Both the position numbers and the translations under genes were made by a program. From Desertimonas flava (GTDB taxonomy: Bacteria > Actinomycetota > Acidimicrobiia > Acidimicrobiales > Ilumatobacteraceae): a stretch of 64,000 nt of DNA. The stretch is from the NCBI RefSeq assembly GCF_003426815.1, contig NZ_QKYK01000002.1, positions 124,001-188,000 of the forward strand. Reading direction: 5' to 3'. Position 1 is the first letter of the stretch; the number at the start of each line of letters is the position of its first letter. Below the pieces are notes generated by a model. The model searched no databases. It was not told where the DNA came from and worked only from the letters and a program-made list of their open reading frames with translations. This document shows positions 1 to 64,000 of this stretch, piece by piece.

Positions 1-1
1 C

Positions 2-385
2 GACCCGACAGGGCTGCGCAGCGAGTCCAACCGCCTGCGGCATGTGCCCGTCGCGCATGTCGCCGTGCGCACCGGTCCCGGCACGCCCGAAGGTGCCCTC
101 GACGCCGCACGCGCCGCGGCCGGTGTTGCCGGTGTGGCCGTCACCGTGTTCCACGCCGACGACGTGTCCGACACCGATCTCGCCACTCGCCTCGGGGATC
201 TCGGCGTCGACCGACTGCGCGTGCTCACCGACATCGGCGACGGACTCGCCGCGGCGGCCCACAACCTCGACATCGCCGTCGACCGCGCCGCCGTCTCGCC
301 CGACGGCGTCACCGAGCTCCCGCACTGGCTGAAGGAGCAGGCCATCAGCGAGACCACCCACCGCTACGGCCTGATCCGCGAGTAG
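2..385 (+). CDS. putA: C-terminal end of bifunctional proline dehydrogenase / L-glutamate-gamma-semialdehyde dehydrogenase (partial)
   Basis: Only the last 127 codons are present; the frame is open from base 2 and the true start lies left of the window. The opening residues (DPTGLRSESNRLRHVPV) match the turn that follows the aldehyde dehydrogenase catalytic domain in bifunctional PutA-type proteins, and the end (LPHWLKEQAISETTHRYG) matches their conserved C-terminus. By family knowledge the enzyme oxidises proline to glutamate through P5C. The ATG-like start visible near base 44 is internal. Identification rests on these two motifs from memory, so a monofunctional P5C dehydrogenase with a long tail cannot be fully excluded. 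A 47-bp hairpin repeat follows the stop. Confidence 0.7.
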   Translation, partial: DPTGLRSESNRLRHVPVAHVAVRTGPGTPEGALDAARAAAGVAGVAVTVFHADDVSDTDLATRLGDLGVDRLRVLTDIGDGLAAAAHNLDIAVDRAAVSPDGVTELPHWLKEQAISETTHRYGLIRE

Positions 386-420
386 CCCGATTCACGCCGC
401 TTCGGTCGACGTCCCGGCTG

Positions 421-467
421 TCCGGAGGGCAAATGCCTGACGCTTCCGTGGGGTAGGTACCCTCCGG
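421..467. repeat. Hairpin repeat, degenerate copy 1 of 3
   Basis: The arms TCCGGAGGG and CCCTCCGGA flank GCAAATGCC / GGTAGGTA and a loop containing GACGCTTCCGTGG. It is clearly related to the two near-perfect copies at 21474-21515 and 21558-21599 (same arms, same CGCTTCGGTGG loop). It lies just after the putA stop, where it could also act as a transcription terminator. Confidence 0.75.
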
Positions 468-576
468 ACCCCCGTCGGGGGCATCCGGGCCGCTGGTGAC
501 GAATCGCACCGGAACACCCCACGATGTCGGGCTCGCTGAGACCCATCGGACACGACGCAGCGGCGTCGTTGAGACG

Positions 577-1065
577 TCAGTCGAGTGGGAGCTCCCAGCG
601 CCAGACGTCGCCGTCCACGCCTCCGTCGGGATCGGCGGTGGTGGCGGTGTGGATGAATCCGCAGCGGACGAGCACCGCCGTGGAGGCGTTCGGGGTGGCG
701 AGCGTGTGGGCGATCACTCGAGACGCACCCCGCGCCCGGGCCCGGTCGATCATCGTGCGGGCCGCGTCGGTGGCCAGGCCGCGGCCTTGGCGGGCGGGGG
801 CGATGGCGTAGCCGATCTCCACCTCGCCAGCGTGGGGTGGGCCCTTGAACCCCCCGAAGCCGACGAGCGCGCCGTCGTCGTCGAAGAAGAGTTGCGATCC
901 CCACGGGTCGGCGTCGCGCTGCCGGGCGGCGTGGAGTGCGTGGGGAAGTGCTTCGGGGAACCCGGCCCATCCCTCGACGACCTCGATGCCGAACCGTTCC
1001 GTGAATGTCGAATCCCCCTCGACCAGGGCCTCGATCCAGTCGAGCCGCAGCGGTTCGACACGCAT
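577..1065 (-). CDS. GNAT family N-acetyltransferase (RimJ/RimL-like)
   Basis: A 162-aa single-domain protein. The acetyl-CoA binding loop is seen as PARQGRGLATDAAR (about residues 90-103), preceded by the beta-strand EVEIGYAI and followed by HTLATPNASTAVLVRCGF, the usual beta6-alpha4 region in which a side chain meets the substrate. The substrate cannot be told from sequence. The start chosen is the ATG at 1065 (MRVEPLRLDW); a few in-frame codons lie upstream but show no ribosome site. It is monocistronic and the nearest minus-strand gene lies about 0.2 kb away across a terminator. Confidence 0.8.
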   Translation of the reverse strand: MRVEPLRLDWIEALVEGDSTFTERFGIEVVEGWAGFPEALPHALHAARQRDADPWGSQLFFDDDGALVGFGGFKGPPHAGEVEIGYAIAPARQGRGLATDAARTMIDRARARGASRVIAHTLATPNASTAVLVRCGFIHTATTADPDGGVDGDVWRWELPLD

Positions 1066-1179
1066 CACGAGCAGGTAGTGCGGGGTGGTCGGTGGAGCAT
1101 CATCCGCCCAGCATGACCAACACGGGAGTCGTTCGCCAGCGAGAACCAGCGGCGCGCCGCGTCCCCTCGGGCACGCGGC

Positions 1180-1211
1180 GAAGCCCGAGCCGTGGTGACG
1201 GCTCGGGCTTC
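1180..1211 (-). terminator. Stem-loop downstream of the SDR gene and its remnant
   Basis: A perfect 14-bp stem, GAAGCCCGAGCCGT with its complement, around a GGTG loop. It lies after the minus-strand MFS-SDR unit and the ester-cyclase remnant, upstream of the acetyltransferase gene. No T-run follows, as for most hairpins in this window. Confidence 0.7.
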
Positions 1212-1244
1212 TCGTCGACGGTCGGTCGTGGGCGGCGATCGCTC

Positions 1245-1506
1245 CTACGGCGCGGTGGGGCTCGCCCCGATCTGCTGCATGATCGTCATCCCGTCGGGGG
1301 AGACCCGGAACTCGACGATCTTGCCGTCGACGACCCGGATCATGCCGATGCCGGCCGCGGACACCGTGTTGCCGGTCGGGGCGACACCCATCAGCGGGCC
1401 GTCGTGGGTGCCTTCGTACCGGCAACGGGGGGGCGACCTTGTCACCTTCCGCCACCAACTCGTCGAGGGGGTGTTGGGGAGAGGTGTCGTTGAGGTCGGG
1501 GCCGGC
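1245..1506 (-). pseudogene. Ester cyclase / SnoaL-like remnant, 5'-truncated and frameshifted
   Basis: Directly behind the SDR stop codon the minus strand reads HPLDELVAEGDKVA and then, after a one-base shift, RYEGTHDGPLMGVAPTGN...DGKIVEFRV. Together they are the C-terminal two-thirds of a SnoaL-like polyketide-cyclase/ester-cyclase fold (motif VAEGDKVA...GTHxGxxxGxxPTG). The N-terminal part is missing because the frame begins at the SDR stop, and the shift falls in a run of seven C (1427-1433): one C fewer would restore the frame. The family is normally about 130-150 aa. It is probably a decayed gene; an assembly error in the homopolymer could explain the shift but not the missing 5' end. 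Confidence 0.65.
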
Positions 1507-2265
1507 TCAGAGGTGGAAGCCGCCGGAGGCTTCGAGGTTCTCGCCGGTCACCCAGGCGAAGTCGTCGGAGAGCAGGGCGGCGATCACCCTGCCGACGTCG
1601 TCGGGTTCGCCGACACGGCCGAAGGCGGTCTCAGCGGCGATCGCCGGGATGACCTCGGGGTGGCGGGCGAAGGCATCGTCGGCGATGCGGGTGCGCGTCG
1701 GACCGGGGGAGACGCCGTTGACGCGGATCTGACGACCGGCGAGCTCCTTCGCCAGCAGACGCGTCATCGTGATCAGACCGCCTTTGGCGCTGGCGTAGGC
1801 GCTGTACCCGCTCGTCATGCCCGTCGGGATGGCCGAGTTGCTCGTCGTGTTGACGATCGCCCCGCCGTTCACGATGAGCGGCAGGAGCGTCTGGATCAGG
1901 AAGAACGGTCCGCGCATGATGACGTGGACGAAACGCTCGAACTGAGCCGGGGTGACGTCGGGGAACATCGTCGGGCCGGACACCCCGGCGTTGTTGACGA
2001 GGTAGTCGAAGTCACGGCGGTCCCAGCGGTCGGCGAGCTCTTCGGTGACCCGGTCGGCGAAGGACCCGAAGCTGTCAGCGTCGCCGACATCGAGGTGCAG
2101 GGCCGCAGCGCTGCCGCCGTTGCGCTCGATCGCCGCCACGGTGTCGGCCGCGCCCTCCTTGTTCTGGTGGTAGGTGAGGATGACGCCGTTGCCGCGCTCG
2201 GCGATCCGGATGGCGGCGGCTTGCCCGATGCCCGAGCTTCCTCCGGTCAGTACTGCGATGCCCAT
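1507..2265 (-). CDS. Short-chain dehydrogenase/reductase (SDR)
   Basis: A 252-aa classical SDR. The NAD(P)-binding TGGSSGIG is at residues 7-14, NNAG at 91-94 and the catalytic YASAK (Tyr157, Lys161) is preceded by Ser residues at 142-144. The C-terminus carries the usual DVGRVIAALLSDDFAWVTGE..SGG pattern of FabG-like reductases. The start is the ATG at 2265, preceded at good distance by AAGGAGAAC, the same leader sequence as in front of the upstream MFS gene. It follows the MFS exporter after 92 bp and is probably co-transcribed with it. The substrate is unknown; control by the divergent AraC regulator is inferred. Confidence 0.85.
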   Translation of the reverse strand: MGIAVLTGGSSGIGQAAAIRIAERGNGVILTYHQNKEGAADTVAAIERNGGSAAALHLDVGDADSFGSFADRVTEELADRWDRRDFDYLVNNAGVSGPTMFPDVTPAQFERFVHVIMRGPFFLIQTLLPLIVNGGAIVNTTSNSAIPTGMTSGYSAYASAKGGLITMTRLLAKELAGRQIRVNGVSPGPTRTRIADDAFARHPEVIPAIAAETAFGRVGEPDDVGRVIAALLSDDFAWVTGENLEASGGFHL

Positions 2266-2357
2266 GATGGTGGTTCTCCTTGTGATGAGTGCGTGAGTGG
2301 GGTGGTTGGTGGTGAGTGGGTGCGGTGGATCCGGTGCGGCGGGTCGACCGGTCGGGC

Positions 2358-3986
2358 TCACACGCCGACGGGTTGGCGGTCGTCGAGGACCAGGTCGAGG
2401 GTCGGGTGGGCGGACGGCGTGTCGGCGATGCCCTCGGTCGTCCGCCGCTCGGTGCGGCGAGCCGGTCCCCGGAGGACGACCCAGGCGAGTCCGATGCCGG
2501 CGATCGCCACGCCGGCCCACATGGCGTTCGACCAGGCGCTCACGAACGCCGCACGGGCTGCCGACGCCACGGATTCCCCGGCCGGGCCCATCTCCCGTGC
2601 CGCGGCGAGGGCGGGGCCGATGCCGTCCTCGACGGTGTGGGCGGTGTCGGCGGGGAGCCCATCGACGGCGGGTGACACGGCATCGCTGTAGGCGGCGTTG
2701 AGGATCGAGCCGAGCAGGGCGACGCCGACGGCGCCGCCGATCTCGCGCACCGTGTCGTTGAGTGCGGAGGCGACACCCTGGCGATCGGCGGGCAGCGATT
2801 CGGTGATCGCCGTGCTCGACGGTGTCATCGCCAGACCCATGCCGAGGCCGACGACCGCCAGACCCGGAGCGACCGACCAGTAGCCGCCGTCGACCGACGG
2901 CATCGTGGCCAGCATCACGAGGCCGGTGCCGAAGGCCACCAGACCCGACGTCAAGATGAGCCGGGTGCCGAAGCGAGCGGCCAGCCGGGGAGCCACATTG
3001 GACAGCGGCATCATCACGGCGGCGATCGGCAGCAGCCCGGCGGCCGAGCGCAGCGCCGAGTAGCCGAGGACCGCCTGCAGGTACTGGATGCCGACGAGGA
3101 AGACGCCGAACAGGACGGCGAACATCATCAGCATCGTCAGCGAGCCGGCGGCGACGCTGCGGTTCGTGAGGATGCGCACGTCGAGTAGGGGGTTCTCGGT
3201 GCGCATCTCGTGGGCCACGAAGCAGAGCAGGGCGATGGCGCCCGCAGCCAACGACACGAGGCTGATCGGGTCGGACCAGCCGCGCTCGGGTCCCTCGTGG
3301 ATCGCCAGCACGAGCCCGCCGACGGCCACCGCTGAGAGCAGGGCGCCGGCGACATCGAACCGGCCGGCCTGCTGCTCACGGCTGTTGGGCACCGATGTCA
3401 CGGACAGCGCCAGGGCGACGACGGCGAGGGCGGCCGGCAGCACGAACACCCACGGCCAGGAGTAGCGGTCGATCACGAAGGCCGACGCCCAGAGGCCGAT
3501 GATGCCACCAGCTCCGGCGAAGCCGGCCCACAGTCCGACCGCCCGCCCCCGATCCTCGGCGGGGAACGTCGACGTGATGACCGACAAGGTGACCGGCATG
3601 ATCATGGCCGCGGCGACGCCGCTGGCGACGCGAGCGACGAGCAGCACGGCGGCTGACGTGGCCAGCGCGGCACCGATGCTCGAGACCACGAACAGGACGA
3701 GACCGGCGTTCAACACGTGTCGTCGTCCCCACCGATCGCCGATGGCCCCGATCGGCAGCAGCAACGCGGCGAGCGCCAGCGTGTAGCCGTTGATGACCCA
3801 CAGCAACATGCTGTGAGAGGCGCCGAGGTCGACTGCCAGTTCCTGCTGGGCGACGTTGAGCGCCGACACCGACGCGATGACGGCGACGAGGGCCGTGAGC
3901 ATCGCCACGAGGATGCGTCGGCGGCGACGCGGGTCGGTGATGAGGGCCTCCGATTCCTCCTCAAAGATCTGGGGAATGGCGTTCAT
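2358..3986 (-). CDS. MFS multidrug exporter, DHA2 (EmrB/QacA) 14-TM family
   Basis: 542 aa with about fourteen hydrophobic segments. Motif A-like GAIGDRWGRRHVLN follows the second helix, and the second half shows the DHA2 pattern VGLGMGLAMTPSSTAI and QGVASALNDTVREIGGAVG (family antiporter motif C region). It should be an inner-membrane proton-driven drug or metabolite exporter. The start is the ATG at 3986 with AAGGAGAACATC in front. The gene is divergent from an AraC-family regulator across 153 bp and is followed by an SDR, an arrangement typical of an inducible efflux unit. The cargo cannot be inferred. Confidence 0.88.
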   Translation of the reverse strand: MNAIPQIFEEESEALITDPRRRRRILVAMLTALVAVIASVSALNVAQQELAVDLGASHSMLLWVINGYTLALAALLLPIGAIGDRWGRRHVLNAGLVLFVVSSIGAALATSAAVLLVARVASGVAAAMIMPVTLSVITSTFPAEDRGRAVGLWAGFAGAGGIIGLWASAFVIDRYSWPWVFVLPAALAVVALALSVTSVPNSREQQAGRFDVAGALLSAVAVGGLVLAIHEGPERGWSDPISLVSLAAGAIALLCFVAHEMRTENPLLDVRILTNRSVAAGSLTMLMMFAVLFGVFLVGIQYLQAVLGYSALRSAAGLLPIAAVMMPLSNVAPRLAARFGTRLILTSGLVAFGTGLVMLATMPSVDGGYWSVAPGLAVVGLGMGLAMTPSSTAITESLPADRQGVASALNDTVREIGGAVGVALLGSILNAAYSDAVSPAVDGLPADTAHTVEDGIGPALAAAREMGPAGESVASAARAAFVSAWSNAMWAGVAIAGIGLAWVVLRGPARRTERRTTEGIADTPSAHPTLDLVLDDRQPVGV

Positions 3987-4139
3987 GATGTTCTCCTTGG
4001 ACTCGGTGATGTGCTGTGGTCCACCGAACCACCCGCGGCCCCGAGGAAAAAGACCAGTGCTGGCAACTTCTTGCCTGATCCTGCTCGATTCAACAGAATC
4101 GTGTGGCAACGAAGGTGCTCGTCCCAGTAGGGTCGTCGC
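3987..4139. promoter_or_regulatory. Divergent promoter region of the MFS-SDR unit and araC-type gene, with repeats
   Basis: The 153-bp gap holds a direct repeat TGGCAAC at 4061-4067 and 4104-4110 (43 bp apart, about four helical turns) and an inverted repeat GATTC-AACA-GAATC at 4087-4100. Both are plausible binding sites for the adjacent AraC-type protein, whose family often binds direct repeats. No convincing -35/-10 pair was pinned down. Confidence 0.45.
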
Positions 4140-5075
4140 ATGACGACTCGCACAGATGCCGCGGCCGGCGCCGACCGGTCCCGATCGTTGGAGGAGCTGC
4201 GCGAGCTCATCGAGCGGCACGTGCGCCCGGACATGTCCACGGCGATCGATGGCGTGCTCCTGTCGAAGGCGGTGGCGGCCGAGGATCCGGGAGGCAGCCA
4301 GTCGGGAACCGTGTTCGCCCTGATCGCCCAGGGCGGCAAACGGCTGTCATCCGGAGATCGCGTCTGCGACTACCGCGCCGGTCAGTACCTCGTCGCGTCA
4401 GTGGACGTTCCGGTCAGCGGCCACTACTTCGACGCCGAGGCCGGCCGTCCGGCTCTCGGTTTCGGGCTCGAGCTCCGCCCGTCGACCATCGCCGCGCTCC
4501 TGCTCGAAGCGCCGCCGGGAACCATCGACGTCAATCCGGCGGCGGTCCCGCCGGCGCTCGCCGTCGGGACGGCCGATGGCGATCTGCTCGACGCCGTGGT
4601 GCGAATGGTGCGCCTACTCGACCGGCCCGCCGACCGACCGATCCTCGCCCCGATGGTCGAGCGGGAGATCCTCTGGCGGTTGCTCACCGGGCCCCTCGGC
4701 GCGCAGGTCGCCCAGATCGGTGTGGCCGACAGTTGCACCACTCGCGTAAGCCGGGCCGTGCGCTGGATCACCGAGCACTACTCCGAGCCGTTCCGCGTCG
4801 AGGACCTCGCCAGCTCGAGCGGGCTCAGCGTGTCGGCGTTCCACCGCAAGTTCCGTGGCGTCACGGCCCTGAGCCCGATCCAGTTCCAGAAGAACGTCCG
4901 TCTCCAGCAGGCTCGGCTGCTCCTCCTCGCGGGGGCCGACGACGTGACGACCGTGGCCCATCGGGTCGGCTACGACAGCTCGACGCAGTTCAACCGCGAG
5001 TACAAGCGGCAGTTCGGTGCGCCGCCCGGCCGGGATGCCGAGCGACTGCGCGCCACACCGTCACAGGTCGCGTAG
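4140..5075 (+). CDS. AraC family transcriptional regulator
   Basis: 311 aa. The N-terminal half has the AraC-N cupin-type layout (DGVLLSKAV..., SGDRVCDYRAGQYLVASVDVPV), a ligand-sensing domain. The C-terminal about 100 residues form two helix-turn-helix units (VEDLASSSGLSVSAFHRKF and ADDVTTVAHRVGYDSSTQFNREYKRQFG, the second being the hallmark of the family). The start is the ATG at 4140. It is transcribed away from the MFS exporter and SDR and most likely controls them in response to a small molecule. This family subgroup often senses alcohols or phenolics; that detail is only suggestive. Confidence 0.88.
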   Translation: MTTRTDAAAGADRSRSLEELRELIERHVRPDMSTAIDGVLLSKAVAAEDPGGSQSGTVFALIAQGGKRLSSGDRVCDYRAGQYLVASVDVPVSGHYFDAEAGRPALGFGLELRPSTIAALLLEAPPGTIDVNPAAVPPALAVGTADGDLLDAVVRMVRLLDRPADRPILAPMVEREILWRLLTGPLGAQVAQIGVADSCTTRVSRAVRWITEHYSEPFRVEDLASSSGLSVSAFHRKFRGVTALSPIQFQKNVRLQQARLLLLAGADDVTTVAHRVGYDSSTQFNREYKRQFGAPPGRDAERLRATPSQVA

Positions 5076-5093
5076 CAACGGAGCGGCGCGTGG

Positions 5094-5669
5094 TCACCTC
5101 GGGGCGGGGCGCCAGACCCACGACGTCACCGGAGCGCGTCCTGCCAACTCGGCTCGCCCGGTCGACCAGAGCAGGGCCGTCCAGGCATCGCTGTCCGGTG
5201 GGTTCGTCAGCAGGCGGTCGACGACCCGATCGCAGAGCTCCTCGGGGGGCCGCCAGGTCACGCCCAACCCCTGCGTGATGTCGTGGGTGTGCACCAGGGT
5301 TTCGGCGACGCCCATCGCGGCGAAACCCGATGCGTCCGACATCCCCCAGTGCCACGCCACCGGACCGCCTTCGGCGGCGGCGACCGACTTGCTCAGCATC
5401 CGGCCGAAGGCCGAGACGACGGACAGCAGCTCCAGCGGGGTCGCGCTCGCGTCCACCACGAGGTCGAACGGGAGGTACCTGGTGGTCACCCGTCCGGCCA
5501 CCTGCGCCGCGTACGCAGAAAGGTCGTGGGCGACGTGAGCTGCGGTGTCCCAACAGGACCAGTCGAGCGTGCCGGCCGGCACCTGCCAGTCGAGATCGAC
5601 ATGGGGCGTGAGGACGGCGAGCATCTCGTCGACCGCGGCCTCGACGTGCGCACCGCCGATCCCATCCAT
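5094..5669 (-). CDS. DinB / maleylpyruvate isomerase N-terminal-type protein
   Basis: 191 aa, helical, with the metal-site pattern of the DinB_2/MDMPI_N superfamily: LDWSCWDTAAHVAHDLSAYAAQ (His in helix 2) and GVAETLVHTHDITQGLG (His-x-His in helix 4). Such proteins are mycothiol- or other thiol-dependent enzymes in Actinobacteria; the exact reaction is not known here. The ATG at 5669 gives the family's normal length. It converges on the araC-type gene with an 18-bp gap and no hairpin between them. Confidence 0.75.
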   Translation of the reverse strand: MDGIGGAHVEAAVDEMLAVLTPHVDLDWQVPAGTLDWSCWDTAAHVAHDLSAYAAQVAGRVTTRYLPFDLVVDASATPLELLSVVSAFGRMLSKSVAAAEGGPVAWHWGMSDASGFAAMGVAETLVHTHDITQGLGVTWRPPEELCDRVVDRLLTNPPDSDAWTALLWSTGRAELAGRAPVTSWVWRPAPR

Positions 5670-5951
5670 CGCTCGTCATTCTCGCAGACGAGATCTCCAC
5701 GCCGGCCCGCGGGATAGTGCCAGGGCCGAGCGCGGATTGGTCGCCATCTTCGTTCGGGTGGCCGCGCGAGCGCCGGCGTCGTCGCGCGGCGGGCGAACGA
5801 GTGAGCAGTGAGGTGCTGGTCCTTCCAAGGGGACGGTATCGCGACGTCGAGCGACGGCGCCCGGAACTTCTCCCGCTGGATCCCGAGGTTTGTGCTGATC
5901 GTTGCGGTCCTCGCAATCGTCGACACCCGCCTCGACGTCCACGATGTCCAC
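5670..5951. other. Intergenic stretch without a supported gene
   Basis: About 280 bases between the start of the DinB-type gene and the terminator of the large operon. A half-copy of the GATAGTGCCAGG motif (about 5713-5724) is seen, lacking its opposite arm. A short open frame encodes the hydrophobic stretch RFVLIVAVLAIVD but has no ribosome site and runs through the palindrome, so I do not call it. Probably decayed sequence. Confidence 0.5.
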
Positions 5952-5986
5952 CGCCCCGAGATAGTGCCAGGCACTATCTCGGGGCG
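5952..5986 (-). terminator. Perfect palindrome ending the large minus-strand operon
   Basis: GCCCCGAGATAGTGCC pairs perfectly with its complement around one central base; the core reads GTGCCAGGCAC. It lies 3 bp after the stop of the 578-aa gene and has no T-tract. The same core recurs in other intergenic hairpins of the window (21361, 54243, 59840). Confidence 0.7.
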
Positions 5987-5989
5987 CGC

Positions 5990-7726
5990 TCAGCCCGCCG
6001 AACCGCCGTCGGTGAGGGTGTCGAAGCGCAGTGCGGCTGAGGGCAGTTGGCCGGCGGGGCGGGTGCGGTTGGCAGCCCAGACGTGGAGGGTGCCGTCGAT
6101 CCATCGGGCGGCCTGATAGTGACGCTGCACCACGAGGCCGTCGTCGGGCACTTCCTCTTCGGGGATGAGCAGCGACGCTCCCGCCAACAGCGACGTGACG
6201 CTCCCAACGACGTGCTGTCCTCCCGTGACGTCGAGCACGGACCCCCGCGCGAGCACGGTCTGTTCGCCGGGGCCGCGACGGATCGGCAGCAGCGGGACCC
6301 AATGGGGTGGCGGCTCGTGGGCGAGGCGGTAATCGGGTGCGACGTCGGGGTCGCCGGGCGGGTCGGGGGGCCGGGCGTCGCTCAGCGTGAGGCCGACCTG
6401 CATCGGCGACTCGACGACCTGCTCGATGGCCCATCCGACGTTGGCCTGTTCGTCACGCGTCAGCGTGATCTGCTCGACGACCGGGCCGATGAGGGGTTGG
6501 GCGACGCGTGGCGTGAGGAAGAGCAGGTTGCTGATCGGTACGCCTTCGGCCTCGTCGTCGTCGACGGGCATGGCGTGACGGAACAACCCCCACCGGCCGG
6601 AGGTGCCGGCGCCGGCCGGCACGACCAGCGTGCGCACGCCGAACGTGTCGGTGACGACGAGTGACCGGGACTCGACGAGTCGGCCGACGGGCAGCTCGAC
6701 GCCGATGACGAACCAGTCGTTGCCGTAGCCGCTGAGCGTCTCGACGAGCAGCACCTGCGCGAGGTCGGTGCTGGCCGGCTGGATCGCGGCGATGTTGAGC
6801 CGGCCGTCCTCGAACTCCCAGAAGCGGGCGGCGGGGAGGCCCGGGGAGGTGACGGGGGCGGGCACGAGGGTCCGCGTGAAGAGGTCGCCTGCCTCGGACG
6901 CCTTGGTGCCGAGGTTCACCTCGCCGTTGACGTCGAACTCGTACCAGTCGATCGTGTCGCGGTCGTACCGAGGTGCCGTGAGCGTGGTCTCTCCGAACGG
7001 GTCGGCCGAGCGGCGCCCGGCCAGCGACGCCGTGTACTCGAACCGCGTCGGTTGCCAGCACTGGCCGTCTGGCTCGGCGACGTCGAAGAGTGTCGCCAAC
7101 CAGTCGAGCCACGGCGCCGCCGCCTGGCGGATCTCGGCGACGTCCCCCGGCGCGATCTGTGTGTCGAGGCGGGGTACGTCGCGACCGGAGAGCTCGGCGC
7201 GCAGCAGGCGGCCGTCGACGCTGCGGTCGGCGTGGAGGCGGGCGAACGCCGCAGTCGCCGGATCGAGGGCGGCGAGCTGATCGTCGCCGGGCATCGCCAA
7301 CGCGTAGCGGGCGATGAAGTCGGCGCGGTAGTCACGGGATGTCGCCTGCTGAGCGAGCATGGCGAGGAAGTGGCGGCCGGTGTCGACGGCGAGGCGGATG
7401 CCGTCGGCCGACTCGGCGGACGACGGTAACGGGCTGGTCACGCGTTCGATGATCGACTCGAGCGGAGCCGCTGCCGCGTCGAACGGGGCCGCCTCGAGCA
7501 TCGTGTCGGGCGGGATCGGGCCGGCGGTGAAGCGCGTCGGTGCCGCGACGACCCCGCGCCAGCGGGCCAGGATCGGGCTGCCACCGTCGTGGCCGGCGAA
7601 CTCGCCGACCTGCCACTGGCGGGTGAGCAGCCACATCGGATCGCGAAGCGGGGCCGCGGCACCGACCGTGATGTCGCCGCGACGCGGCTGCGGCTCGAGG
7701 CGGGCGAAGGTGGTGATCGACGACAT
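5990..7726 (-). CDS. Unassigned 578-aa protein, last gene of the five-gene operon
   Basis: I do not recognise a named family. The N-terminus is striking: after MSSITTFARLEP comes RDPMWLLTRQWQVGEF and HDGGSPILARWRG, a Trp/Arg-rich segment that looks strongly constrained. The rest is mixed alpha/beta with no membrane segment, signal peptide or obvious catalytic motif; the C-terminal 100 residues are beta-rich (VPLLPIRRGPGEQTVLARGS...). The ATG at 7726 lies one base after the stop of the 1388-aa gene, so translation is probably coupled. It is followed at once by the operon terminator. Its job must be read with its four neighbours. No sign of truncation. Confidence 0.7.
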   Translation of the reverse strand: MSSITTFARLEPQPRRGDITVGAAAPLRDPMWLLTRQWQVGEFAGHDGGSPILARWRGVVAAPTRFTAGPIPPDTMLEAAPFDAAAAPLESIIERVTSPLPSSAESADGIRLAVDTGRHFLAMLAQQATSRDYRADFIARYALAMPGDDQLAALDPATAAFARLHADRSVDGRLLRAELSGRDVPRLDTQIAPGDVAEIRQAAAPWLDWLATLFDVAEPDGQCWQPTRFEYTASLAGRRSADPFGETTLTAPRYDRDTIDWYEFDVNGEVNLGTKASEAGDLFTRTLVPAPVTSPGLPAARFWEFEDGRLNIAAIQPASTDLAQVLLVETLSGYGNDWFVIGVELPVGRLVESRSLVVTDTFGVRTLVVPAGAGTSGRWGLFRHAMPVDDDEAEGVPISNLLFLTPRVAQPLIGPVVEQITLTRDEQANVGWAIEQVVESPMQVGLTLSDARPPDPPGDPDVAPDYRLAHEPPPHWVPLLPIRRGPGEQTVLARGSVLDVTGGQHVVGSVTSLLAGASLLIPEEEVPDDGLVVQRHYQAARWIDGTLHVWAANRTRPAGQLPSAALRFDTLTDGGSAG

Positions 7727-7727
7727 C

Positions 7728-10700
7728 TCAGCTCCCCGCTCCCGCCGCCTGCAAGGCGTTGGGGTTCGTCGACGGCACGTCGCCGTCGGTGTTGAACGCG
7801 AGCACCGTTGTGGGCAGGAACTGGCGGACGTGATCGAGATCGTCCGGGGCCAGCGCGCGGACGTGAGCCAGATCGAGCGTCTCGAGCAGCACTTGGTTGA
7901 GACCGTCCGCGGTCCACGGCTCGCCGATCACGGGGGGCACCGCCAGCAGCAGTGCCTGCGGCGCCGTGGCCGTCGGCGGCTCGTAGTGGAACGCCACGCC
8001 CGTCGTCTCGGCGGGCGCCGGCACGAGCTCGGTCAGCTCGTCGACGAGCAGGCCGGCGAGCGGGCGGCCGGGTTCGATCGTCTCCGCACCGATGAGCACG
8101 AGTGAGGTGGCGCCGTCGACGTAGGAATCGGCGGGCCGGCCGTTCCACGCCGCGCCCGGGCGGTGCGGCGTCTGGGCCAACCGCAACCGCAGGTCCGCAC
8201 CGGCGAGCGCCTCGGCCTCCCGCCGGGCGATGCCGAGGCGCATCAACGGCTCGCGCACGCGCTCCATGCGCATGAGCCACGTGTCGGCCACGAGTGGGTC
8301 CTCGCCGGTCAGCGCCGGGTCATCCCGCGACGCGGCGAGCTCCGCGGCGTTCGCCGCGACGAACTGCGGGAGCGCGACGAAGCCGTCGCCGAGCAACGTG
8401 CGCAGTCGCTGCTGGGCGGCGGCGAGGTCGTCGCCTCCGAGCTGACCTGCTGCGTCGAGCCGGACCTGCAGTGCGGTCCGCGCCCGATCCGCTGCGCCGC
8501 GGATCGACGCGTCGTCCACCGAACCTGTCACGGCGGCAGTGTCGAGCCCGAAGCCCCACGATTCCACCAGGGCGTCGTGGACATCAGTGGTGTCGGTGCC
8601 GGATAGCGACGCGTCGAGGGCGGCGATGGCCGATTGCACGCGCTCGGCGGCTCGGACCGACCGCTGATCCAGCTCGGCGGCGTCCGCGCCCGGCGCCGGA
8701 TCGGCGTGGGGAGGTAGCAGCATCGTGCCGTCGAGTGGGCGGGCGGAGGCGACGAGGCCCGACAGCGACCGTCCGAGCTCCAGGAGGTCGAGCACCTCAC
8801 GGTCGGGACGCAACGACACTCGGGCTCCAGGGGCCGGGTCCGAACGGGCGGCACGGACGGCGCGAGCGGACAGTTCGGCCACGCCGGCATCGCCGGCGCC
8901 GGCGATGCGCACGAAATCGGTGGCCGTCAGGCCGAGGTCGATGAAGGGCACCTCGTGGTTCGTGCCGTCGTCGGCGGACAGGGCGACCAGTAGGGCGGTC
9001 ACCGGACCGAGACACCCGGCCAGCCATGCGTCGAGTGCTGGCTCGCTCGCCGCCCACGGTGAGGAGTCGGCGACCGCCCACCCGCCCGTCGGCGCGGCGT
9101 CGGCGGAGAAGGTGATCGCCACGCGATGGGTCACGGTGACGCCCGTGCGCGGCGTGCGGATGAAGTCGAGGTCGGGCGGTGGGGCGAGCCCGCGATCGAT
9201 GTCGCCGAGCGTGTTGACCGCAGCCGTGAGGTTGCCCCGCACGAAGTGGTGGACCTGCTCGGCCTGCAGGAGATCGGCCGCCGCGTCGACAGCCACGCCG
9301 AGGCGGCGCAGCACGCCCGCTGCCCGGCGGCGCAGCGGCTCGTCCTGCGAGCCGGCGACGAGATGATCGATCGCGTGGCCCTCGCTGTCGAACCAGAGTT
9401 TGTGGAGCGACAGCCCGTCGAGCCGGCGGGCCGCGAGCGGCAGCGACTCCTGTCCCGGCAGGGGCGAGACCTCGCGCGCGTTGTCGATCGAGGCATCGAG
9501 ACCATGTTCGTGGAGATCGCGCTCGACGAGGTATCCGAGCACGGCACCCAGGCTGCGCCCGGCCCGAACCCCATCGAAGAGGCGCTGGGCGAGCCGCACC
9601 CGTTGCGACGTGATGGTGATGGCGAACGGGTCGTCGTCGCCCCCGCCGTGACTGAGGTGGGCATTGCGCAGGAGGGCGGCGACCTCGGCCTGATGGATCG
9701 ACGGAGCGTGGAGGAAGCCCGGGTCGTCGGGCGGCCGATGCAGTGGCAGCTCCTCACCATCGACCGGTTCGGAAACCGTGTCCGCCGACGTCGGGGCGAG
9801 CTGTTCGACCCAGCCGTAGCCGCCGACGAGCACGCCGGTCGGCTGGGTGGTGCGCAACTCGGCGAGACGCCGCGTTGCCAACGACGTGGCCCAGGCGTCC
9901 ACCCGATGTGACGCCGCGTCGAGGGCGTCGGCAACGAGCGGCGTGACCGCGTCGGCACTCGCGTCGGCGACGGCCAGGGCGGCTGAGCGGAACGCCTCGA
10001 TGGCGGCGGCCGCCGGGTCGGTCTCCGACGCCAGCCGCTCTCGTACCGTGACGCCGTCGACCGGTCGCGCCAGCCGTGCCGACCAGGTGAGCGGCGAGCC
10101 GGTGAACCCGAACAGCTCGGCATCGCGGACCGGGGCCACCGTCGCGTCACCGATGAGCTCGGTCGCGGCGGTCGCATGTTCTCGCAACCAGCCCTGTCGC
10201 ACGAGCGCGGCGAGCAGGGAGGTGGGGCGGGTGTCGGCCGCGTCGGCGACGGCATCGAGCGGGGCGTCGAGCAGGGCCCGCAGGGAGGCCGCGTGATCGT
10301 CGCCGACGAGCGGCAGGTCGACCGGCCACGCCGTGGGCTCGTACAGGACCAACGCCGCGGCGACCGTGGTGGGCAGCCCGGCGGCGATGGCGAGCGACTG
10401 CGTGCGAGCGGCGAGCGCCCGCCAGGCATCCGCGGGCACCGCTCGGTCCAGGAAGTCGAGGGCGTTGGCGGCGAACGTCGAACCGAGGGCCCGGCGCAGC
10501 GTCACCCGGTCGGACCGGGCATCGAGGCCGAGCACGTCGACGAGATCGGCGGCAGGATCGCCGCGCCCGACCCTGGAGGCCTTGGACAGCATCGGGCGCC
10601 AGCCGCTCCCGATCAGCCCGGCGACCAGACCACCGAGCCGCGTCTCCCGAGGATCCCCGCGGAAGCGTGTGAGCGCCGTGGTGGGCAACAACCCGTACGG

Positions 10701-11894
10701 CTGACGACCGATGCGGAGCGTCGGCAGCGGGCCGCCCGGACGCAGGAAGGCAGCAGCGTGTTCACGCGCCCAGGCGCAGTCGTCGGCGTCGAGCCCGGCG
10801 ACGCCGAGCCCCACGAACTGGGTGAGCCAGTAGCCCCAGGTCGCCGGCCACAGCGTCCGGGCGACGGCCGCGGCGAGTTCGCCATCGTCGGCGCCGTCCG
10901 CCGGCACGTGGGCGTCGGCCAACCCCATGGCTTGGGCCAGCAGCGAGCTGGGCTCCGCCGGCGACGTCGCCCCGAGGTCGCCCAGGGAGCCGATCTCGGC
11001 GCTCGACCAGCCGGCCGGCGTCGCCTCGGTGTTGTTGGTGAGCGTGCCGGGCGCGACGATGCCCAGCCCGGCGGTGAACCGCTGGGCATCGAGCAGGGCG
11101 GCCAGCCCGTCGGCCCCAGCGGCGGGATCGTCGTTTCGCACCCCGGTGACGAGCAGCAGGTCGACCGGCCCGTCCACAGGAAGGCGCAGCGCCATCCCGA
11201 CCGCCTCGGCCGTGGCGAAGTCGACGAGCCAGTGCATCCCCGTGTCGATCGCCGCCACGTCCTGGTCGTCGGTGGCGGTGTCGGCCTCCGGGTGCACGAG
11301 CGGGGCGTCGATGTCGGGTCCGACGTTGAGGTCGGTGGTGATCGGACGGCCAGTGACCACGGCAACGACCTGGCCGCCGGCGTAGGCGGTCGCCGTCCAG
11401 GCCGAGGGCAGCAGGCGGGCCACGGGCGGGGCCGAGCGCTCGGTCAGCTCGATCGGGCCGAACGTCGGGAGCACCCGCGGATCCTCCGTGTCGGCGACAG
11501 CGTCGGCGGGCCGAGCGTTGGCGTTGTCCGGCCGCGTCGCCCTGGCGATCCAGCCCGCCCGGGCCGGCTCGAACCGTTCGGCGAGCGACTGCCACGCTCG
11601 GCGGCGTCGATCGTCGTCGCGGCCGCAGCGCCACTCGGCGAGCCAGAACTGACGGCCGGCGTCGGCTTCCGCCGCCGTCAGCCGCGGGTCGTGGGCGTCG
11701 ACGTGCACCTGGTCGGGCCAGACCCGCACGAGCAGCTCCCGCCCCCCGGTCGCAGTGCCCACGTAGCGGGTCTCGACGCGGACCGGCAGCAACACGATGG
11801 GGTGGCTCGCCGCCACTGTTGCGGCGAGCACGGGGTCGACCGGCCCGGCCGAACCGGCGGCGATCAGCGGGCCGAGGTCGACGACGGCGCTCAC
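7728..11894 (-). CDS. Unassigned 1388-aa protein of the five-gene operon
   Basis: The start is the GTG at 11894, which overlaps the upstream stop as GTGA. No family recognised. Residues 27-60 read PIVLLPVRVETRYVG followed by LLVRVWPDQVHVDAHDPRLT, a compact motif that looks conserved. The middle is alpha-rich and Ala/Asp-rich, and the C-terminal 150 residues carry SYVDGATSLVLIG and TTGVAFHYEPP..APQALLLAVPP, apparently a separate folded end domain. No signal peptide, no transmembrane helices and no enzyme signature were seen. Length and strict coupling to its neighbours suggest a structural subunit or scaffold; that is inference. Confidence 0.7.
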   Translation of the reverse strand: MSAVVDLGPLIAAGSAGPVDPVLAATVAASHPIVLLPVRVETRYVGTATGGRELLVRVWPDQVHVDAHDPRLTAAEADAGRQFWLAEWRCGRDDDRRRRAWQSLAERFEPARAGWIARATRPDNANARPADAVADTEDPRVLPTFGPIELTERSAPPVARLLPSAWTATAYAGGQVVAVVTGRPITTDLNVGPDIDAPLVHPEADTATDDQDVAAIDTGMHWLVDFATAEAVGMALRLPVDGPVDLLLVTGVRNDDPAAGADGLAALLDAQRFTAGLGIVAPGTLTNNTEATPAGWSSAEIGSLGDLGATSPAEPSSLLAQAMGLADAHVPADGADDGELAAAVARTLWPATWGYWLTQFVGLGVAGLDADDCAWAREHAAAFLRPGGPLPTLRIGRQPYGLLPTTALTRFRGDPRETRLGGLVAGLIGSGWRPMLSKASRVGRGDPAADLVDVLGLDARSDRVTLRRALGSTFAANALDFLDRAVPADAWRALAARTQSLAIAAGLPTTVAAALVLYEPTAWPVDLPLVGDDHAASLRALLDAPLDAVADAADTRPTSLLAALVRQGWLREHATAATELIGDATVAPVRDAELFGFTGSPLTWSARLARPVDGVTVRERLASETDPAAAAIEAFRSAALAVADASADAVTPLVADALDAASHRVDAWATSLATRRLAELRTTQPTGVLVGGYGWVEQLAPTSADTVSEPVDGEELPLHRPPDDPGFLHAPSIHQAEVAALLRNAHLSHGGGDDDPFAITITSQRVRLAQRLFDGVRAGRSLGAVLGYLVERDLHEHGLDASIDNAREVSPLPGQESLPLAARRLDGLSLHKLWFDSEGHAIDHLVAGSQDEPLRRRAAGVLRRLGVAVDAAADLLQAEQVHHFVRGNLTAAVNTLGDIDRGLAPPPDLDFIRTPRTGVTVTHRVAITFSADAAPTGGWAVADSSPWAASEPALDAWLAGCLGPVTALLVALSADDGTNHEVPFIDLGLTATDFVRIAGAGDAGVAELSARAVRAARSDPAPGARVSLRPDREVLDLLELGRSLSGLVASARPLDGTMLLPPHADPAPGADAAELDQRSVRAAERVQSAIAALDASLSGTDTTDVHDALVESWGFGLDTAAVTGSVDDASIRGAADRARTALQVRLDAAGQLGGDDLAAAQQRLRTLLGDGFVALPQFVAANAAELAASRDDPALTGEDPLVADTWLMRMERVREPLMRLGIARREAEALAGADLRLRLAQTPHRPGAAWNGRPADSYVDGATSLVLIGAETIEPGRPLAGLLVDELTELVPAPAETTGVAFHYEPPTATAPQALLLAVPPVIGEPWTADGLNQVLLETLDLAHVRALAPDDLDHVRQFLPTTVLAFNTDGDVPSTNPNALQAAGAGS

Positions 11895-14812
11895 GGGTTC
11901 ACCGCCGGCTCCTGAGGGCGCATGAGGACGGGCACCGGGATGGAGATCTGCGCCGGCAGTTGGCGCAGCCGGACGGCGAGGGCGGCCGAGGTGGCGTCGG
12001 CCGCCGGCGCGTGGGCGACGCCGGTCGGCCCCTTGCCGACGTCGAAGCCGAACCGGGGAGCGCTCGGCTGTTCGGCGATGACGATCGACCACAGCTCGGC
12101 TTCGTCGGCGGGGATGGCGAACCCGAAGTACCGGACGTCGGGATCGAGCGCCCCGGTGAACACGGGAAGCCGCGTGTCGGTGCCGCGTACCGCGGTGACG
12201 ATGGCGTCGGGGAAGCGGCGCAGCAACTCGCTCCGCAGCAGCAGGACGAAGCGCTCGCCGACCGTTGCCGGCGCGCCCAGCGGGCGGTCGCCCCACTCGG
12301 CGAGCGGCTCGAGGTCGACCGGTGCCGTCGGATCGATCGCACTGTCCCAGAACCTCCGGAAGAACGTGGCGTCGAGCGGGGTCGGGTACTCGCGCCAGAG
12401 CAGCTCACGACCGAACTCGTGATTCAGACCGATCATGAACGCCTGCACGAACGTGGAGTTGGTGCGCAGCGCCAGCGCCGTGTTGGCCGGCACCTCGTCC
12501 AGTCCGGGCAGCAGCCACTCTTGGCCGAGGGCGGCGAGCGCGGCAGCCATCGGCGTGGAGAACTGCGGGCTCAGCGTGGCGGCGGCAGGATCCTGCGGCT
12601 CCGGCTGGGGCCCCGCCGGGCCCGGCCCAGTGGGCGGCGACGTGTCCACAACGCCACTGAATGCGGCGCTGAACGTGAGCGACGGTGCGGCGACCGCGAT
12701 CACCTGGTCGAACAGGACGCCGATGTCGAGCGCGGCGCGTGGCGGCCCCGCGACCCGGGACGCGGAGAGGTACCGGGCGAGATGGGTGGGGGCCAACACT
12801 CGGAACGCGGCGGCGTCGCTGCTGTCGGGGAGCTCCGGCGGGTCGGGGTCCGGCGGGTCGGGCTCGGGCAGGTCGGGCGGGAAGTCGGGATCCTCGTCAT
12901 CCCGGGGGCGGCGCAACGACGATCCGAGCTGACGGATGCGGCCGGCGATGCGACCGGCGATGCGGCCGGCAAGGCCACCGGCGGGACCGGGGCGATCGAC
13001 GCGAAGCGGGCCGGTGGTTCGGCCGCGCACGACATCGCGCAGGTCGTCGATGGGACGCAGCCCTCCGCCTCCGCCTCCGCCTCCGGCGCCGAGTGACAGC
13101 GGAGCGACGCGGAACCGTGGTCTGCTCGGCGCGTCCGTGAACGCCGACGGCTGCATCAGCCCCCACGCAAGGTCGGTCGCCGTCGACGTCGCGCCGAGCA
13201 CCTCCAACGTCGCCAGCTCGCCGACATCGATGCGGGGCCCTGTGTGGTCGGCGATGGCGCCGACGCGAGCAAGCACCTCGAGCCCGGCTCGGCCCGGTCC
13301 CTCCGGTGCCGGCGACCCGGTGACGGCGCGGCGGACGGTGGCCCCGCGCGACCTCGTGACGCGCCGGACGCTGACGTCGAAAGTCGCCGTCGGCGAACCG
13401 TCGGTCGTCCCGGCGGTGGGACTCGGACCGTCGCCGAACAGCACTCGAGCCAGCATGGGCGGAGCACCGTCGGCCGCGAGGCGCAGGCGGGGGAGGAGTG
13501 GAGCGACCACGAACGCGCCGACCTCACCGCCGAGGGGTGCGAGGTGGCGGGCCAGCATCCGCTCGGCCACGGCGATCCCGGCATCGGTCAGTCGTCCGAG
13601 GGCCGCGACGGCATGGTGATCGGCCGCCTGGTCCCACGCCGACGCCACGAGGGTCTCCTGATCGCGCTGCACCACCTGCACACCGAGGGCGGCAGCGACG
13701 CGGGCCGCCGGGTCGAGATTGAGCTGCTCGTACCAGCGGGCTGCCGCCGGATCCAGCGTCGGTGGGTCTCGGTACGACGCGCCATAGCGCGGTGGGGCGA
13801 GCACCGGGGCGTCGATCGGGAACAGGTCCGGAGTGTTCAGCACCGTGGTCAGCGCGGACGCGAAGCGACCGGGGAGCGAGGGGTCGGACCAGCTGACCGG
13901 GTCGGCATCGAGGGCTCGGAGCGCGCCGCCGAGCCGGATCTGGGCGTCGTCCGTCCCGATGAGTCCCACGCCGGCGGTCGACAGGTCGATCGGCCGGGAC
14001 CCGAACGTGTCGGGCACGGTCCGGCCGCGGATGGCGAGCGCCAGCGACTGGAAGTCACCGGCCTCCCCGGTCGCGAAGCGCCAGTGGTGGTACACCGGCA
14101 GCTCGACCGGCTCCATGTCGGGCGCAAGGGTCCACGCCGGTCCTTGGGCACCGGCGGAATCGTCGCCGAGCCCGACTCGCCGGCCGACCTCGAACGTGGG
14201 GACGACACACGCGAGGTAGTCGGTCCGGGGGGTGAGCAGACGGCCACAGACGAGCCGCGACAGGTTGCGGGCCGGGTCGCCGTCGAGCGCGGCGAGGATG
14301 GACGGACCGCCCATGTCGGCCGGGGCGACCTGGGCGTGGGCCCACGCCCAGGAGTCGCGGAGGTCGGGAAGCTCGATCTCGGGGCGGGCGGGCGAACCGA
14401 TCCGCAGCACGGGCAGCGGGCCCCGACCGGGCGGGTCGATCCGGACGCCCGGGCCCTCCGCGACCACGACGAGGCACACCCACGGGCGGAGCCGTCCGGC
14501 GAGCGCCGACGCCGGCGTGAACAGCCATGGAAGCGACGGTTCGTCGAACTCGACCACGGCGAGGTAGTTGGATTCGAACGTGCGAGTCCCCGGGGCGGGT
14601 TCGGTGCGGATGATCTGCTGGGGGGCGATCGCCGTCACCTCACCCGGGCCCATCATCCGGACGGTCATCGGCGCCGGCTGGCTGCCGTTCACCGCGACCG
14701 CTGCGGTGGTGGCCACCTCGTTCGCCGGGTGGGCTTCGAGCACGTCTGGCGGCCGGTCGGCCGCGCCGCCCCGGTCGACCCACGGCAGGAACACCAGCGG
14801 GGTGTCGCTCAC
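11891..14812 (-). CDS. Unassigned 973-aa two-part protein of the five-gene operon
   Basis: The start is the GTG at 14812, overlapping the DUF6603 stop as GTGA. The N-terminal part (about 1-570) begins TPLVFLPWVDRGG and has PSLPWLFTPASA and a long alpha/beta region. A low-complexity joint follows at about 574-665: eight Gly in a row, a triple repeat (GLAGRIAGRIAGRIRQ) and an Asp/Pro-rich stretch (DPDFPPDLPEPDPP). The C-terminal domain has a clear constrained block, TFVQAFMIGLNHEFGRELLWREYPTP and FFRRFWDS, around residues 810-850. No secretion signal or membrane segment. I cannot name the family; the two-domain build with a flexible linker is seen directly. Confidence 0.7.
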   Translation of the reverse strand: MSDTPLVFLPWVDRGGAADRPPDVLEAHPANEVATTAAVAVNGSQPAPMTVRMMGPGEVTAIAPQQIIRTEPAPGTRTFESNYLAVVEFDEPSLPWLFTPASALAGRLRPWVCLVVVAEGPGVRIDPPGRGPLPVLRIGSPARPEIELPDLRDSWAWAHAQVAPADMGGPSILAALDGDPARNLSRLVCGRLLTPRTDYLACVVPTFEVGRRVGLGDDSAGAQGPAWTLAPDMEPVELPVYHHWRFATGEAGDFQSLALAIRGRTVPDTFGSRPIDLSTAGVGLIGTDDAQIRLGGALRALDADPVSWSDPSLPGRFASALTTVLNTPDLFPIDAPVLAPPRYGASYRDPPTLDPAAARWYEQLNLDPAARVAAALGVQVVQRDQETLVASAWDQAADHHAVAALGRLTDAGIAVAERMLARHLAPLGGEVGAFVVAPLLPRLRLAADGAPPMLARVLFGDGPSPTAGTTDGSPTATFDVSVRRVTRSRGATVRRAVTGSPAPEGPGRAGLEVLARVGAIADHTGPRIDVGELATLEVLGATSTATDLAWGLMQPSAFTDAPSRPRFRVAPLSLGAGGGGGGGGLRPIDDLRDVVRGRTTGPLRVDRPGPAGGLAGRIAGRIAGRIRQLGSSLRRPRDDEDPDFPPDLPEPDPPDPDPPELPDSSDAAAFRVLAPTHLARYLSASRVAGPPRAALDIGVLFDQVIAVAAPSLTFSAAFSGVVDTSPPTGPGPAGPQPEPQDPAAATLSPQFSTPMAAALAALGQEWLLPGLDEVPANTALALRTNSTFVQAFMIGLNHEFGRELLWREYPTPLDATFFRRFWDSAIDPTAPVDLEPLAEWGDRPLGAPATVGERFVLLLRSELLRRFPDAIVTAVRGTDTRLPVFTGALDPDVRYFGFAIPADEAELWSIVIAEQPSAPRFGFDVGKGPTGVAHAPAADATSAALAVRLRQLPAQISIPVPVLMRPQEPAVNP

Positions 14813-17800
14813 GGCCGCCGCCAGCGATCGTTGAGTCGAGGCGCGCCGACCAGCACCGGCTCGTCGTACCGCTCGCTCTGACCCGTACGGGTCGCCGCCC
14901 GTGCCGCGGCGCCGATACGCAATCCGGCGTCGAAGACATGCGGCGGCAGCGGCTTGGGAGGTGGCGGCGGCTCGTTCTCCGGCTGCTCGATCGGCACGCC
15001 GTCCGGGCCGACGACGATCTCGGTGTAGCCCAGCGGTGAAGCGGCCGCCGCCCCGACGTCGGTGCGGTAGACGTCGCTGCCGAACATCACGCCCGCCTCC
15101 CGTCGGACGAACGCCGGAGCGGCGAGCCGCTCGGCGTCGGTGAGGTCGAAGAAGTGGCCGTCGGGGAAGTCGTCGAACACGGGATCCTTGGGAACGGCCG
15201 CGCCACCCACCGTGGCCGACGTGAACTCGAAGCGCCGGTCCCGAGCCGGAACGAACGCGCCGACCCGGTCGATGTCCCGATCGAGCCGCAGCGGCACGAC
15301 CCCCTGGCGCACCTCGAGTCGCCCGAGCGGATGGAGGAGCAGCGCGTCGCTCGCCGGAGTCGCCCGCAATCCGACGAGCTGCCCGGCGGCGGGCGGAAGT
15401 TCTGTGCGCCAACTGGTCGGATTGGCCAGTCGGGTGAGGATCTCGGCGACGACGTCGATCGTCTCGGTGACGACGTCGCCCGAGCCGCCCACGAGGACCC
15501 GGTCGAACCCGACCGTGTAGTCCCACCACAGGATCCCGAACGTCGCCCGTCCGGCCACGCGGAGGGGGAGCGGGCCTTCGAGCGTGCCCCGCACGTCGAC
15601 CTTGAACAGGTTGTGGCTGCCGCGCTTCAGCTGGACGCCGGCCTGGAAGTCGGCGATGAAGTGCGGTGGCCAGAGCTGGATGAGCACGTCGAAACCGACG
15701 TATCCCTCGATGCTGAACCCGTACGCCGCCGCGTACAGCGCGGCACGAGCGCCGAACTGCACGGTGTTCGACGTCAGCGCGAAGTACGCCTCGACGGTGA
15801 GCTTCGGGTTGTTGCCGGTGGTCAGGGCGATCGTCACCCGCGGCACGACCGGGAAGCCGGTCGGCGGGCGGAACCGTGGGTTGAAGCCACCGACGGCGAG
15901 GGCGAACCCTTCGCCCCTCGCCCGGCGGAACGCGGCGGCGCCGGTGAGCACGAAGCGGCCGCACAGCTTCGACTCGTAGAGCACGGCGTCGACCGCCATT
16001 GCACCCGTGTCGAGGTCGAAGACCCCCACGACGTCGAGGTTGAGCCGGAGGACGGCGTCCTTGTCCTGCGGAAGGGCCGACGAGATGCGCCCGAGGACGA
16101 GCAGCCGGGACTTGTCGGCGACCGAGTCCCGCTCCAGCAGCAGGGCCAGGTCGGCGCGGATGATCGGGTGGCCGGCGCCGAAGAACAGCTTGACGAGGAG
16201 GCCGTAGCTGTGGGTGCCCTGCTGGACCGGGAAGAACGTCCGCAGCGCGCCGACCAGCTCGGGGACGTGTTTGGCCGGATCGGCCGGGAACAGGATGTGG
16301 CGCATCTGGCCGGTCGGCAGGGCGGCGCGCACGGCGTCGACGTTCAGGCGGCGGTTGGCGACGTAGATGAGACCGAAGCCGTCGAACGTGACGAATCCCG
16401 CCTGGAGGTCGAGGTGCTCCACGGTGCCGATGAGGATCAGCGACGAGTCGTCTGCTCCCGCGGTGCCCGGTGACGCCAGGCCGATGCACGTGATCGTGAC
16501 CAGCTTGCCGATCCGCAGGACGAGGACGCCGACGTAGTCGCCGGTCGCCGCGTCGTGCTGGATCGACCCGCCCCCGCTGACCGGTCCGGTCTCGACGTTG
16601 ACGGCGATGCCGCGTGGATACGCGGCACCAACACCGGCTTGGACGATCCCGAGGTTGCGATCCGCGCGTGGCGTGATGGTGTCGGTGCTGGCCTGGAGGC
16701 CGAGTTGATCGACGCTGACGTACACCGGGCCGATCTGTGTGCTGAACGACACCAGCAGCCCGATGGCGACGGCCCGGCCGGTCTCTGGTGCGGTGGCCTT
16801 CCGCCCGGCGAGCCGCACGACGATCTCGTGCACGTTGATGCCGAGCAGCGAGCCGCCGCCGAGCGGCACGGTGGCCTCGAACGTCGGTGGTCCGGCCCGG
16901 CCGGCCGAGTCGAACGGCGGCTCGGCGCCGGCCGCGTCGGCGGCCGACGGCGTGTGGAAGTCCCAGATGAACCCCAGTTGGCTGTCGAAGCCGACGGCCA
17001 GCGAGATCGGCCGGCGCATCGGTCGGCCCCCGAGCAGCTTGCGCATGAACCCGTCGGCGCTCGCCCCGTCGATGACGACCGCTGCCTGGTCGAGGCGGAA
17101 CAGGCCACGCGCTCCGCGGCCCGACAGCGTGAGCGCCGCGGCGATCGGTCCCAGCTCGAGGCGCGTGCCGACGCGGCGGGGCAGGGCGTACGACACGCCG
17201 GTCTCGTTCGGCAGGATCGTCCACGCCACCGACACCTGCGACGTCTCCGCCGTCGCGCTGGCCCGCGAGTCCGTCCCCGAGATCAGCCATGACGCGCCGG
17301 CGTCGCAGCGGATGTCGACCCGGAAGTGCCAGTCCGGATCGCCGGGGTCGTGACCCTTGTTGATCAGCTGGTCGAGCGTGAGCTCACCTCCGACGCTGAG
17401 GAACAGCTGGTGCGGCCGGGCCGGAGTGCCGAGGCGGCGGGGGAGGTAGAGCCAACTGAGCCGCAGTTGCTGCTCGTCATCTCGACCTCGTCGCCGCAGC
17501 GCCAGCGACACCATGCGCCCCGACACCACGTCGGCCGCAGTCGGGCGCACCGGCGAGTCGACGTCGAGGGCGGCGGCGTCCCAGCCGACGATCACGTCGT
17601 GCAAGACGTTCTCGTCGAACTCGTCTTTCACCTGGTCGACGACGGCGATGGCCGCGATCGCTCCCCGGATCAGCCCGTCGATCACGAGGAACGACACGTC
17701 GCGGTCGGTCTCCAGCGTGCTGCCGGCGGCCCCGGGAACCGTGTCGTCGAGATCGTCGAGCGTGCGGCCGGGATTCCAGACGAAGGCGAAGATCGACGCG

Positions 17801-18264
17801 AACGCGTTGAGGAACCGGGCGTGGCCGCGCTCGCCCGGGCCGTGGGTCTCGGTGAGCTCGACGGCCGAGGCGATCGCCTGCATCACGAGGAACAGCTTCG
17901 GCGACGACCGGCGGATGTGGTTGCTCGCCAGGATGTCGAGCAAGCCGTAGGCGAAGGCGTCGCCACGGCTCGGCCAGTCGGCGTCCCAGGCCTCGATCTG
18001 GTCGATGATCGCGCCGAGGATGATCGCCACGTTGGCGACCGCTTCGGCATCGGCCTGGGCGTCGGGGTCGACGTTGTCGCTGTACCGCCGCACCACCTCG
18101 AGGGCACCGGTGGGCAGCGTGAGGTCTCCGGCACCCCCCGGCTTACCGCCGAGGTCGGCGAGCACGGCCTCGCGCACGTCCCGGTGCACGAAGAGGTCGC
18201 CGATGTCGCCGGCGACGTCCGCTGCCCAACCCGCCAGGCGCTGGAGGAACGATCGCTCACTCAT
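14809..18264 (-). CDS. DUF6603 domain protein, 1151 aa
   Basis: Start ATG at 18264. The N-terminal about 250 residues are alpha-helical (starts SERSFLQRLAGWAADVAGDI), and the rest is a long array of amphipathic beta strands. Around residue 790 stands the block GGFNPRFRPPTGFPVVPR...NPKLTVEAYFALTSNTVQFGA, which I take as the DUF6603 signature. A proline-rich stretch lies near the C-terminus. No signal peptide, so an outer-membrane-like barrel role is unlikely; repetitive beta structure fits a large soluble or particle-forming protein. It starts 24 bp after the PhoD-like gene and overlaps the next gene by GTGA. The function of DUF6603 is unknown to me. Confidence 0.75.
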   Translation of the reverse strand: MSERSFLQRLAGWAADVAGDIGDLFVHRDVREAVLADLGGKPGGAGDLTLPTGALEVVRRYSDNVDPDAQADAEAVANVAIILGAIIDQIEAWDADWPSRGDAFAYGLLDILASNHIRRSSPKLFLVMQAIASAVELTETHGPGERGHARFLNAFASIFAFVWNPGRTLDDLDDTVPGAAGSTLETDRDVSFLVIDGLIRGAIAAIAVVDQVKDEFDENVLHDVIVGWDAAALDVDSPVRPTAADVVSGRMVSLALRRRGRDDEQQLRLSWLYLPRRLGTPARPHQLFLSVGGELTLDQLINKGHDPGDPDWHFRVDIRCDAGASWLISGTDSRASATAETSQVSVAWTILPNETGVSYALPRRVGTRLELGPIAAALTLSGRGARGLFRLDQAAVVIDGASADGFMRKLLGGRPMRRPISLAVGFDSQLGFIWDFHTPSAADAAGAEPPFDSAGRAGPPTFEATVPLGGGSLLGINVHEIVVRLAGRKATAPETGRAVAIGLLVSFSTQIGPVYVSVDQLGLQASTDTITPRADRNLGIVQAGVGAAYPRGIAVNVETGPVSGGGSIQHDAATGDYVGVLVLRIGKLVTITCIGLASPGTAGADDSSLILIGTVEHLDLQAGFVTFDGFGLIYVANRRLNVDAVRAALPTGQMRHILFPADPAKHVPELVGALRTFFPVQQGTHSYGLLVKLFFGAGHPIIRADLALLLERDSVADKSRLLVLGRISSALPQDKDAVLRLNLDVVGVFDLDTGAMAVDAVLYESKLCGRFVLTGAAAFRRARGEGFALAVGGFNPRFRPPTGFPVVPRVTIALTTGNNPKLTVEAYFALTSNTVQFGARAALYAAAYGFSIEGYVGFDVLIQLWPPHFIADFQAGVQLKRGSHNLFKVDVRGTLEGPLPLRVAGRATFGILWWDYTVGFDRVLVGGSGDVVTETIDVVAEILTRLANPTSWRTELPPAAGQLVGLRATPASDALLLHPLGRLEVRQGVVPLRLDRDIDRVGAFVPARDRRFEFTSATVGGAAVPKDPVFDDFPDGHFFDLTDAERLAAPAFVRREAGVMFGSDVYRTDVGAAAASPLGYTEIVVGPDGVPIEQPENEPPPPPKPLPPHVFDAGLRIGAAARAATRTGQSERYDEPVLVGAPRLNDRWRRP

Positions 18265-18288
18265 GACACCACGTTCCTGACGACCGGT

Positions 18289-21219
18289 TCACGCCGGTGC
18301 CGCCGGGATCGGCCGCCGCTCGATGACGGCGACGCGCAGCTCGGTGGGCGGCGGTTCAACGACCGGTCCGAGCGGCGCTTCCTGCACGAGGTAGCGATTG
18401 AGCACCGGTAGCTGTGTCTCGGGATCGATCGCCGACGTGTACAGCTCGTGGACGGCGGTGATCGCGTCGTCGGCCTCGTCCTCCGCCCGCTTGCCCTCGA
18501 TGAACCGGCACACGCCGAAGTTCGATCGGAACAGCATCTGGCGGGCGTTGCGCATGCGGGCGAGCGCGGACTGGTGGCGGGCGGCGATCGTCTGCAGGGC
18601 GTCCAACACCTGCTCCGGGTCGGCGAGCTGGGCCTCGACCGCGGCGTCGTCGATGGCGGTCACCCGGATCGGGGTCGGTCGCTCGCTGTCGGGGCGGGTG
18701 TCGAGAAGGGGCCGGGCGCGCCAGCGCCAGTCCGGTGGGTTGGCCGGGTTGAGCCGGGTGGTCAGCTCGGGGAGCGGTTCCGCACCACGAGGGTTGTCGT
18801 CGATCCATCCGTGGGCCGGCAGCAGGACCGGGCTGCGCAGCAGCTTGGCCCGCGTCGCCGCCACGAGGTCGTCGTCGCTGCGGCCGGGCGGCAACAGCAC
18901 GAGGTCCTCGGCCGGGCGGTCCCATCCGAACCGCTCGATGCCGATGCCCATCCGCAACAGTTGCTGCAGGAGCATCGCGCTCTGATCGAGCGCCCGGAGG
19001 TACACCGGCATCACGTTCTTCATGCCGCTGGACGTGAACTGGGCGATGCGCGCCGGTGTGCTCGCGTTTCCGCGCCAGTAGCTCATCAGGTTGCCGGTGG
19101 AGTTGTGGACGTCGCCCGACAACACGACGACGCGCTGGTACTCGGCGAGGCGCTGGAGCAGATGTTCGTACGCCAAGGGCTCGAGCGACCACGTCTCGAG
19201 GGCATCGGGGTTGGTGCCGGGCATCCGGCGCGACCCGCCGACCTTGTCGCTCGTCAGATCGCCCGCCTTCACCATGTCGAAGATGCGGTAGATCGCCGGC
19301 GACACGAGCTCGTCGAGCACGCCGGGGCCGATCACCTGAAGCGGGGCGACCACGACGAGCACCTTGCGCCCGGCAGGCAACGGGGGTGGTGGCAGCTGAT
19401 CGACGAGCGCTTCGGGCGACACGTTGCCCGGTGGTCCGATCTCGGCCGCGTACGAGCGGCGGGTGCGGTTGTCGAGGGCGACGACGCGGTGGCGCGGGCC
19501 GTCGACCGAGAAGTGCCACGTGAGCGGCGGCTTCACCGGGCGGTAGCGGCCATCGAGGTCGGGTGTGTTCTCGAGATCGTGGCCGAACATCTTCGCCACG
19601 GCGACGAACGCGTCGGGGTCCGGGCCCTTGGTCGCGCCGGGTGGGAACAGGCCGGTCGCCCGTTCCAAGAGGTCGCCCGGCAGCTGGCCGCCGAGGTCGG
19701 GACGGGTCGAGTCGGTCGCCTGGTCGTAGCGCCGCGGGTCGTTGCCCCAATCCTGGAACAGGGCGTAGGCGAGCATGCCGTTGGTGAGGATCGTCTGACC
19801 GAGGGGCGATCCCAGGACGCGACGCCGCCACATCGGGTTGAGGAACAGGTCGTCGGTCAGGTCGTGGTCGTCGAGGATCATGTAGGTGGGCACGTTGGCC
19901 AGCACCCGCTGGACCTTGCCGAGGCCGAGCAGGAAGTCCCGGTGCACCCGGTGGCTGTGCGCTCGCGCTTTCTCCGCCTTGCGTTCGTTGGCCTCGGCGT
20001 CCTCACCGGCGTCCTTGGCCCGCGCGGCGAGCGTGTCCTTGTCGGCGTAGAGATGCTCGGGGATGCGATCGGGGAAGTCGGCGAACGGCCACGAGATCGG
20101 CCCGAGCTCCTCGGGGACGTCCAGCCAACGCAGCTGCGATCGTTGCGTGTCGCCGACGCGGAGCACCTCGGCGCCGGGCACGAGCTCGCCCCAGACGGCC
20201 GGGCTCCACACCATCAGATGGAGGGCGGCGAACTCGCCGAACGAGATCAGGTGGTTGGCGCCGTCGATGCTCGTGAACTGAGCGTTGCGCTGGGTCAGAT
20301 CGAGGCGTTGACCCACCGGGAAGTGGTCGGCGCCGGCGGGAAGGTCACCCTGGGCTGCGGTCTCGGCGGCCGGTTCCGGCTCGTATGCCGCGGTCGGGTC
20401 GGAGTCGGTGGGCAGTTGCCCGGCCTTGCGGCGCAGGACGGTCTTCACCTTGACCCGCTCGATCGGCGTCCCGGCGGGGCCACCGTCCCGGCCGATCAGC
20501 TCGACGCCGAGCTCGGCGACGCGCAGCATCATCACGGTGTCGACGTCGTCGGCGTAGATCTGGTCGCCCCCGAGGAACAGCTGGTGGATGCGCGTCCGGG
20601 GGTCCCCGACGGCGATCGCCGCGGACGGCTCGCCGGAGTCGGGATCGGGCTCGGGCAACGGGGGATCGTCGAGCGGGAACGCGAGCACGTCGTCGATCCA
20701 GGCGAGTGCGTCGCCGTCGTCGTAGCCGGGTCGACGGCACGAGCCGTAGGCGATCCGCAGGTGCTCGAGCTCCGACGGAGGCAGGGCGAAGCTCGGCAGC
20801 ATGCGGTCGTCGTAACCGAGTGGCGGCACTTCGACGCCGTTGACGGTGCGGGTGGCGAGCATGCCGCGCTCACCCAGGCCGAGCACCTCCCCACCGGCGT
20901 TGATGATGACGTCGTAGGAGTAGAGGCGATCGGGCAGGAAGACCTTCGCCGACGCCGGCGGGATCCTTGCCGTCACCAATCCGAGGTAGAGGTGCTCGCC
21001 CACCCGGATGGCATCGGCCCCGGGACGCGGTGGCGGCGCCGATGGATCGGGCGGGTCGGCGCTGCTGACGAACACCGGGTTCGTCGAGTCGTGGGCGACC
21101 CTGCCCTCCCAGACCCGCAGCTCCAGCTCGGCCGGCTCACTGAACGCCATCCAGACCGCGACCGTTCCGGGATCGACACGGCGCAGGATCGGCCCGGCGA
21201 GAATGAGCGGAAGCTCCAT
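18289..21219 (-). CDS. PhoD-like metallophosphoesterase, unusually long (976 aa)
   Basis: The PhoD/alkaline-phosphatase-D metal-site motifs are present in order: RIAYGSCRRPGYDD, GGDQIYADD (about 216-224), YMILDDHDLTDD (about 446-457) and LSGDVHNS (about 698-705), plus DNRTRRSY between the last two. The family is usually 450-600 aa; here long inserts, including a charged coiled-coil-like segment at about 396-416, and a C-terminal extension nearly double it. No Tat or Sec signal precedes MELPLILAGPIL, whereas classical PhoD is exported, so a cytoplasmic role on a nucleotide- or lipid-type phosphodiester is possible. The ATG at 21219 has GAGGGAG 5-6 bases upstream. It is the first gene of the operon. 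Confidence 0.85.
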   Translation of the reverse strand: MELPLILAGPILRRVDPGTVAVWMAFSEPAELELRVWEGRVAHDSTNPVFVSSADPPDPSAPPPRPGADAIRVGEHLYLGLVTARIPPASAKVFLPDRLYSYDVIINAGGEVLGLGERGMLATRTVNGVEVPPLGYDDRMLPSFALPPSELEHLRIAYGSCRRPGYDDGDALAWIDDVLAFPLDDPPLPEPDPDSGEPSAAIAVGDPRTRIHQLFLGGDQIYADDVDTVMMLRVAELGVELIGRDGGPAGTPIERVKVKTVLRRKAGQLPTDSDPTAAYEPEPAAETAAQGDLPAGADHFPVGQRLDLTQRNAQFTSIDGANHLISFGEFAALHLMVWSPAVWGELVPGAEVLRVGDTQRSQLRWLDVPEELGPISWPFADFPDRIPEHLYADKDTLAARAKDAGEDAEANERKAEKARAHSHRVHRDFLLGLGKVQRVLANVPTYMILDDHDLTDDLFLNPMWRRRVLGSPLGQTILTNGMLAYALFQDWGNDPRRYDQATDSTRPDLGGQLPGDLLERATGLFPPGATKGPDPDAFVAVAKMFGHDLENTPDLDGRYRPVKPPLTWHFSVDGPRHRVVALDNRTRRSYAAEIGPPGNVSPEALVDQLPPPPLPAGRKVLVVVAPLQVIGPGVLDELVSPAIYRIFDMVKAGDLTSDKVGGSRRMPGTNPDALETWSLEPLAYEHLLQRLAEYQRVVVLSGDVHNSTGNLMSYWRGNASTPARIAQFTSSGMKNVMPVYLRALDQSAMLLQQLLRMGIGIERFGWDRPAEDLVLLPPGRSDDDLVAATRAKLLRSPVLLPAHGWIDDNPRGAEPLPELTTRLNPANPPDWRWRARPLLDTRPDSERPTPIRVTAIDDAAVEAQLADPEQVLDALQTIAARHQSALARMRNARQMLFRSNFGVCRFIEGKRAEDEADDAITAVHELYTSAIDPETQLPVLNRYLVQEAPLGPVVEPPPTELRVAVIERRPIPAAPA

Positions 21220-21357
21220 TCGATCTCCCTCGAACAGCGGCGCGGCGAACGTAGCCCCGCGTCCTCGGCGCCGCTGACAATTACCCGCCAACGCGTGCTC
21301 GGCGCGGCGAGACAGTGCCTGGAGCCTGCGCGGAGATGTGTATGGCGCTGCCGTTAC

Positions 21358-21453
21358 CGGAGGTGCCTGGCACCGTAGGTGAGGGCGATGCGAAGCGAGC
21401 CGTCATCGGAGGTGCCTGGCGCCATAGGCGACGGCGATGCGAAGCGAGCCGTC
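21358..21453. repeat. Tandem repeat, two 47-bp units
   Basis: Units 21358-21404 and 21407-21453 differ at only a few bases. Each starts CGGAGGTGCCTGGC and ends GCGATGCGAAGCGAGCCGTC. The GGTGCCTGGCACC part of the first unit is itself palindromic. Confidence 0.85.
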
Positions 21454-21473
21454 CGCTGGTCGCCGTCCCAACC

Positions 21474-21515
21474 GGAGGGTAAATACCGGACGCTTCGGTG
21501 GGGTATGTACCCTCC
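21474..21515. repeat. Hairpin repeat copy 2 of 3
   Basis: GGAGGGTAAATACC pairs with GGTATGTACCCTCC (one mismatch) around a 14-base loop containing GACGCTTCGGTGG. It is followed by CGTCCGCACGTGGCGGTG, also shared with the next copy 84 bp on. Confidence 0.85.
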
Positions 21516-21557
21516 CGTCCGCACGTGGCGGTGACCGGCCACCCGGCCCGCCCGACC

Positions 21558-21599
21558 GGAGGGTAAATACCGGACGCTTCGGTGGGGTATTTACCCTCC
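21558..21599. repeat. Hairpin repeat copy 3 of 3
   Basis: A perfect 14-bp stem, GGAGGGTAAATACC with GGTATTTACCCTCC, and the same CGCTTCGGTGG loop and right flank as copy 2. The AT-containing arms stand out against the GC-rich surroundings. Confidence 0.85.
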
Positions 21600-21905
21600 C
21601 GTCCGCGCGTGGCGGTGTCCCCGCGGCGAGAAAGGGCCCGGGAGTACGCGCGGATCGTGACCATCCACCGATCGTGTGTATGGCCCGTGTTCTCGTGACG
21701 GCAGACACCCATGTACACGACGGGGGAGTTCACCGTCATGATCCACATCACCCACCGCCTCACCGACAACGAGGTGCCCTCTCCGCGAACCCCCTAGGCA
21801 CCATCAGTAACGCGTCCAGGGTTCCCGACGGACCTATCCGTCCGCCTCCCTGGCACTCTCACCGCCGCTCACGATCCGGGCGACGGTCCGGCGGGTGGTG
21901 CCGGA

Positions 21906-22517
21906 TCAGCCGGGCGGTCGGATCGTCGTGGTGACCGCGACGATCGACGGTCGGCGCGGCGCCGACCCGAACCCGAAGCGCACCGGCGGGTCCACGTCCC
22001 TCAAGCCACCGAGGTCGGCGCCGTTCCAGGCCGCTCGCACGGACACCACCCGGTGGCGATCGGTCGCGCCGTACGTCTCTCGGCCGCCGGCTGTCTGGCC
22101 GCGGGTGCGGACACCGCGCATCGTCAGCCTGGCGACCGGGTCGATGACGGTCGCCCAGGCCACGCTCGACGCGATGACTTGCGGGACGCACCGCAGCAGC
22201 CATCCGAGTGCATCGCGTCCGCCGAGGCTCACCTCGGCGCGGAGCGGGCCCCCGACGACATCCAGCGAGCCGGTGGAGCGGCTCGTGCGCACGTCATCCA
22301 CCACGACGTCGTCGAACTCGTAGACGCCGGCGACGTAGTCGGCCACAGCCACGGTCGGGGCGATGAGTACCCGGCCGCCATCCGGGTGCTCGACCATCAC
22401 GTCGGCGAAGCTGCCGAACGGCGAGGTGGCCCACCGCCCGATGACGACACGGACTCCCGCCGCGGTACCGAAGCCACAGATCTCACCCACGAAGCGCTCC
22501 GTCACGCCGTCAGTCAA
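21906..22517 (-). CDS. Conserved-looking hypothetical protein, 203 aa
   Basis: I do not recognise the family. The protein is soluble and beta-rich; the first 60 residues (RFVGEICGFGTAAGVRVVIGRW, SPFGSFADVMVEHPDGGRVLIAP) look well ordered, and no signal peptide or catalytic motif is visible. Codon bias is that of a real gene. The start is the ATG at 22517. It is divergent from the DUF429 gene over 92 bp and its 3' side faces the repeat-rich region. Confidence 0.65.
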   Translation of the reverse strand: MTDGVTERFVGEICGFGTAAGVRVVIGRWATSPFGSFADVMVEHPDGGRVLIAPTVAVADYVAGVYEFDDVVVDDVRTSRSTGSLDVVGGPLRAEVSLGGRDALGWLLRCVPQVIASSVAWATVIDPVARLTMRGVRTRGQTAGGRETYGATDRHRVVSVRAAWNGADLGGLRDVDPPVRFGFGSAPRRPSIVAVTTTIRPPG

Positions 22518-22609
22518 CAGCGAGTCGGCACCGACTCGTTCGTGGCGCCAACACGCCGAGGCGCCGCGGTCCCGTTACCGTCGCCGGAGAAGCCGGGAGG
22601 GAGGACATC

Positions 22610-23470
22610 GTGCTGTCGATCGGGATCGGCGTCGCCGAGGAACGCAAGGGGCTCGATGTCGTGGCGCTGGGCACCGATCGCCGGGTCGAGCGCGTCCTGA
22701 GCCGGGCGACCGTGGCCGATGTGGTGGCGATGACGCACGAGCTGAGCCCCGGCGTCGTCTGCATCGACTCGCCGCCGGCGTGGGCTGCGGACGGCAAGAG
22801 CCGCGCGGGCGAGCGTGAGCTCAGGCGCCTCGGCATCACCGCCTTCTCGACGCCGACCGATCCCGGCGACCACGCCTTCTACCGCTGGATGCGGGTCGGG
22901 TTCTCGATCTTCGACGCCATCGCCGGGGACTACCCACGGTTCCGGGGCGATGCCGTCTCCGGCACGGCCGCCGAGGTGTTTCCGGAAGCGACGGCCGTGC
23001 TTCTCGCCGGCCGCCTGCGGTCCGTCGACGAGTCGAAGATCCGGTTCCGGCGCGACGTGCTCGATCGCCACGGTGTCGACACGTCCGGGCTGCGCCGTGT
23101 CGACGCGGTCGATGCCGCCCTCGCTGCGCTCACCGGAGTCCTCGCCCTCGCGGGCGAGTCGTCGTTCGTCGGCGATTCGGCAGAGGGCGTGATCCTCCTC
23201 CCGGTCGCCGAGCTCCCCGTCACCAAGCTGCTTCGCAAGCCGGCCAGCTCCGCCGGCCGGTCGTCGACACGGCCGAGAAGCGTCCTACTTCGGGCCCAGC
23301 GTCCGACGACATGGTGCGAGTGCGGCTGCGGGGCCGAGGTCCGTCGGCGGTTCCTGCCGGGCCACGACGCGAAGCTCAGGTCGCAGCTCCGTCGTCGCCA
23401 TCTGGGTGGCGACGAGGTGGCCACCGAGAGGCTGATCGACCTCGGCTGGCACGACGCCGTCGAGACGTGA
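22610..23470 (+). CDS. DUF429 domain protein with Cys-rich C-terminal module
   Basis: 286 aa. The first about 200 residues fit the DUF429 family (RNase-H-like fold predicted): an early strand MLSIGIGVAEERKGLDVVAL, then VVCIDSPPAWAADGKSRAGERELR and AFYRWMRVGFSIFDAIAG, ending with DAALAALTGVLA. The last about 60 residues form a separate module, WCECGCGAEVRRRFLPGHDAKLR, a C-x-C-x-C cluster with a following His that looks like a small metal-binding knuckle. The GTG at 22610 is well supported by GGGAGGGAGGA seven bases upstream. A nuclease role on nucleic acid is plausible but unproven. Nothing around it gives a pathway. Confidence 0.75.
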   Translation: MLSIGIGVAEERKGLDVVALGTDRRVERVLSRATVADVVAMTHELSPGVVCIDSPPAWAADGKSRAGERELRRLGITAFSTPTDPGDHAFYRWMRVGFSIFDAIAGDYPRFRGDAVSGTAAEVFPEATAVLLAGRLRSVDESKIRFRRDVLDRHGVDTSGLRRVDAVDAALAALTGVLALAGESSFVGDSAEGVILLPVAELPVTKLLRKPASSAGRSSTRPRSVLLRAQRPTTWCECGCGAEVRRRFLPGHDAKLRSQLRRRHLGGDEVATERLIDLGWHDAVET

Positions 23471-23493
23471 GTTCGGTGGCCGATGAGCGTCGG

Positions 23494-24162
23494 TCAGCGG
23501 CGCACGTTGTCGACCACCCAGATGGCGACCTCGACGCGATTGCGCAGGTTGAGCTTGGCCTGGATGCTCGCCAGGTGCGTCTTCACCGTCGCCAGCGAGA
23601 TGTAGAGGTCGGCGGCGATCTCGGCGTTGCTGAGGCCACGGGCGACGGCGCGGGCGACGTCGAGCTCGCGTTCGGACAGCGGGTGGGGTTGAACGACCGG
23701 CTCTGCGGTGCCGGCCATCCGTTCGAGGTAGCGGACGGTGATCGCCGGCGAGATCAGCGCGTCGCCCTGGGCCGCGGCACGAATGGCTTCGAGGAGGATC
23801 TGCGGCCCCGAGTCCTTGAGCACGAAGCCGACGGCGCCGTTGCGGAGGGCCTCCTGGACGTACTCGTCGGAGTCGTAGGTGGTGGCGATCACGACGCGTA
23901 GCGGTCGGGGCACACCGGGACCGGCGAGCTGGCGGGTGGCGGCCAGACCGTCGAGGTGCGGCATGCGGATGTCGAGGAGGCAGACGTCGGGCCGGAGCCG
24001 CTCGGCCAGCTCGACGGCCGTCTTGCCGTTGTCCGCCTCGGCGATCACCTCCAGGTCCGGCTGGCTGTCGATGATCATGCGGAACCCGGCGCGCACCATC
24101 GCTTGATCGTCACCCAGCAGGACCGTCGTGACGTGCTCACCCCGTGACGGGGTGGTGCTCAT
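23494..24162 (-). CDS. Two-component response regulator, NarL/LuxR family
   Basis: 222 aa. The receiver domain has the acidic pair GDDQ (18-20), phosphoacceptor Asp64 in CLLDIRMP, the ATT switch and Lys116 in FVLKDS. The LuxR-type HTH at about 155-220 shows LSERELDVARAVARGLSNAEIAADLYISLATVKTHL. It overlaps the kinase gene upstream by four bases (ATGA), so the two are translated together. Phosphorylated by the neighbouring kinase, it should bind DNA as a dimer. The target is not evident; regulators of this type often control adjacent transporters or themselves. Confidence 0.92.
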   Translation of the reverse strand: MSTTPSRGEHVTTVLLGDDQAMVRAGFRMIIDSQPDLEVIAEADNGKTAVELAERLRPDVCLLDIRMPHLDGLAATRQLAGPGVPRPLRVVIATTYDSDEYVQEALRNGAVGFVLKDSGPQILLEAIRAAAQGDALISPAITVRYLERMAGTAEPVVQPHPLSERELDVARAVARGLSNAEIAADLYISLATVKTHLASIQAKLNLRNRVEVAIWVVDNVRR

Positions 24163-25292
24163 CGCTCGCCCGCCGACAGGGGAATGACGGCCCGCACCAC
24201 CCAGCCGCCGGCGTCGTCGCCGCCGGCCACGAAGGTGCCGCCCAATGCCTCGACCCGCTCTCGCATGCCGACGAGACCGTATCCGCGGCTGCGGCCTGCA
24301 CCCCGGATCGCGTTCTCCGCCCGGAACTCGACGGCGTGGTCGAGCCGGCGCAGCGACAGCAGCACAGGCCGCGCCGGGTCGCCGTACTTGCGGATGTTCG
24401 TCGTGGTCTCGTGGACGAGCCGCTGCACCGTGAGCGCCAGCTCGGTCGGCAGCCAGCGGCTGCGCACGTCGGCGTCGGCGTCGAGGCGGGCCGTCGGATG
24501 GGTGCGGCGCAGCTCTTCGACCATCTGCTCGATGTCGGCCAGCTCGGGTCCGCTCGAGGTCGTCGGATCGGACCGCAGCAGACCGACGAGCCTGCGGATC
24601 GATGTCATCGTCTCGAGGCCGGCCCGCTCGATGTCGGCGAGGGTCTCGTCGTGGGCGGGATCGCCGCCGCCGGCCGCTGCGGCCGTGAACCGGCGCGCCT
24701 GGGCGAGGACCACGATGCCGGTGACGTGATGGCCGACGACGTCGTGCAGTTCCCGCGCCAGCTCGAGGCGCTCGTGCTGTCGTGCCCGCTCGATGCTGGT
24801 GCGCCGCTCACTGTCGCGGACCCGGACGTAGATGACGGCGGCGACGGCCGCGCCGAGCAGGACGAGCATCGCCGCGCCGATGATGCGCTCGATGTCCTGG
24901 GTGTCGGCCCGCGTCGCCACCGCCAATCCCGCCAGCGCCACGGCGCCGGCGACGACGCCGGGCAGTGGGCGCCAGCGGTAGAGCAAGGCGCCGAACATCA
25001 CCGGTAGGACGGCGAACTCGGTGAAGAGCGGAAACCGGAGGTCGTCCGTCACGATGTGCCGCGAGGCCACGATCGACATCGCCGCGGCGACCGCCGCGAG
25101 CGGAACCAACGCCCGTGGCCAGCGGGCCCAGGCGAGACCGGCCACAGCCACCCCGACGACCGGCAGCATCGACCGGCGCGTGCCCCACCGGTTCATCAAC
25201 CACACGTCGACGGCCAGCGCGGCGACGATCACACCGGCGAACGCCAGGCGCAGCACGGCCACGAGTGGCCGGGTGACGCGGTCGAGTTCCAC
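24159..25292 (-). CDS. Sensor histidine kinase, HisKA_3 family
   Basis: 377 aa. The N-terminal about 155 residues contain several transmembrane helices with short loops, so the sensed signal is probably membrane-related. HisKA_3 has His183 in ELHDVVGHHV. The ATP-binding domain shows HETTTNIRKYG (N-box like, 294-304) and GYGLVGMRERVEALGG (G-box, 337-352). The GTG at 25292 is the start. It is the partner of the overlapping NarL-type regulator, and is divergent from a small membrane-protein gene and dioxygenase across 49 bp. Confidence 0.92.
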   Translation of the reverse strand: MELDRVTRPLVAVLRLAFAGVIVAALAVDVWLMNRWGTRRSMLPVVGVAVAGLAWARWPRALVPLAAVAAAMSIVASRHIVTDDLRFPLFTEFAVLPVMFGALLYRWRPLPGVVAGAVALAGLAVATRADTQDIERIIGAAMLVLLGAAVAAVIYVRVRDSERRTSIERARQHERLELARELHDVVGHHVTGIVVLAQARRFTAAAAGGGDPAHDETLADIERAGLETMTSIRRLVGLLRSDPTTSSGPELADIEQMVEELRRTHPTARLDADADVRSRWLPTELALTVQRLVHETTTNIRKYGDPARPVLLSLRRLDHAVEFRAENAIRGAGRSRGYGLVGMRERVEALGGTFVAGGDDAGGWVVRAVIPLSAGER

Positions 25293-25341
25293 GGCGACCG
25301 ACGGTACTCATACCCCGGTCGTTCGTCCCTCAGCCGATCGG

Positions 25342-25515
25342 ATGAGTGGAGCCGGCGAACGATCATCTCGGCGGGCGATGTGGCGCGAGCGGGCGATCCG
25401 CATCATCGACGTCATGATCCCCCAACTGATCGCCACCTTCGCCGCCATCCTCGGCGCCGCCGGCCTGCTGGTGCTCGGCGGAGCCGCCACAGCGATGCTC
25501 GACGAGGAGGCCTGA
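25342..25515 (+). CDS. Small single-span membrane protein (57 aa)
   Basis: A short gene with one hydrophobic helix (PQLIATFAAILGAAGLLVLGG) near its C-terminus after a basic N-terminal part (RSSRRAMWRERAIR), i.e. probably N-in/C-out. In-frame ATG codons at 25342, 25378 and 25414 all keep the helix, so the start is uncertain. The stop is one base before the GTG of the dioxygenase gene, which suggests co-translation. No family recognised. It could equally be tied to the divergent sensor kinase. Confidence 0.5.
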   Translation: MSGAGERSSRRAMWRERAIRIIDVMIPQLIATFAAILGAAGLLVLGGAATAMLDEEA

Positions 25516-25516
25516 G

Positions 25517-26368
25517 GTGCGCACCCCCACCGCGGTGACGAGCCGGCGCATCGCCCCCGAGATCGGTGTCGAGCTCATCGGTCTCGACCTCACCGGCGAG
25601 CTCGACGAGACGACCGTCGCAACACTCCGGCGAGCGGTCGCTGACCACCACGTCGCCGTCGTCCGCGGCCAGTTCCTCAGCGTGGAACAACACGCCGCCC
25701 TCGCCGGGATGTTCGGACGGCTCGGCGCCCACCCGACCCGGCTGCTGCTCGCCCAGGGCCGAATGCCCGCGCCGGCGTCCCTCGTCTCCACCATCGAGGA
25801 CACGGCCGACCGCCCGCCGGCCGGCTTCCCCTGGCACACCGACCTGAGCTGGACGCCCGACCCGCCGATGACCGGCGTGCTCAACGCCGTGGTGATCCCG
25901 CCGACGGGCGGCGACACGCTGTGGGCGAGCACGGCGGCGATCTACGACCGGCTTTCACCTCACGATCAGCTGCGCTGCTACGCGTCGAGCGCACTGCACG
26001 CCCCGAACGAGTCGCTGCTTGCGTCGGTGCGGCGTCACCACGGCACCGAACTGGTCAGCCGGCTGCGCCAGGCGTACCCACCGATCGAGCATCCGCTCGT
26101 GAACGTCCATCCCGTGACCGGCCGCCACAGCCTGTATCTGTCGCCGCTCTACTGCGAACGGATCGTCGGGCCGGCCGGGAGCGATGGGCGGCTGCTCGCC
26201 CGCCTGCACGAGATGATCGACGACCCCGCAGTGCAGATGCGCTGGAGATGGGAGCCCGGCGACGTGGTGATCTGGGACGAGACGAGCACGGTCCACAAGG
26301 CCCTCACCGACCACTACCCCCAGCACCGCGTCATGCGCCGCACCGCCGCCCTCCGCCCCGGCCGCTGA
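25517..26368 (+). CDS. TauD/TfdA family 2-oxoglutarate/Fe(II) dioxygenase
   Basis: 283 aa, normal family length. Iron ligands are seen as His107 and Asp109 in PWHTDLSW and the distal His260 in TSTVHKAL, with the 2OG-binding Arg271 in HRVMRR. The middle has GGDTLWAS and HPVTGRHSLYLS, both standard for alpha-ketoglutarate-dependent taurine/2,4-D-type dioxygenases. It should hydroxylate a small organic acid or sulfonate; the substrate is not evident because no transporter or sulfur gene is adjacent. Start GTG at 25517, one base after the small membrane-protein gene. A strong hairpin follows. Confidence 0.88.
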   Translation: MRTPTAVTSRRIAPEIGVELIGLDLTGELDETTVATLRRAVADHHVAVVRGQFLSVEQHAALAGMFGRLGAHPTRLLLAQGRMPAPASLVSTIEDTADRPPAGFPWHTDLSWTPDPPMTGVLNAVVIPPTGGDTLWASTAAIYDRLSPHDQLRCYASSALHAPNESLLASVRRHHGTELVSRLRQAYPPIEHPLVNVHPVTGRHSLYLSPLYCERIVGPAGSDGRLLARLHEMIDDPAVQMRWRWEPGDVVIWDETSTVHKALTDHYPQHRVMRRTAALRPGR

Positions 26369-26393
26369 CGCCGCCGCGGCGCCGACCTCCTAC

Positions 26394-26441
26394 TTCTTGT
26401 ACTGGTTTCTGCTCGTTGGTGAGCGAAAACCAGTACAAGAA
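26394..26441. terminator. Bidirectional terminator between convergent genes
   Basis: TTCTTGTACTGGTTT pairs with its complement over about 15 bp, with an inner GCTC/GAGC pairing and a short loop. It lies between the dioxygenase and the serine-hydrolase genes and carries A/T-rich ends on both strands, the most classical terminator of the window. Confidence 0.85.
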
Positions 26442-26450
26442 CGTCGACGA

Positions 26451-27623
26451 TCAGCCGTCGACGGCGGCGACCGCGGCGGCGACGAGGGCCTGGGCGCGGG
26501 TGTCGGAGGCGAGGTTCGGGGCCATGCGGTTCATCGCGTAGGCCATGGCGAGGTCCCGCTCGGGCTGGGCGAACGCCACCGACCCGCCGGCGCCGGGATG
26601 GCCGTAGCTGCCCGGACCGGCGAACGGGGAGAACAGGCCCGACGTCATGAACCCCATGCCGAACGTGGAGGGCATCACGAGGCACAGGTCGCCCTCGTTG
26701 GCCGGCGTCACCTGGGTGCGGGCGATGTCACGCGTCGCCTCGTCGAGCAGGCGGACGCCCCCGATCGGGCCCAGCGTCGCCGCGTACACCGTGGCCAGTG
26801 CTCGGGCGTTGGTGATGGCGTTGGCCGCCGGGATCTCGGCGGCGTGGACGTCGCGCCGGTTGAACGTGCCGTCGCCGCCGAACGTGCCGCTCAGCGACAG
26901 CGCTCGGCCGCCCCGCGTCTCGGGACCGAGGATCTGCTCCATCAAGCGCTGGACGGCCGGATCGAGGGCCGCGCTCCCGCCGCCGAGCCCGCCGAGGAGC
27001 GGGGCGACGCGGCCCTCCTGCTCCTCGGGCAGCCCGACCCACAGATCGACGCCGAGGGGTCCGGCGATCTCGTCGGCCACGAACGTGCCGAGCGATCGGC
27101 CGTCGGCCCGCCGTACCAGCTCACCGGCCAGCCAGCCGTAGGTGAGGGCGTGGTAGCCGTGGCCGGTCCCGATGGGCCAGTCCGGCGTCCCGGCGGCGAG
27201 TCGCGACGTGACCGTGTCCCAGTCGAGCGCCTCGCCGAGCGTGAGGCCGTCGACGGTGATCAGGCCGCACTGGTGGCTGAGCAGCTGGGCGATCGTTGCA
27301 TCGCCCTTGCCCTCGGCGGCGAACTCGGGCCACACGGAGGCGACGGGATCGTCGTAGGAGAACAGCCCGCGCTGCACGCACATCGCCACGGCGATCGCCG
27401 TGATCCCCTTGGTGGTCGAGAAGACGAGCTGCAGGGTGTCGGGCGTGTAGTCGGCGGCGTCATCGCCCCGGCCGGCCAACCCGCCGGCCACGTCGACGAC
27501 GCACTCACCGCGGTGGTACACGGCGACCGACGCGCCGACGTCGTCGCCGCGCTCGATGCTGGCGCGCAGGGCATCGGCGACGCCCTCCCACCCGGCGGCC
27601 ACATGGCCCGTGACGTCTCCCAT
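26451..27623 (-). CDS. Serine hydrolase, class C beta-lactamase/EstB-like
   Basis: 390 aa. The catalytic SxxK is seen as Ser69-Thr-Thr-Lys72 (VFSTTKG), and the second-motif tyrosine is probably Tyr157 in GYHALTYGW. The C-terminal GHPGAGGSVAFAQPE is the usual third-motif region (H-x-G replacing KTG). No signal peptide, so this is more likely a cytoplasmic esterase/lactonase of the EstB type than a true beta-lactamase. The start is the ATG at 27623 with CAGGAGCAACG in front; the frame is open further upstream but without support. Confidence 0.88.
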   Translation of the reverse strand: MGDVTGHVAAGWEGVADALRASIERGDDVGASVAVYHRGECVVDVAGGLAGRGDDAADYTPDTLQLVFSTTKGITAIAVAMCVQRGLFSYDDPVASVWPEFAAEGKGDATIAQLLSHQCGLITVDGLTLGEALDWDTVTSRLAAGTPDWPIGTGHGYHALTYGWLAGELVRRADGRSLGTFVADEIAGPLGVDLWVGLPEEQEGRVAPLLGGLGGGSAALDPAVQRLMEQILGPETRGGRALSLSGTFGGDGTFNRRDVHAAEIPAANAITNARALATVYAATLGPIGGVRLLDEATRDIARTQVTPANEGDLCLVMPSTFGMGFMTSGLFSPFAGPGSYGHPGAGGSVAFAQPERDLAMAYAMNRMAPNLASDTRAQALVAAAVAAVDG

Positions 27624-27740
27624 TCGTTGCTCCTGTCGCGTCGAGGTTGACCGTGCCGGCCGCGGCGTGCCTCCCATCGCGGCTTGCCGCCGCACGTTAG
27701 GGCACCGCCATCGCGGCACCGCCGTCGGACGCCCGCCGGT

Positions 27741-28235
27741 TCAGAGCTCGCGGTACATCACGTGCAGGCCGACACGGCCGAGTGTCGGATGATCGAACGC
27801 TCCGGGCACCGTCCCGACGATCGAGAAGCCGAGATCGCGGTAGAGCCGGATCGCCGCCTCGTTGGTCTCGACCACGGCGTTGAACTGCATCCCGGCGAAG
27901 CCGCGTCGACGCGCCCAGTCGAGGGCGTACGAGCAGAGCGTCCGGCCGACGCCCCGGCCCCTGGCGTGGGCCGCGACCATGAAGCTGGCGGTCGCCACAT
28001 GGGCCCCGCGGCCTCCCCGGTTGGCCTGCATGTGCGCGGTACCGAGGATCGAACCCCCGTCGTCGGCGACGACCGTGCTCCCCGGTGCGGACACCACCCA
28101 CGTCGACCGGGCCTCGTCCGACGTCATCGCCGGGTCGTACGGGAACGTCTCCTCGGCCCGGATCACATCACGGACGATCGGCCACACGGCAGGCCAGTCG
28201 GCGTCGACGAACTCCCGGACGTGCACGGCCGCCAC
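27741..28235 (-). CDS. GNAT family N-acetyltransferase
   Basis: 164 aa, complete GNAT fold: N-terminal VHVREFVDADWPAVWPIV, acetyl-CoA loop VAAHARGRGVGRTLCSYAL at about residues 88-106, and the closing NEAAIRLYRDLGFSIVGTVPGAF, which in family terms is close to phosphinothricin- or amino-acid-type acetyltransferases. The substrate is unknown. Monocistronic, separated from the ABC operon upstream by a strong hairpin. Confidence 0.85.
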   Translation of the reverse strand: MAAVHVREFVDADWPAVWPIVRDVIRAEETFPYDPAMTSDEARSTWVVSAPGSTVVADDGGSILGTAHMQANRGGRGAHVATASFMVAAHARGRGVGRTLCSYALDWARRRGFAGMQFNAVVETNEAAIRLYRDLGFSIVGTVPGAFDHPTLGRVGLHVMYREL

Positions 28236-28262
28236 CGTACCGACGGCGGGGGGAGCGGACGC

Positions 28263-28298
28263 GCCGGTGGGGCGTCCCGCTCGGGACGCCCCACCGGC
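28263..28298 (-). terminator. Stem-loop after the ABC exporter operon
   Basis: A 17-bp perfect stem, GCCGGTGGGGCGTCCCG with its complement and two loop bases. It lies in the gap between the permease stop and the acetyltransferase start on the minus strand. Confidence 0.8.
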
Positions 28299-28353
28299 TT
28301 GGGGGGTTTGGGGGGATCGAGGACCCGACCGGCCGGCGCCGGCCGGCCACGGC

Positions 28354-29235
28354 TCAGCGCCGGGCGAAGCGGCGGGTCGCCAGCGGAGCGAACACGGCCA
28401 CGATCGCCGCGCACCAGATCAACGAGCGCACGCCGTACCACGCCGCCGAGTGGGGCAGAATCGCCATGCTGCCAGTGGAGGCGTCGTCGCCGAGCGACAG
28501 AGCCCGCACGGTGTTGATCATCATCGTCACCGGCTGGTGCTCGGCCACGCTCTGCAGCCAGCCGGGCATCGACTCGACCGGCACGTAGGCGCTCGACACG
28601 AAGACCAGCGGGAAGGCCATGAAGCTCATGCCGTTGGCGGCCTGGGCGTTGCCGGCGATGAGGCCGAGGTAGATGAACGGCCACGTGAACGCCGCGCCGT
28701 ACACCACGCACAGGACGACGGCGAGCGCGGCGTCGCCGGCCGACCCGTGGAAGCGGAAGCCGGTCAGGAAGCCGACGGCCACCGTGACCACGAGGCTCCA
28801 CGCCACGAGCACGGTGTCGGCCATCGACCGGCCGAGCAGGATCGCCGAACGGGGGACCGGCAGCGACCGCAGCCGGTCGTAGAGACCCTTCTCCATGTCC
28901 TCGGCCACGCCGACCGCAGCGCCGGTGCCCGAGAAGAAGGCGCCGCCGGCGGCGAGGCCGGGGATGAGGAAGTCGGCGTAGCTGACGGGGCCGGTGCCGA
29001 TCGCCCCGCCGAAGACGTAGCGGAAGATCAACAGGAACATCGTCGAGATCGCCCCGCCGACGAAGATCAGCTGCGGCGTGCGGGCGAACTGCTTGAGCGT
29101 TCTGACGGCGAACGCTCCAGCGGTGGCGGCAGCACTGGCGCCACCGCTGGAGGCCGGGACGAGCGCGTCACGTGGGGAGCTGCTCGGCGTTTCGGGTTCG
29201 TACGTGAAGGCGGTGGGGTCGAGCGTGGCAGTCAT
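28354..29235 (-). CDS. ABC-2 type transporter permease (DrrB-like)
   Basis: 293 aa with a Ser/Ala-rich cytosolic N-terminus (about 40 residues) followed by six hydrophobic segments. The family EAA-like stretch AEDMEKGLYDRLRSLPVPRSAILLGRSMADT lies between helices 2 and 3, and NAQAANGMSFMAFPLVFVSSAYVPVESMPGWLQ is the hallmark of drug-exporting ABC-2 permeases. It pairs with the upstream ATPase gene (57-bp gap, ribosome site AAGAAGGA). Together they should export a hydrophobic drug or lipid across the inner membrane. Confidence 0.9.
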   Translation of the reverse strand: MTATLDPTAFTYEPETPSSSPRDALVPASSGGASAAATAGAFAVRTLKQFARTPQLIFVGGAISTMFLLIFRYVFGGAIGTGPVSYADFLIPGLAAGGAFFSGTGAAVGVAEDMEKGLYDRLRSLPVPRSAILLGRSMADTVLVAWSLVVTVAVGFLTGFRFHGSAGDAALAVVLCVVYGAAFTWPFIYLGLIAGNAQAANGMSFMAFPLVFVSSAYVPVESMPGWLQSVAEHQPVTMMINTVRALSLGDDASTGSMAILPHSAAWYGVRSLIWCAAIVAVFAPLATRRFARR

Positions 29236-29292
29236 CGGAGTGGTCCTTCTTTGTGTCGTTCGTTCGGTTCGGTCGTGCTGGATCGTCCGCGC

Positions 29293-30282
29293 TCAGGCGG
29301 CTTCGAGATCGGCGGTGGTGCCCGTGAGATGCAGGAACACCTCGTCGAGGGTCGGGCGGCGGAGGCCGACGTCGTCGATGTCGATGCGCTGTTCGGCGAG
29401 GATGCGGATGGCGTCGGACAGGCGATCGGTGCCGTATTCGACCCCGACGGCCACCCGACGGTTGGGCTCGTCGACGGTCGGCTCCTCGACTCCGAGCGGC
29501 GCCAGGACGTCGCGGGCAGCAGACAGGTCGGCGACGTCGCGCACCCGGATCTCCACCCGATCGCGGCCCGCCCGGCCCTTGAGCTCGCCCGGGGTGCCGG
29601 TAGCGATCGAACGGCCGTGATCGACGATGACGACGTGATCGGCGAGCTGGTCGGCTTCCTCGAGGTACTGCGTGGTCAGCAGCACGTCGGTGCCGGCGGC
29701 GACGAGCATGCGGATGGCGTCCCACAGCTCGATGCGGCTCCGCGGGTCGAGGCCCGTGGTCGGCTCGTCGAGCAGGAGCAGACGAGGAGCGCCGACGAGG
29801 CTGGCGCCGAGGTCGAGCCGCCGCCGCATGCCTCCCGAGTAGCCGCGGACGAGTCGGCTTCCGGCGTCGGTGAGGCCGAGCTGTTCGAGCACGGCGTCGG
29901 CGGCCCGGCGGGCGCCCTGGCGGTCGTGGCCGAACATCCGAGCGACCATCACGAGGTTCTCCCGCCCGCTCAGCGTGGGCTCGACGGCGGCGTGCTGGCC
30001 GGCGAGGCCGATCACTTTGCGCACCGCCTGCGGGTCGGCTGTGGCGTCGACGCCGGCGACCGAGAGGTGGCCGTCGTCGACACCGTGCAGCGTGGCGACC
30101 GCCCGGATGAACGTCGTCTTGCCGGCGCCGTTGGGGCCGAGGACGGCGGTCACCTTGCCGGCGGGGGCGGCGAGATCGAGACCGTCGAGGGCGACGACCT
30201 CCTTGTTCCCGGAGCCGAAGCGCTTCTGGAGGCCGACCGCCTCGATGATGTTGGTGCTCGTGTGCTGCGTCATGGAAGCCAT
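29293..30282 (-). CDS. ABC transporter ATP-binding protein (DrrA-like)
   Basis: 329 aa. Walker A is GPNGAGKTT (49-57), the Q-loop Gln is at about 96, the signature YSGGMRRR at 148-155 and Walker B LLLLDEP at 168-174, followed by the D-loop GLDP. The C-terminal 90 residues carry the regulatory extension typical of daunorubicin-resistance ATPases, with DVGLRRPTLDEVFLHLTG near the end. ATG at 30282; a second ATG three codons on is equally possible and no Shine-Dalgarno is visible, so the transcript may be leaderless. The divergent WYL regulator probably controls it. Confidence 0.92.
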   Translation of the reverse strand: MASMTQHTSTNIIEAVGLQKRFGSGNKEVVALDGLDLAAPAGKVTAVLGPNGAGKTTFIRAVATLHGVDDGHLSVAGVDATADPQAVRKVIGLAGQHAAVEPTLSGRENLVMVARMFGHDRQGARRAADAVLEQLGLTDAGSRLVRGYSGGMRRRLDLGASLVGAPRLLLLDEPTTGLDPRSRIELWDAIRMLVAAGTDVLLTTQYLEEADQLADHVVIVDHGRSIATGTPGELKGRAGRDRVEIRVRDVADLSAARDVLAPLGVEEPTVDEPNRRVAVGVEYGTDRLSDAIRILAEQRIDIDDVGLRRPTLDEVFLHLTGTTADLEAA

Positions 30283-30473
30283 GGTGCGCGACCAAAGTGG
30301 TCACCCCCTGTCCAGTTATATGCGTTCCCCGGCCACTCAGGTCGCGCGCCCGGCAGCCTCCGCTGGTGCTCCTGTCGCCGTGGCCGCTCGGACCGCCGTG
30401 CGGACTGCGGGACGCGCGCTCAGTTCGCTGAACTGGACGGACGTTGGCCACTTTTGCGGTCAAACTGGACACC
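30283..30473. promoter_or_regulatory. Divergent control region with three AACTGGAC sites and a repeat element
   Basis: TGTCCAGTT at 30309-30317, AACTGGACG at 30431-30439 and AACTGGACA at 30463-30471 form inverted and direct copies of one 8-9 bp site. Two lie directly against the WYL gene's start and one against the ABC ATPase. Near each outer site is a second shared element (CCAAAGTGGTC on one side, GGCCACTTTTGCGGTC on the other). The central about 100 bp is a repeat also found at 39772. Confidence 0.6.
30321..30420. repeat. About 100-bp interspersed repeat, copy A
   Basis: It begins TGCGTTCCCCGGCCACTCAG and ends GCGGGACGCGCGCT. The same two ends in the same order and spacing occur at 39772-39862, with divergent middle sequence. 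It sits inside the divergent ABC/WYL control region. Confidence 0.65.
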
Positions 30474-31448
30474 GTGAGAGCCGATCGGTTGGTGGCGACG
30501 TTGCTGGTGCTCCAGCGCCGCGGAAAGGTGACGGCTGCCGAGTTGGCCGAGGAGCTGGAGATCTCGGTGAAGACCGCCCGGCGCGACCTCGAGGCCCTGG
30601 CCGTGTCGGGCATCCCGGTCTACGCCCAGCCGGGGCGCAACGGCGGCTGGCAGCTGCTCGGCGGCGCCCGTACCGATCTCAGCGGGCTCACCGAGAACGA
30701 AGCCCGGACACTCTTCCTCGTCGCCGGGCCGGCGTCCACGGCCACGCCGGAGGCCAAAGCGGCGCTGCGCAAGCTCGTGCAGGCGCTCCCCGAGACGTTC
30801 CGCGCCGACGCCGAGGCCGCCGCCGCATCCACCGTGCTCGACGCCGCCAGTTGGGGCACCGAGCTCGCCAAGCAGCCGGCCTTCCTCCAGGAGCTACGCC
30901 ACGCGGTCGTCTCGGGCCGCCAGGTGCGCCTCGGGTACTCCGACCGCCAGCGGTCGGAGACGACGCGCATCGTCCACCCGCTCGGCGTGGTGGAGAAGGG
31001 CTCGACGTGGTACCTCGTGGCCAACACCGACAAGGGGATGCGCACGTTCCGCGTGAACCGCGTGCGTTCCGTCGAGTTGACCGACGACAAGGTGGTGCGT
31101 CCCGAGGGCTTCGACCTGCACGAGACGTGGAAGGGCATCGTCGCCGCGGTCGAGGAGAAGCGGGCGAGCGCGCAGGCGATCGTCCACGTTCCCACCAGGG
31201 CGATCTACGGCCTGCGCATGTCGTTCGGTCCGAGCACCGAGGTCCTCGGACCGGCACCCGACAGCTTCGACGGCCAGGAACAGGTCACGGTCCGGGTCGG
31301 CGCACCGTCGGCCTGGGTGATCGCCCAGAACCTCGCGGCATGGGCGGGCTACGTCGACGTGATCGATCCGCCCGAGGTGCGCGAGCACCTGGCATCGATC
31401 GGCCGCGCGCTCGTCGCCCGCTACGGCCGCGAGCCCGCTGTTCGATGA
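30474..31448 (+). CDS. HTH-WYL transcriptional regulator (YafY family)
   Basis: 324 aa. The N-terminal winged HTH_11 is seen in RADRLVATLLVLQRRGKVTAAELAEELEISVKTARRDLEAL (1-45). The WYL domain spans about 135-205 (VRLGYSDRQRSETTRIVHPLGVVEKGSTWYLVAN, with WYLV as signature), then the WCX-type C-terminal extension. I take the GTG at 30474 as start: homologs begin just before the RADRL motif, and the TTG 30 bases upstream would place the operator-like repeat inside the gene. It is divergent from the ABC exporter and likely its regulator, activator or repressor. Confidence 0.88.
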   Translation: MRADRLVATLLVLQRRGKVTAAELAEELEISVKTARRDLEALAVSGIPVYAQPGRNGGWQLLGGARTDLSGLTENEARTLFLVAGPASTATPEAKAALRKLVQALPETFRADAEAAAASTVLDAASWGTELAKQPAFLQELRHAVVSGRQVRLGYSDRQRSETTRIVHPLGVVEKGSTWYLVANTDKGMRTFRVNRVRSVELTDDKVVRPEGFDLHETWKGIVAAVEEKRASAQAIVHVPTRAIYGLRMSFGPSTEVLGPAPDSFDGQEQVTVRVGAPSAWVIAQNLAAWAGYVDVIDPPEVREHLASIGRALVARYGREPAVR

Positions 31449-31452
31449 GCGC

Positions 31453-31485
31453 GCGGTGAGATAGTGGCACGCACGATCTCACCGC
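31453..31485. terminator. Hairpin between convergent WYL and PPOX genes
   Basis: GCGGTGAGAT pairs with ATCTCACCGC, and inside it GTG pairs with CAC around a short loop. It contains GATAGTGGCACG, a variant of the GATAGTGCCAGGCAC core seen in other hairpins here. Confidence 0.7.
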
Positions 31486-31504
31486 TCTCACCGCGGGCGA
31501 GGAG

Positions 31505-31975
31505 TCAGGCGGTGGCGCCCGGCGACGGCTCGGAGATGTGGGCGCGGGTCGGGGTGATGACGATCGCCTCGCTGAACGCCGCGGCGAACGCCGCCGCCGA
31601 GCCGAAGATGGCGCCGATCCGTTCGGTGTACTTGGCGACGTAGGCCGGTGCGTGATCGGCCGCCGGCTCGTCGGGCGCGACGACCGCCGTGCCGGTGAAG
31701 CGGATGATGTCGCGGCCGATGTCGGTGACGTCGAGGGCCAGGCCCACGTGGGGGTTGGCGGCGATGTTGCGCAGCTTCACCTTGCCCGGCTGGCTGTAGA
31801 GCACGAACGTGCCGTCGTCGCGATGGAGGAACCACACCGGGACCGTGTCGGGACGGCCGCTCGGACTCACCGTCGACAGCCAGGCCATCAGGTTGGTGCG
31901 TAGCCGCGTCTCGACGTGCTCCCGCCGCTCCGGGTCGAGGTCGGCGAGGAGATCGGCGGGGGGATCGGCAGCCAC
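31505..31975 (-). CDS. PPOX-class F420-dependent / pyridoxamine-phosphate-oxidase-fold protein
   Basis: 156 aa split-barrel flavin/deazaflavin protein. The N-terminal strand pattern MAWLSTVSPSGRPDTVPVWFLHRDDGTFVLYSQPGKVKLRNIAANPHVGLAL is typical of the F420-binding Rv3369-type group, where the lysines of GKVKLRN contact the cofactor phosphate. Probably an F420H2-dependent reductase of unknown substrate. Start ATG at 31975. It converges with the WYL gene and follows a ROK kinase gene on the same strand by 54 bp. Confidence 0.82.
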   Translation of the reverse strand: MAADPPADLLADLDPERREHVETRLRTNLMAWLSTVSPSGRPDTVPVWFLHRDDGTFVLYSQPGKVKLRNIAANPHVGLALDVTDIGRDIIRFTGTAVVAPDEPAADHAPAYVAKYTERIGAIFGSAAAFAAAFSEAIVITPTRAHISEPSPGATA

Positions 31976-32029
31976 CGCGTCAACGTACCGGCGCTGGCAG
32001 CTCGGCGCGTCGGCCGCCGTCCCCTGCGA

Positions 32030-33046
32030 CTACGGACGGATGGCGTGAAGCGCGGCCAGCGCCGAGCCGCGGGCGCCGGCCATGTCGAGGTCGGCGACGA
32101 TGGCGAACTCGGTGACCGACAGCTGCTCGGCACGCAGTGTCGTGGCGTGACGCACCTGGTCGAGGAACCAGTCGCGGAAGTGCGGCCGGGCTTCGGTGAC
32201 GCCACCACCCACGAAGTAGGCGTCGGGATCGGTGAAGTTGGCGGCGATCGTGAACATCCTGCCGATCGCCGCCGCCTGCTGGCCGAAGATGGCGAGGGCC
32301 ATCTCGTCGCCGTCCTCGCCGTAGCTGCGCACGACCTTGGCGGCCTCGTCGATCGGCAAGGCGGCCAGCGGGTGGTCGGGGTAACGAGTGAGCCAGTACG
32401 GGAGGAGGTTGCGCCGGATTCCGGCGAGAGAGGCCACGCTCTCGAGGTCGGCGTCGAACCCGCAGTTGCACGACGGCACCGGCTGGTCCGGCTCGAGGAT
32501 CCCGGTGAGCGGCACGTGCACGTGGCCGAGCTCGCCGGCCATGCCGGCGGCCCCCTTGACGACCCGTCCCGACTCGATGACGCCGCCGCCGAGCCCGGTG
32601 CCGACGATCGCCGAGATCGACGAGCGGGCGCCGGCATCGAAGCCGAAATGGCGCTCGTGGGCGTAGAGCGCCGCCGCGTTGCCATCGTTGTTGTAGATGA
32701 CCGGTAGGCCGAGGCGCTCTTCGACCGCCTCGCGGATGTCGAAGCCCCACCACGCCGGATCGGCGAAATTGGTGGCGCCGCGAGCCGAGATGACGCCGGT
32801 CGCCGACGCCGGTCCCGGCGTGTCGAGGCCGACGGCGCGCACCTGGCTGCGCTCGGCACCGGCCACGTCGAGGACGGTGATCATGATTGCGTCGATCGCG
32901 TCGACGGCCGCCGGCGGGCCGTCGGTGACCCGGCTCGGCCCCTCGACCATGCGGTCGACGAGGATGTGTCCCGAGTCGTCGACCACCGTGGCGTTGGTCT
33001 TGGTGCCGCCGACGTCGATGCCCACGACCACGGGTCCGCTGCTCAT
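32030..33046 (-). CDS. ROK family kinase-like protein with reduced zinc motif
   Basis: 338 aa. ATP-binding VVGIDVGGTKTNATVVD is at the N-terminus, the catalytic Asp lies in YNNDGNAAA and GTGLGGGVI follows. The zinc region reads GELGHVHVP...SCNCGFDADLES: two Cys and the first His are kept but the third Cys of the usual CxCGxxGCxE is replaced (CNCGFDADLE), so zinc binding may be altered. By family it phosphorylates a sugar such as glucose or N-acetyl sugar. Start ATG at 33046 (SSGPVVVGID); an in-frame TTG 12 bases upstream is less likely. Confidence 0.82.
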   Translation of the reverse strand: MSSGPVVVGIDVGGTKTNATVVDDSGHILVDRMVEGPSRVTDGPPAAVDAIDAIMITVLDVAGAERSQVRAVGLDTPGPASATGVISARGATNFADPAWWGFDIREAVEERLGLPVIYNNDGNAAALYAHERHFGFDAGARSSISAIVGTGLGGGVIESGRVVKGAAGMAGELGHVHVPLTGILEPDQPVPSCNCGFDADLESVASLAGIRRNLLPYWLTRYPDHPLAALPIDEAAKVVRSYGEDGDEMALAIFGQQAAAIGRMFTIAANFTDPDAYFVGGGVTEARPHFRDWFLDQVRHATTLRAEQLSVTEFAIVADLDMAGARGSALAALHAIRP

Positions 33047-33108
33047 GAGCCGTGACAATACCGGTCAAGGAACTCCCGCGAGTCGGGCGCGTCACACGGT
33101 CGCACCCC

Positions 33109-33163
33109 GACCCACCCGAGTGTGGATCGCCCGACAGGGGGACACCCAACACTCGGATGGGTC
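33109..33163. terminator. Long inverted repeat with CATCCGAGT-type arms
   Basis: GACCCACCCGAGTGT pairs with CACTCGGATGGGTC (one mismatch) around a 26-base loop. It lies between the acetyltransferase stop and the ROK start on the same strand, so it can terminate the acetyltransferase transcript. Related arms recur at 33809. Confidence 0.6.
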
Positions 33164-33177
33164 AGGCGCTGCGTGCG

Positions 33178-33762
33178 TCAGTCGGGGTGCGTGGCGCGCC
33201 ACTCGGAGGCGAGGAGGGCGTAGCCGTAGCCGTTGAGCCAGCGCCCGGACCGGTGCAATGACTCCTCGACGGTGGCGGTCTCCCGCCGCATCCCCAGTCG
33301 CTCCATGAGGCGCCACGACGGCTCGTTGTCGGCGAAGCAGTTGGCGGTCACCCGGCGCAATCCGAGGCCGACGAAGCACACGCGCAGGATCGCCTCGAGC
33401 GCTTCGGTGGCGTAGCCGCGACCCGACGCCTCCGGACGCAACACCCAGCCGAGCTCGGCGTGCGTGCCTTCGGCCTGCTCGCGCACCTCCTGCTGTGCCC
33501 ACGGCGCCTCGATGCGCACCATCAAGTCGCCGATGACGCCGCCGTCGTGCTCGAGGATCAGCGTCGACGCCAGCCGGCCCGGCTCGGTGAACGCCGTGGC
33601 GTGTGATCCGGCGTCGGTCGGCAGCGACGTCAACCAGCGAGACACCTCCTCGAGGCGGCGGTACTCGTACACCGCATCGGCATCGTCGGCGACCGCCGGG
33701 CGGATCGTCAGCCGTTCGGTGTGCAGCGGCCACGGGGCGTCGGCGAGGGAGACGGAGGGCAC
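33178..33762 (-). CDS. GNAT family N-acetyltransferase (RimJ/RimL-like)
   Basis: 194 aa. The N-terminus PLHTERLTIRPAVADDADAVYEY is the usual RimJ/RimL opening, the acetyl-CoA loop is ELGWVLRPEASGRGYATEAL and the closing motif is LRRVTANCFADNEPSWRLMERLGMRRE. The start taken is the GTG at 33762 because the open frame further upstream runs through an inverted repeat and has no ribosome site. The gene stands alone, bracketed by two related hairpins. Substrate unknown. Confidence 0.82.
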   Translation of the reverse strand: MPSVSLADAPWPLHTERLTIRPAVADDADAVYEYRRLEEVSRWLTSLPTDAGSHATAFTEPGRLASTLILEHDGGVIGDLMVRIEAPWAQQEVREQAEGTHAELGWVLRPEASGRGYATEALEAILRVCFVGLGLRRVTANCFADNEPSWRLMERLGMRRETATVEESLHRSGRWLNGYGYALLASEWRATHPD

Positions 33763-33808
33763 CTCGGCGACGCTACCGAGCAGCGCCGGCCAGCCGACCG
33801 GCCCGACG

Positions 33809-33873
33809 CATCCGAGTATGGAAGGACCGGAATCGGGGCCCCCGGAACTCGGGTGACGTTCAGTACTCGGATG
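33809..33873. repeat. Inverted repeat related to that at 33109
   Basis: CATCCGAGTA pairs with TACTCGGATG over 10 bp around a 45-base middle that is itself rich in GGAACTCGG/CCGGAATCGG. The arms share CATCCGAGT with the 33109 element on the other side of the acetyltransferase gene. Confidence 0.55.
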
Positions 33874-33914
33874 GGGGAGCGGGAGGCTGGTGGCGGGTGG
33901 CCGATGGGGCGAGG

Positions 33915-35756
33915 ATGCCAGACTGCACGGCCGTGGTGGACGGAACACACGAGCGAGACCTCACCGAGCCGAACCGGGACACGGGTGGAGCCGACGACGG
34001 CGGGCACCTCGTGGCCGAGGGGCTCACGGTCGAGCTGCCCGGCGGCCGCCTGCTGCTCGACGGCGTCGACCTCGTCCTCGAACCGGGACGACTCACCGCC
34101 ATCGTCGGCCCATCGGGCTCGGGCAAGAGCACGCTGCTCGGCGCCCTGTGCGGCATCCGGCCCGCCAGCCGCGGCGTCGTGCTGTACGACCATCACGACC
34201 TCTACCGCGAGTTCGGCGAGCTCCGGCACCGCATCGGACACGTCCCGCAGGACGAGGTGCTGCACACCCAGCTGCCGCTCCGGCGCGTGCTCGACTACAC
34301 CGCGGCGCTGCGCTTCGGCTCCGACGTCGACGGCGAGGAACGTCGTGCCCGCATCGACGAGGTGCTCGCCGAGCTCGGCCTCCGCGAGCGCGGCGACGTG
34401 GTCATCGAGCGCCTGTCGGGCGGTCAGCAGCAGCGGGCGTCGGTCGGCCTCGAGCTGCTGACGCGACCGTCGATGCTCTTCCTCGACGAGCCGACATCGG
34501 GCCTCGATCCCGGCTACGAGCGCTCCGTCACCCGCCTCTTCCGGCAGCTCGCCGACGGCGGACGCACCGTGGTCGTCGTCACCCATGCCGTGGCCAGCCT
34601 CGACCTGTGCGACACCGTCGTGTTCCTGTCTCCCGGCGGTCGCCTCGCCTACGTGGGTGCGCCGGACACCGCCCTCGAGTGGTTCGGCGCCGCCGACTAC
34701 CCCGACGTCTTCCTCGAGCTGGAGGCCAACGGCGACGAGTGGGCCGACCGCTTCACCGAGTCCGACATCCGCCGCGAGCGCGTCGGTGACGCCGTGGCCA
34801 GCCACCGTGAGGAGCTGGCGGCGATGTCGACCGGCGGCAGCGCGGCGATCGGGCGCCCCACTGGGGCGCGCCGGCAACTGCTCACCCTGACCCGACGCAC
34901 CGCCGACGTGCTGGTCTCCACCAAGAGCCAGTTCCGCTTGCTCGCCCTCCAGGCGCCGGTGATCGCCGTGCTGCTGCTGATTGCCGTCGGCTTCGGCAAC
35001 CTCGGGCCGGCGGGCATCGGCCGCCAGCCGCGCCTCGTGATCGCCGTGCTGATGCTCGGCGCGGTCACGATGGGTCTCGTCAACTCGTGCCGCGAGATCG
35101 TCCGCGAGCTGCCCGTCTACCGGCGGGAACGAACCGTGGGCTTGTCGCTACCTGCCTACCTCGGCTCGAAGTTCGTCGTGCTCGGCGGACTGGGACTGAT
35201 CCAGTCGGCGGTGCTCGTGGGGGTGGTGGTGTCGGCCCAGGACGGCCCGCGGGAGTCGGTGGTGCTCGGCCCGCCGATCCTCGAGCTCGGCCTGCTCGTG
35301 TTCCTCACCACGCTCGCCGCCGTCGCGCTCGGGCTCGCCGTGTCGGCGTGGGTGGCCACCGACGCTGCGGCCCTCGTCCTCATCCCGGTCATCCTGATCG
35401 CGCAGCTCGTGCTCAGCGACAGCATCATCTCGGTCGAGGACAAACCGCTGCTCGCCCAGGTGGCGTGGGTGTCGCCGTCCTACTGGGGCTTTCAGGGTCA
35501 GGCCGCGTCGGCGCATCTCGGCGAGCTCGAGCTCGTCTGCCGCGTCCGGGCCGGCGTCGAGGCGTCCGGGAACGCGGCCCAGCGCCAGATCGTCGACTCG
35601 CTGCTCGGGCAGGCGCCGTGCCGCGATCGCTGGGCGCCGACCAAGGGTCACGTGCTGAGCGCCGCCGGCGCCTTGCTCGGACTGACCGTGCTCTACGGCG
35701 CGATCGCCGCCGCCGGTCTCCGACGGCGCGATCCGCGCCGCGTCGGCGCCCACTGA
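33915..35756 (+). CDS. ABC transporter, fused ATPase-permease (ABCG-like)
   Basis: 613 aa. After a 30-residue polar lead comes an ATPase domain: Walker A GPSGSGKST (65-73), signature LSGGQQQRASVG (167-178), Walker B MLFLDEPTSGLDPG. An ABC2-type membrane domain follows from about residue 345 with six hydrophobic segments. ATPase-before-membrane order is that of ABCG/White half-transporters, which act as dimers; many bacterial members also have FHA domains, absent here. Start ATG at 33915 is the best in-frame choice but the ribosome site is too close, so the GTG codons 5-8 residues in are alternatives. Probably exports a lipid or drug. Confidence 0.85.
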   Translation: MPDCTAVVDGTHERDLTEPNRDTGGADDGGHLVAEGLTVELPGGRLLLDGVDLVLEPGRLTAIVGPSGSGKSTLLGALCGIRPASRGVVLYDHHDLYREFGELRHRIGHVPQDEVLHTQLPLRRVLDYTAALRFGSDVDGEERRARIDEVLAELGLRERGDVVIERLSGGQQQRASVGLELLTRPSMLFLDEPTSGLDPGYERSVTRLFRQLADGGRTVVVVTHAVASLDLCDTVVFLSPGGRLAYVGAPDTALEWFGAADYPDVFLELEANGDEWADRFTESDIRRERVGDAVASHREELAAMSTGGSAAIGRPTGARRQLLTLTRRTADVLVSTKSQFRLLALQAPVIAVLLLIAVGFGNLGPAGIGRQPRLVIAVLMLGAVTMGLVNSCREIVRELPVYRRERTVGLSLPAYLGSKFVVLGGLGLIQSAVLVGVVVSAQDGPRESVVLGPPILELGLLVFLTTLAAVALGLAVSAWVATDAAALVLIPVILIAQLVLSDSIISVEDKPLLAQVAWVSPSYWGFQGQAASAHLGELELVCRVRAGVEASGNAAQRQIVDSLLGQAPCRDRWAPTKGHVLSAAGALLGLTVLYGAIAAAGLRRRDPRRVGAH

Positions 35757-36131
35757 ACGTCACTCGGTCGCCGGAGCGGCGTCCGCGGGCGTCGCGGCCG
35801 GCGCGTCGCCGCTGCTCTCGGCGTTGTTCTCGGGCACTCTTGACGCCGGTGTAACTACGGTGATGTAATTCTCAACCCGACACAAGATCCTGCGTCGACA
35901 ACCGCCGAAGCGCCCACTTGATCCCCAGATATAGGGGGTGACGGTGGAGGCGGCAGGAAGCGAAGGATCCGCTCGGGGACATCACACCGGGAGGCTCCGC
36001 CGCCCTCCGGCACCAGGGATTCGTGTGCACCGCCGAGAGGCCGGGGCGCTCAGGCCCACACAAGCGCCCAAAGAAGCAGAACCCACCGAGGCAGATGGGC
36101 ATCTGCGAACCGACGCGGGAGAAGCGCCAGC
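35757..36131. other. 375-bp region upstream of nrdA with a long 5' leader
   Basis: It holds the nrd promoter and two NrdR-box-like sites, then about 250 bases of leader up to the nrdA ATG. The leader has GGAGG-type pairing (GGAGGCTCCGCCGCCCTCC, about 35990-36008) and a local hairpin (GCAGATGGGCATCTGC, about 36090-36105). I looked for a cobalamin riboswitch, known upstream of some actinobacterial RNR genes, and saw no B12-box or GCCACTG core. No protein-coding gene is supported. Confidence 0.55.
35840..35937 (+). promoter_or_regulatory. nrdAB promoter with two candidate NrdR boxes
   Basis: TTGACG at 35840-35845, an 18-bp spacer and TGTAAT at 35864-35869 (five of six to consensus) make the best sigma-70-type promoter in the window. 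A NrdR-box-like ACACAAGATCCTGCGT lies at 35880-35895, over the expected start point, and a second, weaker AT-core palindrome (CCCCAGATATAGGGG) at 35923-35937, 42 bp centre to centre, i.e. four helical turns. By family knowledge NrdR represses RNR genes from paired boxes on one helix face. The box match is judged by eye. Confidence 0.6.
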
Positions 36132-38621
36132 ATGACCATCCTCGAACGCACCGCAAGCGACAGCACACTCGCACCGGAAGCCGGCGACGCCGGCGCCGAT
36201 CCCACCCCCTGGGGACTGGCCAGCCCGATGCGCGTGCGCAAGCGCGACGGTGCGCTCGAGCCGATCGATCTCAACAAGATCGTGCGGGCCGTCGGCATGG
36301 CGGCGAAGGGTCTCGACGGGGTCGATCCGATGCGCGTCGCCACCCGCACCATCAGCGGTCTCCACGACGGCGCCACCACGATGGAGCTCGACGAGCTGTC
36401 CATCCGCACGGCGGCGGCCCTCGTCAGCGAGGAGCCGAGCTACAGCCGGCTCGCCGGCCGCCTCCTCGCCACGTTCGTGCAGAAGGAGGTGTTCAACCAG
36501 AACATCCACTCCTTCAGCCAGTCGATCGACGCCGGCCACGCCGCCGGGCTGATCAACGACGAGACCGCCGAGCTGGTCGGCAACCACAGCTACAAGCTCA
36601 ACGAGGCGATCGAGCACGAGCGTGACCGCCTGTTCGAGTACTTCGGACTGCGCACGGTGTACGACCGCTACCTGCTGCGTGACCCCGAGGGCCGCCTCGT
36701 CATCGAGACGCCGCAGTACTTCTTCATGCGCGTCGCCTGTGGCCTGTCCACCACGGCCGACGAGGCGATCGAGTTCTACCGCATCATCTCGTCGCTCGAT
36801 TACATGCCGGCCACGCCGACGCTGTTCAACAGCGGCACGTCGCACCCGCAGATGTCGAGCTGCTACCTGCTCGACTCGCCGGGCGACACGCTCGAGGCGA
36901 TCTACGACCGCTACAAGGACGTCGCCCGCCTGTCGAAGTTCGCCGGCGGCATCGGCCTCGCCTTCCACCGCGTGCGCAGCCGCGGCTCGCTCATCCGCGG
37001 CACCAACGGCCTGTCCAACGGCATCGTGCCGTGGCTGAAGACGCTCGACTCGTCAGTCTCGGCGGTGAACCAGGGCGGCAAGCGCAAGGGTGCCGCCTGC
37101 GTGTACCTCGAGACGTGGCACGCCGACATCGAGGAGTTCCTCGAGCTCAAGGACAACACCGGCGACGAGGCGCGGCGCACGCACAACCTCAACCTCGCCA
37201 ACTGGGTGCCCGACCTGTTCATGAAGCGCGTCGAGAACGACTGGACGTGGTCGCTGTTCGATCCCAAGAAGGTGCCGCACCTCACCGACCTCTTCGGCGA
37301 GGAGTTCGAGCGGGCCTACATCGAGGCCGAGAGCCAGAAGCTGTACGAGCGTCAGATCCCCGCCCGCCAGCTGTACTCGCGCATGATGCGCACGCTGGCC
37401 CAGACCGGCAACGGCTGGATGACGTTCAAGGACCCGTCGAACGCCCGCTGCAACCAGACGACGGATCCCGTTCCTGGCGTCGTTCTCGCCGACGGGGAGA
37501 CGCCGCGGGTCGTGCACCTGTCGAACCTGTGCACCGAGATCCTCGAGGTCACGAGCAATGCCGAGACCGCCGTGTGCAACCTCGGCTCGCTCAACCTCGG
37601 CCACTTCGTGCGCGATGGCGAGTTCGAGTTCGAGCGCCTCGCCGAGGTGGTGCGCACCGCGGTGCGCTACCTCGACCGGGTCATCGACATCAACTACTAC
37701 CCGACCGACGAGGCCGCCGCGTCGAACGCCCGCTGGCGTCCCGTCGGCCTCGGCGTGATGGGCCTGCAGGACGTGTTCTTCAAGCTCAAGCTGCCGTTCG
37801 ACAGCCCCGAGGCGCGCGGGCTGTCGAAGCGCATCCAGGAAGAGGTCTACTTCAACGCCCTGTGGTCCTCGAGCGAGCTCGCCGAGGCCAACGGCCCACA
37901 CACCGCCTACGCCGACACCCGCGCCGCCGCCGGCAAGCTGCAGTTCGACCTGTGGGGCGTCACGCCGAGCGAGCCGGCTCGGTGGGAGCCGCTGCGGGCT
38001 CGCATCGCCGAGCACGGGCTGCGCAACTCGCTGCTCATCGCCATTGCCCCGACGGCCACCATCGCCTCGATCTGCGGCGCTTACGAGTGCATCGAGCCGC
38101 AGGTGTCCAACCTCTTCAAGCGCGAAACGCTGTCGGGCGAGTTCCTCCAGATCAACACGTACCTCGTGCGTGACCTGCAGTCACGCGGTCTGTGGACCGA
38201 CGAGATCCGCGACGCCATCAAGCGCGCCGAGGGCTCGGTGCAGGGCGTCGATGCCATCCCCGACGACGTCAAGGCGCTGTACCGCACGGCGTGGGAGCTG
38301 CCGATGCGTTCCCTCATCGACATGGCCGCCGAGCGTGGGGCGTTCATCGACCAGAGCCAGTCGCTCAACCTGTTCATGGAGAGCCCCACCATCGGCAAGC
38401 TCTCGTCGATGTACTTGCATGCCTGGAAGCAGGGGCTGAAGACCACGTACTACCTGCGGTCCCGTCCGGCGACCCGCATCGCCCAGACCACCACCGGTGG
38501 CGGGGGAGGGACCCCGGCGCCCGCCGAGCCCACGCCGATGTCGCCGAAGAAGGAATACACCGACGAAGAGGCGCTCGCCTGCTCCATCGAGAACCCCGAC
38601 GCGTGCGAAGCTTGTACGTGA
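36132..38621 (+). CDS. nrdA: Class I ribonucleoside-diphosphate reductase, alpha (large) subunit
   Basis: 829 aa. An ATP-cone allosteric domain lies at about 35-125 (MRVRKRDGALEPIDLNKIVRAV). The catalytic barrel shows ATPTLFNSGTSHPQMSSCYL with the first active-site Cys, VHLSNLCTEIL with the thiyl-radical Cys and N/E neighbours, and the second redox Cys in TAVCNLGSLNL. Near the C-terminus PTIGKLSSMYLHAWKQGLKTTYYLRSRPATR is the family end block, and the flexible tail finishes CEACT, the Cys pair re-reduced by thioredoxin. It makes dNDPs for DNA synthesis, with NrdB. Start ATG at 36132 with GGGAGAAG upstream. Confidence 0.96.
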   Translation: MTILERTASDSTLAPEAGDAGADPTPWGLASPMRVRKRDGALEPIDLNKIVRAVGMAAKGLDGVDPMRVATRTISGLHDGATTMELDELSIRTAAALVSEEPSYSRLAGRLLATFVQKEVFNQNIHSFSQSIDAGHAAGLINDETAELVGNHSYKLNEAIEHERDRLFEYFGLRTVYDRYLLRDPEGRLVIETPQYFFMRVACGLSTTADEAIEFYRIISSLDYMPATPTLFNSGTSHPQMSSCYLLDSPGDTLEAIYDRYKDVARLSKFAGGIGLAFHRVRSRGSLIRGTNGLSNGIVPWLKTLDSSVSAVNQGGKRKGAACVYLETWHADIEEFLELKDNTGDEARRTHNLNLANWVPDLFMKRVENDWTWSLFDPKKVPHLTDLFGEEFERAYIEAESQKLYERQIPARQLYSRMMRTLAQTGNGWMTFKDPSNARCNQTTDPVPGVVLADGETPRVVHLSNLCTEILEVTSNAETAVCNLGSLNLGHFVRDGEFEFERLAEVVRTAVRYLDRVIDINYYPTDEAAASNARWRPVGLGVMGLQDVFFKLKLPFDSPEARGLSKRIQEEVYFNALWSSSELAEANGPHTAYADTRAAAGKLQFDLWGVTPSEPARWEPLRARIAEHGLRNSLLIAIAPTATIASICGAYECIEPQVSNLFKRETLSGEFLQINTYLVRDLQSRGLWTDEIRDAIKRAEGSVQGVDAIPDDVKALYRTAWELPMRSLIDMAAERGAFIDQSQSLNLFMESPTIGKLSSMYLHAWKQGLKTTYYLRSRPATRIAQTTTGGGGGTPAPAEPTPMSPKKEYTDEEALACSIENPDACEACT

Positions 38622-38675
38622 TAAGTCCGCACACCTGTTCGTTTGCAAGTTCTGAGATGAAGTGAAAGAAGCGCC

Positions 38676-39767
38676 ATGAGTACCGCCGAAGTGCTGACCG
38701 ATTTCTCGATCCCCGAGCCGCTGCCGGCCACCGAGACGCTCCCCGCCGCAGATCCGGGCGCCCGCAAGGCCATCCTCGATCCCGGCCTCGACCTGACGTT
38801 GCGGCCGATGCGCTATCCCGAGTTCTACGAGCGCTACCGGGCGGCCATCCGCAACACCTGGACGGTCGAGGAGATCGACTTCTCCGACGACGTCGTCGAC
38901 CTCAACCGCAAGCTGCTGCCGGCCGAGAAGCATCTGATCCGCCGCCTCGTGGCGTTCTTCGCCACCGGTGACTCCATCGTTGCCAACAACCTCGTGCTCA
39001 ACCTGTACAAGCACATCAACGCGCCCGAGGCCCGGCTGTTCCTGTCCCGGCAGCTGTACGAGGAGGCCCTGCACGTGCAGTTCTACCTCACGCTGCTCGA
39101 CACCTATCTCCCCGATCCCGACGAGCGCGCCGAGGCGTTCCGCGCCGTCGAGACGATCCCGTCCATCAAGGCCAAGGCCGAGTTCTGCTTCAAGTGGATG
39201 GACACGATCGGCCAGCTCGGTGAGTTGCAGACCCGCGAGGACCGCCGCACGTTCCTGCTCAACCTGATCTGCTTCGCCGCCTGCATCGAGGGTCTGTTCT
39301 TCTTCGGCGCCTTCGCCTACGTGTACTTCCTGCGCTCGAAGGGGCTCCTCAACGGTTTGGCGGCCGGCACCAACTGGGTGTTCCGCGACGAGAGCGGGCA
39401 CATGGACTTCGCCTTCTCGGTCGTCGACACCGTCCGTCGCGAGGAGCCCGATCTCTTCGACGACGAGCTCGCCAAGCAGATCACCGAGATGATGGAGGAC
39501 GCCGTCGAGGCCGAGATGCAGTTCGTGCAGGACATGCTCTCCGACGGCGTGCCCGGCCTCTCGGCGGCCGACAGCCGCGAATACCTCCAGTTCGTCGCCG
39601 ACCAGCGCCTCGTACGCCTGGGCCTGTCGAAGCGCTGGGGCTCGAAGAACCCGTTCGGCTTCATGGAGCTGCAGGACGTGCAGGAGCTCTCCAACTTCTT
39701 CGAGCGCACCGTCTCGGCATACCAGGTGGGCGTCACTGGCGACGTCGCCTTCGACGACGACTTCTGA
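38676..39767 (+). CDS. nrdB: Class I ribonucleoside-diphosphate reductase, beta (small) subunit
   Basis: 363 aa ferritin-like radical subunit. Metal ligands seen: Asp99 (ATGDSIV), Glu130 and His133 in EEALHVQFY, Glu in FAACIEGLFFFG, and Glu/His in RDESGHMDF. Tyr137 stands at the position (His+4) of the stable tyrosyl radical of E. coli NrdB, so a Tyr-radical enzyme is expected, not the Phe-substituted class Ic. The C-terminal DVAFDDDF tail docks to NrdA. It follows nrdA after 54 bp and shares its promoter. Confidence 0.95.
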   Translation: MSTAEVLTDFSIPEPLPATETLPAADPGARKAILDPGLDLTLRPMRYPEFYERYRAAIRNTWTVEEIDFSDDVVDLNRKLLPAEKHLIRRLVAFFATGDSIVANNLVLNLYKHINAPEARLFLSRQLYEEALHVQFYLTLLDTYLPDPDERAEAFRAVETIPSIKAKAEFCFKWMDTIGQLGELQTREDRRTFLLNLICFAACIEGLFFFGAFAYVYFLRSKGLLNGLAAGTNWVFRDESGHMDFAFSVVDTVRREEPDLFDDELAKQITEMMEDAVEAEMQFVQDMLSDGVPGLSAADSREYLQFVADQRLVRLGLSKRWGSKNPFGFMELQDVQELSNFFERTVSAYQVGVTGDVAFDDDF

Positions 39768-39771
39768 TGTC

Positions 39772-39894
39772 TGCGTTCCCCGGCCACGCAGGCCGCGTGA
39801 ACGGCTCGGTCGGAACGAGCTCCTCGCTCGCCTTGACCGCGCGAACTTCGGGACGCTCGCTGCACCCGTGCACATCTGCGTTCCCGGCCACGCG
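39772..39894. repeat. Interspersed repeat, copy B, with a third partial copy
   Basis: TGCGTTCCCCGGCCACGCAGG starts at 39772, and GCGAACTTCGGGACGCTCGCT ends near 39862, matching the ends of the element at 30321-30420. A further partial start, TGCGTTCCCGGCCACGCG, lies at 39877-39894. Placed just after the nrdB stop. Confidence 0.65.
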
Positions 39895-39944
39895 TCGATC
39901 GACGACACACGACTTCTCCCCCCGACCGTGCGGACGGCGCTGAG

Positions 39945-39985
39945 CTGTCATGGTTCGTCGCGCTGGGCGCGACGAACCATGACAG
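39945..39985. terminator. Perfect 19-bp stem-loop downstream of nrdB
   Basis: CTGTCATGGTTCGTCGCGC pairs perfectly with its complement around a TGG loop. It lies between nrdB and the DUF2786 gene, both on the plus strand, and is the longest uninterrupted stem in the window. No U-run follows. Confidence 0.8.
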
Positions 39986-40031
39986 TTCGAGACCCCGCGT
40001 GACTGTGACACCCCATCTCTAGGGTCGGGCC

Positions 40032-41447
40032 ATGGGATCGAGGAACCGTCAACGACGCCAAGAGAAGGCCCGTCGCCGGGCTGCCCGTACCAACGCGCAA
40101 CGACCGCGACCGCCCGACAGCTCGCCACGTCCCGATGAGGCTCGACGCCTGCGGCGCACGATCTGGTCGGCGGCCGGGCTGATACGCGGCGAGACGTCGA
40201 ACCAGTACGTGCTGTCGGTGCTCGCCCTGAACGATGTCGATCCCGGCTCCGTGGTCGACATCGCCGAGACCGACATCGCGGCATTCGTCGCTGCCGCCTG
40301 GGAGCGGGGCTGGCTGCCGAGTGAGCTCGTTCGTCACGCTCGTCGCAGCAACGCGGCGTACGGCCGCGTCGTCGCGGCTGCCATCGCAGTCGATCTCGCA
40401 GGTCGCTCGGCGGCCGAGTTGCATCCGCGCTGGTACGCCGACGCCGCCACGGCCGCGCCGGAGGGCCACACCGACGTCGAGATCGGTTGGCTGTCGCGGG
40501 CGCTCGCGGCCGAGAAGATCGGGCCAGCGAGGGCGATCCATGTCGTCACGGACCTCATCGGCCTGCTCGGCAAGCTCGGCCGGCTGCCGATCACGGTGCC
40601 GCCGCCAGGCAGCGATCCGCGTGACTGGCAGCGGCATGACGCGTCGCCGGGTGGGGACGCGGTCGAGGACCCCATGCTCCTCAGAGTCCGGGCCCTCCTG
40701 GCTCAGGCCGAGTCGACCACGTTCGAGGCCGAGGCCGAGACGTTCACGGCCAAGGCACAGGAGTTGATGGCCAAGCACTCCATCGACAGCGCGCTCTTGT
40801 GGTCACGGGGCGGCCGCAGCGAGCGACCGTCGTCGATTCGGCTCGCTGTCGACGACCCATACGCCAAGGAGAAGGCTCTCCTTCTGGGTGTCGTCGCCAC
40901 GAGCTCGCGATGCAAGGTGGTGCAGCACGGCGACCTCGGGCTGTACAGCGTGTTCGGATTCGCCGACGACCTCGCTGCGGTCGAGCTGCTGTACACCTCG
41001 TTGCTCGTGCAGTCGCAGGCGGCGATGCGGGCCGAGGCGGCGACGGCTCCCACCGGCAGCCACGTGCGCGGCGCCTCGTTCAAGCGGGCCTTCCTGTTCG
41101 GGTACGCCGGCCGCATCGGCGAGCGACTCGAATCGGTCAATCGCTCAGCGGAGGACGTCGCGTCGCACCGATCGCCGACGGGTGGCATCCCATTGCCTCC
41201 GGGCGCCGGGACGGCGGCGGGCGCCGGTCTGCTCCCGGTCCTCGTCGCCCGGAGCGAGGCGATCGACGGGGAGATCGCCGAGCAGATCGGCGCGACGACC
41301 TCTGCCCGGCTGGGTGGACGCTCATATGACCGCCTCGGGTGGGACCGCGGCGGTCAGGCCGCCGACCGTGCCGAGCTCAATCGTGCCGTGCGGCGCCGAG
41401 AGGCCGGTGCGCCGACATCGATCCCAGCGCCGGCGCCACGGCGCTGA
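40032..41447 (+). CDS. DUF2786 domain protein
   Basis: 471 aa. A very basic N-terminus (MGSRNRQRRQEKARRRAARTN) is followed by a helical domain with no named match. The DUF2786 block is clear at about 215-255: LLRVRALLAQAESTTFEAEAETFTAKAQELMAKHSID. After it comes the usual partner region (VVATSSRCKVVQHGDLGLYSVFGFADDLAAVELLYTSLLVQSQAAM). The last about 60 residues are Ala/Arg-rich. The family is common in Actinobacteria and phages and has no firm function; the basic head suggests nucleic-acid contact. Start ATG at 40032. Confidence 0.82.
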   Translation: MGSRNRQRRQEKARRRAARTNAQRPRPPDSSPRPDEARRLRRTIWSAAGLIRGETSNQYVLSVLALNDVDPGSVVDIAETDIAAFVAAAWERGWLPSELVRHARRSNAAYGRVVAAAIAVDLAGRSAAELHPRWYADAATAAPEGHTDVEIGWLSRALAAEKIGPARAIHVVTDLIGLLGKLGRLPITVPPPGSDPRDWQRHDASPGGDAVEDPMLLRVRALLAQAESTTFEAEAETFTAKAQELMAKHSIDSALLWSRGGRSERPSSIRLAVDDPYAKEKALLLGVVATSSRCKVVQHGDLGLYSVFGFADDLAAVELLYTSLLVQSQAAMRAEAATAPTGSHVRGASFKRAFLFGYAGRIGERLESVNRSAEDVASHRSPTGGIPLPPGAGTAAGAGLLPVLVARSEAIDGEIAEQIGATTSARLGGRSYDRLGWDRGGQAADRAELNRAVRRREAGAPTSIPAPAPRR

Positions 41448-41487
41448 GCTCGACTCGGGCCGGGACGCCAGCGCCGCGCCGTCAGCG

Positions 41488-41877
41488 TCACGGGAGGCAG
41501 AGGCAGAACGGGTGGCCCTCGGGGTCGAGGAAGACCCGGAACGTCGTGCCCGGCTGATGCTCGGCCTTGCGGGCGCCGAGGGCGAGGACACGCTGCTCAC
41601 CCACGTCGAGGTCGACGACGTCGAAGTCGAGATGGAACTGCTGGGGCGGGTTCGTGCTCGGCCACTGCGGAGCGACGTACTCCTCGACATGCTGGAACGA
41701 CAGGACGAGGCCGTTGGGCGTCACGACCGTGGCCCAGGAGGGATCGGACTCGCGCACCGTCCATCCGGTGATCGAGCTGTAGAACGCGGCCAACGCCGGC
41801 GGGTTGGCGCAGTCGATGACGATGCCCGTGAGCGCGTCGACGGCGGGCGTGGTGGTATCGGCCTCGGTGGTGGTCAT
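41488..41877 (-). CDS. VOC (glyoxalase/bleomycin-resistance-like) family protein
   Basis: 129 aa with paired beta-alpha-beta-beta-beta units: ALTGIVIDCANPPALAAFYSSITGW in the first half and FHLDFDVVDLDVGEQRVLALGA...FRVFLDPEGHPFCLCL in the second. The HLDF and DPEGHPFCL ends carry the usual metal- or substrate-side residues; actinobacterial members of this exact layout are common and unassigned. Start ATG at 41877. It lies 64 bp downstream of the TIGR03086 gene on the same strand but has its own operator-like palindrome. Confidence 0.85.
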   Translation of the reverse strand: MTTTEADTTTPAVDALTGIVIDCANPPALAAFYSSITGWTVRESDPSWATVVTPNGLVLSFQHVEEYVAPQWPSTNPPQQFHLDFDVVDLDVGEQRVLALGARKAEHQPGTTFRVFLDPEGHPFCLCLP

Positions 41878-41900
41878 GGGCCGCACGTTAAACCTCTTTG

Positions 41901-41917
41901 CGGACAGTTCCTGTCCG
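41901..41917 (-). promoter_or_regulatory. Operator-like palindrome before the VOC gene
   Basis: CGGACAG-TTC-CTGTCCG is a perfect 7-bp inverted repeat with a 3-bp centre, 23 bases upstream of the VOC ATG. On the minus strand TTTAAC follows at about -10 spacing, so the palindrome would cover the -35 region. Confidence 0.5.
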
Positions 41918-41941
41918 GAAAGACGCGGCTCTCCGATCTGC

Positions 41942-42574
41942 TCAAGCGCACCGGACTGGCCGGGGGACCCAGGCGGGGGAGCGGCCGAGGTGGGCGAGGA
42001 TCCGGTCGAGCCGGCTGCTGCCGCGGGGCGAGTCGAGCGCCGTCCGGAACGGCGACCGGGGGGTGCGGCGAGATGCGTCGTCGGGCACGGCGAAGGCGAT
42101 CGGCTCGGCGGCGGCGATGACGTCGGCCGGCAACTGGAAGTCGACGTCGATCGATCGAGCGACATCCCAGCCGTGCACGACGTAGTCGATGAAGTGGAAC
42201 CCCATGGCCAGCGCGCCGGGAACGACGACGTCCGGCCCGAACTCGGGCAGGGCGAACTTCGCTTCCATCGTCCCGTCGGCGGCGAACGCGTCGACGACGT
42301 CGCGGGCGGCCGCGGCATACGTCGCGGCAGGGCTCACCGCCACCGCCTCGCTGACGGTGTCGACGTCCCAGACGGCGAGGTCGGCGCCGGCGCCGCGAGC
42401 CGCGGCTGCGAACCCGCGGTGCTGCACGGTCATGTGGGCGAGGAGATCGCCGAGATCCCAGCCGGCACAGGGCGTCGCGTGGTGGAGATCGTCACGGGTG
42501 ATCTGGTCGACGATCTTGATCGAGGTGAGGACGGCGATCCGGTGGAACGGTCGGACGTCCGTAGTCGTACGCAT
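41942..42574 (-). CDS. TIGR03086-type (mycothiol/DinB superfamily) protein
   Basis: 210 aa. The start MRTTTDVRPFHRIAVLTSIKIVDQI, then ATPCAGWDLGDLLAHMTVQHRGFAAAARG with the metal-site His, and ALAMGFHFIDYVVHGWDVARSI with the His-x(n)-His end helix, identify the actinobacterial TIGR03086 group of the maleylpyruvate isomerase/DinB fold. Members are thought to be thiol-dependent metalloenzymes; the substrate is unknown. The ATG at 42574 lies about at the expected transcription start, so the mRNA is probably leaderless. Repressed, by inference, by the divergent MarR protein. Confidence 0.85.
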   Translation of the reverse strand: MRTTTDVRPFHRIAVLTSIKIVDQITRDDLHHATPCAGWDLGDLLAHMTVQHRGFAAAARGAGADLAVWDVDTVSEAVAVSPAATYAAAARDVVDAFAADGTMEAKFALPEFGPDVVVPGALAMGFHFIDYVVHGWDVARSIDVDFQLPADVIAAAEPIAFAVPDDASRRTPRSPFRTALDSPRGSSRLDRILAHLGRSPAWVPRPVRCA

Positions 42575-42580
42575 ACGCAG

Positions 42581-42609
42581 ATAGTAAGCAGCTGCCTATG
42601 ATCTGTCAA
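42581..42609 (-). promoter_or_regulatory. Promoter of the TIGR03086 gene with embedded MarR-type operator
   Basis: On the minus strand TTGACA (42604-42609) and TACTAT (42581-42586) are exactly 17 bp apart. The near-palindrome ATAGTAAGCAGCTGCCTAT (42581-42599) fills the spacer and the -10, the classic place for a MarR repressor. On the plus strand TATGAT (42596-42601) can be the -10 of marR itself. Confidence 0.65.
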
Positions 42610-42624
42610 CGCTACGATTCCGAC

Positions 42625-43092
42625 GTGGCGACGAAACGAGCCTCCGACACTCGGCCCGACCTCGCCGCCATGCTCGCCCCGCTGGTGCGCGAGCTGATCG
42701 ACGCCGAGTTGCCGATCCTCGCGGCGAACGGCATCAGCATGTGGGCCTACAGCGTGCTGCTCGCGCTCGATCGTTCGCCGATGCGCTCCCAGGCGGCGCT
42801 GGCCGAGGCGATCGGGGCCGACAAGACCCGGATCATCCCCACGCTCGACGAGCTGCAGGCGCTCGGCTACATCGAGCGACGTCCCGACCCCGACGACCGG
42901 CGCGTGCGGCTCCTCGCCGTCACCGACGCCGGTCGCGCTGTCAAGGACGCCACCCAGGCCGAGATCCAACGGGGTGAGGAGCGGTGGCTCGGCCGGCTCT
43001 CGGCGGCGGACCGCAGCGCCTTCCTCCGCGTCCTGCGGCAGTTCACCGACGAACGCCGGGCCGCCCGCAACCTCGCTCGGGAGAGCTCGTAG
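42625..43092 (+). CDS. MarR family transcriptional regulator
   Basis: 155 aa from the GTG at 42625. The winged helix is seen as QAALAEAIGADKTRIIPTLDELQALGYIERRPDPDDRRVRLLAVTDAGRA, with the wing DPDDRR diagnostic of MarR. I prefer this start to the in-frame ATG at 42598 because that ATG lies inside the likely -10 hexamer TATGAT. It is divergent from the TIGR03086 gene with the operator between them, so autorepression plus control of the neighbour is likely. Confidence 0.88.
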   Translation: MATKRASDTRPDLAAMLAPLVRELIDAELPILAANGISMWAYSVLLALDRSPMRSQAALAEAIGADKTRIIPTLDELQALGYIERRPDPDDRRVRLLAVTDAGRAVKDATQAEIQRGEERWLGRLSAADRSAFLRVLRQFTDERRAARNLARESS

Positions 43093-43177
43093 AGGCCGCC
43101 GAACCCCGCAATCGAGGGATGGCCCCCGCGACCGGAGCTTCGTACCGTCGCCTCAGAGACGCATCACAGGAGGCGAC

Positions 43178-43672
43178 ATGACAGCGACGACATCCCTCAC
43201 CAGCACCCGCCGAGCCAAGCGACGCATTCGCATCCTGCCGGCGCTCGCCCTGGCCGCGTCGGCCACGGCAGTGCCGGCACTGATCGGCGGGTCGGGGGTT
43301 TCCGCCGGCGAGTATCCCGCATCGCATGCCCAGATCGGCGGGAGCAGCCACGGCTTCGCCACGTTCGAGACCAAGGGCGACGTGTTCTCCCTGTGCGACA
43401 TCCGACCGGACGGCTACTCCGTCGGCCTGCGTTGGCAGCTCAGGGTCCATCAGAACTGGATCTCGCAGCCCAACCACTACAACAGCTGGGGCACCGACAC
43501 GTGCCGGTCGTTCGGTGAGAGCAGTCTCCCGGAGGCGGCGAGCATTCGGTACCGAGCGTGCCTGTACGACCACGCCAAGCCGGGCGGTCACCGACCGGTC
43601 GTCGTCGAGGGTTCGTGCGGCCCGTGGATTCCCGCCAGGCCGGGCGTCGAACCTTCACGACCAGCTCGGTGA
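43178..43672 (+). CDS. Secreted protein of unknown function, 164 aa
   Basis: A perfect AGGAGG stands before the ATG at 43178. A Sec signal peptide is clear (RRAKRRIRILPALALAASATAVPALIGGSGVSA, cleavage probably after VSA). The mature part (about 125 residues) has four Cys (CDIRP, TCRSF, RACLYD, SCGPW) likely forming two disulfides, and several Trp/Tyr in a beta pattern. No family recognised. Monocistronic, converging on the rhomboid gene. Confidence 0.75.
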   Translation: MTATTSLTSTRRAKRRIRILPALALAASATAVPALIGGSGVSAGEYPASHAQIGGSSHGFATFETKGDVFSLCDIRPDGYSVGLRWQLRVHQNWISQPNHYNSWGTDTCRSFGESSLPEAASIRYRACLYDHAKPGGHRPVVVEGSCGPWIPARPGVEPSRPAR

Positions 43673-43715
43673 TCCGCTGGCCGCATTGGGCCGGCGGTGC
43701 GCGCCGCGTGGGGCG

Positions 43716-44345
43716 CTACGGCGTCGTCGTCGGGGACTCGTCGTCGAAGTCGTGGTCGCCGTGGAGCATCCAGGCGGCGACGACGCCGCCGACGGCCCCG
43801 AACAGATGGCCCTGCCACGACATGCGGGACGTCGGCACGAGACCCCACAGCAGCGAGCCGCCGTAGAACATCAAGACGATGATGCCGCCGCCGATCCACA
43901 TCGCCTTCCTGGCGAACACGCCGCGAGACACGAGGTAGGTGATGTAGCCGAACACCAGACCGCTGGCGCCGAGGTGGATGCTGTTGGAGGCACCGAAGAG
44001 CCACACCCCGAGTCCACTGACCACGCCGACGGCGATGGTGACCTCGACGAACTGTCGGGTGCCACCGAGGGCGATCGCCGCCCCGAGGATGCCGAACGGG
44101 ATCGTGTTGCCGATGAGGTGCCGGAAGTCGACATGGAGGAACGGAGCGAACACGATGCCGAACAGGCCGCGGACGGACCGGGGCCGGATGCCCCACCGGT
44201 TGAACGAGGTGCCGGGGAGCAGGTCGATCAGTTCGGTGCCCCACATCACGGCGAGCATCACGCCGACGGCCACGATGCCCGGTGCGAACTCGACGAGTCG
44301 GGGACGTTCGGGAGTCTCGCCGGCGGCCGTCGTGGGGAGGGTCAC
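43716..44345 (-). CDS. Rhomboid family intramembrane serine protease
   Basis: 209 aa with about six transmembrane helices. Catalytic Ser128 lies in GASGLVFGY and His180 in SWQGHLFGA; HVDFRHLIGN marks helix 2 with the structural His/Asn. It cleaves transmembrane substrates within the bilayer; the client is unknown. The acidic C-terminal tail (DHDFDDESPT) is cytosolic or periplasmic. The GTG at 44345 is the start (VTLPTTAAGE); it is divergent from the SRPBCC gene over 69 bp. Confidence 0.9.
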   Translation of the reverse strand: MTLPTTAAGETPERPRLVEFAPGIVAVGVMLAVMWGTELIDLLPGTSFNRWGIRPRSVRGLFGIVFAPFLHVDFRHLIGNTIPFGILGAAIALGGTRQFVEVTIAVGVVSGLGVWLFGASNSIHLGASGLVFGYITYLVSRGVFARKAMWIGGGIIVLMFYGGSLLWGLVPTSRMSWQGHLFGAVGGVVAAWMLHGDHDFDDESPTTTP

Positions 44346-44414
44346 CGATCCATGATCGCATGTCGCACGACGGACGATCCGTTCGCCCGGACGGGCGGCT
44401 GTTTGAATGAGTCG

Positions 44415-44903
44415 ATGGCCCCCAACCACCAGCCGGCGCCCGACGGTGTGACCACCACCCTCACCGACACCACCGCCAGCGCCACGGCGGTCGTCGCCGC
44501 GCCGCCCGAGGCGGTGTTCGACTTCGTCCGTTCGCCCGCCAATCACGCCGAGATCAGTGGTGACGAGTCGGTGCGCGGCCGCGTCAGCGGCCCCGACCTG
44601 CTCGAGGCCGAGAGCTCGTTCCGGATGAAGATGCGTCGCGGTCCGATCGCCTACCGGATGACCAACAAGGTGGTCGAGTTCGACCGCAATCGCGTCATCG
44701 CGTGGTCGCACCTCGGTGGCCACCGCTGGCGGTGGGAGCTCGAGCCCGACGGGTCCGGCGGCACCAGGGTGACCGAGACCTACGACCAATCGACGGCGCG
44801 CATCCCGCTCGTCGTCAAGCTCATGGGTTACCCGAAGGGCCACGTCGCCAACGTCGCCAGGTCGGTCGCCAACGTCGTCGATCACTTCGGAGGTGGAGCG
44901 TGA
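44415..44903 (+). CDS. SRPBCC (START-like) family protein
   Basis: 162 aa. After a Thr/Pro-rich lead, the helix-grip fold begins ATAVVAAPPEAVFDFVRSPANHAEISGDESV and continues GRVSGPDLLEAESSFRMKMRRGPIAYRMTNKVVEFDRNRVIAWSHLGGHRWRWELEPDGSGGTRVTETYD, the standard SRPBCC polyketide_cyc2-like pattern. It should bind a hydrophobic ligand or modify it. It overlaps the following alpha/beta hydrolase gene by four bases (GTGA), so the two probably act together. Confidence 0.85.
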   Translation: MAPNHQPAPDGVTTTLTDTTASATAVVAAPPEAVFDFVRSPANHAEISGDESVRGRVSGPDLLEAESSFRMKMRRGPIAYRMTNKVVEFDRNRVIAWSHLGGHRWRWELEPDGSGGTRVTETYDQSTARIPLVVKLMGYPKGHVANVARSVANVVDHFGGGA

Positions 44904-45814
44904 CCGACCGCGTCGCGTACGACGAGTTCGCCTACTTCGCCGACAACGCGGCGGAGTACGGGATCGCCTACGACGGCCCGCCGCTCGTGCGGCGCGACCG
45001 CGCGGAGCTCCCCGACGGACGCACGATCAGCGCCCTCGTGTGGGGTGACGCCCCGGCCGAGATGGTGTTCCTGCACGGCGGTGCCCAGAACGCCCACACG
45101 TGGGATACGGTCGCCCTCGCCCTCGGTCGTCCCCTCGTCGCCATCGACCTGCCGGGCCACGGACATTCCGACGCCGTGTCGCTGACCCCGGGGCGGCATC
45201 GAGCCGAGTCGCTCGCCGACGACGCCGCCGTGGCCATCGAGGCCCTGGCGCCCGACGCCGATCTCCTCGTCGGCATGTCGCTCGGTGGTATGACGTCGAT
45301 CGCCCTCACCGCCGCCCACCCGCACCTGGTCCGGCGGCTGGCACTGATCGACATCACGCCTGGCGTGAACAGTGAGAAGGCCAAGGCGATCACCGACTTC
45401 GTGCGTGGACCGCCGACGTTCCCGAGCTTCGACGAGCTCCTCGCCCGCACGATCGAGCACAACCCGACACGTACCGAGGCGTCGTTGCGCCGGGGCATCC
45501 TCCACAACGCCGAACAGCTCGATGACGGCTCGTGGCGCTGGCGCTACCGCCGCCACGGTGATGGCGATCTCGCCGAGACCAGCGAGGTCGACGCGTCGTC
45601 GGTGCTGTGGGAGGCCCTGTCGGCGATCACCGCGCCGGTGATGCTCGTGCGCGGGATGCGCCCGCAGTCGGTCGTCGACGACGCCGACGAGGCCGAGCTG
45701 CTTCGCCGCCTCCCGTCGGCGCGTGTCGAGCACGTCGCCGAGGCCGGCCACAGTGTGCAGGGCGACACACCGGTCGAGCTCGCCGCACTGCTCGCCGACT
45801 TCGCCACCGGTTGA
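44900..45814 (+). CDS. Alpha/beta hydrolase
   Basis: 304 aa. Oxyanion motif FLHGGAQNAHTW (58-69), DLPGHGHSD, nucleophile elbow GMSLGGM with Ser127, and the catalytic His near the end in EAGHSVQGD. A cap region lies between about 145 and 230. The esterase/hydrolase substrate is unknown, but coupling to an SRPBCC protein by a GTGA overlap suggests the two handle the same hydrophobic compound. Start GTG at 44900. Confidence 0.88.
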   Translation: MTDRVAYDEFAYFADNAAEYGIAYDGPPLVRRDRAELPDGRTISALVWGDAPAEMVFLHGGAQNAHTWDTVALALGRPLVAIDLPGHGHSDAVSLTPGRHRAESLADDAAVAIEALAPDADLLVGMSLGGMTSIALTAAHPHLVRRLALIDITPGVNSEKAKAITDFVRGPPTFPSFDELLARTIEHNPTRTEASLRRGILHNAEQLDDGSWRWRYRRHGDGDLAETSEVDASSVLWEALSAITAPVMLVRGMRPQSVVDDADEAELLRRLPSARVEHVAEAGHSVQGDTPVELAALLADFATG

Positions 45815-45916
45815 CGCCCCGCCGGCCCGGGACGCGGCACTGTCCGCGGCAGATCGGGTGGCGAGCGCCGGCGCGTGATGCTCGAATCACCGGTCGTTGA
45901 CGGTACGTTCCGGCCG

Positions 45917-47137
45917 ATGACGATGCCGGTGCGCCACTTCGACATCGCCGAGCGACGGCGCCGCCTCGTGGCCCGTCACCACCTCACCGGCACGGCTCGC
46001 TCGATCACCGACGTGGCCGAGGGGCTCGTCGGCCTGCACTCCAGCGACCCGGCCACGGTGGTGCTGTCGCTGTACAGCCGCGTCGGAGGGTTCACGGTCG
46101 CCCGCTTCGAGCACGAGATGTACGAGCAGCGCTCGCTGATCCGCATGCTCGGGATGCGCCGCACGATGTTCGTCGTTCCGCTCGATCTCGGCGGGCTGGT
46201 CGACGCCGCGGCGACCCGCTCGCTGGTCGTCCGCGAGCGGCAGCGCGTCGCCCGGGCCGCCGAGGCACAGGGCATCGCCACCGACGGCGAACGGTGGATC
46301 GACGACGCCTACGACGCCGTCCTCGCCGTCCTGCGCGGCGCCGAGCCGATGGCAGCCCGCGACGTCACCCCGCTCGTGCCCCATCTCCAGATGCGGCTCC
46401 GGTGGGGGACTGGTGCGTACGCCGCCGAGATCGGCGCGGCGAGCCGGGTGCTGTTCCTGCTGGCCATCGAGAACCACACCACCCGCGCCCGCCCGCTCGG
46501 ATCGTGGCTGTCCAGCCAGTACCGCTGGGCGCCCTTCGACGAGTGGTTCGGCATCGCCTCCGGCCAGCACCCGTGGCCTCCGATCGAACCGTCCGAGGCC
46601 CGCCGCCTCCTCGTGGCCCGCTGGCTGCGCACCTACGGGCCGGGGACGCTGGCCGACATCGCGTGGTGGGGCAAGTGGACGCGCGGAGAAGTCCGCGCGG
46701 CCCTCGCCGGAATCGCGGCGGTACCGGTCACCGTGGAGCCGGCTCCCGGCGCCGAGCCGGTCGCGGGGTTCGCCCTCGCCGACGACCTCGACGACACCGC
46801 GAACCCGGCGGACGATCCTGCCGTGGCGCTCGTGCCGGGCCTCGACCCGGCGCTGATGGGGTGGAAGGAACGCGACTGGATCCTCGGCGCCCACGGTGCG
46901 GCGCTGTTCGACCGGAACGGGAACTCGGGGCCGATGGTGCTCGTCGACGGGGCCGCGGTCGGGCCGTGGACCCAACGAGCCGGAGGACTCGTGGTGTGGA
47001 AGGCGCTCGAGTCGCTCGACGGTCCTGTCGCGGCGCTCGTCGACGAGGCCGCCCATCGTCTCAGCGAGTGGATGGACGGCGTCCGGGTCACCCCGCGGTT
47101 CGCCAATCCCCTCGAACGCGCACTGGCCGGAGACTGA
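45917..47137 (+). CDS. AlkZ-like winged-helix protein (HTH_42, putative DNA glycosylase family)
   Basis: 406 aa. The start RHFDIAERRRRLVARHHLTG and the block GLVGLHSSDPATVVLSLYSRV fit the AlkZ/YcaQ superfamily, as do RTMFVVPLDL and the winged-helix repeats (WLRTYGPGTLADIAWWGKW, PAVALVPGLDPALMGWKER). AlkZ uses Gln-x-Gln and AlkX/YcaQ Gln-x-Asp in the place where this protein has His-Ser-Ser, so the catalytic motif is not the known one. It may act on a different DNA lesion or be inactive. ATG at 45917; another ATG is two codons on. Confidence 0.75.
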   Translation: MTMPVRHFDIAERRRRLVARHHLTGTARSITDVAEGLVGLHSSDPATVVLSLYSRVGGFTVARFEHEMYEQRSLIRMLGMRRTMFVVPLDLGGLVDAAATRSLVVRERQRVARAAEAQGIATDGERWIDDAYDAVLAVLRGAEPMAARDVTPLVPHLQMRLRWGTGAYAAEIGAASRVLFLLAIENHTTRARPLGSWLSSQYRWAPFDEWFGIASGQHPWPPIEPSEARRLLVARWLRTYGPGTLADIAWWGKWTRGEVRAALAGIAAVPVTVEPAPGAEPVAGFALADDLDDTANPADDPAVALVPGLDPALMGWKERDWILGAHGAALFDRNGNSGPMVLVDGAAVGPWTQRAGGLVVWKALESLDGPVAALVDEAAHRLSEWMDGVRVTPRFANPLERALAGD

Positions 47138-47215
47138 CCGCGCCGATCGCGCCGATCGGCCCGGTCGCCGAGAATTCATCTCCGTTCCGGGGCCGCCGAC
47201 GCGCCCCGGGCCGGT

Positions 47216-48631
47216 ATGAGCGTCGCCCGCCTCGCCGCCGGACTCTGTCTCGCCTCGGTCGCCGCGGTGGGCTTGCCTGGTGATGCCGGCGCGGCGGCGA
47301 TCGTCGGCGAGTACACCCCGGGCGTGACCGCGGCCGCGCTGGGCGGGCGGCTGACCGTCAACGGCTACGGCGTGGCCGGGATCGGCGTCCACCGCTTCGC
47401 CCTCGACGACGGTTCCGCCGCACTCGGCCTGTGCATCCAGGCCAACGTGTCCCACTCCACGTCCGCCGACTACCAGCTGAGCGCCAATGCCGTGAACAAC
47501 GGCGCCCTCGACTACCTGACGTGGCGGTACCTCGACGGCGCAGGGCCGTCCGATGTCGCCGCCGCGGGGATGGCGGTCGCCGTCTGGGGCTTGATCGGTT
47601 CGCAGCGCCCCGACGGCGGCGTGATCGTGACGCCCGGGACGATCGTCGTCGAGGTCGCCGGCGCCGGCCGCCGAACCGACATCGAGTCCGCCGCCGCCAG
47701 GTTCGTCGACGAGGCGCTGCGTCGTCGGGGTCCGTGGACGATGTCGGACCTCGTCGTCGTGGATGGCGCGGCCTCCGTCCGGCTCGACGGCCCGGCCGGC
47801 GCGATCAGTGGACGACCCGTGACGTTCGAGCTGTCGGCGGCGGCGGGCGGCGCAGCGTGGCAGGCGACGGCCGACACCGACGACGGGGGTGTCGCCACGG
47901 TCGACGTGTCGGCCGCCGGGTCGATCGATGGTCGCACGCTGACCGCCTCGGCGGTCGGGCCCGGGCGCTCGATCGAGCTGAGCGCACCGGGTGCCCAGCG
48001 CTTCGCCCTCGCCGGCACGCCGGCCGCGCTGTCGGCAACCCACGTGTTCCCGGCGGCACCGCCGGCCACGACCACCAGCACGACGACGACCACCACGACC
48101 ACGACACGTCCCAGCACATCGACCGCGACAGCTCCGACCACGACTGCTCCGGCCACGACAGCTCCGGCCACATCGACCACCCCGACCACGGCGTCGACAG
48201 TCGTCCGGACGACCATGACGACTTCGACCATGACGGCGACCTCGACCAGCACGGCGCCGTCGCCGACGACCGTTCCGGACACGAGCCCACCGACACTGCC
48301 GGCCACGTCGACATCGACGAGCGCGCCGATCGCCGAGCCAACGACCCCGTCGACGAGCGCGCCGACCAGCGCGCCGACCACGGTGGTCACCACGACGTCG
48401 GAACCGGTCGAGCCCAGCGCTCCGCCGTCGTCCGACGGGCCGCCGGGGTCGGTCGGCTCCGTTCCGCCCGACGAGCCGTCGCCTCAGCCGCCCCCCGGCA
48501 TCGCCGTCACCGGTGGGGCGGCCCGCCCGGTGATCCGAGCAGGAGCGGTGCTGTTCGCCATCGGCTCAGTCGTCAGCCTGGTCTCGGCCGGCCGGCGTCG
48601 TCGGCAACCCCACGAGGAACGTTCCGGCTGA
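47216..48631 (+). CDS. Mucin-like cell-surface protein with sortase-type sorting signal
   Basis: 471 aa. A signal peptide (ARLAAGLCLASVAAVGLPGDAGA) leads to a folded domain (about 25-150) with one Cys in GLCIQANVSHSTSADYQ, reminiscent of thioester-type adhesin domains; the Gln of the partner motif is not kept (AVAVW). A bacterial-Ig-like domain follows, then about 150 residues almost all Thr, Ser, Pro and Ala. The end is GIAVTGG, a hydrophobic helix and RRRR: a class E-like LAxTG variant sorting signal. Likely cell-wall anchored and possibly O-glycosylated. Transcribed ahead of a GH3 gene with a 26-bp gap. Confidence 0.75.
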   Translation: MSVARLAAGLCLASVAAVGLPGDAGAAAIVGEYTPGVTAAALGGRLTVNGYGVAGIGVHRFALDDGSAALGLCIQANVSHSTSADYQLSANAVNNGALDYLTWRYLDGAGPSDVAAAGMAVAVWGLIGSQRPDGGVIVTPGTIVVEVAGAGRRTDIESAAARFVDEALRRRGPWTMSDLVVVDGAASVRLDGPAGAISGRPVTFELSAAAGGAAWQATADTDDGGVATVDVSAAGSIDGRTLTASAVGPGRSIELSAPGAQRFALAGTPAALSATHVFPAAPPATTTSTTTTTTTTTRPSTSTATAPTTTAPATTAPATSTTPTTASTVVRTTMTTSTMTATSTSTAPSPTTVPDTSPPTLPATSTSTSAPIAEPTTPSTSAPTSAPTTVVTTTSEPVEPSAPPSSDGPPGSVGSVPPDEPSPQPPPGIAVTGGAARPVIRAGAVLFAIGSVVSLVSAGRRRRQPHEERSG

Positions 48632-48657
48632 GCGATCGGTTGCTACCGTCGGCGTCG

Positions 48658-51123
48658 ATGGCCTCCCCCCACCCCGCTGCCGGTCCTACCGAGGACCGAG
48701 CCGACGCTCGCGTCGCCGCCGTACTCGATGCCCTCACGCTCGAACAGAAGGTGGCGTTGCTCGCCGGCGACGACACCTGGCGCACGGCGTCGTCCGAGTC
48801 CCCGCCCGTGCCGGCCATCCGCATGTCCGATGGGCCAGCGGGCATCCGCGGCACGTCGTGGACCGGGCCGTCGTCGGCGTCGTTCCCCTGCGGCGCCGCG
48901 CTCGGAGCGACCTTCGACGTGGAGCTCGTCCGCGAGATCGGCCTCGCCCTCGCTCGCGAAGCCCGCACGAAGAGCGCCCACGTCGTCCTCGGGCCCACCG
49001 TCAACCTGCAGCGCACGCCGGTCGGCGGTCGCAACTTCGAGTGCTACAGCGAAGACCCGGTCCTCACCTCGGAGATCGCCGTCGCCTACGTGGCGGGCCT
49101 CCAGGCCGAGGTGCCGGGGCGGGCGCGGGTCGCCGCGTGCGTCAAGCACCTCGTCGCCAACGACACCGAGCAGGAGCGGATGACGATCTCGTCGGAGGTC
49201 GACGAGGCCACGCTGCGCGAGGTCTACCTGCCGCCGTTCGAGGCCGTCGTCGGGCGGGCGGAGGCGCGGGCGGTGATGAGCGCCTACAACCGCTTGAACG
49301 GCACGTTCTGCAGCGAGCATCCCTGGCTGCTCACCACCGTGCTCCGCGACGAGTGGGGATTCGACGGCGTCGTCGTCAGCGACTGGTTCGGCTGCCACAG
49401 CGCGGCCGAGTCCCTGCTGGCCGGTCTCGACATCGAGATGCCCGGACCGCCGATCGAGCGGGGCGAGAAGCTCCTGGCGGCGGTCGCCGCCGGGGAATGC
49501 ACCGAGGCCGACCTCGACCGCGCCGTGGCCCGGATCCTCGCCCTCGCCGAATGGGTCGACGCCGGCGGCACCGGCACGACAGAGGTGCACGACACCGATG
49601 AGGAGACCCACGACGTGATCCGCCGCGCCGCGGCCGCGGCGATGGTGCTGCTCAAGAACGAGCGCCGCACGCTGCCCCTGCCGGCGGCGTCGGGCGCGGC
49701 GAGCCCGAAGGTGGCCCTCATCGGACCCAACGCCGAGTTCGGTCGCGTCCAGGGCGGGGGCAGTGCCCGCGTTCGCGCCGAGAAGCGTCGCGGCCCACTC
49801 GAGGCCCTCCGGGCACGCGGCTACGACACGGACTTCGAGACCGGCGGATGGATCGCCAAGTACCTACCGGTGCTCCACGGCGACTTCACCGTCGAGTACT
49901 TCGACGACGCCGGCCGCTCGGTCACCACCACGGCCAACCGCCTCACCTGGTACTGGGACCAGCCGCCGGACGGGCCCGACGGCGAGGACGTCTTCGACGG
50001 GCCGACGTTCGGCGCCACCATCACCGGGACGCTGCGCCCCGACGTCGGCGGCCCTTGGGAGGTCGGCGTCTACTCGGTCGGGCCGTCGGCCGTCCGGCTC
50101 GACGGCGAGGTGGTCGTCGCCGTCGACGACGGGGTGACCGGAGGTGCCTTCTTCGGCATGGGAAGCGCCGAGATCCGCGCCACCGTCGAACTCGATGCCG
50201 GCCGCGAGTACCAGTTGCAGGTCGACTACCCGGTCGCCGTGGGCCAGCGGGTGCGCGGCCTCGTCGTCGGTGCCCGAGCCGTGCCCGAGGGCGATCCCAT
50301 CGAGCGGGCCGTTGCCACGGCGCGGGCTGCCGACGTCGCCGTCGTCATCGTCGGCACCGACGACTTCTGGGAGACCGAGGGCGAGGACCGCACGACGATC
50401 TCGCTCCCCGGCCGCCAGGACGAGCTGGTCGCCGCCGTCGCCGCGGCGAACCCGAACACCGTCGTCGTGATCAACGCCGGTTCACCGGTCGCCATGCCGT
50501 GGCTGGACGACGTGCCCACCGTGCTCCACGTGTGGTTCCCCGGCCAGGAGCTCGGCGACGCCCTCGCCGACGTGCTGACCGCCGAGACCGATCCCGGCGG
50601 TCGCCTCCCGATCACGTTCCCCCGATCGCTCGACGAGACCCCGGCCGCGCGCTGGTACCCGGCCCGTGGCGGCAAAGCCGTCTACGGCGAAGGTCCGCTC
50701 GTCGGGCACCGCTGGTACGACCGCAACGGCGTCGAGCCGCTGTTCCCCTTCGGCCACGGTCTGAGCTACACGACGTTCACCATCGCTCCTGCCGGGGTCA
50801 CCGGGTCGCCCGTCGACGGGGCCACCGTCAGCGTCGACGTCACCAACGACGGGACGTGGTCGGGGACCGAGGTCGTGCAGGTGTACGTCGAGTCACCGTC
50901 CGCCGCCGACCCGGCGCGACCACCGCGCACGCTCGCCGGGTTCGCCAAGGTCGACCTCGGCCCGGGGGAGTCGGAACGGGTCACGATCGAACTGCCGACG
51001 AGGGTGTTCAGCCGCTGGGTGGACGGCACCGGCTGGCTGGTCGAGCCGGGGGAATACCGTGTGGTCGTGGGGCGCTCGTCGCGGGACCACAGCCTCGCCC
51101 ACACGTTCGAGGTCGCGGCGTGA
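48658..51123 (+). CDS. GH3 family beta-glucosidase with PA14 insert
   Basis: 821 aa. The GH3 barrel has KHLVANDTE (163-171) and the nucleophile Asp242 in VVVSDWFG. The (alpha/beta)6 sandwich is interrupted by a PA14-type beta domain at about 395-540 (FTVEYFDDAGR...NRLTWYWDQPP), as in Kluyveromyces-type beta-glucosidases. An Fn3-like domain ends the protein (VTNDGTWSGTEVVQVYVESP). It hydrolyses terminal beta-glucosyl units; no signal peptide, so probably cytoplasmic on imported glycosides. ATG at 48658; the frame is open upstream only as a shadow of the preceding gene. Confidence 0.92.
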   Translation: MASPHPAAGPTEDRADARVAAVLDALTLEQKVALLAGDDTWRTASSESPPVPAIRMSDGPAGIRGTSWTGPSSASFPCGAALGATFDVELVREIGLALAREARTKSAHVVLGPTVNLQRTPVGGRNFECYSEDPVLTSEIAVAYVAGLQAEVPGRARVAACVKHLVANDTEQERMTISSEVDEATLREVYLPPFEAVVGRAEARAVMSAYNRLNGTFCSEHPWLLTTVLRDEWGFDGVVVSDWFGCHSAAESLLAGLDIEMPGPPIERGEKLLAAVAAGECTEADLDRAVARILALAEWVDAGGTGTTEVHDTDEETHDVIRRAAAAAMVLLKNERRTLPLPAASGAASPKVALIGPNAEFGRVQGGGSARVRAEKRRGPLEALRARGYDTDFETGGWIAKYLPVLHGDFTVEYFDDAGRSVTTTANRLTWYWDQPPDGPDGEDVFDGPTFGATITGTLRPDVGGPWEVGVYSVGPSAVRLDGEVVVAVDDGVTGGAFFGMGSAEIRATVELDAGREYQLQVDYPVAVGQRVRGLVVGARAVPEGDPIERAVATARAADVAVVIVGTDDFWETEGEDRTTISLPGRQDELVAAVAAANPNTVVVINAGSPVAMPWLDDVPTVLHVWFPGQELGDALADVLTAETDPGGRLPITFPRSLDETPAARWYPARGGKAVYGEGPLVGHRWYDRNGVEPLFPFGHGLSYTTFTIAPAGVTGSPVDGATVSVDVTNDGTWSGTEVVQVYVESPSAADPARPPRTLAGFAKVDLGPGESERVTIELPTRVFSRWVDGTGWLVEPGEYRVVVGRSSRDHSLAHTFEVAA

Positions 51124-52112
51124 CCCGCTTCGTGATCTTCGGAGCCGGCGGAGTCGGTGGCACGATCGGGGTCTGCCTCGCCGAGGCCGGCCACGACGTC
51201 GTCCTCGTCGCCCGCGGCGCCAACCGCGACGCCATCGCCGCCCGCGGTCTCCGCCTCGAGACCCCCGAGCGCGCGGTCACCGTGCCCCTCCCCGTCACCG
51301 ATGACGTGTCGACCATCGGGCTGGGTGCGGAGCCGGGTGACGTCGTGTTGCTGGCGACGAAGAGCCAGGACACGGCCGGCGCGTGCCAGTCGATCGCCGC
51401 GGCCGCGGCCAACCCGGTCCCGGTCGTCTGCCTGCAGAACGGCGTGGCGAACGAGGCGGCGGTGCTGCGCTGGTTCCCCGACGTGTACGGCGTTCCGGTG
51501 ATGCTTCCGGCGCTGCACCTCGAGCCCGGGATCGTGCAGGCGAGCTCGGCGCCGATCACCGGCATCCTCGACGTCGGTCGCTACCCCGCCGGCGTCGACG
51601 ACACCGCCAAGGAGGTCTCCGCGGCGTTCGCCGGCGCGACCTTCGATTCCGAGGCGCGCCCGGACGTGATGGCGTGGAAGTGGCGCAAGTTGTTCAGCAA
51701 CTGCCTCAACGCCGTCGAGGCGCTCACCGGTGCGCTCACCGCCGGATCCGACGAGACCGTCGAGGTGATCCGCCTCGTCAGCGCCGAGTGCGAGCGCGTC
51801 ACCGCCGCGGCGGGGATCGATGTGGTGTCCCGGCAGGACGACGTCGCCCGCCGCGGTGACCTGATGACCATCGCCCCGGTCAACGGCGCCGACCGGCCCG
51901 GCGGGTCGACCTGGCAGAGCCTGGCCCGCGGCACCGGTGTCGAGACCGACTACCTCAACGGCGAGATCGTGATGCACGGACGTCTGCACGGCGTGCCCAC
52001 GCCGGTGAACGAGTGGCTGCAACACGCCGTCCGCACGGCCGCCGCCACGGGTGCCGGCCCCGGCTCGATGACCATCAGCGACGTCCTCGCCGCCCTCCGA
52101 ACCGTCCTCTGA
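51120..52112 (+). CDS. Ketopantoate reductase family (ApbA/PanE-like) oxidoreductase
   Basis: 330 aa. The NADP-binding IFGAGGVGG is at 6-14 and ATKSQDT at about 79-85. The conserved PVVCLQNGVANE and the C-domain helix KWRKLFSNCLNAVEALTG carry the family's catalytic Lys. Classic PanE makes pantoate for CoA, but many paralogs act on other 2-keto acids; the four-base GTGA overlap with a beta-glucosidase gene fits a catabolic paralog better than vitamin synthesis. Start GTG at 51120. Confidence 0.82.
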   Translation: MTRFVIFGAGGVGGTIGVCLAEAGHDVVLVARGANRDAIAARGLRLETPERAVTVPLPVTDDVSTIGLGAEPGDVVLLATKSQDTAGACQSIAAAAANPVPVVCLQNGVANEAAVLRWFPDVYGVPVMLPALHLEPGIVQASSAPITGILDVGRYPAGVDDTAKEVSAAFAGATFDSEARPDVMAWKWRKLFSNCLNAVEALTGALTAGSDETVEVIRLVSAECERVTAAAGIDVVSRQDDVARRGDLMTIAPVNGADRPGGSTWQSLARGTGVETDYLNGEIVMHGRLHGVPTPVNEWLQHAVRTAAATGAGPGSMTISDVLAALRTVL

Positions 52113-52124
52113 CTCGGCGCGCGG

Positions 52125-52177
52125 GATGAAGTGCCGACCAGGCGCACCGAGTGAGCGCGTGGCGTCGGCACTTCATC
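52125..52177. terminator. Stem-loop after the GH3-reductase unit
   Basis: GATGAAGTGCCGAC pairs perfectly (14 bp) with GTCGGCACTTCATC around a 25-base loop. It lies between the reductase stop and the next gene on the same strand. Confidence 0.75.
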
Positions 52178-52242
52178 GCATCCGGTCCGCAGGCGTGGGC
52201 CACGGACTCGGTGCTGAACGTGGCTCTGACATACTCGGCGGG

Positions 52243-53766
52243 GTGAACAAGGCCATCGGTGGGGCGGTCGCCGTCGCACTCGCAGTCGCTCCGTTGCCCA
52301 CCACCGCTGCAGCGGTAGCGGCCGACGCCCCGTCGGCCGGCGGCATGGGTTCGCCCGACGCCGCCGTGCAGGAGTTCCTCGACGCTGCCCGTGCGTCCGA
52401 CCCGCTCGGTCTGCTCGCCGTGCTCGAGCCGGCCGAGCGTTCTCTCGTCAAGACGATCTACGACCGCAGTGGGGCAGCGGCAGAATCGGCCGGCGGAGTG
52501 GACATCGACGCCCTCCTGCTCGCCCTGCACATCGACATCCAGGCGACGCCACTGACGGTCGAGCAGCTCGCCGACGACGTCGCCTGGGTCACCACCGAAT
52601 CCGTCGGCGTCGACGTCGACATCGACATGGCGGCGGCCGACGCCGCCCTCGCCGTCGATCTCTCGCAGGCCGACTTCTCCGGCGCCGGCCTCGAGCTGGA
52701 GCCGGTGTTCGACGATCTCGGCATCGCTGTGGTGCGCGAGGGCGATGCCTGGTTCGTCTCGGCGCTCTACACCGCGGCGGAGATCGGCCGGCGCAGCGCC
52801 GGCGACGCACCCACCTACGTCTCGGCCGCGCCGGGCGTTGCCCCGGCGGCGACACCGGATGCGGCCGTGGCGGCATTGCTCGCCGCGGTGTCGGCCAAGG
52901 ACGTCGCCGCGGTGTCGGCCGCCCTCACCGGCTACGAGTCCGGACTGGTCGGCGACTTCGGCGGCAACATCGGAGCCGCCCTGCTCGAGGCGGCGCAGCC
53001 CTACGATCTCACCCTGACGCCGGAACGCATGCAGGTCGTCGAGCAGACCGACGACCGTGCCGTGGTCGAGGTGGTCGACTGGACGGCGCTGGTGACCGGG
53101 GGCGACAGCTTCGACAGTCAGCTCGACACCACCCTGAACGTCAGTGGCGAATGCGGTGACTACCGGGTGCTGCACGAGGACGGGGAGTACGAGGAGAGCG
53201 GCGGCTGCCTGTTCGACACGCCGACGATCCTCGACCCGCTCAGCGTGCTCCCCGAGCTCGGCTGGGCGGGCATCCGCTTCGTCACCGTCAACGAGGACGG
53301 CGGATGGCGCGTCTCCCTGCTCGAATCGGTGCTCGGCACGATCGCCCCGACGATCACCGATGCCGTGACGGCGGCAGGTCTCGCCGAGGTGGCTGGTTAC
53401 TTCGTCTTCGAGGACAGCTCGGACGGCTTCTACGAGACGCTCGCCACCCTGGCCGGTGCCGGAGCGTCGACGGCGCCTCCGGGCCAGTCCGTCATCACCC
53501 CGTCCGGCAACGGGCGCATCGCCGTCTTCGCCGTCGAGGGTCCGGCCACCGTGTCCGTCGAGGTCGACGGGGTCGAGGACGAGTGGTCCTGCGCGATGTA
53601 CGTCGGCGGCGGCGAGGACTCAGGCTTCGGTTCGCCGTTCAGTCAGTGCGGCGAGAGCGCCCGCGTCGAGGCCGGCCGTGCGGTGGTGGTCGTCACCGAA
53701 GGCGGCGGGCTGTTCTCGGCCAACGAACCCATCGGGACCGTCATTGCGACGGTGACCCCCGGCTGA
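52243..53766 (+). CDS. Secreted protein with duplicated helical/NTF2-like domain, 507 aa
   Basis: Start GTG at 52243 (VNKAIGG), directly after a CATACT -10-like hexamer, so possibly leaderless. The signal peptide is AIGGAVAVALAVAPLPTTAAAVAA. The mature chain repeats itself: GSPDAAVQEFLDAARASDPLGLLAVL near residue 37 and ATPDAAVAALLAAVSAKDVAAVSAAL near 205, each starting a similar unit, which suggests two tandem NTF2/SnoaL-like domains. Cys pairs occur in GECGDYR...GGCLFD and in the last beta domain (SCAMYV, FSQCGES). No enzyme motif. Function unknown, outside the cytoplasm. Confidence 0.72.
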   Translation: MNKAIGGAVAVALAVAPLPTTAAAVAADAPSAGGMGSPDAAVQEFLDAARASDPLGLLAVLEPAERSLVKTIYDRSGAAAESAGGVDIDALLLALHIDIQATPLTVEQLADDVAWVTTESVGVDVDIDMAAADAALAVDLSQADFSGAGLELEPVFDDLGIAVVREGDAWFVSALYTAAEIGRRSAGDAPTYVSAAPGVAPAATPDAAVAALLAAVSAKDVAAVSAALTGYESGLVGDFGGNIGAALLEAAQPYDLTLTPERMQVVEQTDDRAVVEVVDWTALVTGGDSFDSQLDTTLNVSGECGDYRVLHEDGEYEESGGCLFDTPTILDPLSVLPELGWAGIRFVTVNEDGGWRVSLLESVLGTIAPTITDAVTAAGLAEVAGYFVFEDSSDGFYETLATLAGAGASTAPPGQSVITPSGNGRIAVFAVEGPATVSVEVDGVEDEWSCAMYVGGGEDSGFGSPFSQCGESARVEAGRAVVVVTEGGGLFSANEPIGTVIATVTPG

Positions 53767-53767
53767 C

Positions 53768-54238
53768 TTGCCGGGCACCGGCCCCCTGGCCGCTCGCTGG
53801 CTCGGCACGGGTGTGCTCGAGCGGGTCGTCGTCGCGGTCTGGCGGATACTGCCGTGGATGTCGGTCTGGCTCGTGACCCAACCGGTCGTGCGTGTCGGCC
53901 GCCGGCCCTACCGCATCGGCCGCCTCGCCGAGCGGCTGGAGGCGATCCGCGACATGGAGATCACCCCCAACTGGCTCCCCGACGGACTGCGCTGGCTTCG
54001 TGCGCTCGTCATCGTCACGGCGATCACCGCGGCGTTCTGGCCGCTGCGGCTCCGGCGCTGGCACGCCGTGGTCGCGGCGGCCGCCCTGGCCGCTGCGCTG
54101 GCGACGCACCGGTCCGCGGACACGGCGTCGATCACGTCGCCGACGTGGCAGCTGGCGGCGATCGCCGTGGCGACCGGTGCGGTCGTCCTTGCGGCCCTCG
54201 CACCGATCCGGCTCGGCGGACCGCGTCGAGGTGCGTGA
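53768..54238 (+). CDS. Small membrane protein, 156 aa
   Basis: A GC-biased open frame with at least two hydrophobic helices near the C-terminus (WLRALVIVTAITAAFWPL, WQLAAIAVATGAVVLAALAPI) plus a hydrophobic start (VVVAVWRILPWMSVWLVTQPVV). The TTG at 53768, one base after the previous stop, gives the longest form; the GTG at 53811 or ATG at 53857 are alternatives. No family recognised. Codon use argues that it is real. A hairpin follows. Confidence 0.55.
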   Translation: MPGTGPLAARWLGTGVLERVVVAVWRILPWMSVWLVTQPVVRVGRRPYRIGRLAERLEAIRDMEITPNWLPDGLRWLRALVIVTAITAAFWPLRLRRWHAVVAAAALAAALATHRSADTASITSPTWQLAAIAVATGAVVLAALAPIRLGGPRRGA

Positions 54239-54242
54239 CCTC

Positions 54243-54268
54243 ACGGTTGGTGCCAGGGCACCAACCGT
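54243..54268. terminator. Hairpin between convergent genes
   Basis: ACGGTTGGTGC pairs with GCACCAACCGT; the core reads GTGCCAGGGCAC. It lies between the membrane-protein gene and ung, which converge. Confidence 0.75.
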
Positions 54269-54285
54269 CAGGTCGTGCGGGAGGT

Positions 54286-54945
54286 TCAGAGGCGCCAGTC
54301 GATCGGGGGGAGGCCAGCGGCCTCGAGCGCAGCGTTGGTGCGAGAGAACGGCTTCGAGCCGAAGAAGCCGTTGTGCGCCGACAATGGTGACGGGTGGGCC
54401 GACTCGATGATCGTGTGGCGCCCGGTGTCGACGAGTGCCTTCTTCTTGCGCGCGTGTCCGCCCCACAGGATGAACACGACGGGGTGTGGTTTGGCGTTCA
54501 CGGCGCGGATGACCTCGTCGGTGAACGTCTCCCAGCCCTTGCCCTGATGCGACGCGGCAGCGCCGCCGCGCACGGTGAGCGTGGTGTTGAGGAGCAGGAC
54601 GCCCTGCCGGGCCCACGATTCCAGGTTGCCCGACCGGGGCGGTTCGATGCCGAGGTCGTCCCGCAGTTCCTTGTAGATGTTGACCAGCGAGGGCGGCGGC
54701 GGCACACCGTCGCTCACCGAGAAGCACAGACCGTGGGCCTGGCGGGGACCGTGATACGGATCCTGACCGAGGATGACGACCCTGGTGTCGGCGTAGGGCG
54801 TGAGGTGCAGGGCGGCGAAGACCTGGTCGTGTGGCGGGTACACCGGATGCCGCTCCCGCTCGGCGCGCACGAACTCCTGAAGCGGGCCCCAGTACGGCTT
54901 GGCGAGCTCGGCGCGCAGCACGGGGTTCCAGTCGGTGACAGGCAC
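54286..54945 (-). CDS. ung: Uracil-DNA glycosylase, family 1
   Basis: 219 aa. The catalytic water-activating loop is GQDPYHGPRQAHGL with Asp62, the minor-groove loop is HPSPLSAHNGFFG, and WGPLQEF and NTTLTVRGGAAASH are further family blocks. It removes uracil from DNA in base-excision repair. The GTG at 54945 (VPVTDWNPVL) has GGGTGGC just upstream and gives the normal length; the frame extends further but without support. Divergent from the PLP-enzyme gene. Confidence 0.95.
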   Translation of the reverse strand: MPVTDWNPVLRAELAKPYWGPLQEFVRAERERHPVYPPHDQVFAALHLTPYADTRVVILGQDPYHGPRQAHGLCFSVSDGVPPPPSLVNIYKELRDDLGIEPPRSGNLESWARQGVLLLNTTLTVRGGAAASHQGKGWETFTDEVIRAVNAKPHPVVFILWGGHARKKKALVDTGRHTIIESAHPSPLSAHNGFFGSKPFSRTNAALEAAGLPPIDWRL

Positions 54946-55007
54946 GCCACCCAGATTGGCACGGTGACGGCGTCGAACCCGGGGTCGCCACGTACGATCG
55001 CCGGACG

Positions 55008-56129
55008 ATGGCGTCAGACGAGGAACGAGTCGAAGTAGGAGTGGATTCAGACGAGGAACGAGTCGGAGTCGAAGCGGACGAATCGAGGAGAGCGATCGAG
55101 CGAGCCCTCGCCCTGCTCGAGCCCCTGCCCCGGTCCGTGCTCGGCACGCTGCCAACGCCACTCGAACGCGGCCCGGGGCTCCCCGGCGGTGCACGGTTGT
55201 GGGTGAAGCGCGACGATCTCACCGGGCTCGGCGCCGGCGGCAACAAGGTGCGCAAGCTGGAGTTCCTCTGTGGCGAGGCCCTCCGCGCCGGGGCGCGTTC
55301 GCTGATCACGGTCGGGGCCGACCAGTCCAATCACTGTCGAATCACCGCCGCCGCGGGCGCCGTCCTCGGCCTCGACGTGCACCTCGTCGTGTCCGGCGAC
55401 CGTCCGCCCCACGCCGAGGGCAACCAGCTGCTCGCCGGCCTGTTCGGCGCCCAGATGCACTACGTGGGGTGCCCGCCGACGCACTGGGGCGAGCTCGAGA
55501 TCGCCCGGGAGCAGCTCACCGACGAGCTGCAGGCCGAAGGGGCCAGGCCGCACTCGATTCCGATCGGGGGAAGCACGCCGACCGGGGCGCTGGGCTACGT
55601 CGCCGGCTACGTCGAGCTCGTCTCCCAACTGCTCGATGCCGGCATTCGCCCGGCCGCCGTAGTGCACACCTCGTCGAGCGGCGGCACGCACGCCGGGCTC
55701 GTCGCCGGTCGGGCGCTGCTGCGGGCGCTCGGAGCAACGAACACACCACCCGTGCTGGCGATCGGCGTCGCCAAGGGCGTCGTGGTCGGCCACCCCGACA
55801 TCGCCGAGCTCGCCGGCGAGGCGCTCGAACTGCTCGGCGCCGACGGCGTCGCCGCGTCGGCCGGCATCACCGCGGACGACGTCGAGCTCGACGGTCGTTG
55901 GCTGGGCGACGACTACGCCGCGCCCTCGGCCGCCGGCGACGAGGCGATCCGCTGGGCAGCGGTGCACGGCGGCTGGCTGCTCGATCGCACCTACAGCGGC
56001 AAGGGCTTCGCCGGGCTGCTCGGCAATGCCGTGGCCGGAAGGTGGGGTCCCGGCGACGAGGTGGTGTTCATCCACACGGGTGGTCTGCCCGCGCTGTTCA
56101 CCACCGGCGGCGCACCGCACCCCGGGTGA
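55008..56129 (+). CDS. D-cysteine desulfhydrase / ACC-deaminase-like PLP enzyme
   Basis: 373 aa fold-type II PLP protein. The cofactor Lys80 is in GAGGNKVRKLEF; DQSNHCRITAAAGAVLG and SSSGGTHAGLVAG (phosphate loop) follow, and the end TYSGKGFAGLLG and VFIHTGGLPALF are the DcyD/ACC-deaminase signature. It should act on D-cysteine or 1-aminocyclopropane-1-carboxylate. The first about 27 residues are an acidic extension encoded by a 33-bp direct repeat (TCAGACGAGGAACGAGTCG at 55014 and 55047). Start ATG at 55008. Confidence 0.85.
   Translation: MASDEERVEVGVDSDEERVGVEADESRRAIERALALLEPLPRSVLGTLPTPLERGPGLPGGARLWVKRDDLTGLGAGGNKVRKLEFLCGEALRAGARSLITVGADQSNHCRITAAAGAVLGLDVHLVVSGDRPPHAEGNQLLAGLFGAQMHYVGCPPTHWGELEIAREQLTDELQAEGARPHSIPIGGSTPTGALGYVAGYVELVSQLLDAGIRPAAVVHTSSSGGTHAGLVAGRALLRALGATNTPPVLAIGVAKGVVVGHPDIAELAGEALELLGADGVAASAGITADDVELDGRWLGDDYAAPSAAGDEAIRWAAVHGGWLLDRTYSGKGFAGLLGNAVAGRWGPGDEVVFIHTGGLPALFTTGGAPHPG
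55014..55065 (+). repeat. 33-bp-period direct repeat in the 5' end of the PLP-enzyme gene
   Basis: TCAGACGAGGAACGAGTCG occurs at 55014-55032 and again at 55047-55065, in frame, giving SDEERVEVGVD / SDEERVGVEAD. A third, degenerate unit follows. Confidence 0.85.
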
Positions 56130-56232
56130 TCCCCCAGCGGCCGTCGCGGTGGCGACCGTCGCCGAGATGGCCGCCCCAGAGAGGGCAATCGGCACACATG
56201 ATCGGCTCTGCCGATGGGAATATCCTGGAGGA

Positions 56233-57201
56233 ATGAGCGAGATTCTCGAGGTCGATCTCCTGGCGTTCGAGCGCGGTGACACGTCGCAGCGCCGGGCGGT
56301 GGTCGACGGTGTGCGGCGAAGCCTCGAGACGGGGTTCGTGCTGACTCGCCACGACCTGTCGGGCGACCTCCTCGACACGGCGTACGGGATGCTCCAGGAG
56401 TTCTTCACCGCGCCGCTCGAGGACAAGCAGCGTTCGAATGTGCCCGGCGCGCACGGCCAGACGGGCTACACCGGCGTGCTGGTCGAGACCGCGGCGTCGA
56501 GCGATCAGCCCGACTGGAAGGAGATGCTCAACTGGTCGACCCCGATCGAGCCGGGTCACCCGCTGAAGCGCAAGTTCCCGGCGGCGTATCCCGATCAGGT
56601 GCTCCCCGACGACGTCGTGCCCGGCATCTCCAAGCTGCTCTACGAGTTCCACGACACGATCGCCGACCTCCAGCGCCGCTTCCTGCGGATCATCGCCGAG
56701 GGCATCGGCTGCCACGAGACGTTCTTCGACGAGATGGTCGACTCCGGGCCCACCCTCACGCGGGCCATCCGGTATCCGGCGATGCAGGAGGCCCCGGCCG
56801 GCGGGACCCACGTGTGGGCGGCCGAGCACGGCGACATCAACCTGATCACCGCCCTGCCTCGCGCCACGGCGCCGGGGCTCCAGGTCAAGGTGGACGGCGA
56901 ATGGGTCGACGCCGTCGCCCCTGACGGGCAGGTCATCATCAACACCGGCATCATGCTGGAACGCCTGACCAATGGTCGCATCCCGATCGGCTGGCATCGC
57001 GTCGTCGCCGCCCCTGGCTACGAGGGCGAGCGCTACAGCGTGGTGCAGTTCTGCCATCCGCGGCCGTGGACGATCCTGTCGCCGGTGCCCAGCTGCTGTA
57101 CGCCCGAGACACCGCAGCGTTTCCACGCGCTCAGTGCCGCCGACGCGCTCGACGAGGTGCTCTACCAGATCAACCTGGTCGAGGACGCCCGGCGGCTATG
57201 A
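56233..57201 (+). CDS. 2-oxoglutarate/Fe(II) oxygenase, isopenicillin-N-synthase-like family
   Basis: 322 aa. The N-terminal DIOX_N-type part (FERGDTSQRRAVVDGVRRSLETGFVLTRH) precedes the jelly-roll core. Iron ligands are His199 and Asp201 in AAEHGDINLIT and His255 in GWHRVVAA; the 2OG-binding Arg-x-Ser is at 267-269 (ERYSVVQF). ATG at 56233 with GGAGGA directly upstream, though the spacing is tight. Substrate unknown; it is followed by a ROK kinase after 30 bp. Confidence 0.88.
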   Translation: MSEILEVDLLAFERGDTSQRRAVVDGVRRSLETGFVLTRHDLSGDLLDTAYGMLQEFFTAPLEDKQRSNVPGAHGQTGYTGVLVETAASSDQPDWKEMLNWSTPIEPGHPLKRKFPAAYPDQVLPDDVVPGISKLLYEFHDTIADLQRRFLRIIAEGIGCHETFFDEMVDSGPTLTRAIRYPAMQEAPAGGTHVWAAEHGDINLITALPRATAPGLQVKVDGEWVDAVAPDGQVIINTGIMLERLTNGRIPIGWHRVVAAPGYEGERYSVVQFCHPRPWTILSPVPSCCTPETPQRFHALSAADALDEVLYQINLVEDARRL

Positions 57202-57231
57202 CATCGCTCCCGTCCCCGATCTCGGGCGCCG

Positions 57232-58263
57232 ATGTCTGACGGCGCGTTCTCCGACGCCGACGAGAACCGGCTCGACGTCATCGCCGAGCCCGACGACGGC
57301 GGTGATCCGACCGAGGCGCTCGAGCCGCCGAAGCCGTTCGCCCCGGCCGTCCTCGCCGTCGACATCAGCGGCTCGCGGTTCGCCGCTGGACTCGTGTCGA
57401 CGAAGGGCGAGCTCGTCGACCGCTCGGTGGCGGAGGTCAACCCCGACGGAACGGCCGAGGCCCACTTCACCAACCTCGCAACCATCGTCGAGCAGCAGCT
57501 CGAGCTCGCCGACAAGCACGAGCTGCGGGTCGCCGCGGTCGGCATCGGCAGCTCGGGACCGATCACGCTCAATTGTGAGACGGTTTCGCCCGTCAACCTC
57601 CCGGCGTGGCGCGAGTTCCCGCTGCGTGAGCGCCTGCGGGAGCTGACGTCGAAGCGGGTGTACGGAGATCTCGACGGCAAGGCGCTGGCTCTCGGCGAGG
57701 GCTGGAAGGGCGCCGCCAAGGGCTACGACAACTACTGCGTCATCAGCGTCTCCACGGGTGTCGGCGGCGGCATCGTGCTCGACGGCGAACTCCTCGACGG
57801 CGCCTCGTCGAACGCTGGCCACGTGGGCCACATCACCGTCGAGCCGAACGGCCGCCGGTGCGGCTGCGGCGCCCGAGGGTGCCTCGAGGCGGAGGCCTCG
57901 GGACTGGCCATCGAGGCGATCACCGGACGCTCGCCCACCGAACCCACCTACGAGATCATGCAGCGCACCGGGCGCCTCGTCGGCCGGGCGGCGGCGTCGC
58001 TGTGCAACCTCCTCGACCTCGAGCTGGTGGTCGTCGGGGGCAGCGTGGCGCTGGGGTTCGCGGCGACGTTCTTCAACGCCGCGCAGGAAGAGCTCAGCAC
58101 CGATGCGCGCTTGCCCTACAGTCGGCACGCACGCATCACGCCGACCCGTCTCGGCGACCGCGGTTCGCTCATCGGGGCGGGCGCGGTCGGCATCCGCGGC
58201 TGGCAGCGCGATCGGGCCAAGGCCAGGCAGGCCGCGGCTGCTGAACGGAGGGCAGCATCATGA
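57232..58263 (+). CDS. ROK family sugar kinase (glucokinase-like)
   Basis: 343 aa. An acidic N-terminal lead of about 38 residues is followed by VLAVDISGSRFAAGLV (ATP site), GDLDGKALALGE with the catalytic Asp, and STGVGGGIV. The zinc motif is complete: GHVGHITVEPNGRRCGCGARGCLE, unlike the other ROK protein in the window. It phosphorylates glucose or a related sugar. It overlaps the metallopeptidase gene by four bases (ATGA). Confidence 0.88.
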   Translation: MSDGAFSDADENRLDVIAEPDDGGDPTEALEPPKPFAPAVLAVDISGSRFAAGLVSTKGELVDRSVAEVNPDGTAEAHFTNLATIVEQQLELADKHELRVAAVGIGSSGPITLNCETVSPVNLPAWREFPLRERLRELTSKRVYGDLDGKALALGEGWKGAAKGYDNYCVISVSTGVGGGIVLDGELLDGASSNAGHVGHITVEPNGRRCGCGARGCLEAEASGLAIEAITGRSPTEPTYEIMQRTGRLVGRAAASLCNLLDLELVVVGGSVALGFAATFFNAAQEELSTDARLPYSRHARITPTRLGDRGSLIGAGAVGIRGWQRDRAKARQAAAAERRAAS

Positions 58264-59159
58264 CGAGGATTCGCAGTACCGACAGCAGCCGGGTGCAGGA
58301 CCGGCGCGGTCAGGGCGGCGGCGGTGGACTCGCCTTCCCCGGACTGGGCGGGGGCGGAGGCGGCCTCGGACTGCCGATGAAGAGCGGCGGCGGGTTGATC
58401 GGCCTGCTGATCGTGGCCGCCATCATCTTCCTCCCGAAGCTGTTCGGCGGGAGCACCAGCAACCTGACCGGGGGAGGCGGGGGCGAGGTGGCGACGGGGG
58501 ACGACGACACGTGTGAGAGCGACCTCGAGCAGACGCTGTGCGGGGCCAACGAGGATGTCCAGGACTTCTGGGAGCGGGAGTATCCCAGTGCGTTCGGCAG
58601 CGAGTTCGACGACACCGACATGGTGTTCTTCTCCGGAAGCGTCGCCACGGGGTGCGGGACGGCATCGTCGCAGACCGGGCCGTTCTACTGCCCGGCCGAC
58701 CGGTACGTGTACTTCGATCTCGACTTCCTCGTCCAGTTGCAGGACCAGTTCGGCGCGACGGGAGACCTCGCCGCGCAGTACATCGTGGCCCACGAGTTCG
58801 GCCACCACGTGCAGAACCTCACCGGGCAGAATCAGCCTCCGTCCGACTTTCAGGGCACCGAGAACCAGTGGTCGGTGCTCGTCGAGCTGCAGGCCGACTG
58901 CTACGCCGGCGTGTGGGCGCAGGACGCCGCCCAGCGCGAGGACCGCAACGGCCTGCCGCTGTTCGAAGAGGGCGAGATCAACGAGGCGATCAACGCCGCC
59001 GGTGCGGTCGGCGACGACCGCATCCAGATGCAGACGCAAGGCCGGACGAACCCGGAGACGTACACGCACGGCACGTCCGAGCAGCGCCAGACTGCGTTCA
59101 AGACGGGTTACACGACCGGCGATCCGGCCGAATGTGATCCCCGCTCCTGGCTGACGTGA
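58260..59159 (+). CDS. Neutral zinc metallopeptidase (YpfJ family), membrane-anchored
   Basis: 299 aa. A Gly-rich cytosolic head (many GGGGG runs) leads to one transmembrane helix (GGGLIGLLIVAAIIFLPKLFGG), then the external domain with HEFGHH (about residues 178-183) and the third ligand Glu in ELQADCYAGVWAQD. Six Cys in the outer part suggest disulfides. By family (PF04228) a zinc protease of unknown client. Start ATG at 58260, coupled to the ROK kinase gene by ATGA. Confidence 0.9.
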   Translation: MTRIRSTDSSRVQDRRGQGGGGGLAFPGLGGGGGGLGLPMKSGGGLIGLLIVAAIIFLPKLFGGSTSNLTGGGGGEVATGDDDTCESDLEQTLCGANEDVQDFWEREYPSAFGSEFDDTDMVFFSGSVATGCGTASSQTGPFYCPADRYVYFDLDFLVQLQDQFGATGDLAAQYIVAHEFGHHVQNLTGQNQPPSDFQGTENQWSVLVELQADCYAGVWAQDAAQREDRNGLPLFEEGEINEAINAAGAVGDDRIQMQTQGRTNPETYTHGTSEQRQTAFKTGYTTGDPAECDPRSWLT

Positions 59160-59201
59160 TCCCGACGCGGCGGAGACGTCGCGCCCAATAGCCTCGCTGG
59201 C

Positions 59202-59849
59202 GTGACGCGCCCACAACGCTCCCTCGTCGCGGCCTGCGCCGCTGTGATCCTCGCCGCGACCGCGATGTTCGCGTCCTCGGCGAGTGCCACCGTTCCGCCG
59301 GACGACATCTTGTTCGGCACCGTCACCGTGACGGGATCGCCACTGCCGCTGTACAGCGAGAACATGCAGTCGGGCGCCGAGCCCGATACGGCGGTTGGTC
59401 TCGCCGTGCCCGTGGTGGCCGGTGCCGACTACGACGGCCGGCCGGTCACGATCGATCCGGCGACCCAGGGGCCCACGCTCGTCGTGCTGATCAGCCACTG
59501 GTGCCCGCACTGCAACGTCATGGTCGACGTCCTCGCCAAATGGCGCCGGGCCTCCGAGGCGCCCAAGCAGCTGCGCGTCGTCGGCATCAGCGTGGGCGCC
59601 GACCCGACGAGGGAGAACTTCCCGCCGGCCGAGTGGCTGGTATCGGACGCCGACTGGCGGTGGCCGGTGATCGCCGACGACGGCCAGGGCAGCGGGCTGT
59701 TGGCCTACGGCGGCATCTCGTTCCCGATGTTCGTGCTCGTGTCCTCGGCCGGGACGCTGGTGTGGCGGGGGTCGGGCGAGATGTCGATCGAGACGCTGAT
59801 GGCGCAGATCGATGCCGCCCTCGCCGCCGAACCGACGACTCCGAGATAG
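59202..59849 (+). CDS. TlpA/ResA-like thioredoxin-fold secreted protein
   Basis: 215 aa. Signal peptide LVAACAAVILAATAMFASSASA. The thioredoxin motif is WCPHC (W100-C104) after PTLVVLISH, with the cis-Pro in GISFPMFVLV; GISVGADPTRENFPPAEWL is the insertion typical of TlpA/AhpC-TSA types. It acts outside the membrane as a disulfide reductase or oxidase. Start GTG at 59202. The TAG stop lies inside the following hairpin. Confidence 0.85.
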   Translation: MTRPQRSLVAACAAVILAATAMFASSASATVPPDDILFGTVTVTGSPLPLYSENMQSGAEPDTAVGLAVPVVAGADYDGRPVTIDPATQGPTLVVLISHWCPHCNVMVDVLAKWRRASEAPKQLRVVGISVGADPTRENFPPAEWLVSDADWRWPVIADDGQGSGLLAYGGISFPMFVLVSSAGTLVWRGSGEMSIETLMAQIDAALAAEPTTPR

Positions 59850-59868
59850 TGCCTGGCACTATCTCGGA
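59840..59868. terminator. Hairpin overlapping the stop codon of the thioredoxin gene
   Basis: TCCGAGATAGTGC pairs with GCACTATCTCGGA; the core reads GTGCCTGGCAC. The TAG of the plus-strand gene is part of the left arm, and the DUF418-type gene ends 6 bp away on the other strand. Confidence 0.8.
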
Positions 59869-59873
59869 GAATC

Positions 59874-61019
59874 TCAGTTGCCCAGTTTGCGGTACACCCA
59901 CTCGACGGGGCCGATGCCGAACCGGCGGTGCCACACCGATCCGGCGGCGATGGCGATGACCCAGTAGACGAGGGCGAAGGTGAGCGCCAGGTCGAGGCCG
60001 GCCGGCTCGACCCAGCCCATCCAGCGCACGACGAAGTTGAAGACGAGGGCGTGCAGGACGTACAGCGTGAGGCTCATCTGCCCGGCGTGGGCGAGGAGCT
60101 TGACGATCGCCGATTTCGAGCAGGCCGTGGCGATGGCGTAGATCACGCCGAACGCGGCGAGTGACGTGCCGAGGGCGCTGGCCGTATACAGCAGACCGCG
60201 GTCGAACGGGTCGTCGGTCCAGATCGCCTGCGACAACGGCCCGGCCGTCTCCTGGGTGAGCGTGTCCGACAGCACGCGGGCGAAGCCGAACAGCGTGATG
60301 CCGCCGATGATGCAGATCGGTTGCCACCACTGCGTGCGCAACACCCGACCGAGGATCAGCCCGGCGCAGAAGAACGCCAGCCACGGGAACAGTGGGTGCG
60401 TGCCGTTGACGAAGACGTTGAACAGCAGGCCGCGCGGCGACCCGTGGCCGGGGTTGTACAGCCACGTCGGCGAACCCTCCGCCCGTTCGAGACCCCACCA
60501 GTGGATGCCCCAGCCGATGAACGCGGCAGCCACACCGATGCCGGCGAGGGCGAGGGATGGCAGCGTGAACATGAACGCGGCGAGGAAGAACATCGCGCCG
60601 TAGTACGGCAGGATCGACCCCGCCCAGATCTCGTAGAAGATCAGCCCGAACCCGTACAGCAGCAGCCCGCGGCGCATCAGCGTCCAGCGCTTGGCGGCGA
60701 CGGCGGCGGGATTGCCGATCGACCTGCGGGTGAGCAGCGTGACTCCCACGCCTGCCGTGAGCACGAACGTGGCGGCGAACCTGGTGCCGAGCGGGCCGGT
60801 CCAGGGATCGAACACGCGGCCCCAGAAGTTGCGGGACCTCTCACCGCCGAGGTTGATGAGGTAGCCGTGGAAGTTCATCAGCACGACGCCGATGAGGGCG
60901 ACGGCCCGGACGACGTCGGGCCCGATGAGGCGCTCGCCGCCGGCGGCCAGCGGCTGGGCGGGCAGCGCCGGGATCTCGGGCTCCATCGGCGCTGCGGGCG
61001 GTGCGGTCACCGCGCTCAT
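59874..61019 (-). CDS. DUF418-type (YeiB-like) multispanning membrane protein
   Basis: 381 aa with about ten transmembrane helices. RLIGPDVVRAVALIGVVLMNFHGYL at the start and a C-terminal DUF418 region (GLIFYEIWAGSILPYYG, LLAHAGQMSLTLYVLHALVF) resemble the DUF1624/DUF418 membrane acyltransferase superfamily, which has the D-x-x-R and Asn-Phe-His pattern seen here. Substrate unknown. It overlaps the racemase-like gene by four bases (ATGA) at 61016-61019 and ends the mycofactocin-linked run. Confidence 0.8.
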   Translation of the reverse strand: MSAVTAPPAAPMEPEIPALPAQPLAAGGERLIGPDVVRAVALIGVVLMNFHGYLINLGGERSRNFWGRVFDPWTGPLGTRFAATFVLTAGVGVTLLTRRSIGNPAAVAAKRWTLMRRGLLLYGFGLIFYEIWAGSILPYYGAMFFLAAFMFTLPSLALAGIGVAAAFIGWGIHWWGLERAEGSPTWLYNPGHGSPRGLLFNVFVNGTHPLFPWLAFFCAGLILGRVLRTQWWQPICIIGGITLFGFARVLSDTLTQETAGPLSQAIWTDDPFDRGLLYTASALGTSLAAFGVIYAIATACSKSAIVKLLAHAGQMSLTLYVLHALVFNFVVRWMGWVEPAGLDLALTFALVYWVIAIAAGSVWHRRFGIGPVEWVYRKLGN

Positions 61020-62014
61020 GTCCAGACCACTTCGTCGGCGGCGATCGAGATCAGCGGGCGTTGCACGTCGACAGCTTGGCCGATCGGGGGCACGTCGTCA
61101 CCCGTCGGGACGAACAGCGTGGAGCTGTGCATGTGGGGTGGCTCCAGGAGAGTGAGGCGGCGTCGGGCGAAATGGAACGGGCTGCGACCGTCGGCGAGGG
61201 GAGCGACCCCGTGGGCGGTCCCGGCACCGACGACGACGATGGTGCCGTCGGTCGGGGCCGCGGTCGCGTGATAACCGGCGAGGTCGCCGCCGGCGATGGG
61301 GCGGGTGAGGAGGACGTCGGTGGTGAGGTGCAGCGCCGACTTGTCGCCGTGCCAGAGGCGTGTCCCCACCCGCATCGGGAAGAGCCAGGAGGAGTGCTGC
61401 CGGACCAGCGCGGCGTGAGCGTCGGGACCGAGGTGGCTGACCCAGAGCTGCCGGGCCGCACCGAGGTGGGACTCGACGACCGGCAACCACGCCTCGATCT
61501 CGGCGATCCCGTCGGCGTCGGAGCCGGCCAGCGGGAGGTGGATCGACGCGCCGATCACGCCGAGGCCGGCGCGCGAGGCCCGCTCCACCACGGCCTCCAG
61601 CTCCTCGGGTGTGGCCCCGAACCGTCGCATCGACGAGGCCAGTTTCACGAGGACCGGGCCCTGCCAGCCGTCGAGGGCGGCGACGTCGGCGAGCGACGCG
61701 ACGGTGGCGATGGCGGGGATGCCATGGAGCAACGAGATCTGCCCGGGAGCGACCGGGGTGAGCACGAGCAGCGCGGCATCGCCGACCCGATCGGCGACGT
61801 CGGCGAGCTCGTGGACCGTACCGACCGCCAGCGTGGGAGGCAGGTCGTGATCGGGCAGTGACGCGACGAGCCGCCCGGCGATGCCGGCCAGCGTGGCGCG
61901 GCCGAACCCGTAGCCGTTGCCCTTGATCACCGGAACGAGCGGCGCGTACGCGCCGGCGACTGAATCGACGTGGGCCTTCCAGGTGGCGGAGTCGACCCGG
62001 AGGCTGAGTGTCAC
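61016..62014 (-). CDS. Alanine-racemase-like PLP protein, divergent
   Basis: 332 aa. The PLP-binding N-terminal barrel is recognisable by PVIKGNGYGFG with Lys31, the racemase motif, and the following HLGPDAHAALVRQHSSWLFPMRVGTRLWHGDKSALH. The C-terminal beta domain is shortened and lacks an obvious counterpart of the second catalytic Tyr, so this is not a standard Alr. It lies 16 bp after mftF and overlaps the DUF418 gene by ATGA, which suggests a job linked to mycofactocin or its glycan, not to cell-wall D-alanine. Confidence 0.72.
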   Translation of the reverse strand: MTLSLRVDSATWKAHVDSVAGAYAPLVPVIKGNGYGFGRATLAGIAGRLVASLPDHDLPPTLAVGTVHELADVADRVGDAALLVLTPVAPGQISLLHGIPAIATVASLADVAALDGWQGPVLVKLASSMRRFGATPEELEAVVERASRAGLGVIGASIHLPLAGSDADGIAEIEAWLPVVESHLGAARQLWVSHLGPDAHAALVRQHSSWLFPMRVGTRLWHGDKSALHLTTDVLLTRPIAGGDLAGYHATAAPTDGTIVVVGAGTAHGVAPLADGRSPFHFARRRLTLLEPPHMHSSTLFVPTGDDVPPIGQAVDVQRPLISIAADEVVWT

Positions 62015-62030
62015 GGCGCCGGGTGCGGCG

Positions 62031-63509
62031 TCACGCCGACTCGCCCTCGAGCGTCAGCTCGAACGCGTCGGTGTCGGTCGGCGGCGTGGCGTCGGTCGCC
62101 GCCGTCGGCCCGGTCGACTCGGCGACCTCCTCGGACCGTCGCCGCAACCGTCGGGCGATGTTCGTCAGCCGCCCAGGACGGCGCTCGGGCCATGCGGACA
62201 GGGCGGGTAGCAGTGGCGACAGCTGCCGCCGGGTGATGACGCCCTTCCACACCCCGACCCCGTAGGAGAAGTCGTCGAGCAGGCGGGCCGGACCGCCGTG
62301 GATCATCGCCGGCACGATGGCGGCGGCGGCCAAGCGTCGAGCCCGGCGTGAACCGAGGGCGCCGAGACCCACGACGGGCAGCCAGGTACGCCGCACGGCC
62401 GCGGCGAGCGAGCCTCCGGCGGCCAGATGGCCGGTGCCGGCGAGCCGGAGCGATTCGGTGGCGGGCACGCCGCGCAGCTTGGGGATGAGCGCCAGCGCCG
62501 TCCCGCCGGCCACGCCGGCGGCCGACACCATGTGCCCACTGGCGGCCAGGCCCCACACCCCGAGGCTCCAGGGGCTCATGCGCACCGGGGCGACGGCACT
62601 GCCGTGACGCGTGCCGAGCGCGGCTGCCGACTCGCCGTAGGCGATGCGCTGCTCGGACAGCTCCTTCCAGGTGCGCCGCGGCCGGTGCTCGACGACGACG
62701 GCGGGTTCGTAGCGCCCGATCCATCCGGCGTCGGTCATCCGCCAGACGGCGTCGACGTCCTCACCGACGCGCAGGTCGGCGTCGAACCCGTCGATCTCGC
62801 GCAGCGCGGCCATGCGCACCACCAGCACGGCGGCAGGGACGTAGGCGACCCGTGACCCGCGCTCGATCCGGGCCGGATCGGGACCGAGATCGAGGGGGGA
62901 ATGCCGCTCCTCGTAGCGGGCGACCGCCACGTCGGCGCCTTCGAGCGCCGGTCCGCTCGCCACACGTGGCGCGACGAAGCCCACGGCGTCGTCGTCGAAG
63001 TGGGCGACGAGGCGTTCGAGCCACCCGCTGTGGAGCTCGACGTCGCTGTCGACGAAGGCCACCAGCGGGGTCTGCACGCCGCGGTAGCCGGCGTTGCGGG
63101 CGGCGGCGGGGCCACCGTTGTGGCGGAGGCGGACGACGTGGGCCCCGCGGACCCCGGTGATCGGCGACTCCGACCCGTCGTCGACGAACACCACGCCGGC
63201 CGTGTCGGCACAGTGACGCAGCAGCTCGTAGAGCCGCGCCGGCTCGTCCTCGTGGGTGGGGATCACCACCGTGACGTCGGAGATCCCGAAGCGGTGGGGG
63301 GTGTCGGGATCGACCGTCGGATGAATGGCCCCGGCGGCGAGGAGCCGCTCGGTGAGCGTGGAGGGTTCGACCGGGTCGCCGGCGGCGATGCGGTCGAAGA
63401 TCGCCCGTCCGGCGGCCGTGAGCCGGAACAGGCGCAGGGGCGACCCGCCGATGACGGTGGTGCCGTCGCCGACCGTGCGGGTCGTCGGGTCGAGGGAGAA
63501 GCGGTTCAT
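62031..63509 (-). CDS. mftF: Mycofactocin glycosyltransferase MftF
   Basis: 492 aa. Residues 1-70 (SLDPTTRTVGDGTTVIGGSPLRLFRLTAAGRAIFDRIAAG) form the small N-terminal domain typical of MftF. Then a GT-A family 2 domain: VTVVIPTHED (79-88), VVFVDDGS, GGPAAARNAGYRG and the DxD-type AFVDSDVELHSGWLE (DSD at 154-156). A membrane-associated C-terminal part follows. By published mycofactocin work MftF adds beta-1,4-glucose units to the redox cofactor. The ATG overlaps the mftE stop (ATGA). Confidence 0.92.
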   Translation of the reverse strand: MNRFSLDPTTRTVGDGTTVIGGSPLRLFRLTAAGRAIFDRIAAGDPVEPSTLTERLLAAGAIHPTVDPDTPHRFGISDVTVVIPTHEDEPARLYELLRHCADTAGVVFVDDGSESPITGVRGAHVVRLRHNGGPAAARNAGYRGVQTPLVAFVDSDVELHSGWLERLVAHFDDDAVGFVAPRVASGPALEGADVAVARYEERHSPLDLGPDPARIERGSRVAYVPAAVLVVRMAALREIDGFDADLRVGEDVDAVWRMTDAGWIGRYEPAVVVEHRPRRTWKELSEQRIAYGESAAALGTRHGSAVAPVRMSPWSLGVWGLAASGHMVSAAGVAGGTALALIPKLRGVPATESLRLAGTGHLAAGGSLAAAVRRTWLPVVGLGALGSRRARRLAAAAIVPAMIHGGPARLLDDFSYGVGVWKGVITRRQLSPLLPALSAWPERRPGRLTNIARRLRRRSEEVAESTGPTAATDATPPTDTDAFELTLEGESA

Positions 63510-64000
63510 CGTGGAGGCAGCGGCCAGTCGACCCGGATCGCCTCTTCAACGGTGGCGACGAGATCGACGGTGATCTTGTCGAGCAGGGATGTGCCCGCGC
63601 TCAGTGTGGCATCCCGGGGGTCCCCGAGTACACCGTTCGCGCTGACCGCAGCCACCCCACCCGCCCTGAGCTGGGGCGCGAGCGCGGCGAGCGATTCGGT
63701 GTTGCCCATTTCCAGTCGGTCAGTGACCACGAGCTCGGGTCGCAGGGCGAGCATCAGCGACGTCTCGACCGTCCCGGCGTGGGCGTCTCCGCCGGCGATC
63801 TGCGGCCACCAGGACACGACCCGCCGACCCTCGGCCTCGATGGTGGCGACCGCCCGCTGCACGGCGGCCGCATTGCCGCCGTGGCCGTTGACCAACACGA
63901 GCCCGGCGGCCCAGTCGGCGGAGCGGGCCAGCTCGATCAGCACCATGGTCGTCACCTCGGTGCCGAGCGACAGGGTCCCGGGGAATCCGGCGTGCTCGCC
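63506..64000 (-). CDS. mftE: Mycofactocin precursor peptidase MftE (creatininase family), partial
   Basis: The open frame runs off the right end of the window; 164 codons are seen. GEHAGFPGTLSLGTE at the window edge and VNGHGGNAAAV are the creatininase-family metal motifs, and GDAHAGTVETSLMLALRP supplies the later His and Glu. In the mycofactocin pathway MftE releases the C-terminal Val-Tyr-derived unit from MftA. The first half of the protein lies outside. The stop overlaps the mftF start. Confidence 0.9.
   Translation of the reverse strand, partial: GEHAGFPGTLSLGTEVTTMVLIELARSADWAAGLVLVNGHGGNAAAVQRAVATIEAEGRRVVSWWPQIAGGDAHAGTVETSLMLALRPELVVTDRLEMGNTESLAALAPQLRAGGVAAVSANGVLGDPRDATLSAGTSLLDKITVDLVATVEEAIRVDWPLPPR

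What the first reader, a model, noticed from the sequence alone, without database searches (positions are those of the whole stretch)
5952..21219. Five-gene operon of giant, mostly unassigned proteins led by a PhoD-like phosphoesterase
Five genes (976, 1151, 973, 1388, 578 aa; about 15 kb) are joined by gaps of 1-24 bp or GTGA overlaps and end in a perfect palindrome. Only a PhoD-like metallophosphoesterase and a DUF6603 protein can be named. The other three have strongly constrained blocks (RDPMWLLTRQWQVGEF; LLPVRVETRYVG/VWPDQVHVDAHDP; FVQAFMIGLNHEFGRELLWREY) but no family I know. None has a signal peptide or membrane helix. The strict order suggests one complex or particle, perhaps a phosphodiester-linked assembly or an intracellular defence or storage body; the role is inference.
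Basis: partly seen in the sequence, partly recalled or inferred. Interest (0 to 1): 0.9.

Follow-up and report, generated by a model that had tools for sequence, protein, structure and literature searches.

The report
Shared protein chassis with swappable hydrolases
The operon looks like one example of a widespread four-protein assembly that keeps its own parts in strict order across bacteria and archaea but exchanges the enzyme it carries (here a phosphodiesterase, elsewhere proteases or lipases), which suggests a modular molecular weapon or enzyme carrier.

Summary
Five genes (976, 1151, 973, 1388, 578 aa) lie head-to-tail with junctions of +24, -4, -4 and +1 bp; only DUF6603 and a weak PhoD match can be named. 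The last four genes (DUF6603, P3, P4, P5) form a conserved cassette: adjacent pairs keep order and strand in 53 of 53, 78 of 78 and 95 of 95 loci where both are seen. It is widespread but patchy (DUF6603 in 12 of 396 genomes of the phylum), in bacteria and haloarchaea. The new finding is the first slot: it holds an exchangeable hydrolase. Of 61 upstream stretches 27 carry the PhoD-like enzyme (10 of them from the window's closest clade), 6 phospholipase D, 4 M64, 4 subtilase, 3 trypsin-like, 1 M14, 3 an alpha/beta-hydrolase-type region fused to DUF6603, 2 DUF2515, 1 metallo-beta-lactamase; 10 are unassigned, 5 of those untested. In one actinobacterial clade M64, S8 and trypsin-like enzymes interchange: none forms a single clade in any of 200 bootstrap trees. 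So the chassis is constant and the enzyme varies. I infer a modular hydrolase carrier used in biological conflict; whether it acts inside the cell or after release is open. The 'storage body' idea has no support.

The parts
18289..21219 (-). P0001, PhoD-like metallophosphoesterase (976 aa); occupant of the exchangeable hydrolase slot
   Evidence: GSCR, GDQIYAD, DDHD and SGDVH motifs present; homologues lie before DUF6603 in 27 of 61 upstream stretches fetched
14809..18264 (-). P0002, chassis protein 1, DUF6603 (1151 aa)
   Evidence: (PF20248, 2.2e-96)
15133..16842 (-). DUF6603 domain of P0002 (residues 475-1044), predicted run of long antiparallel strands, part of them amphipathic
11891..14812 (-). 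P0003, chassis protein 2 (973 aa), no known family; longer relatives carry an FG-GAP-like region in the middle
7728..11894 (-). P0004, chassis protein 3 (1388 aa), no known family
5990..7726 (-). P0005, chassis protein 4 (578 aa), no known family; confident predicted fold without a clear match in the PDB
5952..5986 (.). 35-nt perfect palindrome after the last gene; copy of a genome-wide repeat, possible transcript end
   Evidence: 143 sites against 7 in control; the terminator scan did not list it

Best explanation
The operon encodes a modular hydrolase-carrying assembly. Four giant proteins (DUF6603, P3, P4, P5) are a constant chassis, and the first gene supplies an exchangeable hydrolase; in this genome that is a PhoD-like phosphodiesterase with its active-site motifs present. 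SHOWN by sequence: constant order of the four chassis genes, wide and patchy distribution on chromosomes and plasmids of bacteria and archaea, exchange of the enzyme on related chassis, catalytic motifs kept in most enzyme classes, gene fusions that tie a hydrolase to DUF6603 and P4 to P5. INFERRED: the five products form one particle; the chassis holds the enzyme inactive or aims it, with clade-specific add-on modules (FG-GAP-like, Kelch, lamin-tail domains, a following WD40 protein) as recognition parts; the amphipathic strands of DUF6603 bind a membrane, lipid or partner. The most likely use is biological conflict, the enzyme damaging a rival or invader. I lean to action after release or delivery (about 0.3-0.4) over an intracellular switch (about 0.25), because several of the enzyme families (subtilase, M14, M64, PhoD) are usually secreted enzymes (general knowledge) and some add-on domains are typical of extracellular proteins (general knowledge). 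The modular-chassis part alone I put at about 0.85.
For: Order in 53/53, 78/78 and 95/95 pairs. DUF6603 present in 27 of 27 and 26 of 26 genomes chosen for carrying P5 (52 distinct genomes). First-slot classes by Pfam or by profile: PhoD, PLD, M64, S8, trypsin-like, M14, alpha/beta hydrolase, DUF2515. Concatenated P3-P4-P5 tree of 12 actinobacterial cassettes plus 3 outgroup rows: M64, S8 and trypsin-like each need at least 2 changes on starred branches and none is a single clade in any of 200 bootstrap trees; the twelfth row carries M14. One Nitrospira genome (G223) has two P5-bearing cassettes, one with PhoD (L148) and one with PLD (L177) in front (the P5 match on the PhoD cassette is reported with one TAG inside). 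Catalytic motifs: HExxH-type in 4/4 M64, two or more HKD in 6/6 PLD, GDSG in 9/9 trypsin-like ORFs, PhoD motifs in 28, 28, 29 and 24 of 30. Profile-profile comparison of ten slot profiles finds no relation between different classes (M14 and the fused alpha/beta hydrolase were not included). PhoD and P5 divergence correlate (Spearman 0.54, 0 of 2000 permutations; 13 dissimilar rows 0.28, 40 of 2000).
Against: No direct evidence for a complex, an activity, secretion or a target. No NTPase match among the five window proteins; secretion and immunity genes were not searched for systematically. Ten of 61 upstream stretches have no assigned enzyme: 5 were tested with Pfam without a usable match (L146, L152, L181, L183, L184), 5 were not tested (L160, L162, L164, L187, L190); seven of the ten are second DUF6603 copies and one is a contig end. 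The sample is biased: loci are the best matches to the window, and 10 of the 27 PhoD stretches are its closest clade. Some class labels are soft: of the trypsin-like ORFs only those of L022 and L174 pass a Pfam cut-off, L138, L168 and L015 rest on profile similarity and GDSG; the M64 matches pass the cut-off but the best stretch covers only about 40 of 302 profile positions. One Streptomyces PhoD relative (L010) has none of the four motifs. The alpha/beta-hydrolase regions show no GxSxG by my narrow pattern, and the subtilases show HGT but not the serine motif by mine, although Pfam S8 E-values of the three tested are 1e-36 to 1e-37. DUF6603 occurs in 4 of 11 actinobacterial genomes in which the P5 profile finds nothing, and in one Nitrospira genome (G240, locus L073) the only DUF6603 match lies about 1 Mb from P5, so the cassette is not always complete. 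Streptomyces anthocyanicus (L011) has P5 and a remnant of P4 only.
Confidence: 0.55

Rival explanations
1. Intracellular conflict switch: the chassis stays in the cytosol, senses an invader (phage, plasmid) and unleashes the hydrolase to kill or disable the host cell, like the 'constant component plus variable effector' systems of multicellular bacteria.
For: 0 of 34 annotated proteins of seven plasmid loci have a signal-like N-terminus by a crude scan; variable effectors with calcineurin-type phosphoesterases and peptidases are described for such systems (passages of PMC7159879); an ORF with OLD-like nuclease domains lies about 67 bp downstream of P5 in one Nitrospira locus (L066); plasmid-borne and patchy.
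Against: None of the five window proteins matches an NTPase, vWA or GTPase family or a PADLOC model; an M14 carboxypeptidase is an odd suicide enzyme (inference); nearness to known defence genes was not tested.
Confidence: 0.25
2. Released toxin-complex-like particle: assembled in the cytosol, freed by lysis or an unknown route, binds another cell by its add-on modules and moves the hydrolase across or into its envelope, DUF6603 acting as a membrane-active beta structure. (This is the delivery half of the best explanation, spelled out.)
For: Giant size, no NTPase match, FG-GAP-like, Kelch and lamin-tail add-ons and one peptidoglycan-binding module in single clades or strains; DUF6603 model resembles beta-barrel meanders such as usher, LptD and porins by Foldseek (best E 4.4e-6).
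Against: The DUF6603 model is poor (mean pLDDT 59.5, pTM 0.38), TM-scores of the listed rows are at most 0.26 and VIA rmsd is 6-12 A, so this may only reflect many antiparallel strands; no lysis or secretion gene was shown to be linked.
Confidence: 0.3
3. Scavenging or housekeeping assembly: a scaffold that organises degradative enzymes for nutrients (phosphate, peptides, lipids).
For: PhoD, PLD, lipase-like and peptidase enzymes could all feed nutrition.
Against: No export signals by the crude scan; patchy, partly plasmid-borne distribution and enzyme swapping on one chassis fit conflict better (inference).
Confidence: 0.1
4. Ordinary neighbours: unrelated mobile genes that merely sit together.
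For: Plasmid location in some strains; DUF6603 also found without P5.
Against: Order is invariant in 53/53, 78/78 and 95/95 pairs across phyla and domains; fusions exist.
Confidence: 0.02

Closest known systems
NTP-dependent 'constant component plus variable effector' conflict systems (Kaur et al. 2020, PMC7159879; passages seen)
   Same: A conserved core whose linked effector domain varies, including phosphoesterases and peptidases; beta-propeller parts.
   Different: Those cores are MoxR-vWA, GTPase or EACC1-caspase proteins; here the core is DUF6603 plus three unnamed giant families and no NTPase match was found in the five window proteins.
Toxin complexes and other lysis-released modular toxins (recalled)
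   Same: Giant soluble subunits without signal peptides, a variable enzymatic part, propeller-like repeats.
   Different: No Pfam toxin-complex or Rhs domain in any window protein; the enzyme is a separate first gene (or fused to DUF6603).
PhoD-like phosphodiesterases (PF09423)
   Same: P0001 keeps the expected motifs; an archaeal homologue in the same slot passes the Pfam cut-off (40.5 against 27 bits).
   Different: P0001 itself is below the cut-off (19.4 bits), has no evident signal peptide, is 976 aa, and is tied to the cassette. A profile of 15 slot PhoDs found no PhoD in the PDB.
DUF6603 (PF20248)
   Same: P0002 is a member (323.9 bits against 27).
   Different: Its description gives no function; no paper in the library searched mentions DUF6603, so the association with P3-P5 and a hydrolase slot was not found described there.

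Membership tests
DUF6603 (PF20248) | Profile match over most of the domain above the gathering score | tested here: met
   323.9 bits against cut-off 27, profile 7-501 of 502
PhoD-like phosphatase (PF09423) | Profile score above the gathering score | tested here: not met
   P0001 19.4 bits against 27; homologue in Salinigranum passes with 40.5
PhoD-like phosphatase (PF09423) | Metal-site motifs (motif forms recalled) | tested here: met
   GSCR 159, GDQIYAD 218, DDHDL 450, SGDVH 701 in P0001
NTP-dependent variable-effector conflict systems (PMC7159879) | MoxR/vWA, GTPase or EACC1 core component | tested here: not met
   No such Pfam match in P0001-P0005; no PADLOC match
NTP-dependent variable-effector conflict systems (PMC7159879) | Variable effector on a constant core | tested here: met
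Contractile injection systems / tailocins | Sheath, tube and baseplate proteins in the cluster | tested here: not met
   No Pfam or PHROGs structural match among the five proteins; flanks not searched for them
Tc/ABC toxin complexes | TcA/TcB/TcC (Rhs) domains | tested here: not met
   No Pfam match of that kind in P0001-P0005
Outer-membrane-type beta-barrels | Closed barrel fold in DUF6603 | tested here: inconclusive
   Foldseek best E 4.4e-6, TM at most 0.26 in the rows shown; VIA Z 10-12 with rmsd 6-12 A over residues about 460-805; weak model
Polymorphic toxin with immunity gene | Adjacent cognate immunity gene | not tested
   Operon ends at the palindrome; flanking genes were not analysed for immunity

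The most novel reading that the evidence does not exclude
A new class of NTP-independent molecular weapon shared by bacteria and haloarchaea: a cytosolically built particle of DUF6603 and three unprecedented giant proteins that is released, recognises a target by exchangeable propeller or wall-binding modules, and uses a large amphipathic DUF6603 beta structure to put an exchangeable hydrolase onto or through the target membrane.
Probability: 0.2. Interest if true: 0.95.

Novelty: categorically new. Interest (0 to 1): 0.8.

Why it matters
Three giant protein families without a usable match in Pfam, NCBIfam, PHROGs or PADLOC, together with DUF6603, turn out to be parts of one widely transferred cassette (496 P5-encoding stretches in one species-level genome collection). 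The exchange of the enzyme on a fixed chassis makes function directly testable: any chassis subunit should co-purify with whichever hydrolase its operon carries, and the swapping is a natural experiment already done by evolution. If it is a weapon or defence device, it is a large unrecognised one reaching from soil actinobacteria and Nitrospira to haloarchaea.

Tried and rejected
Looking for the unknowns in libraries: Pfam, NCBIfam, PHROGs and PADLOC and profile searches of the PDB gave no usable match; the best PDB rows (3kdq for the P0005 profile, E 0.01; a TIR-adapter chain for the P0001 profile, E 0.025) were set aside as weak. Fold searches: P0005 has a confident model (pLDDT 82.2, pTM 0.81), yet Foldseek found nothing below E 0.05 and VIA-align best Z was 3.9; this does not prove a new fold. 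A viral origin: the first scan of IMG/VR found no relative and the second one short end fragment; one 'Bacteriophage sp.' fecal scaffold (MT835531.1, UNVERIFIED) carries P3-P5, which I think is more likely a bacterial contig, untested. A common docking domain on all hydrolases: not found (hhalign); only the L169 subtilase and the trypsin-like enzymes share about 100-120 C-terminal residues (blastp E down to 2e-17). Defence-island enrichment was not tested. Genes downstream of P5: ten tested regions gave unrelated families or none. Literature: DUF6603 and PF20248 were searched by name (no paper listed for them); six further searches were thematic and listed nothing on the cassette by title or abstract. 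The library lacks most subscription journals and bioRxiv, and no supplements could be read. Papers: PMC7159879, passages only; PMC5118699, one passage, an unrelated use of the lamin tail domain; all others only as search listings.

Rows with doubtful labels: in the 58-row tree L073 was labelled PhoD from L186, which I later saw is a different DUF6603 copy of that genome; L038 (from L195) and L077 (from L189) rest on contig ends that I could not join. That tree was not repeated; the swap claim rests, which uses none of the three. In one search L080 was labelled unknown and only later found to be M14. The AU tests did not finish. Of the 80 genome-contig loci, 27 were not searched for DUF6603 and one more (L060) was searched but its upstream stretch not fetched: mostly short contigs or too little upstream sequence, some simply not chosen.
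Full report
What is there. The window is part of a 6.2 Mb assembly (G000, contig C12). Only DUF6603 (P0002) and a sub-threshold PhoD match (P0001) are nameable; NCBIfam, PHROGs and PADLOC add nothing useful. The end palindrome is genuine but belongs to a genome-wide repeat family (143 against 7 control sites).

A conserved cassette. tblastn against plasmids found P0005 relatives in 14 records, DUF6603 in 14 and P0003 in 13; 13 records are common to all three: Streptomyces, Nocardia, Rhizobium, Paraburkholderia, Gemmatirosa and four haloarchaea. Exceptions: Streptomyces anthocyanicus has P5 with only a short remnant of P4, and Embleya has only a weak DUF6603 match. In a species-level genome collection 496 of 581 pattern-matched stretches encode a P0005 relative; the best 80 were kept. 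By record title and the ranks these are Actinomycetota, Pseudomonadota, Nitrospirota, Acidobacteriota, Chloroflexota, Myxococcota, Bacillota and one Verrucomicrobia. With iterated profiles DUF6603 lies before P3 in 53 of 53 loci, P3 before P4 in 78 of 78 and P4 before P5 in 95 of 95, on one strand. Loci where only one of a pair was found are not in these denominators; most of those are cut by a contig end or by the 10-kb flank, and L011 (P4 remnant, no P3) is the one clear degenerate case. DUF6603 was found in 27 of 27 and 26 of 26 P5-bearing genomes (52 distinct). In one of them (G240) the only DUF6603 match is partial and about 1 Mb from P5. The reverse is weaker: of 11 other actinobacterial genomes with DUF6603, 7 have a P5 match (one very short), 4 of them on the same contig with 8-9 kb between the matches, and 4 have none. 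The cassette is rare in any one group: DUF6603 in 12 of 396 genomes of the phylum, own genome included; P0005 in 4 of 198 of the class, own included and one of them weak. The closest chassis relatives (63-68% identity) are in Cellulomonas, Micropruina, Propionicimonas and Actinotalea, while none of the sampled genomes of the window's own family matched, so horizontal transfer is likely (inference).

The first slot is exchangeable. I fetched 61 stretches upstream of DUF6603 and examined the gene in front by Pfam, by profile and by motif. Result: PhoD-like 27, of which 10 come from the clade nearest to the window; PLD 6; M64 4; S8 4; trypsin-like 3; M14 1; alpha/beta-hydrolase-type region fused to DUF6603 3 (two with a Pfam match, L135 and L159; L188 by profile only, in a copy without P5 on its contig); DUF2515 2; metallo-beta-lactamase 1 (L158, a copy without P5 on its contig); unassigned 10, of which five gave no usable Pfam match (L146, L152, L181, L183, L184) and five were not tested (L160, L162, L164, L187, L190). 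Of the PhoD stretches, L186 belongs to a DUF6603 copy away from P5, and L189, like the PLD stretch L195, sits at a contig end. Class labels by Pfam above cut-off: M64 4 of 4 (short matches), S8 3 of 4, PLD 3 of 6, trypsin-like 1 of 3 (L174), M14 1; the rest by profile similarity to those. Among 11 plasmid loci PhoD occurs twice (L010, L012) and trypsin-like twice (L015, L022). Different classes are unrelated by profile-profile comparison. In a concatenated P3-P4-P5 tree a 12-member actinobacterial clade (support 100/100) contains M64, S8, trypsin-like and M14 enzymes; M64, S8 and trypsin-like each need at least two changes on starred branches and none is a single clade in any of 200 bootstrap trees. 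One Nitrospira genome holds two P5-bearing cassettes, one with PhoD and one with PLD. The shared C-terminal stretch of one subtilase and the trypsin-like enzymes may be a docking domain. Within the PhoD class, PhoD and P5 divergence are correlated (Spearman 0.54, 0 of 2000 permutations; 0.28 and 40 of 2000 after thinning to 13 dissimilar rows), as expected if they mostly travel together.

Other variable modules. Of seven long P3 proteins two have an FG-GAP-like match above the Pfam cut-off (L010, L077), three below it (L072, L075, L081) and two none. Polyangium carries Kelch repeats on the C-terminal part of the P5 frame, Salinigranum a lamin tail domain on P5; other haloarchaeal lamin-tail labels are the record annotation. 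The Streptomyces longwoodensis first protein has a peptidoglycan-binding domain but none of the PhoD motifs. A WD40 gene and an S8 gene follow P5 in single plasmids. P3 and P4 are split into separate genes in Rhizobium and Halobellus; P4 and P5 are one ORF in a Pyrinomonadaceae MAG (L038). By a crude hydropathy scan 0 of 34 annotated genes of seven plasmid loci have a signal-like N-terminus.

Structure. P0005: AlphaFold2 model with pLDDT 82.2 and pTM 0.81, helices and strands, no clear PDB relative. DUF6603 protein: weak model (pLDDT 59.5, pTM 0.38) of a helical N-terminus and many long strands; of 22 strands examined, 12 differ by more than 2 hydropathy units between their two faces. Foldseek lists ushers, LptD and porins (best E 4.4e-6, TM at most 0.26 in the rows shown), and VIA-align Z up to 12.2 with rmsd 6-12 A. 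I read this as a large antiparallel meander, possibly membrane- or lipid-active; the topology is not settled. P3 and P4 were not modelled (two jobs only).

Interpretation. Shown: a constant four-gene chassis and an exchangeable hydrolase that mostly keeps its catalytic motifs. Inferred: one particle, and a role in conflict. The pattern resembles the variable-effector conflict systems of PMC7159879 (passages seen), whose defining NTPase cores are absent here, and, in its giant subunits and modular parts, released toxin complexes (recalled). It belongs to neither by the features tested. DUF6603 appears in no paper of the held library (one search adds PF20248), and six thematic searches listed nothing on the cassette. 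I call it categorically new because the chassis belongs to no known kind of system that I tested, although the principle 'constant core, variable effector' is known.

Noticed in passing
window 21462-21620: Two 92%-identical 75-nt copies of a palindromic repeat (GGAGGGTAAATACC...GGGGTATTTACCCTCC type) about 240-400 bp upstream of the operon; a 32-nt core of it matches at 44 places in the genome (up to 3 mismatches, both strands) against 0 for the reversed control.
   Followed up: partly
window 21350-21447: Two tandem 49-nt units (88% alike) containing the GGTGCCTGGCACC palindrome or a variant of it, related to the dispersed palindrome that ends the operon.
   Followed up: partly
window 5952-5986 and genome-wide: Core GTGCCWGGCAC present at 143 genomic sites against 7 in the control: a dispersed palindromic repeat family of this genome.
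   Followed up: partly
L055/L137 (Candidatus Nitrospira defluvii) and L054, L057, L058: These Nitrospira cassettes have two DUF6603 genes about 6 kb apart with PLD in front of the first, and about 1.3 kb of extra sequence between the P3 and P4 domains.
   Followed up: no
L014 (MT835531.1, 'Bacteriophage sp.', fecal scaffold): A record deposited as phage carries P3, P4 and P5 (and the end of DUF6603) at one end; probably a bacterial contig, not tested.
   Followed up: no
L016, L019, L020 (haloarchaeal plasmids): The gene before DUF6603 is an unassigned family (ORFs of 925 and 932 aa in L016 and L019, a shorter related ORF in L020) with a membrane-helix-like segment in L019; it may be another slot occupant.
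   Followed up: partly
L158 (G242:C9, Micromonospora rubida): A second DUF6603 gene, in a genome whose only P5 match is on another contig, is preceded by an ORF with a metallo-beta-lactamase match (E 2.8e-5).
   Followed up: no
L073/L186 (Nitrospira sp. UBC2, G240): The genome has P3-P4-P5 at one place and its only, partial DUF6603 match with a PhoD-like gene about 1 Mb away: a split or decaying cassette.
   Followed up: no
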